From NCBI GenBank assembly GCA_016284515.1, contig JAEEOY010000029.1, positions 1-39,946 on the forward strand: 39,946 bases of DNA, given 5' to 3'. The DNA is from Kiritimatiellia bacterium (GTDB taxonomy: Bacteria > Verrucomicrobiota > Kiritimatiellia > RFP12 > UBA1067). Below the pieces are notes generated by a model. It had not been told where the DNA came from. It saw nothing but the letters and a program-made list of their open reading frames with translations, and made no database searches. The number at the start of each line of letters is the position of its first letter. Positions within the stretch are counted from its first letter, which is position 1. Positions 1 through 39,946 of the stretch are shown here, one piece after another. The translations under genes were made by a program, and so were the position numbers.

Positions 1-1610
1 TGCGCAACGAGCAGCCTGTTACGTATCGTTATCGCGCGGATGGCGCGGGCGAATGGGGCGAAATGCCTGAGTTTACGAATGTCGGGAACCATCTCGTGCA
101 GTTTGTGGCGTCGGCTCCGAACCACGACGACGTGCGCAGTTCGTTCAAGGTGGCGGTTGTCCCGGCGCCGCTGACGGCGACGATCGAGGACATTGCGCTG
201 GACTATACGGGCAGTGTCTTGACGCCGGAGTTCGCCACAAATGTTACGGGGCTTGTGAGACCGGAGCTTAATCCGCTCACATGCGAGTTCCGCGATGAGG
301 CGGGCGAGTGGCAGAGCGAGATGCCGTCGTTCACCATGCCTGGCACGTACAAGGTATACTTCCGTGCGTCGGCTCCGAACCATGCAACGGCAGTGACGAA
401 CTGCACCGTTGTGATCAAGGGATGGGACTTCAAGGTCAACATGGATGGCGATTCGGGCTTCCATAGCGCAATAAATGTGTCCGATCCAGGTTGGTTCCTG
501 CGGACCACGGGGCTCCCCGGCGAAAGTTTCTCCAAGGATACGGATCGCTACGCCAGGCTTGATGAGATATGTTCGAACGGACTCAAGCTCTGGCAGAACT
601 ACGTCATCGAGCGAGATGACCTTTCCAAGAAGCTTGTCGCGGCAATCCATCAGAACTGCCAGCGCGTGGCAAAGGGCTGCTTCGAGCTCCGTTTCCCGAA
701 CACCGGTGCACTGCGCAACACCGGACTTGACGTGCGTTTCCGCGTCGACCGTAAGCTCAAAGGCGAAAGCGAGTTTACACTGGGCGAACTCACCGACAAA
801 TACGAAGTGAACGTTCCGCTCGAACCGAACGACCCGACGGGACTCTACGTCTTCAACATGGTGCTGATCCCGACGAACGGAACCGGACAGGCGGTGCTCA
901 CCTCCTGCGCGACCGTCGGCGTCCTGCGCGTGTCGAGCACGAACGCGAACACGGTCGCGGCCGTGCCGTGGAAGTCGATGACATTCGGTACCGATGAGGA
1001 TGTCAACATCGTCGCAAACGATGTCGTCAATCCGAACGGACTTTCTGCGAACGACATGATAGTCGCCTACGACGCCGTCGACGGCAGCTTCTGCGGATGG
1101 AAGAACGACGGCAACGGCGAATGGGACGAGCTTTCGACGGTCACGACGAACGGAGTCACGACGGTGAAGGCCGACGACGCAGAGCTGCCGCGCGGAAACG
1201 CCTTCTGGCTCGTGCGGACGAATCCGGACAGCAAGTATTTCTACCTCATCGGACGCTACACGGGCGAGGACTATGTTGTTCAAGTCGAAGGAGGAAGCGA
1301 AAGCGAGCCCGGCTTCACGCTCGTGGCGAATCCGACGATGTTCGACGTCGACTTGAACTCCCTTGTGTACGCCTCGGGAAGTCCGTCCGCGAAGGACACG
1401 ATTGAGGTCACGGACGCCGCAGGCTACAAGACGATCTACTACCGCAACGCGGCCAACACCGAGTGGGGCCGCACAAGGACGACTGTCGACACAAGGGGAC
1501 GCATCAAGAGGGAGTGGGAAAAAGGCGGCAATATACCGTCCGGAACTGGATTCTGGTATAACCGCAGGGCCGAAGGTGCCATTTCCATAAGATTCGAATC
1601 GTCAAAGTGA
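1..1610 (+). CDS. Exported protein with tandem Ig-like repeats, 5' end missing
   Basis: The open frame runs in from the left edge (first full codon at position 3), so the true start and any signal peptide lie outside. The visible part is about 535 residues. The N-terminal part holds two copies of an Ig-like or MBG-like repeat: each has a GEW...EMP segment, then a segment like FRASAPNH, then a hydrophobic beta-strand. The first copy (about nt 3-170) is cut by the edge and the second is about nt 180-425. The rest (about nt 425-1610) looks like a beta-rich surface domain with repeated NGEWDE / NTEWGR type motifs and FWLVR / FWYNR strands. No catalytic motif is evident. The next gene starts in a GTGA overlap, so the two are probably co-transcribed. 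Function unknown; a cell-surface or secreted role is inferred. Confidence 0.75.
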   Translation, partial: RNEQPVTYRYRADGAGEWGEMPEFTNVGNHLVQFVASAPNHDDVRSSFKVAVVPAPLTATIEDIALDYTGSVLTPEFATNVTGLVRPELNPLTCEFRDEAGEWQSEMPSFTMPGTYKVYFRASAPNHATAVTNCTVVIKGWDFKVNMDGDSGFHSAINVSDPGWFLRTTGLPGESFSKDTDRYARLDEICSNGLKLWQNYVIERDDLSKKLVAAIHQNCQRVAKGCFELRFPNTGALRNTGLDVRFRVDRKLKGESEFTLGELTDKYEVNVPLEPNDPTGLYVFNMVLIPTNGTGQAVLTSCATVGVLRVSSTNANTVAAVPWKSMTFGTDEDVNIVANDVVNPNGLSANDMIVAYDAVDGSFCGWKNDGNGEWDELSTVTTNGVTTVKADDAELPRGNAFWLVRTNPDSKYFYLIGRYTGEDYVVQVEGGSESEPGFTLVANPTMFDVDLNSLVYASGSPSAKDTIEVTDAAGYKTIYYRNAANTEWGRTRTTVDTRGRIKREWEKGGNIPSGTGFWYNRRAEGAISIRFESSK

Positions 1611-2257
1611 GAAGACTGGTAACAATATTCGCGGTTCTGGCCGCTGGAATATTCGCGACGGGCGTTTCGTCCGCCGGCGAGAATGACGTTTTGTACTGGA
1701 TGATCGACTCTTCCGCGAAGGTTGAGCAGCAGGACGGAATGACGGTGTCGGTGTCGGATTTCTTCCGCGGCTATACATCGTCGACCGACTCAAGCTTCGC
1801 CGCGCGCGTGCGTGTAACAGGAGGCGAGATTTCGGAGGATACGTTCCTTTCGCTTTACGTTCCAGAGTGGGGCACACACGACGGAGAACTTGGCGTGGAC
1901 TTCGACACTGTCGGGGACTACTGGGGCGCGGGTGTTCCGGATGGAAACCTGTCGCCTTTGTCCGCCGCGGACTATTCCGTCGGCTCCCCCGAGTTCAGCT
2001 TCATAATCGAACTCGGAAACGTTGCGTGGGACAACGAAGGCGGGACGTGGACAACGATCGCCACAAGCGGCGCGGCCGAGTCGTACCAGTCGCTCGCCAA
2101 CTACATCCACCAGACATTCGACCTGAGCCCCGGACAGTCAGCAGTCTGGACTCCGACGCAGTTCGTTGCGGTGCCCGAGCCGTCCGGAGGGATTCTCGTC
2201 GTGCTCGGCACGGCGTTCCTAGCGCTGAGGCGGAGGAGATTCGAGGAAGGCGCGTAA
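1607..2257 (+). CDS. PEP-CTERM sorting domain protein
   Basis: 216 residues starting at GTG, whose GTGA overlaps the preceding stop. The N-terminus is a typical Sec signal peptide (MRRL, hydrophobic core, cleavage near SSA-GE). The C-terminus is a textbook PEP-CTERM signal: VPEPSGG, a hydrophobic stretch, then LRRRRFEEGA. PEP-CTERM proteins are exported, recognised by an exosortase at the VPEP motif and processed at the membrane; the system is generally associated with exopolysaccharide loci. The body is acidic, Ser/Thr/Gly-rich and beta-like, with no enzymatic motif. No exosortase is visible in this window, so it must be encoded elsewhere if the signal is used. Cargo function unknown. Confidence 0.85.
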   Translation: MRRLVTIFAVLAAGIFATGVSSAGENDVLYWMIDSSAKVEQQDGMTVSVSDFFRGYTSSTDSSFAARVRVTGGEISEDTFLSLYVPEWGTHDGELGVDFDTVGDYWGAGVPDGNLSPLSAADYSVGSPEFSFIIELGNVAWDNEGGTWTTIATSGAAESYQSLANYIHQTFDLSPGQSAVWTPTQFVAVPEPSGGILVVLGTAFLALRRRRFEEGA

Positions 2258-2261
2258 CGCG

Positions 2262-4613
2262 GTGGCTGGTGTCAGACAGAGAGTTAGGGAATGTCTTTTC
2301 GTGCTCCTGTTCGGCGCCGCGTTGTCCGCGCTCGCTTGGGTGTGGCGGTTCGATTCTGTGCCGCCAGATATGATGGAAGACCTCGCAGTCGCGGCGGGCC
2401 TCAGGCCGCCGACCGCTCCGTTCGGACTCCTTTGGCAGTATCTCGCGGGGCCGTTGTGCCGAAACTTCGGCTTGGCGACCGCGGAACTTGTCCTGGGACT
2501 TGCGGGGCATGTCGCGCTAGGCCTTGCCGCGGTCATAAGCGTCTTTACGTTCGAGATGATGCTGCCGTCGTCGTTCCTGCGCGGATCGCATGTCGCCGCG
2601 TGGTGGAGAAGATTGGTTCGGTTCGTCCTTTGCTTCGGCGTCTTGCTGTTCTGCTGCTCCGAGCCGGTATGGCATGCCTTCCGCTGGCTATCCCCGCAGG
2701 CGCTGCAGGTGCTGCTCGCGCTACTTGCCGCAGCCGCGTTCGTCGCGCATCTTGCCTCCGACCGCCGAGCGCCCCTCTTCGTCTCGTTCATGCTCGTCGG
2801 GCTTCTCGCGTCCGACACCCCATCGGGCTTCGTTCTAATTGTCGCGGCGGCGGTCGCTCTAGGCGTCAGGCGCGAGATGCGGAAGGCGGGCGTCGCCGAG
2901 ACTCCGGAGGAGAGTCCGTTCGCCGGAGCGCTGATGGCATGGCGGCTTACCCTCGCGTTCGGCTTCGCATTTGCTGCCGGCATTGCGCTGGAGGTGCAGG
3001 AGTTCGCTAGGCTTGACGGACTCGCCGCGTTCGGCTGGACGTGGGGAGAGTTTGCTATCGAGGCTCCATTCGCATATCTGAGGGCGCTTCTCGCGTCCTG
3101 CTCGCCTGTCGGCGCCGCTTGCTTCGCCGCCATTGCCGTTGCACCCGTCGCGGTTGCGTTCTTTCTCATGCGCCGCGTTTCGGACGACGAGTCGCATCTC
3201 GCCTACATGCACGGCGCGATGTTTGCCGCGCTCGGACTCGTCGCGCTTACCCAGCTGATGCCGGTGAAGGCGCTGTGGTTCTGGACCCGGGGCGGCGGCG
3301 CGGGTTGCATGAGCGACGGGCTTCTCAGATGCTCCGCGGCTTTTCTCTGCGCGCTTGCCGCTCTCTGGACGATTGCTGTGTTCACTCTCGAACTCTACAT
3401 GAGAAACTTCCGCCGCATCGAGACGCTGCGTTTCCCCGACGCGGCCGAGAACGGGAGCGCGACGGCAGAGCTGTCGTCTGCATGGAAGATCCAGCGGAAG
3501 GTCCGCGCCGTCTTCTCGTTTGTCCCTCCGCTGCTGCTCGTCTGCGCGGTTATTTCCCGCACGCAGCGCACGGAGCGCGCGATGCTTTCCGTAGTTCGCG
3601 ACGCAGCTGTCGAGACGGCGGAGGAGTGCAGGGAAGTCCGATGGCTTTTCACGGACGGCGGACTCGACGCCGCGTCGGAGCTCGCCGCTGCGGAGTGTGG
3701 CCGTACGCTGGTAGCGCTCTCGATGATGGGCGGCGCGGCGGATCCGCGCGAAGTGTATCTGCGTTCGCGCGGCGTCGACGGTGAAGCGGAAAGGGCGCTT
3801 CTCGAAAGCGGTGCGCCTGACGCGCTGAGGACATGGGTGCGGACGCGTCCGGAGATGGCGCGCGACTACGCCGTCCAGATCGGTTTCGAGCTGTGGCGCC
3901 GCGACGGACGTCCGATGCCGTTGTGCTCTGGACTCGTGGCGCGTCCCGAGGGACTGTCCCCCGAGGAGGCCGAGCGCGGCGCATGTGCCGCGCGCGCCTT
4001 GGCGGGACGCATCCTCGCGCTCTACGATGCGGGCGAGCCGGACAGGATCGCGGACCGCCAGCTGCGCGACGCGTTCCTTTTCGTCCAGTGGCGGCTGGCG
4101 GTGCTTTCGCGCCACCGCGCGAACGCGTACGACGAGCGAGGCGAGAAGGAGCTCGCGATGGAGGAGACGCGCCTTGCGGATGCGCTTGACGGGAAGAACG
4201 GCGCGCTCGCGCGGATTCGCGCGACGATGGCCTGGGCGAGCCGCCGCAAGCTCGAGCGCATGACGCCGCAGGAGGGCCTTAAGGCGGCGCTAGCGAGGGC
4301 GGACTTCGCCTTCGGGCGCGTCTTCGCGCTGAAGGTGCTGGAGGTGACTCCGGACGACCCCGCGGCGAACTTCGCCCTGGGAATGGACTATTTCGTCCAG
4401 AAGCAGTACGCGCGCGCCGAGTCGTACCTCTCGCGCTGCCTCGCGCGGCGTCCGGACGATCCGGCAGTCCTCAACAACCTCGCACAGTGCCGTCTCCGCC
4501 AGGGCGACGCGCAAGGCGCGCTCGCATATGCGCGCCGCGCGAGGGAGATTTTGCCCGATTCCCCCGAGATAAAACGTACGCTAGAGCGCATCGACGAGGC
4601 GCTTGCCAAGTAG
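2262..4613 (+). CDS. Polytopic membrane protein with C-terminal TPR repeats
   Basis: 783 residues from a GTG four bases after the previous stop. The first ~430 residues contain roughly ten hydrophobic segments (for example residues 12-28, 64-98, 120-140, 145-165, and the last before ~430). The remainder is soluble, Arg/Ala/Glu-rich and helical, ending in TPR-like helices at about residues 690-775 (motifs like FALGMDYFVQKQYARAESYL and LAYARRAREILPDSPEI). I do not recognise a named family. I considered exosortase because of the adjacent PEP-CTERM gene, but the long TPR tail and absence of a recognisable Cys/Arg/His arrangement argue against it. Overlap-style packing with the two upstream genes suggests one operon, possibly concerned with the surface proteins. 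GTG is the only convincing start near the upstream stop. Confidence 0.7.
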   Translation: MAGVRQRVRECLFVLLFGAALSALAWVWRFDSVPPDMMEDLAVAAGLRPPTAPFGLLWQYLAGPLCRNFGLATAELVLGLAGHVALGLAAVISVFTFEMMLPSSFLRGSHVAAWWRRLVRFVLCFGVLLFCCSEPVWHAFRWLSPQALQVLLALLAAAAFVAHLASDRRAPLFVSFMLVGLLASDTPSGFVLIVAAAVALGVRREMRKAGVAETPEESPFAGALMAWRLTLAFGFAFAAGIALEVQEFARLDGLAAFGWTWGEFAIEAPFAYLRALLASCSPVGAACFAAIAVAPVAVAFFLMRRVSDDESHLAYMHGAMFAALGLVALTQLMPVKALWFWTRGGGAGCMSDGLLRCSAAFLCALAALWTIAVFTLELYMRNFRRIETLRFPDAAENGSATAELSSAWKIQRKVRAVFSFVPPLLLVCAVISRTQRTERAMLSVVRDAAVETAEECREVRWLFTDGGLDAASELAAAECGRTLVALSMMGGAADPREVYLRSRGVDGEAERALLESGAPDALRTWVRTRPEMARDYAVQIGFELWRRDGRPMPLCSGLVARPEGLSPEEAERGACAARALAGRILALYDAGEPDRIADRQLRDAFLFVQWRLAVLSRHRANAYDERGEKELAMEETRLADALDGKNGALARIRATMAWASRRKLERMTPQEGLKAALARADFAFGRVFALKVLEVTPDDPAANFALGMDYFVQKQYARAESYLSRCLARRPDDPAVLNNLAQCRLRQGDAQGALAYARRAREILPDSPEIKRTLERIDEALAK

Positions 4614-4728
4614 CCCCCAGGACGGCGCGTCTCCTTGAGGTGCGAAGGCAGGCGGATGAACCAAGGAGATGCGGCGTCTCGCCGCGTCTGTATGACGCAG
4701 CGCATAATGGGCCGCGAGTGCCCGCTGC

Positions 4729-4760
4729 GCAGAAATACCGAAATACCGCACGATTTCTGC
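4729..4760. repeat. Inverted repeat upstream of the relay-gene promoter
   Basis: Arms GCAGAAAT (4729-4736) and ATTTCTGC (4753-4760) are exact reverse complements around a 16-base loop; the loop region also carries the direct repeat AAATACCG twice (4733-4740, 4741-4748). It sits at the -35 position of the promoter at 4778-4786, where a regulator could bind. No Rho-independent T tract follows, so a terminator is unlikely. It lies in the 219-base gap 4614-4832; apart from this, the promoter and a 7-codon ORF I see nothing else there. Confidence 0.45.
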
Positions 4761-4777
4761 AAAGTAGGCGGAATTTA

Positions 4778-4786
4778 TGCTATAAT
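4778..4786 (+). promoter_or_regulatory. Extended -10 promoter for the regulatory/EPS operon
   Basis: TGCTATAAT is a perfect extended -10. It is preceded by GGAATTTA and followed by ATCTAT, a context repeated at two other promoters in the window (near 33128 and 37172). No good -35 hexamer is visible 16-18 bases upstream. Expected transcript start is near 4793, giving a ~40-base leader that includes a strong ribosome binding site, unlike the other promoters here. Confidence 0.65.
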
Positions 4787-4809
4787 ATCTATCAGACAGG
4801 GAAAGAGTT

Positions 4810-4833
4810 ATGGCTATTCAAAGGAGGAATTGA
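4810..4833 (+). other. Possible 7-codon leader ORF (MAIQRRN) overlapping the relay gene start
   Basis: An ATG at 4810 opens a seven-codon frame ending TGA at 4831-4833, which overlaps the ATG of the next gene as TGATG. Its tandem AGG AGG codons are the Shine-Dalgarno sequence of the downstream gene. It lies within the predicted leader transcript and has a weak AGGGA upstream. It could couple translation of the large gene, but a chance frame is equally possible. Confidence 0.25.
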
Positions 4834-6509
4834 TGGCAGTCGACACGCACGGTAAGGCCCGTATACTAATCGTCGACGACGAGAAGCTGATAAGGCTTAC
4901 CCTCAGCGCGAAGCTGAAGAAGGTGGGCTACAACACCGTTGCGGTCGACGGTGTCGAGTCGGCAGTCGCGGAGTTCAAGAAGGACCCCGACTCGTTCAGC
5001 GCCGTCATAACGGACATCATGATGGGTGATATGGACGGGTTCATGTTCCGCGACATAATCCGCGGCTTCGACCCCACCGTGCCGATCTTCTTCCTCACCG
5101 CGCTCGATCCAGAGGAGGGCGGGGGCTTCCTCAAGAAGATTCTCGAAGATCCGATAAGCTACTATCTGCCGAAGGCGGTCCCTACGAACGTGCTCCTCAG
5201 GCGAGTCCGCCAGGTAGTCGCCTCGCACCGAGTCGAGATGTTCATCCAGAACAAGATGGACGATGACCGCAAGTCCTTGGAGTTGGCCGCGCACATCCAG
5301 CGAAGCCTTCTGCCGATCCGGGCGATCCAGACTCCGCGCGGCTTCTACTCGACGTACTGGCGTCCGGCGGACGTGGTTAGCGGCGACCTCATAGAGGCGA
5401 TCCGCTACGGCACGGGAAGCTATCTTTACGTCCTTGGGGACATCCAGGGCCACGGCACGAGCGCGGCGCTCGCGATGACGGCGGTGCAGTCGTTCCTCAA
5501 GAACCTCCTCCGCAGCGACGGCGCGCCGCTGATGATGCCCGACATGATCGCCAACATGATGCAGTCGTTCTTCCGCGCAAACCTCGCGGAGGTCTCTTAC
5601 ATGACGGTGCTCATCTGCATCCACCGTCCGCTCCTCGGCCTGGTGCAGTGGATATCCTGCGGCGCGCCGGACCTGATCGTCGTAGAGAACGGCGAGGACC
5701 TGCCGATAAACCCGGAGAAGAAGGGCGGGCTCCCGATTGGGCTCTTTGCCGATACGGTATACACCCCTGACGACGTCGTGGAGACGAAGCTCTCGCGCGA
5801 GTCGATATGCATCGCATACACCGACGGACTCTTCGACATTTCGCGCGACGTGTCCGGTGAGGAGAGGCTGCCGCAGCCGCTTTCGCAGAAGATCCGCCGC
5901 GAGATCGCTCTGTCCGCCAGGCAGGAGGGTTCGCTAATGTCGGCTCTTCCGAAGTTCGTCAAGGCGCTTTCGGAATTCGGCTACGACAAGTTCCTGGACG
6001 ACGTCACGCTCGTCACCTTCGGAGCGCGGACATGGGTGCCCGGCATCTACGAGGCGACGTTCCGCGTATTTGCGGACGAGATAGACGCGGCGTCACAGGA
6101 GATCGCGAAGTGGTGCCGCGAGCGGGGCTGGCCCGAGGAGGGCATCACGCGCGTTCAGCTCGTCTTCGAGGAGAAGCTGATGAACGTTCATGACCACGGC
6201 TTCGACGACCGCGACCGCCTGCGCGAGGTGGCGTCCGTGCGGCTCAAGCGGATTCGCGACAACGCCGTCCTCACCGTCTGGGAGACGGGTTCTCCGGAGC
6301 CGAGCATCGAAGTCGCTGCGGGAGATGCGTCGACGGCTTTCGAGATGGCGAACATGAACATGGCCGGACGCGGTCGCGGGCGGCTTATGGTGCGGGAGCT
6401 GTGCGAGGGCGTTGAGCGCAACCGCTACATGAACATGAACGAGACGACTTACCACATACCGCTGTTCGGCAAGGACAGTGAAAAGGAAAAAACGGAAGGA
6501 GCGAAATGA
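4833..6509 (+). CDS. Receiver / SpoIIE-type PP2C phosphatase / RsbW-like kinase (HsbR- and SypE-like)
   Basis: 558 residues. The start at 4833 is set by AAGGAGG (4821-4827); a longer in-frame ATG at 4635 would precede the promoter. Domains in order: a response-regulator receiver (1-130) with acidic pocket D15/D16, phospho-acceptor D61, T89 and K114; a linker helix; a SpoIIE/RsbU PP2C phosphatase (about 150-415) with metal ligands in VSGDL (D185), GDIQGHG (D203), YTDGLFD and DDVTLVTF; and a C-terminal HATPase_c of the RsbW/SpoIIAB type (about 425-545) with N-box EEKLMNVHDHG and a GRGRGRLMV glycine segment. The G1 box reads ETG instead of the usual DxG. The same combination occurs in P. aeruginosa HsbR, where phosphorylation of the receiver switches between kinase and phosphatase action on a STAS protein. 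The HPt gene follows in an ATGA overlap and the STAS gene lies 3 kb downstream. Confidence 0.9.
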   Translation: MAVDTHGKARILIVDDEKLIRLTLSAKLKKVGYNTVAVDGVESAVAEFKKDPDSFSAVITDIMMGDMDGFMFRDIIRGFDPTVPIFFLTALDPEEGGGFLKKILEDPISYYLPKAVPTNVLLRRVRQVVASHRVEMFIQNKMDDDRKSLELAAHIQRSLLPIRAIQTPRGFYSTYWRPADVVSGDLIEAIRYGTGSYLYVLGDIQGHGTSAALAMTAVQSFLKNLLRSDGAPLMMPDMIANMMQSFFRANLAEVSYMTVLICIHRPLLGLVQWISCGAPDLIVVENGEDLPINPEKKGGLPIGLFADTVYTPDDVVETKLSRESICIAYTDGLFDISRDVSGEERLPQPLSQKIRREIALSARQEGSLMSALPKFVKALSEFGYDKFLDDVTLVTFGARTWVPGIYEATFRVFADEIDAASQEIAKWCRERGWPEEGITRVQLVFEEKLMNVHDHGFDDRDRLREVASVRLKRIRDNAVLTVWETGSPEPSIEVAAGDASTAFEMANMNMAGRGRGRLMVRELCEGVERNRYMNMNETTYHIPLFGKDSEKEKTEGAK

Positions 6510-6814
6510 AGGAGTGCTGCAAGGTCTATCTCGACGAACAGTTCGGCGGAGACGCCGACGTTATCGGCGAGATATACAACGAATACGTTTCGTCGGTGCA
6601 CGAGAAGCTCGCTGACGCCGAGCAGGCGCGCGCCGCGAATGAATGGGAGCGGCTCGATCGCGTTGCGCACACTGTCAAGGGCAACGCGCTCGCCGCTGGC
6701 GACAACGCGATGGCCGAGACCGCGATTGCGCTGCGCAAGGCTGCCGCGCTCAAGGACGCACCAGAGGTGGACACCCTCATCGCGCGCCTCCGCGAACTCG
6801 AAAAGGAACTCTGA
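6506..6814 (+). CDS. Stand-alone HPt phosphotransfer protein (HptB-like)
   Basis: 102 residues, helical throughout, with the HPt signature AHTVKGNA; the phospho-accepting histidine is H55. The start ATG overlaps the preceding TGA (ATGA) and has a GAAGGAGCG ribosome site. HPt proteins carry phosphate from the receiver of a hybrid kinase to a response regulator. It is the only HPt domain in the window, while three hybrid kinases here (9884, 15141, 35302) end in receivers without an HPt. Translational coupling to the REC-PP2C-RsbW gene suggests that protein's receiver (D61) as its target, by analogy with HptB-HsbR in Pseudomonas. Confidence 0.9.
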   Translation: MKECCKVYLDEQFGGDADVIGEIYNEYVSSVHEKLADAEQARAANEWERLDRVAHTVKGNALAAGDNAMAETAIALRKAAALKDAPEVDTLIARLRELEKEL

Positions 6815-6822
6815 CATAGAAC

Positions 6823-7551
6823 ATGGCAAGTTTTCTGGACAGATCGAAGGACGCTGACCTGGATCAGCTTCTCCGCGAGTTGTCGGCGCGCACACACGGC
6901 GGCCGGCGCAGGAGTCTGCGCCTGCAGGCCTGGCGGATGACCGTGCGCGGCTCGTATGCCCTGAAGCGCGCGATCGACATCTTCGCGAGCGGACTCGGCA
7001 TGCTCGTTCTTTCGCCTGTCTTCCTTGCCATCGCCCTTGCCGTGAAGTTTACCAGCAAGGGTCCGGTGTTCTTCAGCCAGACTCGCGTCGGGCGCTACGG
7101 GCGGCACTTCAAGTTCTGGAAGTTCCGCAGCATGAGGACGGACGCGGAGGCGCTCAAGGAGAAGCTCCAGGAGCAGAACGAGTCGACGGACGGCGTCATA
7201 TTCAAGATGAAGGACGATCCCCGCATCACGAAGGTCGGTAAGTTCCTCCGGCGCACGAGCCTCGACGAGCTGCCGCAGCTGTGGAACGTCTTCATCGGCG
7301 ACATGAGCCTAGTCGGACCGCGTCCGCCCGTTCCGTCCGAGGTCGCGCAGTACACGCTCGAGGACCGCAAGCGGCTCGACGTCATCCCGGGCATAACCTG
7401 CCTCTGGCAGATAAGCGGACGCAGCGAGATTCCGTTCCACGAGCAGGTGAGGCTCGACAAAGAGTACATCCTCGCGCCGAGCGTGTGGAAGGACATCACG
7501 ATTCTTCTCAAGACGATCCCGGCAATCATCGGCGGAAAGGGGGCGTACTGA
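6823..7551 (+). CDS. Undecaprenyl-phosphate sugar-1-phosphate transferase (Bac_transf family)
   Basis: 242 residues. It is a monotopic phosphoglycosyl transferase that attaches the first sugar phosphate to undecaprenyl phosphate, initiating repeat-unit assembly at the inner membrane face. It has a basic N-terminal tail, one hydrophobic re-entrant segment (about 51-75), then the family motifs KFRSMRTDAE, SLDELPQLWNV with the catalytic Asp-Glu pair D148-E149, GDMSLVGPRPP and PGITCLWQISGR. The short form (no extra N-terminal membrane bundle) resembles PglC or the catalytic half of WcaJ/WbaP. The sugar substrate cannot be read from sequence. It starts 8 bases after the HPt gene without a clear ribosome site, so it is probably translated from the same message. 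Confidence 0.93.
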   Translation: MASFLDRSKDADLDQLLRELSARTHGGRRRSLRLQAWRMTVRGSYALKRAIDIFASGLGMLVLSPVFLAIALAVKFTSKGPVFFSQTRVGRYGRHFKFWKFRSMRTDAEALKEKLQEQNESTDGVIFKMKDDPRITKVGKFLRRTSLDELPQLWNVFIGDMSLVGPRPPVPSEVAQYTLEDRKRLDVIPGITCLWQISGRSEIPFHEQVRLDKEYILAPSVWKDITILLKTIPAIIGGKGAY

Positions 7552-8480
7552 TGGACAACATCCTTTTCGTTCCGGCCACGCACGAGCTCGAATGGGTGCA
7601 GGATGTCCTGCCCGGGACTAGCCCCGCCGAACTTCCAGTCGCAGGTAGGCGCATCATCGACTACTCTTTCCAGTGCGCGCAGAAGTTCGGCGTCATATTC
7701 ACCGAGGTGCTCGACTGGCATTTCTCCAAGCGGCTTGCCGATGACTTCAGCGACCTCACGCGCACGGGCTATCCGGTTTTCTACATGAAGGGCGAGGGAC
7801 CAGTGCCGAAGGGGCTTAGGGACATAGAGAACTATTCGAGTCCGCTTACCTCGCCCGTCTCCGACGGACTCGTCGTCGTCTGGGGCGCGGCGATATCGGC
7901 GCACACAATCGAGGAGGTCAAGCTCGAGCCCCTCTCGGACGCAGAGTGCGAGGAGACTCCTGCCGGTGTATACAGGCGCGACGGCGGACGCTGGATGCGC
8001 GTCCTGCCGCACGGACTCGTCGCGCGCTCGGTGAAGGCGTGGCATGCGCTCAACTTCCTGATTCTCAAGGAAAGCGAAAAGTTCACGATCCCTGGCTATT
8101 CGTCCGAGAAGGGCGTCCACCTCGGACGGAACGTCATCATGGAGTACGGGACGGAGGCGAAGCCGCCCGTGCTGATGGCAAACAATACCTGGTGTGGACG
8201 CAACGTGCGCCTTGACGGCGACGTCATCGTCAACAGCGGCTCGTTCATCGGCGAGGGCACGCGCCTTAGACGCACCGTGGTGTGCCGCGACACGTATGTC
8301 GGCGTAGGGCTCGACCTGGACGGCAAGATCGTCGTCGGAAGACGAGTCATCGACGCGGCGAGCGGCGCCTGGGTGGACGTGGAGGAGCCCGGTCTTGCAA
8401 GAAAGATTCCTACCGGCCTCGGCTGGGTCAGGTCGCTCTGGCACTTCATCCGCGGGCATTCGTTCGGGAGGAGGGGCTGA
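7551..8480 (+). CDS. NDP-sugar nucleotidyltransferase-like protein with left-handed beta-helix tail
   Basis: 309 residues, ATG overlapping the previous stop (TGATG). A region near residue 28 (LPVAGRRIIDYSF) resembles the substrate loop of sugar nucleotidyltransferases such as GlmU or mannose-1-phosphate guanylyltransferases, but the classical glycine-rich nucleotide loop before it is not evident. The C-terminal half (about 180-280) has hexapeptide-like spacing typical of a left-handed beta-helix (segments around GVHLGRNVIME, GRNVRLDGDVIV, GSFIGEGTRL). It may make or modify an activated sugar for the polysaccharide, or may be a catalytically reduced relative. It sits between the initiating transferase and another nucleotidyltransferase-fold gene in one overlapping set. 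Confidence 0.6.
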   Translation: MDNILFVPATHELEWVQDVLPGTSPAELPVAGRRIIDYSFQCAQKFGVIFTEVLDWHFSKRLADDFSDLTRTGYPVFYMKGEGPVPKGLRDIENYSSPLTSPVSDGLVVVWGAAISAHTIEEVKLEPLSDAECEETPAGVYRRDGGRWMRVLPHGLVARSVKAWHALNFLILKESEKFTIPGYSSEKGVHLGRNVIMEYGTEAKPPVLMANNTWCGRNVRLDGDVIVNSGSFIGEGTRLRRTVVCRDTYVGVGLDLDGKIVVGRRVIDAASGAWVDVEEPGLARKIPTGLGWVRSLWHFIRGHSFGRRG

Positions 8481-9481
8481 TGGGCAGGTTCGTCGCAGGA
8501 GAGTGTCCGGAACTCGACCGGCTCGTCGCCGAATCGCTCGTCGCGATAGGGCGCGAGGTCTCGGAGATGCGCATTCCGCTTCTCTCTGGCGTCGTGCTAG
8601 GCGGAGGCTATGGCCGCGGCGAGGGCGGTGTGAGAGAGTGTAAAGTTGAAAGTGTAAAGTGTAAAGTTGAGGGAATGCCGGTTGCCGAATGTCGGCTGTC
8701 CAACGACCTGGATTTCTTTGCGATAACCAAGGACGGCACGACGGACGCCGATGCGGTGACGGTCGCGAAGGCACTCGAGCCGGTCTCGCGCCGCTGGACA
8801 GAAAAGCTCGGTATCGACGTTGACTTCACCAGCAAGACGCCGTGGCGCATCCGCCACGACCAGGAGCGGCTCATGGTGCAGGAGCTGATACACGGCTATG
8901 TCGACGTCGCGGGCGCGACGGGGGAGGAGCTCTTTGCCGGCATTCCGCGCCGCGAACCGTCGGAACTGCCGTGGATCGAGGCCGCGCGCCTTCTCATGAA
9001 CCGCGGCATGGGGCTGCTTCTGGCCAAAAGCAAAATGGAAAGCGCCAAATGCGAAGTCGACTTCATAAACCGAAACATAAACAAGTGCATCCTCGGCGCT
9101 GGCGACGCGCGGCTCATCGCGAACCGCAAGTACAGATGGCGCGCGCCGGAGAGGGCGGAGGCTCTCCGCGACCAGATGTACCGCAAAGCCGTCGCGTGGA
9201 AGTTCCGTCCGACTGAAAGCGCCGTGTGCGACTGGAACACGGCGAGGGACGTCTGGCGGGCGGCGTGCGAGGAGGTCATGGAGAATGGTGCTTGCAGAGG
9301 GGCGCTCGGGCGCTCGTTGCGCGAGGCCGCGCGCTGGGTCGTGAGGCGCCGCACGCTCGGCGCTCCGGCGAGCTTCGGACAGAACTGCACGGTGCGGGTG
9401 CTGCGCGGCGTCAAGCGGTGCATCGAAAAGCGCTTGCCGCTGCCGGAGGCGCTTCGACGAGACTGGGAGATATTCAACTGA
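8480..9481 (+). CDS. Nucleotidyltransferase-fold protein carrying two repeat-derived insertions
   Basis: 333 residues, ATG overlapping the previous TGA. The N-terminal half shows a pol-beta/MNT-type nucleotidyltransferase signature: LGGGYGRGEGG (about 37-47) followed, after a long insertion, by NDLDFF with the two metal-binding aspartates. The gap between the glycine motif and the Asp motif is stretched by a low-complexity peptide (CKVESVKCKVE) encoded by heptamer repeats at 8638-8672. A related peptide (SKMESAKCEVD, nt 9031-9063) sits in a second loop before a conserved-looking GAGDARLIANRKY segment. The frame stays open across both. The acceptor is unknown; the location suggests a role in the polysaccharide locus. 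Confidence 0.65.
   Translation: MGRFVAGECPELDRLVAESLVAIGREVSEMRIPLLSGVVLGGGYGRGEGGVRECKVESVKCKVEGMPVAECRLSNDLDFFAITKDGTTDADAVTVAKALEPVSRRWTEKLGIDVDFTSKTPWRIRHDQERLMVQELIHGYVDVAGATGEELFAGIPRREPSELPWIEAARLLMNRGMGLLLAKSKMESAKCEVDFINRNINKCILGAGDARLIANRKYRWRAPERAEALRDQMYRKAVAWKFRPTESAVCDWNTARDVWRAACEEVMENGACRGALGRSLREAARWVVRRRTLGAPASFGQNCTVRVLRGVKRCIEKRLPLPEALRRDWEIFN
8638..8672 (+). repeat. Heptamer repeat tract inside the nucleotidyltransferase gene
   Basis: Five consecutive heptamers: GTGTAAA, GTTGAAA, GTGTAAA, GTGTAAA, GTTGAGG. As a larger unit, GTGTAAAGTTGA occurs exactly at 8638-8649 and 8659-8670, 21 bases apart. It is markedly richer in A/T than the surrounding gene and in frame, adding the peptide CKVESVKCKVEG between two active-site motifs. 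Confidence 0.85.
9031..9063 (+). repeat. Diverged second copy of the same inserted peptide
   Basis: It encodes SKMESAKCEVD, matching the peptide at 8638-8672 position by position (K-V/M-E-S-V/A-K-C-K/E-V-E/D). The codons differ mostly at third positions towards the gene's GC-rich usage (AGT to AGC, TGT to TGC, GTT to GTC). This looks like an older, ameliorated copy, though chance similarity of short charged peptides cannot be excluded. Confidence 0.5.
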
Positions 9482-9499
9482 ACGCAGAATGAACTGCCA

Positions 9500-9534
9500 A
9501 CTAACGACTATCGACAATCGACTAACGACTAATA
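9500..9534 (+). repeat. Intergenic heptamer repeat upstream of the STAS gene
   Basis: Five heptamers: ACTAACG, ACTATCG, ACAATCG, ACTAACG, ACTAATA. ACTAACGACTA recurs exactly 21 bases apart (9500, 9521). It fills most of the 65-base gap between the nucleotidyltransferase gene and the STAS gene and ends just before the AAGGAG ribosome site. Confidence 0.85.
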
Positions 9535-9546
9535 AAGGAGTAAAAA

Positions 9547-9870
9547 ATGGCATGGAACATAAGTGAAGAAGGAAAGACGCTGAAGGTAGAGATCGACGGA
9601 CGCCTTGTGGCGGCCGTCGCGCCGACGCTTCGCGAAGACATACTGGGCAAGCTTCAGGACGGGATGAATGTGCTCTTCGATCTGTCTGGCATGGTGCATG
9701 TCGACTCCAGCGGACTCGGCGTGCTCGTGCAGGTGCTGCAGAAGGTGAAGTCCGGCGGCGGCAAGGTAGTGCTGGCGGCGCTCCAGCCCGGACCGAAGAT
9801 CGTATTCGACATCACGAAGGTGAGCAGAGTGTTCGAAATAGTGCCGACCGTTGCGGACGCGAAGTTCTGA
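9547..9870 (+). CDS. STAS-domain anti-sigma-factor antagonist (HsbA/SypA/SpoIIAA-like)
   Basis: 107 residues, the full length of a single STAS domain. It contains the conserved phosphorylation motif VDSSGLGVL (S54/S55), preceded by the strand NVLFDLSGM. The start follows AAGGAG (9535-9540) at 6 bases. Such proteins are phosphorylated on the serine by an RsbW-type kinase and dephosphorylated by a PP2C phosphatase; the unphosphorylated form binds and sequesters a partner. Both activities are predicted in the protein encoded at 4833-6509. In P. aeruginosa the equivalent HsbA links to FlgM and a diguanylate cyclase, and in Vibrio fischeri SypA controls polysaccharide output; the partner here is not visible. 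Confidence 0.92.
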   Translation: MAWNISEEGKTLKVEIDGRLVAAVAPTLREDILGKLQDGMNVLFDLSGMVHVDSSGLGVLVQVLQKVKSGGGKVVLAALQPGPKIVFDITKVSRVFEIVPTVADAKF

Positions 9871-9883
9871 GAGAGGAGGGGGG

Positions 9884-12800
9884 ATGAGAGTTCTTGAGGA
9901 CATGAGGGACATGCGTGGCATGGGGGACGAGAGATGTGTCTCGCGTCGCACTGGTCTCTTATGCTGCTCACGGCGTCTGACGGTTATTTCCGCTTTTTTG
10001 GCGATTGCGGCGTCTTTTGCCGCCTTCGCCGAAAGCGTTAGGGTCGCCGACTGCGAGCGCGACGCGAAGCTGGACTTCTGGGCGGCGGCGGACAACGAAT
10101 TCTGCGTCGCGGTGATGAACGACGTGTTCCGATCCGCCGGATTGGAGACGACGCGCGTCGAGTTCGGGCCGGACCATCTTCTCGACGTGTCCAAGGCCGA
10201 CGTGATCTGCTCGGCGTTCCGCACGAAGAAACTGCTCAAGGACTTCGACTTTCCGCAGCAGCCGCTCGGAAGGATGCATTTTGCGCTCTACGCGACGCCG
10301 TCGCGCGCGATGGAGCTCATGTCCACGAAGATCACCGAGTGGCCGCGTCTCAGGATCGGCTACTCGCCCGTCTCCCAGGGGCAGATATCGAACGACGACC
10401 GCACGAAGTACTTCGAGCACGCGAGGCTGTCGCCAACGTACGTGGAGATTCCGACGAGCGTCGGCGCCGTGCAGGCGCTGCAAGACGGGGAGATCGACGC
10501 GCTCTTCCTCTACACGCCGTTCGGAAAGCGTCCGGAGGGCGTTGTTGAGGTCGTCCCCATCGGCTCGCGCAACGTCTACTTCGCCGTCAGCAAGAAGAAG
10601 CCCGAGCTCCTCAGGAAACTCGAGAAGGCGTACCGTTCGTGCTACATCGACCACATCGACATGTACGACGAGCTGCGCGAGAAGCACCTCGGGATACCGA
10701 AGCCGCAGAAGCGGGTGCGTGTCGCAGCCTACAGCCGCGGCGATCTCTTCGAGGTGACGCCAGACGGCGAGCGGTCGGGCGCGCTCGAGGTGTGGCTCAA
10801 GGCGATCGTCGGCCACACGCACTGGACGGTCGACTACGTGTACGGCGACTACGACGAGAGCATTGCGGACGTCCACAGCGGACGCCTCGACGTGATAGGC
10901 GGCATCGGCTTTGCGGCGCAGAGGCGCGACATGTTCCGCTATCCGCACACGCCGATGGGAATGCTGCGCGTGTACCTGTGGACGCATCCGAACAGCCCGT
11001 ACGTGCCGGGCGACCCGAAGACCTGGCACGGCATGAAGGTCGGTCTTCTCGCCAGCACCATAAGCGCGCAGCGGGCGCGCCGTCAGTTCGACGGCGACGA
11101 GTCGATATCGTGCGTCGAGTTCTCGTCCGACCGCGCCATGCTCAACGCCTACTTTTCAGGAGACGTCGACGCATGCGTAGACGTCGAGATGCCGGAGCTA
11201 AAGGACGAAAAGGCGCTGCACCTCTATGCGTCGCATCCGATGTACATCTGCACATCGCTCCAGCGCAAGGACCTGTTCCTCGAGCTCGAGCAGGCGATGG
11301 ACGAGATATGCGACGACTTCCCGAAGTACCTGAGGATGATAAGCGAGCACCACTACGGCAGGCACAGCGACATGGCGGCGCTTTCGCTTGAGGAAAGCAA
11401 CTGGCTCTCGCGCAGGCTCGGCAATGACAGTCCGATAATGATCGACTTCTCGCCGTGGCCGTTTCCGCTGAAGGACGACAAGGGCCGCGCCGCCGGTTTC
11501 GTCGGGGACCTTCTCGCCGAGCTCCACAACAGGACGGGGCTGAGGTTTTCGCTTGCGCCGCAGACGGACATCAACACGGCGGAGGCGAAGTTTCTGCGCG
11601 GCGACACGGATCTGTGGATTCCGTATCCCGTCAAGGCCTCCTCGGCGACTTACGGCGCGACGTCCGTCTTTGCGGTTCCTGTTCCCCAGAGCGTCGCGCA
11701 GGAGATAGGCGCGGAGGACATGTACCAGGAGTTCGAGATGTTTGCGCGTCCGAACGTTCCGAAGGAGCTCGTCTCCATCCTCAACAAGGTCATGACGGGC
11801 ATCGACCAGACGCAGCTCCAGGAGATGTTCATGGCGGACGCGGCGGAGCGACAGGTAGTCCACCGTGTCTTCGGCTTGACCAAGGAGGAGCTTACGCACA
11901 GGATCGCGTTCATCGCGCTCGTCATTCTCGCTGTCGTCGTGGTGTTCGGTTCCGTGATGATCGCGCTTCTAGTGAAGCAGACAAAGCGCGCCAACGCCGC
12001 GGCTGCCGTCGCCGAGGAGCATGCGCAGGCCAAGACAAGGTTCCTTGCGATGATGTCGCACGAGCTCAGGACGCCGCTCAACGCGGTCGTCGGCTTCGCC
12101 GAGTTCCTGGCGCGCGGCAATCTCGACGAGGAGCTCAGGCACGACTACACCGAGGGCATTCTGCTCAGCTCAAACGCGCTCCTCGAGCTCATCAACGACA
12201 TTCTCGACCTCTCGAAGCTCGACGCAGGAGCGATGGACATGCGTTCCGGGCAGTGCGACCTCAACCAGCTCCTCAAGGAGCTTCCGGCAATATTCGGCTA
12301 CCGCGTCCGCCGCCACGGCGTTAAGCTGCGCATTGACGTCCAGGGGGAGATTCCGGTCGTCGCTCTCTACCAGCAGGGGATGCGCCAGATACTCATCAAC
12401 CTCGTCGGAAACTCCGCGAAGTTCACGGAGAAGGGTGAGATCGCCATCCTCGCGCGCTGGGTGCCGGAGAGCCGCGCGCTGCACGTCGAGGTGTCCGACA
12501 CCGGATGCGGCATGTCGAAGGAGAAGATGTCCAAGCTGTTCGATCCGTTCGTGCAGGACATCGCCTCGCGGATGAAGTCCGCCAGCGGCGAGCAGAAGGG
12601 AACGGGCCTTGGGCTCGCGATCGTCAAGCGCATGGTAGAGAGCGCGGGCGGAACAATCACGGCCGAGAGCACTCTCGGTAAGGGCTCGCGCTTCATCATC
12701 GAGATTCCCGGACTCGATACCGTCGAGGTTGTCCGCACAGCCGCGCAGTCCTCCGCCGAGACAATGTCCGCCGCGCTCCCCGAGCGCGTCCTCGTCGTGG

Positions 12801-13132
12801 ACGACATGATGATGAACCGCAAGATCCTCGGCATCCACCTCGGCAACCTCGGGGTGAAGGAGGTGCGCTACGCCGAGAACGGCGTGCAGGCGCTCGAGGT
12901 GATGCACGAGTGGGTTCCGGACGTGGTGCTCACTGACATGTGGATGCCGGACATGGACGGAACGCAGCTCGCCGAGGCGATGCGCCGCGACCGCCGCCTG
13001 GCGGAGATCCCGATCGTCGCCGTTACCGCGGATGTCGACGTAGGCTCCACATACGACATGTCGCTTTTCTCCAAGGTCATCTCCAAGCCAGTCACGGGCG
13101 AGAAACTGCGAATGATGTTCGGGAGGATGTAG
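9884..13132 (+). CDS. Hybrid histidine kinase with three SBP_bac_3-like sensor domains
   Basis: 1082 residues from ATG 9884, which follows AGGAGG (9874-9879). Alternative starts are a TTG at 9851, inside the STAS gene, and in-frame ATGs at 9902, 9911 and 9920; 9920 leaves the neatest signal peptide (RRLTVISAFLAIAASFAAFA). After it come periplasmic binding-protein-type domains at about 50-275, 275-510 and 515-660, the third degenerate; one TM helix at about 672-697; a HisKA with H726 (MSHELRTPLN); a HATPase_c (N-box NLVGNSAKF, G1 DTGCGMS, G2 GTGLGLAIV); and a receiver with D1018 (LTDMWMPDMDG). There is no HPt or DNA-binding output. It probably senses a small solute in the periplasm and passes phosphate to a separate HPt, most simply the one at 6506. 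Confidence 0.92.
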   Translation: MRVLEDMRDMRGMGDERCVSRRTGLLCCSRRLTVISAFLAIAASFAAFAESVRVADCERDAKLDFWAAADNEFCVAVMNDVFRSAGLETTRVEFGPDHLLDVSKADVICSAFRTKKLLKDFDFPQQPLGRMHFALYATPSRAMELMSTKITEWPRLRIGYSPVSQGQISNDDRTKYFEHARLSPTYVEIPTSVGAVQALQDGEIDALFLYTPFGKRPEGVVEVVPIGSRNVYFAVSKKKPELLRKLEKAYRSCYIDHIDMYDELREKHLGIPKPQKRVRVAAYSRGDLFEVTPDGERSGALEVWLKAIVGHTHWTVDYVYGDYDESIADVHSGRLDVIGGIGFAAQRRDMFRYPHTPMGMLRVYLWTHPNSPYVPGDPKTWHGMKVGLLASTISAQRARRQFDGDESISCVEFSSDRAMLNAYFSGDVDACVDVEMPELKDEKALHLYASHPMYICTSLQRKDLFLELEQAMDEICDDFPKYLRMISEHHYGRHSDMAALSLEESNWLSRRLGNDSPIMIDFSPWPFPLKDDKGRAAGFVGDLLAELHNRTGLRFSLAPQTDINTAEAKFLRGDTDLWIPYPVKASSATYGATSVFAVPVPQSVAQEIGAEDMYQEFEMFARPNVPKELVSILNKVMTGIDQTQLQEMFMADAAERQVVHRVFGLTKEELTHRIAFIALVILAVVVVFGSVMIALLVKQTKRANAAAAVAEEHAQAKTRFLAMMSHELRTPLNAVVGFAEFLARGNLDEELRHDYTEGILLSSNALLELINDILDLSKLDAGAMDMRSGQCDLNQLLKELPAIFGYRVRRHGVKLRIDVQGEIPVVALYQQGMRQILINLVGNSAKFTEKGEIAILARWVPESRALHVEVSDTGCGMSKEKMSKLFDPFVQDIASRMKSASGEQKGTGLGLAIVKRMVESAGGTITAESTLGKGSRFIIEIPGLDTVEVVRTAAQSSAETMSAALPERVLVVDDMMMNRKILGIHLGNLGVKEVRYAENGVQALEVMHEWVPDVVLTDMWMPDMDGTQLAEAMRRDRRLAEIPIVAVTADVDVGSTYDMSLFSKVISKPVTGEKLRMMFGRM
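9893..9955 (+). repeat. Low-complexity tract at the 5' end of the hybrid kinase gene
   Basis: Loose repeats of GGACATGAG / GACATGCGTG / GCATGGGG followed by a small hairpin (CGAGA, six-base loop, TCTCG). It supplies three extra in-frame ATG codons and an N-terminal extension before the signal peptide, so the true start codon is hard to fix. Confidence 0.4.
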
Positions 13133-13134
13133 CA

Positions 13135-15144
13135 ATGAGACTGCTCGTGTCCTGCATACCGTACGACTCCGGCAAAAGCGGAATCTCCACGTACGTGCGC
13201 GAGGTCGTCAAGGCGCTCGCGGCGCAGGGACACGAGCTGACTCTTCTTTGCGAGCCGGAAGAGACGGGACGTGGGAGAGATTGCGGCGTGAGTGACGAGG
13301 GGGGCGAGAGGGGCGCGAGCAGTCTCGCGTCTCTTGTGCCTGCCGCGTCCGATCAAATCAGCATCCGCTCGGTTTTCGCCCCGCGCTGGACGCGGCGCGC
13401 GGTGTTCTCGATGCTGTGGCATCTGTTTGTGCTGCCGTTCAAGCTGAGGCGCTGGAGGCGCGACTTCGACGGTTTCGTCATCTGCGCCGCGAACAGGCGC
13501 GTCTGCGCGTGGTATCCGATCGAGACTACGGCGACGGTCCACGACCTCGCGAACTTCCACATACCCGGGAAGTACTCGCGGCTTAGGATGTTCTACCTCG
13601 CGCACGTCCTGCCGTTCTTCGCGAAGAGGGCGCAGCACCTCGTCGCGGTGAGCGAGGCGACGAAGGCCGACATGGTGAAGTTCTGGCACTGCCGCGAAGA
13701 GGACGTCACGGTGCTTTATAATGGGCTGACGCGGGACGCTAGGGGAGCGGGAGACGAGAGCTCGTGTCGCCTGTCGCCTGTCGCGCGACATGCGTCATGC
13801 GACACGCAGCCAGCTACCGACTTTAAACTCTCAACTCTCCTCTACATCTCGCGCATCGAGCATCCCGGGAAAAACCACGTAAGGCTCATCGAGGCCTACG
13901 GCAAACTGCCGCGGGAGATCGTCGAGGCGCATCCTCTAGTGATTGCGGGCGCGGACTGGAAGGACGCCGAAGTCGTTCACGAGGCGGCGAAGAAGTCGGC
14001 GCACGCAGATCTCATCCGCTTCACCGGATTCGTCGACGCGGCGGATATGCCGCGCCTCTGGGACGAGGCGGGGTTCTATGTGTTCCCGAGTCTTTTCGAG
14101 GGCTTCGGGCTTTCGCTCATCGAGGCGATGGACCGCGGAATTCCCTGCGCGTGCTCGAACAACGGCTCCCTGGGCGAGATAGCGGGAGACGTCGCGATCA
14201 CGTTCGATCCGTATGACGTGGATTCCATTGCAGAGGCGCTAAGGGGGCTGCTCTCTGAAACGCGAGAGGCGCGCGAGGCGCGTGTGGCGCGGGGGCGCGA
14301 GTGGATCAAGCGCTATTCGTGGGAGGATCACGCGAAGGGGATCGCGAGGCTGCTGGGGCAAACACGCGTCGCCCGTCTATTCGGGATTCCTGTCGCGCGG
14401 GTTTCTGAGACAGAGGCCGTCGAGCGCATAATCTCTTTTGCAAAGAGGGGAAAGTTGGAGACTCTAGCTCGGAAACCGGCCTTCATTGCGACCTTGAACG
14501 TCGACTTCGTCACGAACGCGGTGAGCGGCTGGCCGTTCGGCGGCAACGACGAGCTTTGGGGATATCTCAGGAACGCCGACTTCGTGACTGCCGACGGAAT
14601 GCCCATCGTGCTTCTTTCGAAGCTGCTGCGCCGTCCGATACCAGAGCGCGTGACGGGTGCGGACATGGTTCCGCGAATCTGCCGCCGCTGCGCCGAGGAG
14701 GGGATGTCGGTCTACGTGCTCGGCGGCGACAGAGAGGCGATAGAAGAGGCGTTTGGGAAGTTGGGACTTGATGGGCGTGAGTTGAGAGTTGCCGGCATCG
14801 ACCCGGCGTTCGTGAAGCTCGACGAGGAGCAGCCCGACATAGTCGCGCGCATAAACGCGGCGAAGCCTGATGTCCTCTTCGTAGCGCTGGGGAACCCGAA
14901 GCAGGAGCTGTGGATGGGAAGGAACGCCGCGAAGCTCGACGTCGGCGCGATGATCGGAATCGGCGGGACGTTCAACTTCATCGCCGGACGCGTGAAGCGC
15001 GCGCCGAAGTGGATGCAGAAATCGGGGCTTGAGTGGATATACCGAATAATCCAGGAGCCGGGGAGACTGTGGAAGCGATATGCCTACGGACTCGTCAAGT
15101 TCGGCTGGCTGTCTCTGCGGGCGATGGCGGGAGGTTATAGATGA
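13135..15144 (+). CDS. Fused GT4 glycosyltransferase and WecB/TagA/CpsF (GT26) glycosyltransferase
   Basis: 669 residues from ATG 13135, two bases after the kinase stop. Residues 1-410 are a GT-B retaining glycosyltransferase (GT4 type): an N-terminal MRLLVSCIPYDSGKSGISTYV glycine loop, LYISRIEHPGKNHVRLIEA at the C-domain start, and FPSLFEGFGLSLIEAMD with the E-x7-E pair. Residues 415-669 are a complete WecB/TagA/CpsF domain: IATLNVDFVTNA, TADGMPIVLL, the ALGNPKQELWMGRN signature and GIGGTFNFIAGRVKRAP. Both would act on lipid-linked intermediates at the cytoplasmic membrane, so one chain may add two successive sugars. Four low-complexity tracts (13265-13345, 13729-13839, 14260-14300, 14759-14793) interrupt it in frame at loops. 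The next gene starts in an ATGA overlap. Confidence 0.9.
   Translation: MRLLVSCIPYDSGKSGISTYVREVVKALAAQGHELTLLCEPEETGRGRDCGVSDEGGERGASSLASLVPAASDQISIRSVFAPRWTRRAVFSMLWHLFVLPFKLRRWRRDFDGFVICAANRRVCAWYPIETTATVHDLANFHIPGKYSRLRMFYLAHVLPFFAKRAQHLVAVSEATKADMVKFWHCREEDVTVLYNGLTRDARGAGDESSCRLSPVARHASCDTQPATDFKLSTLLYISRIEHPGKNHVRLIEAYGKLPREIVEAHPLVIAGADWKDAEVVHEAAKKSAHADLIRFTGFVDAADMPRLWDEAGFYVFPSLFEGFGLSLIEAMDRGIPCACSNNGSLGEIAGDVAITFDPYDVDSIAEALRGLLSETREAREARVARGREWIKRYSWEDHAKGIARLLGQTRVARLFGIPVARVSETEAVERIISFAKRGKLETLARKPAFIATLNVDFVTNAVSGWPFGGNDELWGYLRNADFVTADGMPIVLLSKLLRRPIPERVTGADMVPRICRRCAEEGMSVYVLGGDREAIEEAFGKLGLDGRELRVAGIDPAFVKLDEEQPDIVARINAAKPDVLFVALGNPKQELWMGRNAAKLDVGAMIGIGGTFNFIAGRVKRAPKWMQKSGLEWIYRIIQEPGRLWKRYAYGLVKFGWLSLRAMAGGYR
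13265..13345 (+). repeat. Low-complexity palindromic tract in the GT4-GT26 gene
   Basis: Purine-rich words (GACGGGACGTGGGAGAG, GAGGGGGGCGAGAGGGG) followed by a hairpin CGCGAG-cagt-CTCGCG (about 13316-13331), whose stem can extend with G-T pairs. It encodes a Gly/Glu/Arg/Ser-rich loop in the N-terminal domain and keeps the frame. Confidence 0.5.
13729..13839 (+). repeat. Heptamer repeat with palindromes in the GT4-GT26 gene
   Basis: Six consecutive heptamers at 13765-13806: TGTCGCC, TGTCGCC, TGTCGCG, CGACATG, CGTCATG, CGACACG. They contain the perfect palindrome TGTCGCGCGACA (13779-13790) and outer arms GTGTCGC/GCGACAC (13764-13770, 13799-13805). A second tract AACTCTC twice (13826-13839) follows. 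The insertion lies exactly in the linker between the two GT-B domains and stays in frame. Confidence 0.8.
14260..14300 (+). repeat. Nonamer repeat in the GT4-GT26 gene
   Basis: Consecutive nonamers ACGCGAGAG, GCGCGCGAG, GCGCGTGTG, GCGCGGGGG encode the peptide TREAREARVARGRE near the end of the GT4 half. The word ACGCGAGAG also occurs in the nonamer tract of the GT4 gene at 18752-18787. Confidence 0.6.
14759..14793 (+). repeat. Degenerate heptamer repeat in the GT26 half
   Basis: Heptamers AGTTGGG, ACTTGAT, GGGCGTG, AGTTGAG, AGTTGCC encode KLGLDGRELRVA, a variable surface loop of the WecB/TagA fold. The words resemble the GTTGAGA repeats at 17583-17657. Confidence 0.55.
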
Positions 15145-18071
15145 AAAGAAGAACCTTGCTGGTTCATCTGTCGGCCTTCGGGGCGTGGGCCATAGCCTTT
15201 GGATGCGCGGTCGGATGGGATGTGCTTGTCTTGCCGTGGACGACCTTTCTGCCCACGGCGGGTCCGCTCGGCACGCTTCTTGGTCTCCTCGCCGGCGCGC
15301 TCATCATGGTCGTCATTGCGTGGAACTTCCACTATATGATCGGGAAGTGCCCCGGCATCGGCGGGGTCTATTCCTACGCCAAGATGGCGTTCGGGCCGGA
15401 CCACGGGTACATCTGCGCATGGTTCCTGTTCCTTGCGTACGCGGCGATAGTGTGGGCGGACGCCACGGTGCTTGCCGTGATAGTGCGCTACATGGTCGAC
15501 GCGGAGTCCTTCAGGGATGCGTTCTCGTTCAGCGTCGCGGGGTGCAGCTTCTATTTCGGGGACATGCTGATCGTCGCGCTGGCGATGGTAGTCGTCGTCT
15601 TTCTCTGTATCCGCCGACGCCTTGCGGCGGCAGTTCAGATTGCCTTTGCCCTGATGATGGCGGTGGGAATCGCCGCGTGCTTCGTGTCCGCGGCGTCCAA
15701 GCACATTGTCGTCGGCATGTCGATGTCTCCGTCCTTCTCGCCCACTGGCGGTTCGCCGGTTGTCCAGTTCATAAACATCCTGACGATTTCGCCGTGGCTT
15801 TTCGTCGGAATCGAGGCGATGTCTGCAATGACCGCCGAGTTCGGCTTCCCGCGCAGGAAGGCGTTCGGGATCATGCTCGCCGCGATTGTCGCCTCGGTGG
15901 CGGCATACATAGCGGCGATGCTGATTCCGGTCTTCGCCTACAGCGACTCCGCCGCTGGGTGGCCCGCCGCACTGGAGGGGATTGGCGGCGACGCGAACGT
16001 CCGAGCATTCGACGTCGTCAAGAGATGCGTCGGCGGAGCGGGTCCGTTCGTCCTTGGGGTGACTCTCGTCGGCGCGCTGTTCACGAACCTCGTCGGGAAC
16101 ACGATAGTTGCCAGCCGTCTTGTCGCCGCCATGGCGGAGGACAGCGCGATGCCCCAATGGCTCGGCAAGTGGCACGGGAAGCTGTCCGCGCGCAGCGGCA
16201 TCATCGGGATAGCCGTGCTTGCCGTCGTCGTCTCCTCGCTCGGCGAGGCGGTGGTGAACGTCATCGTCGACATCGCGCTTGTCGGCGCGGCGATAGCCTA
16301 CGCCTACACGTCCGCTGCGACGTTCAAGGTCGCGCTTGGAGATGGCAGGCGGGTTTCTGCTGCGCTGGGGTTTGTCGGGTTTGCATCGTCCGTGGCGATC
16401 GCGTTCATGTTCATCTTCCCGACGCTGTATTCCGAATCCACGTCGATGGGGACTATGTCCTTCCTCTTCCTCGTCGCCTGCTGCGTCGCCGGTCTCGTTG
16501 CGTTTCTGTTCGTGTGCAGACACGACGACCAGCATCGGTTCGGGCATTCCTCCGCGGTGTGGATTGGTCTCTTCGTCGTCATCATCGTGGTGTCGCACCT
16601 GTGGGCCAGACAGACGGCGCGCGACACGATGATGAAGGCCTACGCGGACATCGTGGAATACCACGCGACCGAGTGCCTTCCGTCTGCCGGCGAGGCGGAT
16701 GTCAGGCGCGGGGAGGACTGGCACGTGGCCCTCAAGGGCAAGCTGCAATCCGTGCGCAGCGCCATCGTGAGGAACAGCTACGTCCAGAGCGGGATCGACC
16801 TCCTTGCCCTTGCGTTGATGTTCGCCGTATACAGGATACTGCGCAGGCGCGAGCTCGCCATGGAGCGCGAGAAGGCGAAGGCCAAGAGCTTCTTCTTCTC
16901 GACGGTTAGCCACGACATCAGGACGCCCCTGAACGCGATCATCGGCTTTTCCGAGATGCTGAAGTCCGGCTTCGCGACAGATGCCGAGCGCGATCAGGCG
17001 GTTGACTCCATAGTCGCGAGCGGCAAGACTCTTCTCGGTCTCGTCAACGACGTCCTTGACCTCTCGAAGCTTGAGTCCGGGAAGATGGAGATAGTGCCGG
17101 AGCCGACGGACTGCGTAAGGCTGCTTCGCGACGTTACGGAGGCATTCAGGCTTGCGGGCGGGGAAGCGGGTGTCGAGGTCCGCTGCCGTGCGGACGCCAT
17201 GCCATGCCTTGTGGTCGATCCGCAGAGGCTTAGGCAGATTGCGTTCAACCTCGTCGGCAACGCGGTGAAGTTCACGCACGAGGGCTACGTCGAAGTGCGC
17301 GCGTCGTTCGTTCCGAACGAAGATGTCCAGTCGGGAACGCTGCAGCTCACCGTGGAGGACACGGGCTGCGGAATATCCGACGAGGATTTGAAGCGCATAG
17401 GCTCGGCGTATGTGCAGGTAGGCGCGAAGGAGTCGCGCAACGGCGGCACGGGTCTTGGGCTTGCGATATGTCGCCAGCTCGTGACGGCGATGGGCGGCAG
17501 GATGGATGTCGAGTCGGAGCTCGGGAAGGGGTCCACGTTCACAGTGACGATACCGGGGGTGAAAGTCGTGGAAAGCGGAGAAGTTAAGAGTGGGGGAGTT
17601 GAGAGTGGGGGAGTTGGGAGTGGAGGAGTTAAGAGTGGAGGAGTGGAGGAGTTAACGCACCCACTCACCCACTCACCCACTCACCCACTCAACAACTCAC
17701 CCGCTTGCCGCCGCATCCTAGTCGTGGACGACACAAAGATGAACGTAATGGTCATGAAGGCACAACTGAAGAACATCGGGAAGTTCGAGGTCTCGTCCGC
17801 ATCGAACGGTCAGGATGCGCTCGAGTTGCTCCGCCGTGGCGCGGAGCGGTTCGATCTGGTGCTGACGGACATGTGGATGCCGCTGCTGGACGGCGAGGGG
17901 CTCGTAAAGGCCATTCGGGCCGATCCCGCGCTTTCGGGAATGTGCGTCGTCGTCGTAACGGCGGACGTGGAGTTCAGGGCAAAGTTCGCGCAGGTCGGAT
18001 TCGACGACATACTCCTCAAGCCTGTTACAAAGGGCAAGCTCGTTGAGTTGCTGTCAAAGGAGGGAAGATGA
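15141..18071 (+). CDS. APC-family permease fused to hybrid histidine kinase
   Basis: 976 residues, ATGA overlap with the preceding gene. Residues 1-460 form about twelve hydrophobic segments with amino acid-polyamine-cation (APC) permease features: a first helix leading to VLPW, GPLGTLLGLLAGALIM, and CPGIGGVYSYAKMAFGP like the PxxGGxYxY motif. Further helices lie near 475-490 and 545-562, with a ~55-residue region between them. Then come a HisKA (SHDIRTPLN, H591), a HATPase_c (NLVGNAVKF, DTGCGIS, GTGLGLAIC), a repeat-encoded linker (about 815-855) and a receiver with D910 (LTDMWMP). Transporter-kinase fusions are known for SSS permeases (CbrA type), and an APC version is unusual. It probably senses, and perhaps imports, an amino acid or amine. 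No HPt or output domain is present. Confidence 0.9.
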   Translation: MKRRTLLVHLSAFGAWAIAFGCAVGWDVLVLPWTTFLPTAGPLGTLLGLLAGALIMVVIAWNFHYMIGKCPGIGGVYSYAKMAFGPDHGYICAWFLFLAYAAIVWADATVLAVIVRYMVDAESFRDAFSFSVAGCSFYFGDMLIVALAMVVVVFLCIRRRLAAAVQIAFALMMAVGIAACFVSAASKHIVVGMSMSPSFSPTGGSPVVQFINILTISPWLFVGIEAMSAMTAEFGFPRRKAFGIMLAAIVASVAAYIAAMLIPVFAYSDSAAGWPAALEGIGGDANVRAFDVVKRCVGGAGPFVLGVTLVGALFTNLVGNTIVASRLVAAMAEDSAMPQWLGKWHGKLSARSGIIGIAVLAVVVSSLGEAVVNVIVDIALVGAAIAYAYTSAATFKVALGDGRRVSAALGFVGFASSVAIAFMFIFPTLYSESTSMGTMSFLFLVACCVAGLVAFLFVCRHDDQHRFGHSSAVWIGLFVVIIVVSHLWARQTARDTMMKAYADIVEYHATECLPSAGEADVRRGEDWHVALKGKLQSVRSAIVRNSYVQSGIDLLALALMFAVYRILRRRELAMEREKAKAKSFFFSTVSHDIRTPLNAIIGFSEMLKSGFATDAERDQAVDSIVASGKTLLGLVNDVLDLSKLESGKMEIVPEPTDCVRLLRDVTEAFRLAGGEAGVEVRCRADAMPCLVVDPQRLRQIAFNLVGNAVKFTHEGYVEVRASFVPNEDVQSGTLQLTVEDTGCGISDEDLKRIGSAYVQVGAKESRNGGTGLGLAICRQLVTAMGGRMDVESELGKGSTFTVTIPGVKVVESGEVKSGGVESGGVGSGGVKSGGVEELTHPLTHSPTHPLNNSPACRRILVVDDTKMNVMVMKAQLKNIGKFEVSSASNGQDALELLRRGAERFDLVLTDMWMPLLDGEGLVKAIRADPALSGMCVVVVTADVEFRAKFAQVGFDDILLKPVTKGKLVELLSKEGR
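17583..17703 (+). repeat. Bipartite G-rich/C-rich repeat tract in the kinase-receiver linker
   Basis: The first half has four 15-mers (7+8): GTTAAGAGTGGGGGA, GTTGAGAGTGGGGGA, GTTGGGAGTGGAGGA, GTTAAGAGTGGAGGA, then GTGGAGGA and GTTAACG. The second half has the octamer CACCCACT four times exactly (17658-17689), then CAACAACT. The halves are G-rich and C-rich on the same strand and roughly complementary, so a long imperfect hairpin or G-quadruplex is possible. It encodes VKSGG VESGG VGSGG VKSGG and a Thr-His-Pro/Ser-Pro segment linking HATPase to receiver. Confidence 0.9.
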
Positions 18072-19348
18072 GGATTGCCCATGTTCTGAGGAGGATTTCG
18101 TTCGACGACTGGGGAGGGACCGAGCAGGTCGTCTGGAACCTCGCCAAGGCGCAGAGGGAGGCGGGCCACGAAGTGCGGCTCTTCGCCACGACGGCGCTAT
18201 GGAGGGGATTAGATGATGACAGGCGAGACGGGCGTGACAGACGGGACGGGAGTCTTGAGGTCGTCGATGGCATTGAGATCGTCAGGTTCAAGCCGATCTA
18301 TCCGTGGTGGCCGATGCCGAAGGCCCTCGTGGACGAACTCGACAGGAAGGGCGGCAATCCTTTTGTCCCTGGGCTAGGAAAAGCCCTTTGCGAATGGAAG
18401 CCCGATGTCATCCACTGCCACGCCATGGCCCGCATCGCGGAGCTTTGCCTTCGAACCGCCCAAAAACTTGCAAATCCCAACTCCCAACTCGCAACTAAAA
18501 CAGTCGTCTCCCTGCATGGCGGCGGGGCGAACGTTCCGGGCGAGGAGGCGAAGAGCCTAAGGGCTCCGACGCGCGGGAGGCTTCCGTGGGGGAAGGTTGT
18601 CGACATCCTCATGGGCTGGACGCGCCGCGTTCCGGAGGACTTCGGCGGCATAGTCTGCGTAGGCGAGGACGAAGCCGAGAAGTACCGCGGCAGGCACAAG
18701 CACGTGATGTATCTTCCCAATGGGGTGGATTGTCGCCTTTTTGAAGGAATGGCGCGAGAGTCCCGAGAGGCGCGAGGGACGCGAGAGCCTGGCCACGCGC
18801 CAAGAGCCACGCTCTCCCTCCTTTGCGTAGCGCGCATCGACAGGCAGAAGAACCAGATGATGCTTGTCGAGTGGCTGGCGCGAAACCCTGGCGCGACGGT
18901 CCGGCTTGTGGGACCGGTTACGCAGCCTGACTATCGCGCGGAGCTGGAGGCGCGCGCGGCGGAGCTGGGCGTTGCGGACAGGCTGTCGTTTGCCGGGGCG
19001 CTGAAGCCTGCGAGCGAGGAGCTTCTGCGGGAGTACGCGAACGTCGACGTGTTCGTGCTGCCGAGCAGGCACGAGCCGTTCGGGATTGTCGTCCTTGAGG
19101 CTTGGGCGGCGGGGCTTCCGGTTGTGGCGAGCGACATCGGCGGACTTGGAAAGCTCTGCGCGGCACATCCTGGGGCGGCGCAGACGTTTCCTCCGGGCGA
19201 TATAGATGCGCTAGATGATGCACTGCGGCGCGTCGGAAGCGACGCGCCGCTTCGCGAGCGTCTGTCCGCGGCGGGACAAGCCGCGGCGGCCGAATACGAC
19301 TGGCGGACTCTTGCCGCCCGCCTGGTTGATTTTTACGCCGAAATATGA
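18068..19348 (+). CDS. GT4 family glycosyltransferase
   Basis: 426 residues, ATG overlapping the previous TGA. It is a GT-B fold: the N-terminal domain starts MRIAHVLRRISFDDWGGTEQ (donor-side glycine loop), VIHCHAMAR follows, then VVSLHGGG; the C-terminal domain starts LLCVARIDRQKNQMMLVEWL and has the EPFGIVVLE (E-x7-E) sugar-nucleotide motif and AAGLPVVASDIGG. Its product would be a glycosidic bond in the lipid-linked repeat unit at the cytoplasmic membrane; sugar unknown. Three low-complexity stretches are inserted in frame, at the loop near residue 55, after a helix near residue 135, and in the interdomain linker near residue 230. Confidence 0.92.
   Translation: MRIAHVLRRISFDDWGGTEQVVWNLAKAQREAGHEVRLFATTALWRGLDDDRRDGRDRRDGSLEVVDGIEIVRFKPIYPWWPMPKALVDELDRKGGNPFVPGLGKALCEWKPDVIHCHAMARIAELCLRTAQKLANPNSQLATKTVVSLHGGGANVPGEEAKSLRAPTRGRLPWGKVVDILMGWTRRVPEDFGGIVCVGEDEAEKYRGRHKHVMYLPNGVDCRLFEGMARESREARGTREPGHAPRATLSLLCVARIDRQKNQMMLVEWLARNPGATVRLVGPVTQPDYRAELEARAAELGVADRLSFAGALKPASEELLREYANVDVFVLPSRHEPFGIVVLEAWAAGLPVVASDIGGLGKLCAAHPGAAQTFPPGDIDALDDALRRVGSDAPLRERLSAAGQAAAAEYDWRTLAARLVDFYAEI
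18218..18252 (+). repeat. Loose heptamer tract in the GT4 gene
   Basis: GACAGGC, GAGACGG, GCGTGAC, AGACGGG, ACGGGAG encode an Asp/Arg-rich loop (DDRRDGRDRRDGS). The repeats are weak and some may be ordinary coding sequence. Confidence 0.35.
18471..18498 (+). repeat. Heptamer repeat in the GT4 gene
   Basis: Four heptamers CAAATCC, CAACTCC, CAACTCG, CAACTAA encode ANPNSQLAT at a helix-to-strand loop. The AACTC word is the complement of the GAGTT words in other tracts. Confidence 0.75.
18752..18787 (+). repeat. Nonamer repeat in the GT4 interdomain linker
   Basis: Four nonamers GCGCGAGAG, TCCCGAGAG, GCGCGAGGG, ACGCGAGAG give a three-residue peptide repeat (ARE SRE ARG TRE) between the two GT-B domains. 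Confidence 0.8.
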
Positions 19349-19367
19349 TTAAATATACGGCAAATAA

Positions 19368-21341
19368 ATGCAGGACGAAGAACTTACAGAAGAAGAGCGC
19401 GCCAGGTTGCGCGGTCTTATAGCATTTCAGAAGCTAGTGCTGGGCATCGCCCTGCGCTGGTGGTGGCTTTTTGCTGCTGTTTTTCTTGCGCTTCTTACGC
19501 TTTTTTCGGCTTTTCTGTGGATGCGCGGGGCTCGGAGCGTCAATCGGTACGAGGCAAAGACCCGCCTTATGTACTCGCCGAAGAAGGTGTCGCGCATCGA
19601 CAATCTGGGCGACAAGCAGATGATGACGATTCTCGAACGTGGCTCTCTCAAGCGCCGCGTGCTAGATTATGTGGACATGGACATGATGGAACGCATGTGC
19701 CTAACTGTCGACATGAAGATCGAGCAGAGCAGACGTCAGAGCAATTTGTTTACGCTGACAGCAGCGTCCAAGACGAAAAAGGGCGCTTACGCAAAGGTGA
19801 ATGCCTACGCCGACATTTTGATCGACGAATATGTCTCGTATCGCTCGAAGGACCTGGAGACGTGGAGGGATTCGCTTGAGGTCAGGCGTAAAAATCTGAT
19901 GGACCAGATTTCCGACATAGACGCCGAGGAGGCTGCGTTCAAGACGACTACGGGCGCGCTATCTCCGAAGGAGTCTCTCCTTGCCTTGAATGCGCTCCTC
20001 TCCGACCAAAGGAAGAACGACTCCGCGCTCGGTGTTGAGGCCGCAAACGAGGAGCTGAAGAAGCATAAGCTTGAAGACATTGTCGGCGATGTCGGGGCGA
20101 CGGTCCTGGCCAACGCGGCGACGATACGCAAAAAGGCCGCTGCTATTGCGTCGATTGACGCCGAGCTTGTGCAGCTGCGCGAGAAGTACACCGACCTGAA
20201 TCCCAAGGTGGCGGGGAAGCTGCAGGAGCGGAATGAAAAAGTTTTGGAATTTGAGGATTTCCTGAAGTCCAAGGGAGTGGAAGGCGTCGAGCTCGACAAG
20301 ATAGACCAGATTGAGAAGGCGGCAGGTGAGTTTGCGGACTGTGTAACTCGTCTTGAGGTGGTGGAGCAGAAGCGTGCCGCGCTCGCCAAGGAAATTGCCG
20401 ACAACGAAAAGCGCGCGTCTGAGCTTGCGAAGATCGTGATGGACTACGAGCGCATTGAGGTTCGTCGAGCGGACCTGACCGCGGCGGTGAGGGATGTTGA
20501 CGACCAGCTCAGCGGCATTTCATATGCGATTGGCGCGTTAAGAAACGATCTGAGGCAGATAGAGCGTTCCAACGGCGCGGACGACAACGGTCCGTTCGGA
20601 TCCAAAAAGGCCATATTCGCCTTTGGCGGCGCATTTGTCGTCGCGGGCGGAATGCTGTTCGTGATTATTGTGCTGGAGCTTCTCTTCGGCAAGGTCCGGG
20701 ACGGACGCGAGATTGCGATCTACGACGGGATATCCTATCTTGGCTCGATACCGAAGTCCGGTTCGATGCCGGAGGACGAAGCACGCGAGGCTATGGGGGT
20801 TGTGTCGCTGAAGACGCTGCTCGCCGTCAAGGATGCGAAGACGATATTTGCGTGCAGGCTTCCTGGGGCGGAGCCAAACATGACGTTCGCCGAGACGATG
20901 GACTTCACTGCGACGATGTCCGGCGCGAGTAGTTTCCTCCTCGACATAGTCGCTCAGCCCAACTTCACACCGCCGGAAGGCGCGGAGGAGATGATCGGCG
21001 TGGTCCGAAACGGGCAGCGCGGGTGGTTTCCGGCGGTGAACCGATTCGCGCTGGCGCCAACCGAGCTGCAGATGCTCAAGGCTGACATCGCGTCGCTCGT
21101 CGAGTCGTTCGACAACATCTTCATTCGCATCGAAGGGGTGGTGCGCGTCGGAGGGACGTTCTTCGACCAGCTGCTGGAGCTTTCGGACGCGGTGCTGCTC
21201 ATGGTCGGCGCCGGCACGACGCCGCGCAGTTCCTTCGCCTTCGCGCGCCGCCACCTCAAGTCGTCCGGCAAGCTCGTGATGGCGATTGCTGCCGGAGCGA
21301 GCGCAAAGAGGGTCCGAAAGGACATGGAGGTGCTGACATGA
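19368..21341 (+). CDS. Polysaccharide co-polymerase (Wzz/GumC type) with degenerate tyrosine-kinase domain
   Basis: 657 residues. It controls chain length in Wzx/Wzy pathways as a membrane oligomer. Features in order: a cytoplasmic tail; TM1 about 26-50; a Wzz-type periplasmic domain with long coiled coil (about 150-390); TM2 about 405-430; then a cytoplasmic domain laid out like a BY-kinase (SYLGSIPKSG, LKTLLAVKDAK) but lacking a usable Walker A. Where PGEGKST is expected it reads PGAEPNMTF. The Walker A' (LLDIVAQPNF) and Walker B (FDNIFIRIEG) positions also lack their aspartates, and there is no C-terminal tyrosine cluster. A weak -10 (TATGAT, 19344-19349, overlapping the previous stop) lies 18 bases before the ATG, and no Shine-Dalgarno is visible. 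An ATGA overlap couples it to the export lipoprotein. Confidence 0.88.
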   Translation: MQDEELTEEERARLRGLIAFQKLVLGIALRWWWLFAAVFLALLTLFSAFLWMRGARSVNRYEAKTRLMYSPKKVSRIDNLGDKQMMTILERGSLKRRVLDYVDMDMMERMCLTVDMKIEQSRRQSNLFTLTAASKTKKGAYAKVNAYADILIDEYVSYRSKDLETWRDSLEVRRKNLMDQISDIDAEEAAFKTTTGALSPKESLLALNALLSDQRKNDSALGVEAANEELKKHKLEDIVGDVGATVLANAATIRKKAAAIASIDAELVQLREKYTDLNPKVAGKLQERNEKVLEFEDFLKSKGVEGVELDKIDQIEKAAGEFADCVTRLEVVEQKRAALAKEIADNEKRASELAKIVMDYERIEVRRADLTAAVRDVDDQLSGISYAIGALRNDLRQIERSNGADDNGPFGSKKAIFAFGGAFVVAGGMLFVIIVLELLFGKVRDGREIAIYDGISYLGSIPKSGSMPEDEAREAMGVVSLKTLLAVKDAKTIFACRLPGAEPNMTFAETMDFTATMSGASSFLLDIVAQPNFTPPEGAEEMIGVVRNGQRGWFPAVNRFALAPTELQMLKADIASLVESFDNIFIRIEGVVRVGGTFFDQLLELSDAVLLMVGAGTTPRSSFAFARRHLKSSGKLVMAIAAGASAKRVRKDMEVLT

Positions 21342-22399
21342 GGATTCCCGTAATCTTCTGTGTAGCCGCTGTCACACTGATTGGATGCTATACCGACAGG
21401 ATGACATCCAACTACAACGATGTTTTCGAGGTCACCAACACGGACGACGACAGTGCAGTCATAGACGAAAGCGGCCGCACTGCGGAGGACGAGGCGCGCA
21501 TACGAAAACGCCTTATGGAGCTTGAGATGGAGGAGGAGCCAGCGTACCACATGAACGCCGGCGACCAGGTCGAGATACGCGTCTATGACCATCCGGACCT
21601 CGGCATGACTACGCGCATAGGCCCGGACGGAATGGTCGGCATCGCGTTCATGGGACAGGTGAAGCTCAGCGGACAGACGATAGCGCAGGGCGCCGAGTGC
21701 ATTCGCGAGGGACTTGCCCCGTACGTGAAGAATCCTGTCGTGAGCATAACCGTGCTCGACGTTCAGAGCGAGACGGCGACAATCGCCGGCGCATGCGCGA
21801 AGCCTGGGGTGTACAACATCTCCAACGCGACGAGGCTTGCCGACTTTTACGCGATGGCCGGGTCTAGCGCCGAGCGGCTTTTCAACGGAGTGGATGTTGA
21901 TGTCGCCGACCTTGAGCATTCTATTTTTGTCAGAAAGGGTGAGCTTCTTCCGGTGGACTTCGTCAAGGCAATCAGCAAAGGTGACTTGCTGCACAACATC
22001 AGAGTCCGCAAGGGCGATTATGTGTTCATCGCCCAGCGAATGGAGGCGTCGGTCGTCATATGCGGCGAGGTCCGGAATCCGCACAAGCGTCTGTTCGAGG
22101 CTGGCATGGGGCTCATAGAGACTCTTACGGCCGCGGGGTGGATAAAGGAATCTCACTGGAGCCATGTTATCATAATCAGGGACGGGCTGGCGCATCCGAA
22201 GCTCTACAAGGTGGATGTCGACGGCATTCTCGCCGGGAAGTGCCGCAACGTCACTCTTAAGGCGGGTGACATAATCTATGTGCCGAAGGACAATCTATCG
22301 GAGTACAATGTGTTCGTCAACAAGCTCCTTCCTACGGCGCAGATATTCAGCCTGATTGCAGGCCGGGCGTCTGCTGTCGGACTGGGCTCAAACAACTGA
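21338..22399 (+). CDS. Polysaccharide export outer-membrane lipoprotein (Wza/OPX family)
   Basis: 353 residues, ATGA overlap with the co-polymerase. The N-terminus is a lipoprotein signal peptide with lipobox LIGC (C17). After a short acidic linker comes the Poly_export domain, starting YHMNAGDQVEIRVYDHPDL, followed by SLBB-type domains (ETATIAGACAKPGVYNI and EASVVICGEVRNPHKR). OPX proteins form the outer-membrane channel for the finished polymer and dock onto the co-polymerase encoded next door, so the pair forms the trans-envelope export machine. The C-terminal helix expected for Wza is short here (VFVNKLLPTAQIFSLIAG). Confidence 0.93.
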   Translation: MRIPVIFCVAAVTLIGCYTDRMTSNYNDVFEVTNTDDDSAVIDESGRTAEDEARIRKRLMELEMEEEPAYHMNAGDQVEIRVYDHPDLGMTTRIGPDGMVGIAFMGQVKLSGQTIAQGAECIREGLAPYVKNPVVSITVLDVQSETATIAGACAKPGVYNISNATRLADFYAMAGSSAERLFNGVDVDVADLEHSIFVRKGELLPVDFVKAISKGDLLHNIRVRKGDYVFIAQRMEASVVICGEVRNPHKRLFEAGMGLIETLTAAGWIKESHWSHVIIIRDGLAHPKLYKVDVDGILAGKCRNVTLKAGDIIYVPKDNLSEYNVFVNKLLPTAQIFSLIAGRASAVGLGSNN

Positions 22400-22403
22400 C
22401 GAC

Positions 22404-23780
22404 ATGAAGTACGCGGTATTCTTTCTAGCGCTTCTTGCGATGCCGCCTCTCGGCGTGGCGCTGTCCTTCAGCAGGCGATGGATGAAGTACGCAATCTGGA
22501 GCATGATCGGTGCTCTTGCCGTATATCAGGGGACGGCCATTAACTTCTTCTCCTATGAGGAGTATCGCGGCTCGTCGCGGGGAATGGAGGTCAGCATTGT
22601 CTATCTCCTTGCGTTCGCGCTGCTCGTCGCCGCCGCGTTCAAGCATCGCCTTCCCAAGCTGATTCCGTCCTTCGGCGCTTTTCTCTACGTTGTCTATTTT
22701 TTCCTGTGCCTTCCGTCGTATGGCACGGCTGAAAACACGCTCTTTTCCTGGATGGAGACGTGGAAGATGATTATGCTCTACCTCGTCTACCTTTCAGCCC
22801 GGGCGTATCTTGACATGACGGACGGTACAAAGGCACTCGTGAAGGGACTGGCCGGATTCGCCATATTTAACTTCCTGCTCGTCGTGAAAGACCATCTTTC
22901 AGGCGTTTATCAGCCGCATGGGGTGTTTCCGCACCAGAACGGGCTCGCGATGGCGATGCATTTGTTTGCGAACATGTTCTTCTCGCTTTTTCTGCTTGGA
23001 GGATGGCGTCGATCATTTCTGAATGTCGCCGCATTCATCGCGTCTACGGCATGCATCGTCCGCACGTATTCCCGAGGAGCGCTCGCGATGATACCGATCT
23101 CGTTCTTCGTCACCTTCGTCCTCACCATGATGTCGGCCCCGCGCGGAAGGCGGTTCGGCATGATCGGACGGATCGTTCCGATCGCGGTTGTCGGGATGAT
23201 CGGCCTCGGGCTGATGCTCCCGCGGATCATCGAGCGTTTCACGGAGGCGCCGGAGGCTTCGAAGAACACGCGAGTGGAGCTCGCCCTCTGCGCCAAGGAG
23301 ATGATTCTCGACGAGCCATGGCGCGGCGTCGGCATAAACAACTGGGGCATCAAGATTAACCCTCCGTATGAATACGCCGAGCGCGCCGGACGCAACCCCA
23401 ACCGGGGAGAGGACTTCAAGGACGGTATCGTGGAGACGGTCTACCTTCTCGTCGGCGCGGAGTGCGGAATCCCCGCGCTCGCCACGATGATTCTATGGTT
23501 CTTGTCGTATCTCGTGCTTTGCCTCGTTCTCGTGAAAAGGCTCTCGGGCACACCGGATGTCGCGATTCCGGCTGGCCTGGCGGGCGGGTTTGTGGCGCTG
23601 TATCTGCAGAGCTGCCTTGAATGGACTCTCAGAATGCAGATGAACCTCATCCTTCTTTTCATGTTCTATGCGCTTCTCGACCACATGAACTCAATCGGTA
23701 AAAAGCGGCTGAAGGCCACTTCGCCCCGCCACGACGACACGGTAAAGTCAAAAGATGGAGGGGCGAATAATGAAGCTTGA
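22404..23780 (+). CDS. O-antigen/EPS polymerase (Wzy, O-antigen ligase family)
   Basis: 458 residues from ATG 22404, four bases after the previous stop. There are eleven or so hydrophobic segments and a large periplasmic loop (about 295-365) containing the Wzy_C/O-antigen ligase region with GVGINNWG and basic/aromatic residues. A YSRGALAMIPIS segment matches the conserved SRG of the family. It would join undecaprenyl-linked repeat units on the periplasmic face. Its place beside the Wza- and Wzz-like genes supports polymerase rather than ligase, though the two cannot be told apart from sequence alone. The next gene starts 11 bases before its stop. Confidence 0.85.
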   Translation: MKYAVFFLALLAMPPLGVALSFSRRWMKYAIWSMIGALAVYQGTAINFFSYEEYRGSSRGMEVSIVYLLAFALLVAAAFKHRLPKLIPSFGAFLYVVYFFLCLPSYGTAENTLFSWMETWKMIMLYLVYLSARAYLDMTDGTKALVKGLAGFAIFNFLLVVKDHLSGVYQPHGVFPHQNGLAMAMHLFANMFFSLFLLGGWRRSFLNVAAFIASTACIVRTYSRGALAMIPISFFVTFVLTMMSAPRGRRFGMIGRIVPIAVVGMIGLGLMLPRIIERFTEAPEASKNTRVELALCAKEMILDEPWRGVGINNWGIKINPPYEYAERAGRNPNRGEDFKDGIVETVYLLVGAECGIPALATMILWFLSYLVLCLVLVKRLSGTPDVAIPAGLAGGFVALYLQSCLEWTLRMQMNLILLFMFYALLDHMNSIGKKRLKATSPRHDDTVKSKDGGANNEA

Positions 23781-24804
23781 TGCCAAGACGTCTGCCAAGA
23801 TCGCGGGGTTCGGACTGATATGCGCGTTCTTTGTCGCACTCCTGCATGTGCCTCAGCCTGTGCCCGTGGATCCGTCGACCTCGGCATGGTGGCTGTTTCG
23901 CCTCACAGCCGGGACGTTCGGCAGGCTGGGCGTCCCTTTTTACTTCGTCGCCGCCGGCTTTTTCCTAGCGCGGCACTACGGCGAGTCGTCGTGGTGGCGG
24001 TGCGAGACCTCCAAGCGTATGGCGAGCCTGCTTGTCCCGTTCGTGGTCTGGCTTGCCCTGTGGAATGCGGAGGAAGGCGCGCTCGCGGTGCTTTCGAACT
24101 TGCGCAGCGGTGCGTCGCTGCTCGAAGGCTTTCCGTCCGGCGGGGCGCTTCTTGTGCGGCTGGGGATAAACCCATTTGACTATCCTTCCGACATCCCGCT
24201 GTGGTTTGTGCGAAGTCTCCTGCTGTATGTGATCGCGAGCTGCGTGCTGTTCCCGGCGCTGAAGAAGACCGGTCCGCTGCTTCCCGCCGCGGTGCTGGTC
24301 TTGTCGACGGCGCTGCGGCTGCCGGGAAGCAGTTCGGAAGTGTGCCGTTTCCTCACTCGGTTCGTGTCCCTGCACGGTTTGTTCTACTTCCTGGTGGGAG
24401 CGTCGCTTGCACTGGGCGTTCTGCGCATGCCCGCGAGAAACATGTTTTTCTCCTTCGCCGCCGCCGCAGGCGCCGTCGGACTTTTCGCCTCGCAGTTTCT
24501 TGCCGCCAGGAACAGCGCCTGGTGGAGCGTGCTGCATGAGCTTTCACTGCCGTTTGCTCTGCTCGCCGCATGGCGCGTGTTTCCGGCTGTTTCGTGGCCG
24601 CGCTCGATTACATCCCTTACTTTCCCCGTCTATGTGCTGCATGTTTTCGTGATCCGCGCGCTTGACGTGGTGATGTATGGCCACGTGTCGTGCGCCGGGA
24701 TTGCCATAAAGTATGCTGCGGTCTCTGTTCTGACTCTTGCCGCGGCGGCCGCAATAAGGAAGTATCTGCCGCGCTTTCACTCTTTCGCATTTGGAGGGCG
24801 ATGA
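23770..24804 (+). CDS. Acyltransferase 3 family membrane protein
   Basis: 344 residues. ATG 23770 is chosen because GGAGGGG (23757-23763) lies 6 bases upstream; the in-frame ATG at 23755 lacks a site. About ten TM helices in the acyltransferase-3 pattern: first helix with FFVALLHVPQP (in place of the usual catalytic-histidine R/H region), then FGRLGVPFYFVAAGFFLARHY, which matches the RxxVPxFFxxSGF motif, followed by RMASLLVPFVVW and a final FPVYVLHVFVI. Such proteins move acetyl, succinyl or other acyl groups onto surface sugars. It probably decorates this polysaccharide. Confidence 0.85.
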   Translation: MKLDAKTSAKIAGFGLICAFFVALLHVPQPVPVDPSTSAWWLFRLTAGTFGRLGVPFYFVAAGFFLARHYGESSWWRCETSKRMASLLVPFVVWLALWNAEEGALAVLSNLRSGASLLEGFPSGGALLVRLGINPFDYPSDIPLWFVRSLLLYVIASCVLFPALKKTGPLLPAAVLVLSTALRLPGSSSEVCRFLTRFVSLHGLFYFLVGASLALGVLRMPARNMFFSFAAAAGAVGLFASQFLAARNSAWWSVLHELSLPFALLAAWRVFPAVSWPRSITSLTFPVYVLHVFVIRALDVVMYGHVSCAGIAIKYAAVSVLTLAAAAAIRKYLPRFHSFAFGGR

Positions 24805-24807
24805 CGG

Positions 24808-26925
24808 ATGTTTGCCGTTTCCATGATCTTCGCGGCATCGATGCTGCGCTTCCTCGATCCGTACACGTCGCTGTACCAGACGGATGACGATCGGGAGGGC
24901 CGTTCGCTCGCCTCGGAGCCTGGGTTCTGGCCGTCGGCGAACGGACAGAAGGATCCGCTCGTGGAAAATCCGAAGGCTCGGATAATGTACAACGCCTTCC
25001 GCACGAGCGACAGCCCGTTCCCGGACTACGATCCGAAGAAGCCGAGTGCGCTGTTCAAGGTCAACCAGGTCGGATACCATCCCGACCAGCCGAAGTTCGT
25101 CTACATGGGGGCTTGGCTCGGACCTAAGCTCGGCGCGTGGAAGATGCGCAACGGGGTTGCGGGATGGAAGCTTGTCGACGCGAAGACTGGTGACTCAGTG
25201 CTCGTTTCGCAAGTTCCGCCCGTCCATCGCGTCGACGATGCAACGAACAAGGAAGGCACTCCCTTCACCGGCGAATACACCTACGAGATGGATTTCTCGT
25301 CCGTCACAAACGAAGGCGTTTACTACGTTCAGGTTGACGGCGTCGGCAGAAGCGAAGACTTCCGCATCTGGCGCGGCGCGGCGGAAGATGCGTTCCGGGT
25401 CCACATGGGCGGACTCTACCAGAAGCGCTGCGGAATAGCGAAGTGCGAGCCGTACACCCACTGGACAGCAGGCGCTTGCCACACGAACATCGTGCGCGGT
25501 TCCTTCGCGCCAGAGGAGGGGAAGCTTCCGAAGGACGTAAGATGGTTCGACATCATCCGCCACAACACCGACTGGGAGACGGGCGAGAGGATCGCAGTCT
25601 CGGGTGGATGGCACGATGCCGCCGACTATGACCGCCGTCCCGCGCACCTGAACATCGTGAACGATCTCTGCGCAGTCTATCTGATGAAGCCGGCGAACTT
25701 CACGGACGGGCAGCTCGCGATCCCCGAGAACTCAAACGGCATCCCCGACATCCTCGACGAGGCCGAGTGGGGGCTTCGTCACCTCCTAGCCGTCCAGCAG
25801 AAAGACGGGGGCGTGGGGACGTGGATAGAGTCGTCGGGCCACCCGGATGTCGGCAACGTCGCCGAGCGCGATCCGATGCGCTATGCGGTCTCGCGGGCGA
25901 CTCGCGCGAGCTCCCTCGCGTACGCCGCGCACGCCGCGCTGCTCGCTCGCTGCCATGAATCATTCCGCGCAAAGTATCTCGACTCCGCAAAGCGCGCGTG
26001 GGACTTTGCCATGCGAGCGACGCCGGCGGTTGAGACGTTTGTCGTCATAAAGAAGAGCGGCTGGCTTTCGACCAGTGAACAGGAGATCGATTGGAGGGAG
26101 CCTTCCGGACTCTCTGCCGCGCCTTTCATAAAAGCTGCGATAAACCTTGGCGCGCTTACCGGCGAAAAGACATATCTCGAAGCACTTGGCGCGAAGCGGC
26201 GCGAGGTCGAAGAGGATCTGAAGAAGAACGAGTGGCGATGGGCCGCGCTGACCTTTGCCGGAGAGCGCGAGCTCGGCATTCCGCCGCAGACGTCGAAGCT
26301 CATGGCGGAATGGGAACGGAGGCTTCTCAACCGCGCGAAGGACATGCTTGGGCAGGTTGACGGGGCGTACGCCTATCGCTGCCCCTGGTGGGCTCCAGGG
26401 AAGGGATACTTTAGCGCAATGAGCTGGGGCAATTCGCATCCGCTCCGCCGCGCGCAGATGCTTGTTGCCGCGCATCGCATAACTGGCGATGCAGCCTATG
26501 TCCGCGGCGCATTTGCCGCGCTCGACTTCCACAACGGATGCAACCCCGTCGGCACGACGCTCACGAGCGGACTTGGGCAGGTCTATCCGGTCTCGTTCCT
26601 CGACCTGCCGTCGTACGTCGATGGAATCGCCGAGTACGTGCCGGGCATAACGCCGTATAGATGGACATATGGAATGCCTGCTCGCGCTGTTGAGATGGTT
26701 TACGGTGGCGACAAGGCGTTCGCGACAAAGTGTCCGATTTGGAGAAGGTGGGGCAATGTCGAGAACCTCACCGTAGCCGCGAGCGAATACACGGTGTGGG
26801 AGACGATTGCTCCGGCGGCTTCTGTCTGCGGATATCTCCTTGAGCCGACGGGAACGCCGCCGCCTGTTCGTCCCGCACCCGCGAAGGACATTCGCGCCCT
26901 GCCTGGCTACTGGACGATGCCGTGA
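24808..26925 (+). CDS. Glycoside hydrolase family 9 enzyme with N-terminal Ig-like domain
   Basis: 705 residues; GGAGGG lies upstream at 24792. The N-terminus is only briefly hydrophobic, so a signal peptide is doubtful. A CelD_N-type Ig-like domain is at about 75-190 (FKVNQVGYHPDQPKFVYM, then YYVQVDGVGRSEDFRI). The (alpha/alpha)6 GH9 domain fills about 200-690: GGWHDAADYDRR carries the catalytic-base aspartates D270/D273, IPDILDEAEWGLRHLL is the helix signature, NGCNPVGTTLTSG is the substrate loop, and the putative acid is E665 in EYTVWETIAP. GH9 enzymes are mostly endo-beta-1,4-glucanases. In an EPS operon it could trim or release the locus's own polymer, as endoglucanases do in cellulose synthesis loci. 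Confidence 0.88.
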   Translation: MFAVSMIFAASMLRFLDPYTSLYQTDDDREGRSLASEPGFWPSANGQKDPLVENPKARIMYNAFRTSDSPFPDYDPKKPSALFKVNQVGYHPDQPKFVYMGAWLGPKLGAWKMRNGVAGWKLVDAKTGDSVLVSQVPPVHRVDDATNKEGTPFTGEYTYEMDFSSVTNEGVYYVQVDGVGRSEDFRIWRGAAEDAFRVHMGGLYQKRCGIAKCEPYTHWTAGACHTNIVRGSFAPEEGKLPKDVRWFDIIRHNTDWETGERIAVSGGWHDAADYDRRPAHLNIVNDLCAVYLMKPANFTDGQLAIPENSNGIPDILDEAEWGLRHLLAVQQKDGGVGTWIESSGHPDVGNVAERDPMRYAVSRATRASSLAYAAHAALLARCHESFRAKYLDSAKRAWDFAMRATPAVETFVVIKKSGWLSTSEQEIDWREPSGLSAAPFIKAAINLGALTGEKTYLEALGAKRREVEEDLKKNEWRWAALTFAGERELGIPPQTSKLMAEWERRLLNRAKDMLGQVDGAYAYRCPWWAPGKGYFSAMSWGNSHPLRRAQMLVAAHRITGDAAYVRGAFAALDFHNGCNPVGTTLTSGLGQVYPVSFLDLPSYVDGIAEYVPGITPYRWTYGMPARAVEMVYGGDKAFATKCPIWRRWGNVENLTVAASEYTVWETIAPAASVCGYLLEPTGTPPPVRPAPAKDIRALPGYWTMP

Positions 26926-26931
26926 TACTTT

Positions 26932-26949
26932 TCAACCCGAACGGGTTGA
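26932..26949. promoter_or_regulatory. Palindromic operator candidate for the HipB-like gene
   Basis: TCAACCCG AA CGGGTTGA is a perfect 8-base inverted repeat with a 2-base centre. It overlaps the -35 box TTGACG (26946-26951), an arrangement typical of autorepression by HTH dimers. Confidence 0.7.
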
Positions 26950-26975
26950 CGAGTGTGCGTTAGATTTGATATAAT
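26946..26975 (+). promoter_or_regulatory. Promoter of the HipB-like gene
   Basis: TTGACG (26946-26951), an 18-base spacer, and the extended -10 TGATATAAT (26967-26975). It is the only promoter here with both hexamers. Predicted start near 26982, 5 bases before ATG 26987. Confidence 0.75.
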
Positions 26976-26986
26976 CACAATATAGC

Positions 26987-27211
26987 ATGAAAGTAAACAA
27001 CATGTCCGAGATTGCCATAATCGTTCAGCAAGAGCGAAAGCGGCAAGGCGCTACGCAGATTGAGCTGTCGCAGATGGCCAATGTCGGCGTACGTTTTCTT
27101 CGTGATGTGGAGGATGGCAAGCCTTCCGTTCATTTCGACAAACTTATGCGGATACTTGAGGTTCTGGGCGTCGCGGTTGATTTAACGCCAAGGGGAGTTT
27201 CGGCGAGATGA
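26987..27211 (+). CDS. HipB/y4mF-type XRE-family antitoxin-like regulator
   Basis: 74 residues, a complete HTH_XRE domain: IAIIVQQERKRQGATQIEL (helices 1-2), MANVGVRFLRDVEDGKPSV (recognition region) and FDKLMRILEVLGVAVDL, a pattern typical of HipB and y4mF antitoxins. It may start at ATG 26987 or at in-frame ATG 27002; neither has a Shine-Dalgarno. A palindrome overlapping its own promoter suggests autoregulation. The HipA toxin that normally follows is absent: only 117 bases separate it from the next gene. It may now serve as a plain repressor, or be a relic. Confidence 0.85.
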   Translation: MKVNNMSEIAIIVQQERKRQGATQIELSQMANVGVRFLRDVEDGKPSVHFDKLMRILEVLGVAVDLTPRGVSAR

Positions 27212-27309
27212 GTGCCACTGCGGAAGAACTGTCAGACGCCGGGCATCCGAGCGGCATCTATGCGAGAATTTCATCTCAGATTTCCCGACGGGCGGGGCAG
27301 ATAGCATAG
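27208..27309 (+). CDS. Short ORF coupled to the HipB-like gene, unknown
   Basis: 33 codons (MSATAEELSDAGHP...) starting in an ATGA overlap with the regulator and ending TAG. It occupies the position where hipA normally begins but shows no match to the HipA N-terminus that I can see. It may be a relic of a deleted toxin gene or a chance frame. Confidence 0.25.
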   Translation: MSATAEELSDAGHPSGIYARISSQISRRAGQIA

Positions 27310-27328
27310 TCGGCAAGGAGAAACGCAA

Positions 27329-28273
27329 ATGGCGGAGACAAGGCTCAACGAAAACATAATACCGTCCACAACGGTCGTGACGGCGGGTGACAGCGCGTAC
27401 GCATGGGGTGCGCTCATGCTGGTGTCCAGCATGCGCAGGAACGGGATGCGGCATCCGGTTCTCGTATGGGCGATGGACTGGAACGAGGAGCAGAAGCGCC
27501 GCATATGTGCGCTTGGCGGAGTGACGGTTCAGGATATTGCGAAGACTCGACAGTGCCTCGCCTGCCAGAAGCCGCGCATCATGGGGTGCGACGCGGTGAA
27601 GACGGACTGGGTCTGCTGGGTCGATGCCGACGGGCTTTTCGTCGGAGACTGCAGCGAATGGCTTTCGAGCGACGACGTGGACGAGATGCGGATTAAACGC
27701 TGCAATCCGCCTCCTCCGGATTTCACGCCCGAGACGCTGGCGACCTGGAAGAGCGACGTCGCGCGGTTCCGCGGAAGTGCGCTTGAGGAAAGTCGCTACC
27801 CGACGCGCGTCCAGTCGGGCGTTATACTCCTGAACAGGAAGTGGCGCCCGTTCCTCGCCGCATGGGATGCGCAGATCAACAGTGTTCTGCCGCCGGATGT
27901 GGAAATACTCATGAAGAAGGGATCGGCCTATTATCAGACTGATGAAAGCGTGCTTGCGAGTCTCCTCTGCTTCGGCGTCGACGCCCCGAGGGTTTCAGAA
28001 CAGTACAAGTTCGACGGCAAGGTCGACAGGAGCCGCTACTATCTGCACTTCGGCTACAATCCGAAGCCGTGGCAGATGTGGAACACATACGCCATGCGTT
28101 TCCGCGAAGAGGCCTACAGGACGGCTGAATGGCTGGTCGAGAAGGGCGTAGTGAAGGCCGGAGACGTTCCGCTCCCCCTGCGCCGCGGGTGGTGGCCGCT
28201 ATTCCGCATGCTCGCGCCGGCAGCCCCCTGGGTTTGGCGTGTGATGAAACTGAAGCGAAGAATTTTCAGGTGA
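27329..28273 (+). CDS. GT-A fold glycosyltransferase-like protein
   Basis: 314 residues, start after AAGGAG (27316-27321). The N-terminal half follows the nucleotide-diphospho-sugar transferase plan: TVVTAGDSAYAWGALMLVSS, then a DxD-type motif in CWVDADGLFVGD (D99/D101), then VQSGVILLNRKWRPFL and an acceptor region with a His in YYLHFGYNPKPW, similar in outline to GT8 and related families. The C-terminus is basic and amphipathic (MKLKRRIFR), suggesting membrane association. It is followed one base later by the flippase gene, so it probably builds the repeat unit. Linkage and sugar unknown. Confidence 0.7.
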   Translation: MAETRLNENIIPSTTVVTAGDSAYAWGALMLVSSMRRNGMRHPVLVWAMDWNEEQKRRICALGGVTVQDIAKTRQCLACQKPRIMGCDAVKTDWVCWVDADGLFVGDCSEWLSSDDVDEMRIKRCNPPPPDFTPETLATWKSDVARFRGSALEESRYPTRVQSGVILLNRKWRPFLAAWDAQINSVLPPDVEILMKKGSAYYQTDESVLASLLCFGVDAPRVSEQYKFDGKVDRSRYYLHFGYNPKPWQMWNTYAMRFREEAYRTAEWLVEKGVVKAGDVPLPLRRGWWPLFRMLAPAAPWVWRVMKLKRRIFR

Positions 28274-28274
28274 C

Positions 28275-29804
28275 ATGAAGCTTGACTTCCAGAAGAACGT
28301 GAAGCGCAACATGGTCGCGAATGCCGCATCGAGCGGCATTCGCCTGCTCTTTCCGTTCCTCAACCGCACGCTGTTCCTCTGGCTTCTTGGTCCGGAGTAT
28401 CTTGGGCTAAACGGTCTTTTTGCGTCGATCCTAGGCGTCCTCATGCTTGCCGAGCTCGGCTTTGGGAAAGCTGTCGTGTGCTCGATGTACAAGCCGGTCG
28501 CCGACGATGACAGGGAGCTTCTTTGCGGGTACCTGAGGTTTTACCGCACGGTCTACCGCTGCGTGGGAGCGGCGATATTCATCATCGGGCTTTCGCTTCT
28601 TCCGTTCCTCGACAAGCTTGTTCACGGCACGGTGCCGCCGGACGTGGATCTTCACATACTTTACATAATCCATCTAGTGAACACGGCCGCGAGCTACTTC
28701 CTGTTCGCATACCGCGGCGTGGTGCTCGGCGCGCACCACCGCAACGACGTGATCACGAACATTCGGACAGGGGTTTCCATCGCCCAGTACGTCACTGTGT
28801 TCCTCATCCTCCTCGTAACGCGCAACTACTACCACTACATCCTCGCGACCGTCGCGTTCACCGTCGTGCAGAACGTGCTGCTCGTGAAGGCGTCGCGCAG
28901 GCTGTTCCCTGACATCGAGCCGCGTGGCGCGCTTCCGCCCGAGATGCGGCGCAGGGTGATTTCGGACGTGAAGTCGATCTTCATGCACAAGGTCGGCGGC
29001 GTTATCACGTACTCCACGGACAATCTTGTCATCTCCGCGTTTCTCGGACTTGTCGCCGTAGCCTCTTATGGAAACTACTACTACGTCATGGCGTCTGTGG
29101 CCGGAATCGTCGAGGTCGTGTACTCGTCAATGACCGGCGGATTCGGAAACAAGATATACACCGAGTCGAAGGAGGAGAACTTCCGCCTCTTCATGCGCAT
29201 GAACCGTCTGTCCATGGCTGTGGTGGTGTTCTGTTCCGCAATGATGACGGCAATGTACCAGCCTTTCATGGTGGTGTGGGTGAAGGGTGACCCCGCGCTT
29301 ATGCGACATGCGCTCACGCCGGTCCTCATGGTGCTGTTCTTCTACATCGTGCAGTCCCGCCAGGTGCTGCTCGCGTTCAAGTCCGCCGCTTCCCTCTGGC
29401 GCCAGGACAGGTGGAAGCCGATCGTGGCCGGCGCGGTTAACCTGGTGACGAACATCCTTTTCGTTCTGTTCCTGCCGGACGCCTACAAGCTCGACGGCGT
29501 CATCTTCTCGACGATAATCGGGCTCGTGCTGATACAGGTCCCGTGGGAGTCTCACGTCATGTTCACGAACTTCTTCGGCAGGGCGGAGTCGCGCGCCTAC
29601 TGGCGCGCGCATGTCGGCTTCGCGGTGTTCACTGTCGCCCTGTGCGTGTCCGCCTGGCTTTCGACCTACGTTGTTCCGGTCGAAGGAATCCCCGGCGTCT
29701 TCGCAAAGGCGGCCTCTGCGTTTGTGGTGATCTCCTTGTCCATGTCCGTCGCATTCAAGGACGACGTCAGGGAGATAATCGGTAAGCTGCGCAGACGGCG
29801 TTAG
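28275..29804 (+). CDS. Wzx-type lipid-linked repeat-unit flippase
   Basis: 509 residues, about twelve to fourteen TM helices of the polysaccharide transporter / MVF family. The N-terminus (KNVKRNMVANAASSGIRLLF) is a typical amphipathic lead into helix 1. Conserved-looking segments include GPEYLGLNGLFASILGVLMLAELGFG, SIFMHKVGGVITYSTDNLVIS and a helix-7 region YGNYYYVMASVAGI. It would flip undecaprenyl-linked repeat units to the periplasm for polymerisation. Together with the initiating transferase, polymerase, co-polymerase and OPX protein it completes a Wzx/Wzy pathway. The stop codon overlaps that of the convergent gene by 4 bases with no terminator hairpin between them. Confidence 0.9.
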   Translation: MKLDFQKNVKRNMVANAASSGIRLLFPFLNRTLFLWLLGPEYLGLNGLFASILGVLMLAELGFGKAVVCSMYKPVADDDRELLCGYLRFYRTVYRCVGAAIFIIGLSLLPFLDKLVHGTVPPDVDLHILYIIHLVNTAASYFLFAYRGVVLGAHHRNDVITNIRTGVSIAQYVTVFLILLVTRNYYHYILATVAFTVVQNVLLVKASRRLFPDIEPRGALPPEMRRRVISDVKSIFMHKVGGVITYSTDNLVISAFLGLVAVASYGNYYYVMASVAGIVEVVYSSMTGGFGNKIYTESKEENFRLFMRMNRLSMAVVVFCSAMMTAMYQPFMVVWVKGDPALMRHALTPVLMVLFFYIVQSRQVLLAFKSAASLWRQDRWKPIVAGAVNLVTNILFVLFLPDAYKLDGVIFSTIIGLVLIQVPWESHVMFTNFFGRAESRAYWRAHVGFAVFTVALCVSAWLSTYVVPVEGIPGVFAKAASAFVVISLSMSVAFKDDVREIIGKLRRRR

Positions 29805-30985
29805 CCCGCGTCGCCCACGATGCGGGACAGCAGCATTCGCTGACGTGCAAAATACGCTTCGCGCGTGAAAAGCTTCGCCCGTTCTGCGCAGTGGCTGCGC
29901 ATCTGACCGCGGAAATCCCCGTCGGCGGAAAGTCGCGCGAGGATGTTTGCGGCGACATCCGGTGTGCGGTACGCCAATTCGCCAGAGGACACGATCTCGG
30001 TGGTCCCGCCTTCGTCTGGGACGATGGGAATGAGTCCGGAAACGAGGTATTCTGCCACTGCTATGCCGAAGGCCTCGTCGCGCTCGGCGTGCAGGGCGTA
30101 CGAACCGGACGCAAGGAATCGTGCCTTCTCATCTCCGTAAAGCGCGCCGCAGAGTTTCAACCACGGGCGTTCCGCAGCGAGTGACTCGAGTTTCTTCCCA
30201 TAGGCGGGGGTCTGGTCAAGCCGCCCGGCGATATGGAACGTAAAGTCTTTCCCCGAAAGATTTCGCGCCTTTTCAACGATTTCGACCAGTTCCTCTATTC
30301 GTTTGGAAGGGACGATTCGTCCGATGTACACGACCTTGAGCGGATCATGTTCGTCCGAAGCGTCCGAATGCGCTTCGAAGAGCGTCGGCGGGTAGAACAT
30401 CGTGCTGTTGAACGGACCGTAGTAAGCCGTCATGAGCTTCTCCACGAACCTGGAGTTCGGATAGATGTGCTGGCGGCTGTCGCGGATTATGTTCCACTTC
30501 GAGCGCATTCCGAGAAGCGGCCTTATGATCCTGTCGGAGGCGAATCTTTTTGCGCGGCTGATCAGTCCGTCGTTGACTCTTGACGCTTCGCCGAGGGTAT
30601 ATGCCGTGAAGGCGTCATCGCCGAAGTCGATCATGTTGATGAAATGGTGGGCGGGTTTTCCGAAGTCCATGATGCACGCAGTGGAGATGCATATGTCCGC
30701 GCTTCGCGCCAGATTCTTGAGCTTCCTGAATCGGTAAAGGGAGGTGCGCCCGCTGTGCCGTTTCGGGTCGTAGCCGGGAGGTGTTACCTGTACGAGCCTC
30801 AGTTTTGAACGGTCGATGTCAAGGCCCGCCCCGAAAGCCGCATACGAACGCTCGAAGTTGCACGCCAGATCGACGGCGATGGTAAGGTTGCAGGTCTTCT
30901 GCAGCGCCGATATGAACGACAGCGGCAGATACTCCCCCCCGCCGAGCGAGAAGGCGAAGCTGTAGTAGAGAAGGACGTTCTTCAT
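29801..30985 (-). CDS. GT4 family glycosyltransferase
   Basis: 394 residues on the minus strand. The start is the ATG at 30985 (MKNVLLYYSFAFSLGGGEYL), preceded by GGAGGG and overlapping the upstream gene's TGA; a longer frame would run into that gene. GT-B fold: a glycine-rich N-terminal loop, VVYIGRIVPSKRIEELVEIV at the C-domain start, then ERDEAFGIAVAEYL with the E-x7-E motif and IPIVPDEGGTTEIV. It is probably one of the repeat-unit transferases, last of a three-gene minus-strand operon led by the epimerase. Confidence 0.9.
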   Translation of the reverse strand: MKNVLLYYSFAFSLGGGEYLPLSFISALQKTCNLTIAVDLACNFERSYAAFGAGLDIDRSKLRLVQVTPPGYDPKRHSGRTSLYRFRKLKNLARSADICISTACIMDFGKPAHHFINMIDFGDDAFTAYTLGEASRVNDGLISRAKRFASDRIIRPLLGMRSKWNIIRDSRQHIYPNSRFVEKLMTAYYGPFNSTMFYPPTLFEAHSDASDEHDPLKVVYIGRIVPSKRIEELVEIVEKARNLSGKDFTFHIAGRLDQTPAYGKKLESLAAERPWLKLCGALYGDEKARFLASGSYALHAERDEAFGIAVAEYLVSGLIPIVPDEGGTTEIVSSGELAYRTPDVAANILARLSADGDFRGQMRSHCAERAKLFTREAYFARQRMLLSRIVGDAG

Positions 30986-32052
30986 TTCCGCCCTCCGGCG
31001 CGCGATCTTGCGGCGAGCAGGAAGTACGCCTTGAAGAAAAGCTCCGCCGCCGCGCGCATCGCCGGATGGCGCACGAAGGCCTGCACCCACCATCCCGCGA
31101 TGCGTCTGGAGCGCGGCAGTATCCGCAGGAGAACGTCGAAGTCGGCGAACCCGTTGGCGAAGAGCGTCTGGAGCGTCGCGATGCGTCGCCTGCGGGGGAT
31201 CGCGTGGACATTGGCGGGATTGAACCAGAAGTAGAACATCAAACGGGTCCATTTCGTCCCCCAGATCGTGGACAGCCGGCTGTCGAATCCGGGTTCGGCG
31301 GATACCTTCGCGTGGAACGCGAGAAGAGAGCGTATTATGATCGCCCAGTCGCTATGGAAGTTTCCGTGGCCCCTGGCCGAGGAGCCCACGGCGTTCGGGC
31401 GGATGCGGTAGACGTAGAAGGGCTCGTGCAGCGGTACGACGCGCTTCGCGAGATACAGCGCCTGCGGCGAGAATTCGCTGTCCTGGCGTCGGAGGCCATG
31501 GATGCACCTGAGCTCGTTTTCCACAAGGAACTGCCGCCGGAACACAGTCAGCTGAAGCATAGGGCAGACCTCGCCGCTGTATCGTTCCGTCACTATCGTC
31601 GCGTCAGATCCGTTGAGCTCGCCGTTGAAATCCCTAGGGTAGTTGTCGCGGAGCTCCTCGTCTTTGCCTGTGAGCTCGTTGTGCACCTGGATCGCGCACG
31701 GATAGAGATCCGCGCCGGGACGCGCGGCGATCTTGTCGTGGAGGCGCTGGAGCGAGCCTTCGGTTATCGTGTCGTCTCCGTCGAGGAAGATGATGTACTC
31801 GCCCTGGGCGTTGTCGATGCCGGTGTTGCGCGAAACGGAGCAGGATCCGGTGCGGGGTCCGGAGAAGACCCTGAAGCGAGGGTCTTTCGCCGCGTATTCG
31901 CGTACGATTTCCTCTGTTCTGTCCTTTGACTCCTCGACTCCGGCCAGTATCTCCCAATCACCAAACGTCTGAGAAAGAACTGAATCAAAGCACGCCCTTA
32001 CATAGGGCTCTACATCGCAGCACGGGACGATTATGGAAAAGAAGGGATTCAT
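30982..32052 (-). CDS. GT2 family glycosyltransferase
   Basis: 356 residues on the minus strand from ATG 32052 (MNPFFSIIVPCCDVEPYV), overlapping the stop of the epimerase gene. GT-A fold: nucleotide-binding N-terminus SIIVPCC, ILAGVEESKDRTEEI, SVSRNTGIDNAQGEYIIF and the metal-binding DGDD (D91-D94), followed by QDSEF as the acceptor-side catalytic region. The C-terminal ~80 residues are basic with one hydrophobic helix (ELFFKAYFLLAAR) for membrane attachment. It transfers an unknown sugar in repeat-unit assembly. Confidence 0.92.
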   Translation of the reverse strand: MNPFFSIIVPCCDVEPYVRACFDSVLSQTFGDWEILAGVEESKDRTEEIVREYAAKDPRFRVFSGPRTGSCSVSRNTGIDNAQGEYIIFLDGDDTITEGSLQRLHDKIAARPGADLYPCAIQVHNELTGKDEELRDNYPRDFNGELNGSDATIVTERYSGEVCPMLQLTVFRRQFLVENELRCIHGLRRQDSEFSPQALYLAKRVVPLHEPFYVYRIRPNAVGSSARGHGNFHSDWAIIIRSLLAFHAKVSAEPGFDSRLSTIWGTKWTRLMFYFWFNPANVHAIPRRRRIATLQTLFANGFADFDVLLRILPRSRRIAGWWVQAFVRHPAMRAAAELFFKAYFLLAARSRAGGRK

Positions 32053-33011
32053 AGCCCGTGATACTCCCTGTACCACTTTGCGAAGACGGGGATGCCTTCA
32101 CGGATTGTCGTCTTCGGCTCATAGCCGACGGCCTTGTTGAGCTTCTCGATGCTCGCGTACGTCGCATAGACGTCGCCGGCCTGCATGGGGAGCATCTCCA
32201 TCTTCGGCTCGACGCCGAGCGAGTTCGCGAGGACGTTGATTACATCGAGGAGCTTTTCGCTGCGGTGGTTCCCGATGTTGAAGATGTCGTATGCGGGAAG
32301 GGCGTTGGACTCGACTACGCGGACGATGCCGTCCACTATGTCGTCGACGTATGTGAAGTCGCGCAGCATGTCGCCGTTGTTGAAGACCTTGATGGGACGG
32401 CCGTGCAACATCGCGTCCGCGAAGAGCGAGAGCGCCATGTCCGGACGATACCACGCGCCGTAGACGGTGAATAACCTGAGTCCGATAGTCTGCATCCCAT
32501 AGAGGTGCGAGTACGTGTGAGCCATCAGCTCGTTCGCCTTTTTCGTCGCTGCGTAGAGACTTATCGGGGTGTCGACCTTGTCGGACTCCTCGAAGGGCAT
32601 CTTCTTGTTTCCGCCGTAGACGGAAGATGACGAAGCGAAAACGAGTTTCGGGACCTTCGCCGCGTGGCGGCAGCACTCGAGGACATTTAGGAAGCCCTCG
32701 ATGTTCGTCTTCTGGTATACGAAGGGATGGTCTATGCAATAGCGCACCCCCGGCTGCGCGGCGAGGTTGAGCACTACGTCAGGCTTTTCCGCGGCAAATG
32801 CGCCGCGCAGACCTTCGAGATCGCAGATGTCGAGTTCGCGCGCGGAGAATCCGGGAAGAGCTTCAAGAACGGCGGCGCGGTCCCTCTTGAGCTTCACGCT
32901 GTAGTAGTCGTTGAAGTTGTCGATGCCTACGACTTCCCACCCGCGGCGCAGGAACTCGCGCGCCGCGTGGAAGCCTATGAAACCGGCAAAGCCTGTGATT
33001 AGAATCTTCAT
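32049..33011 (-). CDS. NAD-dependent UDP-sugar epimerase, probably UDP-glucuronate 4-epimerase
   Basis: 320 residues, extended short-chain dehydrogenase/reductase. NAD-binding GFAGFIG (7-13), D31 of the Rossmann acidic position, SSSSVYG and the catalytic Y153/K157 (YAATKKANE). The segments NDYYSVKLKRDR, AAQPGVRYCIDHP and TVYGAWYRPDMAL are closest to the CapI/LspL UDP-glucuronate 4-epimerases, which supply UDP-galacturonate for capsules; other UDP-hexuronate epimerases or dehydratases are possible. It heads the minus-strand operon, with a promoter (33020-33028) so close to the ATG that the mRNA would be leaderless. Confidence 0.9.
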   Translation of the reverse strand: MKILITGFAGFIGFHAAREFLRRGWEVVGIDNFNDYYSVKLKRDRAAVLEALPGFSARELDICDLEGLRGAFAAEKPDVVLNLAAQPGVRYCIDHPFVYQKTNIEGFLNVLECCRHAAKVPKLVFASSSSVYGGNKKMPFEESDKVDTPISLYAATKKANELMAHTYSHLYGMQTIGLRLFTVYGAWYRPDMALSLFADAMLHGRPIKVFNNGDMLRDFTYVDDIVDGIVRVVESNALPAYDIFNIGNHRSEKLLDVINVLANSLGVEPKMEMLPMQAGDVYATYASIEKLNKAVGYEPKTTIREGIPVFAKWYREYHGL

Positions 33012-33019
33012 TAGGTAGT

Positions 33020-33028
33020 ATTATATCA
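33020..33028 (-). promoter_or_regulatory. Extended -10 promoter of the epimerase operon
   Basis: On the minus strand the sequence reads TGATATAAT. Predicted transcript start is near 33013, two bases before the ATG at 33011, so no room remains for a ribosome site. The 131-base divergent gap (33012-33142) also holds a palindrome TCCATG-T-CATGGA (33053-33065), a possible shared operator. Confidence 0.65.
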
Positions 33029-33124
33029 TTTTCGGGTCGGATTTTACCATACTCCATGTCATGGACTGGATGGGTCGACTGAGAATCCCGATTGCTCATC
33101 CATTCGCCATTCCAGCAGGAATTG

Positions 33125-33133
33125 TGCTATAAT
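33125..33133 (+). promoter_or_regulatory. Extended -10 promoter of the nitroreductase-like gene
   Basis: TGCTATAAT preceded by GGAATTG and followed by CTATG. No -35 is visible. Predicted start is near 33140, about three bases before the chosen ATG (33143), predicting a leaderless message. Confidence 0.65.
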
Positions 33134-33142
33134 CTATGTCAA

Positions 33143-34135
33143 ATGGTTGAATTGCTCAGAAAACTCAAAAGGGCGCTGGTCGCCTGGAGGGAGCGCGCGA
33201 AGGTGCGCTCCGAGGCCGCGCGCGCGTTCCGCTACGACGAAAGACAGTTCATGCAGAACGCAGGCGCGCTGCATCTGGACCGCAAGGCCGCCGCGCGCGC
33301 CGAGATAGTGATGGGCTACCATGTTCTCGAGAAGGGGCTTACCATGCCGCGCCGCAGGCTCGGATTCGGCAAGGGCGCAGTCGTGCATCTCGTGAACCTC
33401 ATAGGCTCGTTTGAGAGGCGATTCGGAACTGACGATTCTCAGGTGCGTCACGCCGTCGCCGTGCTACGCGCGTACCGCGAGCTCCACAGCGAGAGTCCGG
33501 ATCCGATGCCGCGCCTCGACGCCTTCCTCGCCGCGCATCCCGACGTCCCCGCCGCGGACGAGCCGCATGTAAAGCGCTCCGATTTCTTTGAGGCAAAAGA
33601 AGCGCCGTTTCCGCAATTTGCAGCATCACGCCACGTCTGTCGCCATTTCGCGGGGCCTGTCCCCGCAGAGACGATCAAGTCCGCGGTCGAGCTTGCCCTT
33701 ACCGCTCCGAGCGCGTGCAACCGCCAGCACGCGCGTGTGCATGTCATCGACGATTCCGGATTGAGGGACAGGCTTTTCGCCGCGCAGGGCGGAACGCGCG
33801 GATTCGGCTCGGACGCGGACAAGGTCCTTGTCGTGACGTCGGACCTCTCCGCCGTCCGCTGGGGCTGGGAGCGGCACGACTGCTACGTGAACGGTGGAAT
33901 CTTCGTGATGAACCTCTGCTATGCGCTCCACTACTTCGGCGTGGCGCACTGCATCCTCCATTGGAGCGTCTCGCCCGAAGTGGACCGCGCGGCGCACGAG
34001 TTTCTCGGCATTCCCCCCAACGAGGCGATCGTTCAGGTGATTGCCTGCGGAATGCCGCCCGAGGAATTTGACGTCGCTGCGTCCCCGCGTCTCGCGGTTT
34101 CGGACGTGCTCACCTGGCACGGAGGCGAAAAATGA
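33143..34135 (+). CDS. Nitroreductase-family protein with N-terminal extension
   Basis: 330 residues from ATG 33143, which the promoter position supports; an upstream in-frame start at 33092 would lie before the -10. The N-terminal ~155 residues are helical and basic with no family I recognise (MGYHVLEKGLTMPRRR). The C-terminal half (about 160-325) is an FMN-dependent nitroreductase domain: SRHVCRHFAGP and LTAPSACNRQHARVHVI bind FMN phosphate and isoalloxazine, and VNGGIFVMNLCYALHYFGV is the dimer helix. It overlaps the pyruvyl transferase gene by ATGA. Proteins of this kind recur beside pyruvyl transferases in capsule loci, but the reaction is not established. Confidence 0.8.
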   Translation: MVELLRKLKRALVAWRERAKVRSEAARAFRYDERQFMQNAGALHLDRKAAARAEIVMGYHVLEKGLTMPRRRLGFGKGAVVHLVNLIGSFERRFGTDDSQVRHAVAVLRAYRELHSESPDPMPRLDAFLAAHPDVPAADEPHVKRSDFFEAKEAPFPQFAASRHVCRHFAGPVPAETIKSAVELALTAPSACNRQHARVHVIDDSGLRDRLFAAQGGTRGFGSDADKVLVVTSDLSAVRWGWERHDCYVNGGIFVMNLCYALHYFGVAHCILHWSVSPEVDRAAHEFLGIPPNEAIVQVIACGMPPEEFDVAASPRLAVSDVLTWHGGEK

Positions 34136-35253
34136 AGATACTTCTCGGAGGAATCCCGCTTGGATGCGACAACATCGGCGACGAGGCGATAATCGCCGGC
34201 GTAGTGAAGATGCTGAAGGAATCGCTCCCGGGCGTAGAGCTCACCGTCGCGACGGCCGATCCCGCGACGGCGGATCTCCTCGGCGTGAACGTCGTGCCGC
34301 CGTTTGGCTTCGCCGGTCACGGTTTGGACGGCTTTGAAGACGTTGTCCGCAGGCACGACGCCTATATCTGGTGCGGCGCGACGGGGCTTTCGGATTATCC
34401 GTATGCCGCTCTAGATCTTCTTGGGACAGCGCAGAACGCAGGAGTGCAGACATACATCTGGGGCGTAGGGATGGACGACGAACTGAACCCTATCTTTTTC
34501 AAGATGTGGGGACGGCGGCGGCAAGTCCTTCGGTGTCTTGGACTCCTCGCATGGAGCGAGCGTCGTCTGCGCGACAGGCTCGTGCGGCGCATCGCGGCGG
34601 TTCTGCCGCGCTGCCGCGGGGTGTGGTTGCGCGATCCGCAGAGCGCGGAAATGCTCGCGCAGACCGGTTTCCCCGGCGCAAAGGTCACCGCCGACTCGGC
34701 GATATTGCTTGGGAATGAGGAAAGTTCAACGCAGAGGTGCAGGGGCGCAGATGCGCCTACGTTGGGACTTTGCATTTCGACTCAGAGGCGTGTTGCAGAC
34801 CTTGAAGGCGTGAAAGGCCTGATTGCGGCAGTGCGCGAATCTGGCGCGCGGGTACTCGGCATTCCGATGAATCCGAAAACGGATCGCGCGCTTCTAGAAT
34901 CGCTCGGCGTCGAGTGCATATCGGGGACAACTCCCGAGGCTGTCATGGAGGCGGCCGCGAAATGCGATGTCGTCCTTTCGAGCAGGCTTCATCTGCTGAT
35001 TCTCGCCGCTAACGCCGGCACTCCCGGTCTCGGAATCGCGCGCGGATCTAAGCTGGCCAACTGGCTCTCCAACTTCGGGCGCACAGTCGAGGGGAGCGTG
35101 TACGACTGCGATTGGAACAAGGTGACGGGCCATGTCCTGGCGGCACTCGGGGATCGCGGCGACTGGGACGCGGTGCGCGACAGGGCTTATGCCGAGCTGA
35201 CATCGAGATTAGAGACGGCGCGCGTCGAACTCATCGCGCTGCTGAATGGATAG
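34132..35253 (+). CDS. Polysaccharide pyruvyl transferase family protein
   Basis: 373 residues, ATGA overlap with the nitroreductase-like gene. N-terminal GCDNIGDEAIIAGVV is the family signature, followed by IWGVGMDDELNP, VWLRDPQSAEML with the D-S segment, TADSAILL, a repeat-encoded loop (about residues 197-210), LGLCIS, and near residue 284 SSRLHLLILAANAGTPGLGI, the conserved S-x-R-x-H-x-x-x-F/L-A core. CsaB/WcaK relatives transfer pyruvate from phosphoenolpyruvate to sugar residues as a ketal, adding negative charge. The target sugar is unknown. Confidence 0.9.
   Translation: MKILLGGIPLGCDNIGDEAIIAGVVKMLKESLPGVELTVATADPATADLLGVNVVPPFGFAGHGLDGFEDVVRRHDAYIWCGATGLSDYPYAALDLLGTAQNAGVQTYIWGVGMDDELNPIFFKMWGRRRQVLRCLGLLAWSERRLRDRLVRRIAAVLPRCRGVWLRDPQSAEMLAQTGFPGAKVTADSAILLGNEESSTQRCRGADAPTLGLCISTQRRVADLEGVKGLIAAVRESGARVLGIPMNPKTDRALLESLGVECISGTTPEAVMEAAAKCDVVLSSRLHLLILAANAGTPGLGIARGSKLANWLSNFGRTVEGSVYDCDWNKVTGHVLAALGDRGDWDAVRDRAYAELTSRLETARVELIALLNG
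34730..34761 (+). repeat. Octamer repeat in the pyruvyl transferase gene
   Basis: Four octamers CGCAGAGG, TGCAGGGG, CGCAGATG, CGCCTACG encode a loop (TQRCRGADAPT) between two strands. It is in frame. Confidence 0.65.
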
Positions 35254-35301
35254 GCTCATTCGATTTTCAATTTCCGGCTCCGATGAAAGGAGGTCCTGAC
35301 C

Positions 35302-37128
35302 ATGCAGAACTACATGTATTCCGTCTTCTCGATGGTGGCGCTTGTGCTCCACCTGATATTCAACCGCAACCTGCTCTTCGGCCCGCGGATCGAGACGGCG
35401 CACGGAAAGCGCTACAGGCTGTTCCTGTTCGGCGTGCTGGCCTACTACGTGACCGACGCGATGTGGGGTGTGTTCGCCGGACTGCGCTGGCTAGTGCCCT
35501 GGTACGTCGACACCCTGTTCTTCTTCCTGTCGCTTGTAGCGTTCGTGTTCCTGTGGGGCAAGTTCGTCGCGGACTATCTCGCCTTCGGACGATGGACTTC
35601 GCGCATCCTCGACTGGTGCGGATACGCGCTCTTGGCCTTCAACCTTCTGGCTATGGCGGCCAATCCGTTCACCCGGTGCCTCTTCTATTTCGACGAACAG
35701 GGCGTCTACCAGACGGGATGGCTGCGCGACCCTGCGTTTTTCATGATGATCGCCTTCGGCATGCTGGTGTCGCTGTTCGTGGTGGCGAAGGGCGTGCGAA
35801 CCCAGGGATTCGCCCGCCGCCGCAGCGCGATGGTGGTTCTGTGCGGCGTCACCATGTCGGTCGCAATGGTATTGCAGGTCGTGTGGCCGCTCACCCCGTT
35901 CACGTCGCTCGGATGCCTCATCGTAAACTGCTTCTTCCAGGTGTTCGTGATCCAGGACGAGCAGTCGGCGAAGCATGCGGCCGAACTCGAGGACGCGCTT
36001 GAGCGAGCCCACGCCGCGGAGAAGGCGCGAAACATGTTCTTCAGCATCGTGAGCCACGACATCCGCACGCCCCTCAACGCGATCCTCGGCTATTCCGAGC
36101 TGCTTCAGTTCGGCATCTCGGACAAGGCCGAGCGGGAAGAGGCGCTGAAGGCGATCCGCTCCAGCGGCACGACGCTCCTCCAGCTCGTCAACGATGTCCT
36201 CGACCTCTCCAAGATCGATTCCGGCGAGCTCGTGCTCCAGCCCAGGCCCATGCGGCTGTCCGCGCTCGTGGACGAGGTGTTCGCGTCTTTCTGCATGGCC
36301 GCTGCGAAGAAGGGGGTTGCCCTTGAGAACATGACGGGGAGCGTGCCCATGGTGCTTTTGGACGAACACCGCTTCCGCCAGATACTTTTCAATCTCGTCG
36401 GCAACGCCGTCAAGTTCACCGACGGCGGGAAAGTGTCTGTGGCGGCTTCGTGCTCCGGATCGGGCATCGAGGTTTTCGTTTCCGACACGGGCTGCGGGAT
36501 CCCGTCCGGATTTCTGAATCGCATATTCGATCCGTTCGTGCAGGCGCAGGATCCCAGCCACTCGGCCGACCGCACGGGCGGCACGGGGCTCGGGCTGTCC
36601 ATCTGCAAACGGCTTGTGGAGGCGATGGACGGCAGTCTTGACGTGGAGAGCGAGCTCGGCAAGGGCTCGACGTTCAGGGTGAGGATACCAGGCGTAGTCG
36701 CGTCGGAACCGATCTCTGCAGACGAGCCGAAGACCGTGGCCGCGCCGAAGCATCTTCCCAATCGCGTTCTCGTCGTCGACGATTCGTCGATCAACCGCGA
36801 CGTGCTGACCCAGCTTCTCGCGCACGCCGGCGTCGGCGAGATCGTCCAGGCCGGAGACGGCGTAGAGGCGCTCGCGACGCTCGACGAGGCGCTGGCGGAC
36901 GGGCATGAGTTCGACTTCGTGCTGACCGACCTCTGGATGCCGAACAAGAACGGTATCGAACTCGTCGAGGCTCTTCGCGCCGACGACCGGTTCAGGCGAA
37001 TCCCGGTCTTCGCCGTGACGGCCGACGCGGAGTTCGTGCGTGACGAAAGGAGCGAAATCTTCGCCGGCATACTCCTCAAGCCGATTACCTACGACAGGTT
37101 GATGGAGGTGTTCTCGGTGAAATTCTGA
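35302..37128 (+). CDS. Hybrid histidine kinase with seven-TM sensor
   Basis: 608 residues. A very strong ribosome site AAAGGAGGT (35286-35294) fixes the start, 7 bases upstream. About seven hydrophobic segments (residues 5-20, 38-58, 68-92, 100-120, 140-162, 172-195, 200-218) make a membrane sensor without a large periplasmic domain. Then a coiled coil, a HisKA with H252 (VSHDIRTPLNAILGYSE), a HATPase_c (NLVGNAVKF, DTGCGIPS, GTGLGLSIC) and a receiver with D543 (LTDLWMPNKNG). No HPt, no output domain. The kinase and receiver parts closely resemble those of the 15141 kinase (same SHDIRTPLNAI and LTD-WMP patterns), so the three hybrids may share a partner. Its 48-base upstream gap holds only the ribosome site. 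Confidence 0.92.
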   Translation: MQNYMYSVFSMVALVLHLIFNRNLLFGPRIETAHGKRYRLFLFGVLAYYVTDAMWGVFAGLRWLVPWYVDTLFFFLSLVAFVFLWGKFVADYLAFGRWTSRILDWCGYALLAFNLLAMAANPFTRCLFYFDEQGVYQTGWLRDPAFFMMIAFGMLVSLFVVAKGVRTQGFARRRSAMVVLCGVTMSVAMVLQVVWPLTPFTSLGCLIVNCFFQVFVIQDEQSAKHAAELEDALERAHAAEKARNMFFSIVSHDIRTPLNAILGYSELLQFGISDKAEREEALKAIRSSGTTLLQLVNDVLDLSKIDSGELVLQPRPMRLSALVDEVFASFCMAAAKKGVALENMTGSVPMVLLDEHRFRQILFNLVGNAVKFTDGGKVSVAASCSGSGIEVFVSDTGCGIPSGFLNRIFDPFVQAQDPSHSADRTGGTGLGLSICKRLVEAMDGSLDVESELGKGSTFRVRIPGVVASEPISADEPKTVAAPKHLPNRVLVVDDSSINRDVLTQLLAHAGVGEIVQAGDGVEALATLDEALADGHEFDFVLTDLWMPNKNGIELVEALRADDRFRRIPVFAVTADAEFVRDERSEIFAGILLKPITYDRLMEVFSVKF

Positions 37129-37168
37129 CGCTTTTTGCCCTGCGCATGGTGTCGTCGATCGGGAATTG

Positions 37169-37177
37169 TGGTATAAT
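37169..37177 (+). promoter_or_regulatory. Extended -10 promoter of the formylglycine-enzyme-like gene
   Basis: TGGTATAAT preceded by GGGAATTG and followed by CTAAG. Predicted start is near 37184, two bases before ATG 37186. No -35 and no Shine-Dalgarno. Confidence 0.65.
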
Positions 37178-37185
37178 CTAAGAAG

Positions 37186-37995
37186 ATGAAAGCAAAGTTT
37201 ACAACGATGTTGACCGCGCTCGCCGCATTCGCCTCGTGCCTTGCGGCGCCGCAAGAGCGCAAGAGCGGCGAGACTTGCACGGTCACGCTTCCCGGCGGCG
37301 CGAAGATGGAGATGATCTGGTGCGCGCCGGGCACGTTCCAGATGGGGAGTCCGGAAAGCGAGCATGGACGCATCTCCAACGAGCCTCTCCACTACGTGAC
37401 GCTCACTCGGGGCTTCTGGCTCGGGAAGTACGAGGTCACGCAGAGCCAGTGGGAGAGCGTGATGAGAAGCAACCACTCCCGGTTCAAGCACGGGGACAAT
37501 CCCGTCGAGAACGTATCGTGGCACGACTGCGAGGCGTTCATCAAGCGAGCCCGACAGGCGTTCGGCGGCAAGGCCCGTCTCCCGACCGAGGCGGAGTGGG
37601 AGTATGCGTGCCGCGCGGGCAGCAGCTCTCCGTACTCCGGCAGCGGCGTCCTTTCGGAGATGGCGTGGTACGACGAGAACAGCGATCACCAGACGCATGA
37701 GGTGGGAAAGAACATGCCGAACGCGTGGGGCTTCTTCGACATGCACGGAAACGTCCTCGAGTGGTGCTCCGACTGGTTTTCCGATCCTAAGGGGGACGCG
37801 GTCGATCCAAAGGGGCCGCCGTCAGGATCGTTCAAGGTGCTGCGCGGCGGCTGCTGGTTCTTCCTTGGCAGCGACTGCCGCTGCGCCTACAGGCTCAAGC
37901 GCGAGCCGAACCTCCGCAACTGCATATTCGGCTTCCGCGTCGCGTGCTTTGACTCGGAGGCGCTGACGCCAAAGTCGGAGGAGGCTGGAAAATGA
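37186..37995 (+). CDS. Formylglycine-generating-enzyme-like (SUMF1 fold) exported protein
   Basis: 269 residues. N-terminal signal peptide (LTALAAFASCLAA), then a complete FGE-sulfatase domain from about 38: MEMIWCAPGTFQMGSPESE, FWLGKYEVTQSQWESVM, NPVENVSWHDCEAFI, RLPTEAEWEYACRAG, AWGFFDMHGNVLEWCSDW and RGGCWFFLG...FGFRVA. The usual RGGSW reads RGGCW. Most bacterial members of this family are not shown to oxidise sulfatase cysteines and may be binding or maturation proteins, so activity is uncertain. Leaderless promoter upstream; ATGA overlap with the lipoprotein gene. Confidence 0.85.
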   Translation: MKAKFTTMLTALAAFASCLAAPQERKSGETCTVTLPGGAKMEMIWCAPGTFQMGSPESEHGRISNEPLHYVTLTRGFWLGKYEVTQSQWESVMRSNHSRFKHGDNPVENVSWHDCEAFIKRARQAFGGKARLPTEAEWEYACRAGSSSPYSGSGVLSEMAWYDENSDHQTHEVGKNMPNAWGFFDMHGNVLEWCSDWFSDPKGDAVDPKGPPSGSFKVLRGGCWFFLGSDCRCAYRLKREPNLRNCIFGFRVACFDSEALTPKSEEAGK

Positions 37996-38546
37996 AGAAG
38001 CTGATTGCAATTCTACTTTTCGCCGCGGCCGTGTCGGGATGCAAGTCCCCCTACGACTACATGGAGAACTGGCTCATCCGAGAGGACGCGGTGCGTCCGT
38101 TCTCGGTGCCTGTCGACATCATATACGTCCAGGACCGTCTTTATTTCGAGAGTGGCATGCTGCCTCAGATGCAGTCGATTGCGATGGATGCGGTGGGACG
38201 CGGCAAGTTCGACGGCTTCGCCCGCGTGTTCTCTCCGCTCGTCGCCTGCGAGGAGGACGTTGAAAAGGCCATCGAGTGGTACATCAACCACCACAACAAA
38301 TCGGGCAGGTCTTTTGCGCTCATCGGGGAGGGCGAAGGCGGCGCGCTCCTGAAGGCGTATGCCGAGGACAACGCAGACTGGCTTGAGAAGAAGGGCCTTG
38401 TCGCGGGCTTCTATTCCGAACTGCCGGACAAGGGTTTCGTCTCCGAGGAGATGATCCGCAAGATAAAGCAAAGCGCCACCGCGGTGAGATACCGCCGGCA
38501 GTGGGGCAGGGAGATGCCTGGAGGGGAATGTTCGAAGGATGAGTGA
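37992..38546 (+). CDS. Lipoprotein, possibly a degenerate DUF3089-like alpha/beta-hydrolase
   Basis: 184 residues with a lipobox VSGC (C17). The VDIIYVQDRLYF strand and FALIGEGEGGALLKAYAED segment resemble the start and nucleophile elbow of DUF3089-type hydrolases (normally GHSQG). Here the nucleophile position is Glu, so catalysis is unlikely if the alignment is right. It is shorter than that family. It lies between the FGE-like gene and a GT2, overlapping both. Function unknown. Confidence 0.55.
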   Translation: MKKLIAILLFAAAVSGCKSPYDYMENWLIREDAVRPFSVPVDIIYVQDRLYFESGMLPQMQSIAMDAVGRGKFDGFARVFSPLVACEEDVEKAIEWYINHHNKSGRSFALIGEGEGGALLKAYAEDNADWLEKKGLVAGFYSELPDKGFVSEEMIRKIKQSATAVRYRRQWGREMPGGECSKDE

Positions 38547-39402
38547 CACCCGAGAGGAACAGCCGCGCGTAAGCGTAATCGTGAGGGCTCACAACGACGA
38601 GGCGCTCATAGGGCGCACGCTCGCCGGGATCTTCTCGCAGTTGCCGCCTCCGTTCGAGGTGATCGTCTGCGACGACAACTCGACCGACCGCACTAGGGAG
38701 GTCGCCGCGAAATACCCCGTGCGATTCGTAGAGCGGCCTGACGGACCGTACAAGCCGGGCCGAACGCTCAATGCGCTCGTGCAGGAGGCGAAGGGCGACA
38801 TCGTCGTTTTCAACAACTCCGACGCCGTTCCTCTCGACGAGCACTGGCTCTCCGAGCTCGTCAAGCCGCTTCTTTCCGGTGCGCCCCACGTCTTCACGTT
38901 CGCGAACCAGCTTCCCCGCCCCGACGCGCAGGCGCTTGTGCGCAAGGACAACGAACGCGCCTTTGGCGACGGGAAGGTGCAGGCGACGTGGCGCTTCTTC
39001 TTCTCGCTTGCAAGCTCCGCGACGTGGCGGCAGAATCTCCTCGACGTTCCGTTCGACGAGGGGATACAGTATTCCGAAGACGTCGAGTGGGCATGGCGCA
39101 ACTCGCGCCGCGAGAAGGATCCGGTGAAGGTCGTGTACTGTCCCGACTCGCACGTCGAGCATTCCCACAACTACACGCTGCGCGAGCTTGCGAGACGCTT
39201 CCGCGGCGAAGGTGCCGCGGACCGCGTCATCTTCGGCGACAGGCCGTCCCTTGTGCGCGAGCTCGTCGGCGCCGCGCGCGAGACCCTGCGCGACTGGGCG
39301 TATCTCCTGCCGCGTCCGCGCGACTGGGGCGAGATCCCAACCGCGCCGATAAGACGTCTCATCCAGCGCACCGCGCATTGGCGAGGAGGCAGAGGGGCAT
39401 GA
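38539..39402 (+). CDS. GT2 family glycosyltransferase
   Basis: 287 residues, starting 8 bases before the previous stop. GT-A fold: RVSVIVRAHNDEALIGRTL, VIVCDDNSTDRT, then NNSDAVPLDEHWL in the metal-binding position (SDA in place of a DxD), and EDVEWAWRNS as the catalytic ED-W motif. The C-terminus is basic without a clear TM helix, so it is probably peripheral to the membrane. It transfers an unknown sugar; the next GT overlaps it by ATGA. Confidence 0.9.
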   Translation: MSDTREEQPRVSVIVRAHNDEALIGRTLAGIFSQLPPPFEVIVCDDNSTDRTREVAAKYPVRFVERPDGPYKPGRTLNALVQEAKGDIVVFNNSDAVPLDEHWLSELVKPLLSGAPHVFTFANQLPRPDAQALVRKDNERAFGDGKVQATWRFFFSLASSATWRQNLLDVPFDEGIQYSEDVEWAWRNSRREKDPVKVVYCPDSHVEHSHNYTLRELARRFRGEGAADRVIFGDRPSLVRELVGAARETLRDWAYLLPRPRDWGEIPTAPIRRLIQRTAHWRGGRGA

Positions 39403-39946
39403 AGATTCTAATTTATCTTGAGAAGTCCGACATCCGCGGCGGGATCGAGATCTTCGCCGAGCGGCACATCGCGCGGCTGCGCGCCGAGGGGCATGAGGTG
39501 GATATCGCAAGCGATGTCCATCAGGAGATGGGTTTGTATGATGAAATCATCGTTCACAAGTGCTCCGACGTCGCGACGCTCGAGAGGTTCCCTCCGGAGA
39601 AGACGGTGTACTACATCCACGACCACGAGCCGATTTGCCCGAGGACCTACGCCTATACACCGCTTCTGCACAACTGCTCGCGCGCGGGCGGTGTGTGGCC
39701 GTGCCTGTTCTGCGCGCCGCTCTGCCGCAACTGGAAGCCAGCCCTCAAGCGCGTTCTCTCGCAAGCGCGCAGGAAGCGCGCGATGGCGAGGTTCAAGAAG
39801 CTTGTCGTCATCTCGGAGTTCATGAAGGGCCGCCTTGTCGCAAACGGCATCCCGCCCGAGAAGATCGAGGTAAAGCCGCCGGTGATCAGGACGGACGCCC
39901 CTGCTCAAGCCCCGCAAGTCCCGGCGGCTCACGTCCCGCATGACTC
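39399..39946 (+). CDS. GT4-type glycosyltransferase, 3' end missing
   Basis: 182 residues are visible before the window ends with the frame still open. N-terminal MKILIYLEKSDIRGGIEIF is a GT-B donor loop, followed by EGHEVDIASDVHQEM, VYYIHDHEPICPR, then a cysteine-rich segment (CSRAGGVWPCLFCAPLC, Zn-finger-like spacing) and KLVVISEFMKGRLVANGI, typical of GT4 N-terminal domains. The last visible stretch (from about 39896) is another low-complexity tract encoding an Ala/Pro/Gln/His-rich loop at the domain boundary. The C-terminal donor domain lies outside. Confidence 0.8.
   Translation, partial: MKILIYLEKSDIRGGIEIFAERHIARLRAEGHEVDIASDVHQEMGLYDEIIVHKCSDVATLERFPPEKTVYYIHDHEPICPRTYAYTPLLHNCSRAGGVWPCLFCAPLCRNWKPALKRVLSQARRKRAMARFKKLVVISEFMKGRLVANGIPPEKIEVKPPVIRTDAPAQAPQVPAAHVPHD
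39896..39946 (+). repeat. Low-complexity tract at the window end
   Basis: Pyrimidine-rich words (GCCCCGCAAGTCCCG, GCTCACGTCCCGCATGACTC) at the interdomain position of the terminal glycosyltransferase, matching the placement of the tracts at 13729 and 18752. It is truncated by the window edge. Confidence 0.4.

Follow-up and report, generated by a model that had tools for sequence, protein, structure and literature searches.

The HptB-HsbR-HsbA pathway of Pseudomonas aeruginosa (PA3345-3347) combines a REC-PP2C-HATPase regulator with HPt and STAS proteins encoded together, and three hybrid kinases feed its one HPt protein (PMC6482189, PMC5085249). Within this pathway, HsbA acts on FlgM, HsbD and, via HsbR, RpoS. 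The order REC-PP2C-HATPase is common to HsbR and to CrsR of Shewanella oneidensis (PMC6482189), and the output of the CrsR-CrsA pair is RpoS. In Vibrio fischeri, SypE and SypA likewise unite a kinase/phosphatase regulator and a STAS protein within a polysaccharide locus; the passages available give no evidence that a sigma factor is the target of SypA (PMC4517449; PMC10120452), and syp transcription is under the control of SypG, a DNA-binding regulator (PMC4517449). Similarly, HmpUVW of Nostoc punctiforme is a partner switch in a locus for hormogonium motility and polysaccharide, in which the phosphatase HmpU and the kinase HmpW are separate proteins and for which the accessible part of the report describes no HPt relay (PMC8256260). 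The targets of SypA, HmpV and RbaV are all described as unknown (PMC8256260; for SypA also PMC10120452). A literature word search found no paper on partner switching in the phylum Verrucomicrobiota.

The window analyzed here, a stretch of 39,946 nucleotides from a Kiritimatiellia bacterium of that phylum, contains a comparable set of genes in a different setting (Table 1). From 4833 to 26925 all genes lie on one strand with gaps of no more than 65 bases (a hand count using chosen starts), and Pfam matches and gene order bear out the first-pass annotation in placing a REC-PP2C-HATPase protein, a single HPt protein and a single STAS protein in one run with genes for exopolysaccharide (EPS), whereas the HptB genes of P. 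aeruginosa lie with flagellar and chemotaxis genes. The description of the interleaved genes as sugar-transfer genes holds for the sugar transferase at 6823-7551, but not for the hexapeptide protein at 7569-8480 or for the protein at 8480-9481, which has no Pfam family. Between 4400 and 10200, three promoter-like and three terminator-like sites were counted, where shuffled sequences gave on average 0.9 and 4.2, respectively.

Table 1. Features of the partner-switch and EPS locus (positions within the window).
Feature	Coordinates	Strand	Basis
Switch protein, REC-PP2C-HATPase	4833..6509	+	Pfam; residues read in 61 rows; 16-row alignment
Single-domain HPt protein, predicted phosphoacceptor H55 (AHTVKGN)	6506..6814	+	Pfam Hpt 38.7 bits, cut-off 24.6
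Bacterial sugar transferase (phosphoglycosyltransferase, PGT)	6823..7551	+	Pfam Bac_transf 228 bits; TIGR03025 over cut-off
Hexapeptide-repeat protein, uncharacterised N-terminal half	7569..8480	+	Hexapep match below cut-off; weak GlmU-type matches
Uncharacterised protein, nucleotidyltransferase-like fold, candidate STAS target	8480..9481	+	Model; Foldseek
Single-domain STAS protein, predicted phosphosite S54 (S54/S55)	9547..9870	+	Pfam STAS 75.3 bits, cut-off 22.6; TIGR00377
Hybrid kinase: solute-binding-type sensor region - HisKA - HATPase_c - REC, no HPt; likely input	9884..13132	+	Pfam
Fused GT4 + WecG/TagA/CpsF glycosyltransferase	13132..15144	+	Pfam
Hybrid kinase: amino-acid-permease-like sensor region - HisKA - HATPase_c - REC, no HPt; likely input	15141..18071	+	Pfam
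GT4 glycosyltransferase	18068..19348	+	Pfam
Chain-length-determinant (Wzc-like) protein	19368..21341	+	Weak TIGR03007 match; conserved position; no Pfam match
Polysaccharide export (Wza-like) protein	21338..22399	+	Pfam Poly_export
Wzy_C O-antigen ligase/polymerase-like protein	22401..23780	+	Pfam Wzy_C
Hybrid kinase: N-terminal region without Pfam match - HisKA - HATPase_c - REC, no HPt; possible input	35302..37128	+	Pfam

Judged from sequence, these genes probably specify a multi-input phosphorelay that sets the phosphorylation of the STAS protein and gates EPS assembly directly, independently of a sigma factor and in the manner of SypA. The upstream half of the switch is best read as working like HptB-HsbR-HsbA. 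Specifically, hybrid kinases, including at least the two of the operon, would autophosphorylate and pass the phosphate to their own REC domains, from which it would move to H55 of the single HPt protein and on to D61 of the 4833 protein. If the 4833 protein behaves like HsbR and SypE, its REC domain would, when phosphorylated, favor the phosphatase and yield unphosphorylated STAS, while unphosphorylated REC would favor the kinase and yield STAS phosphorylated on S54. Given a SypA-like sign, unphosphorylated STAS would then act directly on the PGT (6823), the hexapeptide protein (7569) or the 8480 protein, so that its action would fall on an EPS initiation protein instead of freeing a sigma factor. 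We infer all the phosphotransfer steps as well as the sign and the target of the switch; the relay logic sketched in the first-pass annotation is supported by the gene content, the residues, the single HPt, its adjacency to the switch gene and the confinement of REC decay to loci lacking HPt. At the level of gene content, the locus places an HptB-type relay, from many kinases to one HPt, in a polysaccharide operon.

Within the 4833 protein, Pfam assigns Response_reg to residues 11-125, SpoIIE/PP2C to 195-396 and HATPase_c_2 to 416-531, an order equal to that of CrsR (PMC6482189). The REC domain carries D15, D16, D61, T89 and K114, with D61 invariant across 16 aligned rows, while the phosphatase carries D185, D203, D331 and D389/390 and the RsbW-like kinase domain E447, N451 and G514/G516. 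The receiver of SypE is central; a SypE-type domain order was rejected, since Pfam places the REC of the 4833 protein at the N-terminus. Signature residues are present in all parts of the relay except the G1-box Asp of the 4833 kinase domain, for which the window protein (E484) and 6 of 60 relatives have Glu. This replacement, together with the presence of three further PP2C-HATPase frames elsewhere in the genome (C36, C74, C242), could be taken to mean that the kinase is dead, that the 4833 protein serves as phosphatase only and that another RsbW-like kinase phosphorylates STAS. We consider such a division of labor very improbable, however, as the N-box E447/N451 and G514/G516 are kept in 61/61 rows, Glu is a conservative replacement, and the nearest relative (L041, 75% identity) has Asp at this position.

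The HPt gene and the switch gene have 4 bases in common, and the HPt protein is the sole Hpt match found in the genome (92% complete); 21 switch-bearing relatives hold one or two Hpt matches each. The three hybrid kinases of the window (9884, 15141 and 35302) end in REC and lack HPt, as first reported and now confirmed with Pfam. The 35302 kinase, whose N-terminal region was earlier described as membrane-type, is situated outside the tight gene run, and its relatives are found inside the operon in loci L043, L044 and L050. A role of these three as sole inputs was dropped, given that 8 of the 13 HisKA matches in the genome are followed by a REC match within the same open frame (counted from coordinates). 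Several hybrid kinases without HPt, a trait of the HptB pathway, are therefore present (3 in the window and 8 in the genome, with 1 Hpt match).

A search of related genomes for co-occurrence, proposed with the first-pass annotation, revealed that switch, HPt and STAS genes recur with EPS genes. The sample comprised 61 loci, namely the window and 60 relatives, cut contigs included, among which HPt was found in 47, an 8480 homologue in 42, PGT in 41, the hexapeptide protein in 40, STAS in 35, Wza in 14 and Wzy in 13. At least one of STAS, PGT and the 8480 homologue accompanies the switch in 55/61 loci, the remaining six (L236, L238, L263, L264, L266 and L267) holding none of them. STAS is absent from 26/61 loci, only some of which are accounted for by a contig end; L044, for example, has no STAS within 14.7 kb downstream. 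Eight further loci (L123-L130), several of which have the lengths of contigs from other genomes, look like duplicates of these and were therefore not counted among the 61, have HPt beside the switch gene in 8/8 cases and STAS in 6/8. Given its recurrence over several families of the phylum, the arrangement is more than chance.

It may be argued that these genes are neighbors and not one chain, the HPt protein serving other regulators and the switch being phosphorylated elsewhere or operating free of phosphorylation. The genome holds 45 REC matches to its one HPt, an intact REC is kept in 8 of 13 loci without HPt, and five switch proteins lack the REC acceptor residues, all of which would fit this explanation. 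HPt nevertheless lies directly downstream of the switch gene (0.6-1.1 kb between centers) at 46/47 HPt-bearing loci, across several families, and the REC acceptor set is intact in 45/45 HPt-bearing loci with a readable REC, making separate functions distinctly improbable. The phosphoacceptor His is kept in 47/47 HPt proteins, with the Lys of HxxKG lost in 7. Consistent with a single relay is the finding that the REC acceptor set is broken in 5 of the 13 HPt-less loci versus none of the 45 (Fisher p 2.8e-4, uncorrected for kinship), D61 itself being replaced in just 3 of the 5. Mapped on a tree, the pattern amounts to 3 REC and 4 HPt changes, with only 2-3 independent losses behind it, and an independent-pair test (p 0.5-1, underpowered) never ran in the opposite direction. 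After this tree test, the claim of a statistically secure co-loss of HPt and REC was toned down.

With regard to output, S54 and S55 of the STAS protein lie within the motif VDSSGLG, and DS[ST]xxG is kept in 42/44 matched stretches. The genome holds two other STAS matches, on contigs viewed at the level of raw ORFs only. An alternative to direct action retains the same relay and has STAS exchange on the 4833 protein's own HATPase domain, as in CrsR, or on another anti-sigma protein, such that an ECF or other sigma factor drives EPS transcription. In its favor, HsbR and CrsR bind RpoS via this same kinase domain (PMC6482189), the STAS protein scores above the cut-off of TIGR00377 (the anti-sigma-antagonist superfamily), and ECF and sigma-54 factors fall outside the sigma search, which covered region 3 in the 92% complete genome and likewise did not extend to FlgM. 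Against it, that search found one Sigma70_r3 gene (a 705-aa frame) and no second, where 11/14 control genomes were positive, and found no GGDEF, for which 8/14 controls were positive; both a c-di-GMP output and a second region-3 sigma factor were accordingly rejected, and the known outputs of HsbA, like the RpoS output of CrsR, found no counterpart here. The missing 8% of the genome could hold a GGDEF protein, a sigma factor or a second HPt. Furthermore, none of the 28 window proteins scanned belongs to a sigma-factor or DNA-binding Pfam family, and none of the 17 HATPase_c_2 matches over cut-off lies in a frame below 295 aa, so that no separate anti-sigma protein as small as RsbW was found; one 195-aa frame scores below the cut-off. 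Since STAS and the switch also travel with EPS genes (unannotated neighbors being scanned in part), transcriptional control through a sigma factor appears rather unlikely. Because the switch travels with few EPS proteins and the usual outputs were not found in this one genome, the candidate targets narrow to these few neighbors.

Conservation points towards the EPS machinery as the site of direct STAS action, with the 8480 protein as a candidate. Assembly of the EPS repeat unit would begin with the 6823 PGT, which the hexapeptide protein adjoins in most relatives holding both; the fold model of the latter is poor (pLDDT 52). The 8480 protein carries the motif GGGYGRGEGG...NDLDF...DF, gives no Pfam match at E 0.1 (five relatives yielded none of note at E 10), and its family profile found one match, at E 0.65, among sequences of solved structures. 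Its structure model (pLDDT 85) was matched by Foldseek to AAD(9), ANT, AadA and HalB, the best being AAD(9) (E 3.8e-4, TM 0.34/0.43), a modest similarity that suggests, at fold level only, a nucleotidyltransferase fold in a family without a Pfam match. D76, D78 and D115 are invariant in 7 rows and are, by their motif, candidate catalytic carboxylates.

Of the 48 sampled genomes that carry the switch, 47 have an 8480 homologue, as compared to 51 of the 339 that lack it. Among the 34 loci with both genes, STAS adjoins the 8480 homologue (same strand, gap <900 bases) in 21, of which 17 are close relatives sharing a single arrangement. Of 20 loci read that lack the switch, 9 carry PGT, hexapeptide protein and 8480 homologue one after the other and have no STAS either, and the trio is therefore independent of the switch. 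A more specific possibility, which we offer tentatively and hold to be rather unlikely as stated, is that STAS docks directly on the 8480 protein, as a so far undescribed nucleotidyltransferase of the EPS initiation set, and gates it, composing a switch free of both sigma factor and c-di-GMP. If true, such docking would suggest what the targets of SypA-type STAS proteins are in general. In locus L302, whose genome lies outside the 48 with the switch and in which the 20 kb read contain no switch gene, STAS adjoins the 8480 homologue but has lost its Ser (EIDYDG). In L299 the switch is rewired, with HATPase and PP2C in one protein and REC in the next, and adjoins PGT, the hexapeptide protein, STAS and an 8480 homologue.

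The genome holding the window (a 3.86 Mb draft, 92.45% complete) carries, from 4833 to 26925, a single uninterrupted run of genes, all on one strand, whose principal parts are listed below; glycosyltransferases and Wzc-, Wza- and Wzy-like proteins lie further downstream, alongside the second hybrid kinase. The first-pass annotation had placed the phosphorelay on H55 of the HPt, D61 of the switch protein and S54/S55 of the STAS protein, and translations and alignment located all of these residues as described. Its claim that the three hybrid kinases lack an HPt was likewise borne out: each possesses a C-terminal REC, and none returned an Hpt match.

Features of the window and of the gene run beginning at 4833
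Coordinates	Feature	Length	Remarks
1607-2257	Protein with C-terminal PEP-CTERM-like sorting signal		Upstream of EPS run
4833-6509	Switch protein	558 residues	+ strand; starts gene run; Pfam order REC, PP2C, RsbW-like HATPase
6506-6814	HPt	102 residues	Directly after switch gene, 4-base overlap
6823-7551	Bacterial sugar transferase		
7569-8480	Hexapeptide-repeat protein		
8480-9481	Protein without Pfam family		Candidate STAS target
9547-9870	Single-domain STAS		
9884-13132	Hybrid kinase		Solute-binding type sensor
13132-15144	GT4 and WecG halves, fused		
15141-18071	Second hybrid kinase		Permease-like sensor
24808-26925	GH9 cellulase-like gene		Within EPS run
35302-37128	Third hybrid kinase		

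The cluster recurs in relatives. Relatives of the switch protein, complete or truncated at the edge of a contig, are present in 21/57 related genomes (matches to E 3.5e-79) and in 48/387 genomes sampled from the phylum (E 1e-60). The closest named records found with this protein (L123-L130; best 63% identity) come from draft genomes of Lentisphaerae, Kiritimatiellia/Kiritimatiellae and Verrucomicrobia, some labelled as rumen samples, which would put the window among Kiritimatiella-type bacteria. Within the fetched spans of 61 loci, comprising the window and 60 from relatives, the HPt was found in 47, the 8480 homologue in 42, the sugar transferase in 41, the hexapeptide protein in 40, STAS in 35, Wza in 14 and Wzy in 13, counts that are lower bounds because many spans stop at contig ends. 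In 55 loci the switch is accompanied by one or more of STAS, sugar transferase and 8480 homologue, and in six by none of the three; locus L044 lacks STAS despite 14.7 kb of downstream sequence. Measured between gene centres, the HPt lies 0.6-1.1 kb 3' of the switch gene in 46 of the 47 loci bearing it, the exception being L060 (5.7 kb upstream), while in distant HPt-less loci (L253, L257-L259, L261, L262, L269, L270) STAS precedes the switch gene by approximately 1 kb. Switch-HPt copies of distant families (L235, L236, L238) fall inside the window's clade in the tree, and two genomes (G145, G384) hold a second, HPt-less switch copy with a broken REC (L252, L244); transfer between lineages possibly underlies both observations.

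A profile search identified the HPt at 6506 as the sole PF01627 match in the window's genome (8/14 control genomes gave matches), which holds 13 HisKA and 45 REC matches, eight of the former having, by coordinates, a downstream REC in the same open frame. Of 28 genomes searched, 26 gave a match, and the 21 bearing the switch hold one or two Hpt matches each. The REC acceptor set (D15, D16, D61, T89, K114) is broken in five loci, D61 itself being substituted in three, and every one of the five is HPt-less (5/13 HPt-less versus 0/45 HPt-bearing loci, excluding L056, L058 and L061, which have no readable REC; Fisher p 2.8e-4, uncorrected for kinship). A tree that leaves out the REC shows four changes of the HPt and three of the REC state, and in independent pairs the REC follows the HPt or shows no difference, never the opposite, significance being beyond the reach of this test. 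Though its events are few, this natural experiment points in the right direction for an HPt that feeds this REC. A normal REC is kept in eight HPt-less loci and, if used there, must be served from elsewhere. The HxxKG motif has lost its Lys and kept its His in 7/47 HPts.

The PP2C Asp residues, kinase N-box and G2 glycines are invariant in all 61 rows, gaps apart. The G1-box Asp, kept in the nearest relative (L041), is replaced by Glu in the window and 6/60 relatives; with this Glu, kinase activity of the window's switch protein is likely, yet more doubtful than in its relatives.

Two papers on P. aeruginosa describe HsbA as working via the diguanylate cyclase HsbD as well as FlgM/FliA, and RpoS as bound by HsbR (PMC6482189, PMC5085249). 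In the window's genome, as covered by its 92.45% complete draft, GGDEF returned no match, and a search limited to sigma region 3 returned a single match, in a 705-residue frame of housekeeping-sigma size that we infer to be RpoD. HATPase_c_2 gave 27 matches, of which 17 exceed the cut-off, all in frames of 295 aa or longer; one 195-aa frame scored under the cut-off. In four of the 17, PP2C shares the frame (contigs C36, C74, C242 and the window). The likeness to HptB-HsbR-HsbA suggested by the first-pass annotation holds for the upstream half, where the defining features tested were found, and fails for the output half, where the outputs sought, a GGDEF protein and a second region-3 sigma factor, were not.

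A candidate target is the 8480 protein. Pfam returned nothing for it at E 0.1, and five relatives searched at E 10 gave a single match, in one relative (E 7.4). Its structure model, built from seven sequences (pLDDT 85, pTM 0.84), gave two matches at E 0.001 or better and resembles proteins of the NTase fold, aminoglycoside nucleotidyltransferases among them (best E 3.8e-4, TM 0.34/0.43), a modelled likeness that is at the level of fold, not family. D76, D78 and D115, by motif its putative carboxylate set, are invariant in the seven-row alignment. The family occurs in 98/387 phylum genomes (E 1e-8): 47/48 with the switch versus 51/339 without (Fisher p 1e-31, inflated by kinship), and the weakest of these 51 matches (E 1e-8 to 1e-17) may represent another family. 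Ten of 20 switch-less loci read contain the row of sugar transferase, hexapeptide protein and 8480 homologue, nine of them without STAS; the 8480 family thus belongs primarily to EPS synthesis. STAS and 8480 homologue adjoin (same strand, gap <900 bases) in 21 of the 34 loci whose span holds both: 17 close kin share one arrangement with L302, and L291, L299 and L300 have the two genes in the opposite order.

The clearest indications of a direct link between STAS and EPS proteins come from L299 and L302. In L299 the parts recur in rewired form: HATPase and PP2C are fused, kinase domain first, with the REC as the next gene; STAS lies on the opposite strand next to the 8480 homologue, and sugar transferase and hexapeptide protein fall in between. 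In L302, 20 kb were fetched without a switch gene, and its genome is absent from the 48 with the switch; its STAS (L302:9784-10137), beside the 8480 homologue, has the phosphosite replaced (EIDYDG versus IDSSGLG). Retention of STAS after this loss suggests, from one locus, that it functions at the level of the EPS proteins.

With SypE-SypA the cluster shares a polysaccharide setting and an open STAS target, but the domain order differs; for SypA, the literature reports no evidence of a sigma-factor partner (PMC4517449). Among open-access papers covered by title and abstract opening, none describing this cluster was found, nor any joining Verrucomicrobi- with partner-switching; the main text of a study of EPS in cultured Kiritimatiellae contains none of six terms sought, among them STAS, anti-sigma and histidine kinase (PMC7356697). 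The relay and the switch are known, the setting is new, and the target candidates can be tested.

Several additional observations concern the surrounding genes. The sensor region of the 15141 kinase matches amino-acid permeases (AA_permease_2, E 3.5e-10), unlike CbrA/CrbS, for which an SLC5 domain is described, and a literature search gave no obvious permease-kinase like it. Permease-type kinases occur in several operon copies in relatives (three in L056), hybrid-kinase runs lie inside relatives' EPS operons (L044:7243-18750, L050:8162-11855), and one kinase frame in genome G002 contains its own Hpt match (C30:22621-22827). The GT4 and WecG halves are separate genes in several relatives (L042, L051, L052, L056, L057), with a permease-kinase gene inserted between them in L056. 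The N-terminal half of the hexapeptide protein resembles, by eye, a sugar-nucleotidyltransferase; GGxGTRL, the signature of such enzymes, is absent, and the structure model was too poor to decide. The 1607 protein scores over the cut-off of TIGR02595 and under that of Pfam PEP-CTERM. Short, repetitive in-frame inserts interrupt conserved proteins at about 8645-8690, 9035-9070 and 17580-17710 and in L042:11504-12574 (for example KCKVESVKCKVEG, SGGVESGGVGSGG and GERGMGNG); relatives have none or different ones, and these are possible intragenic repeat elements. Finally, distant EPS clusters (L287, L288, L294, L295, L304) likewise have a GH9 cellulase-like gene, 3' of the one for the Wzy-like protein.
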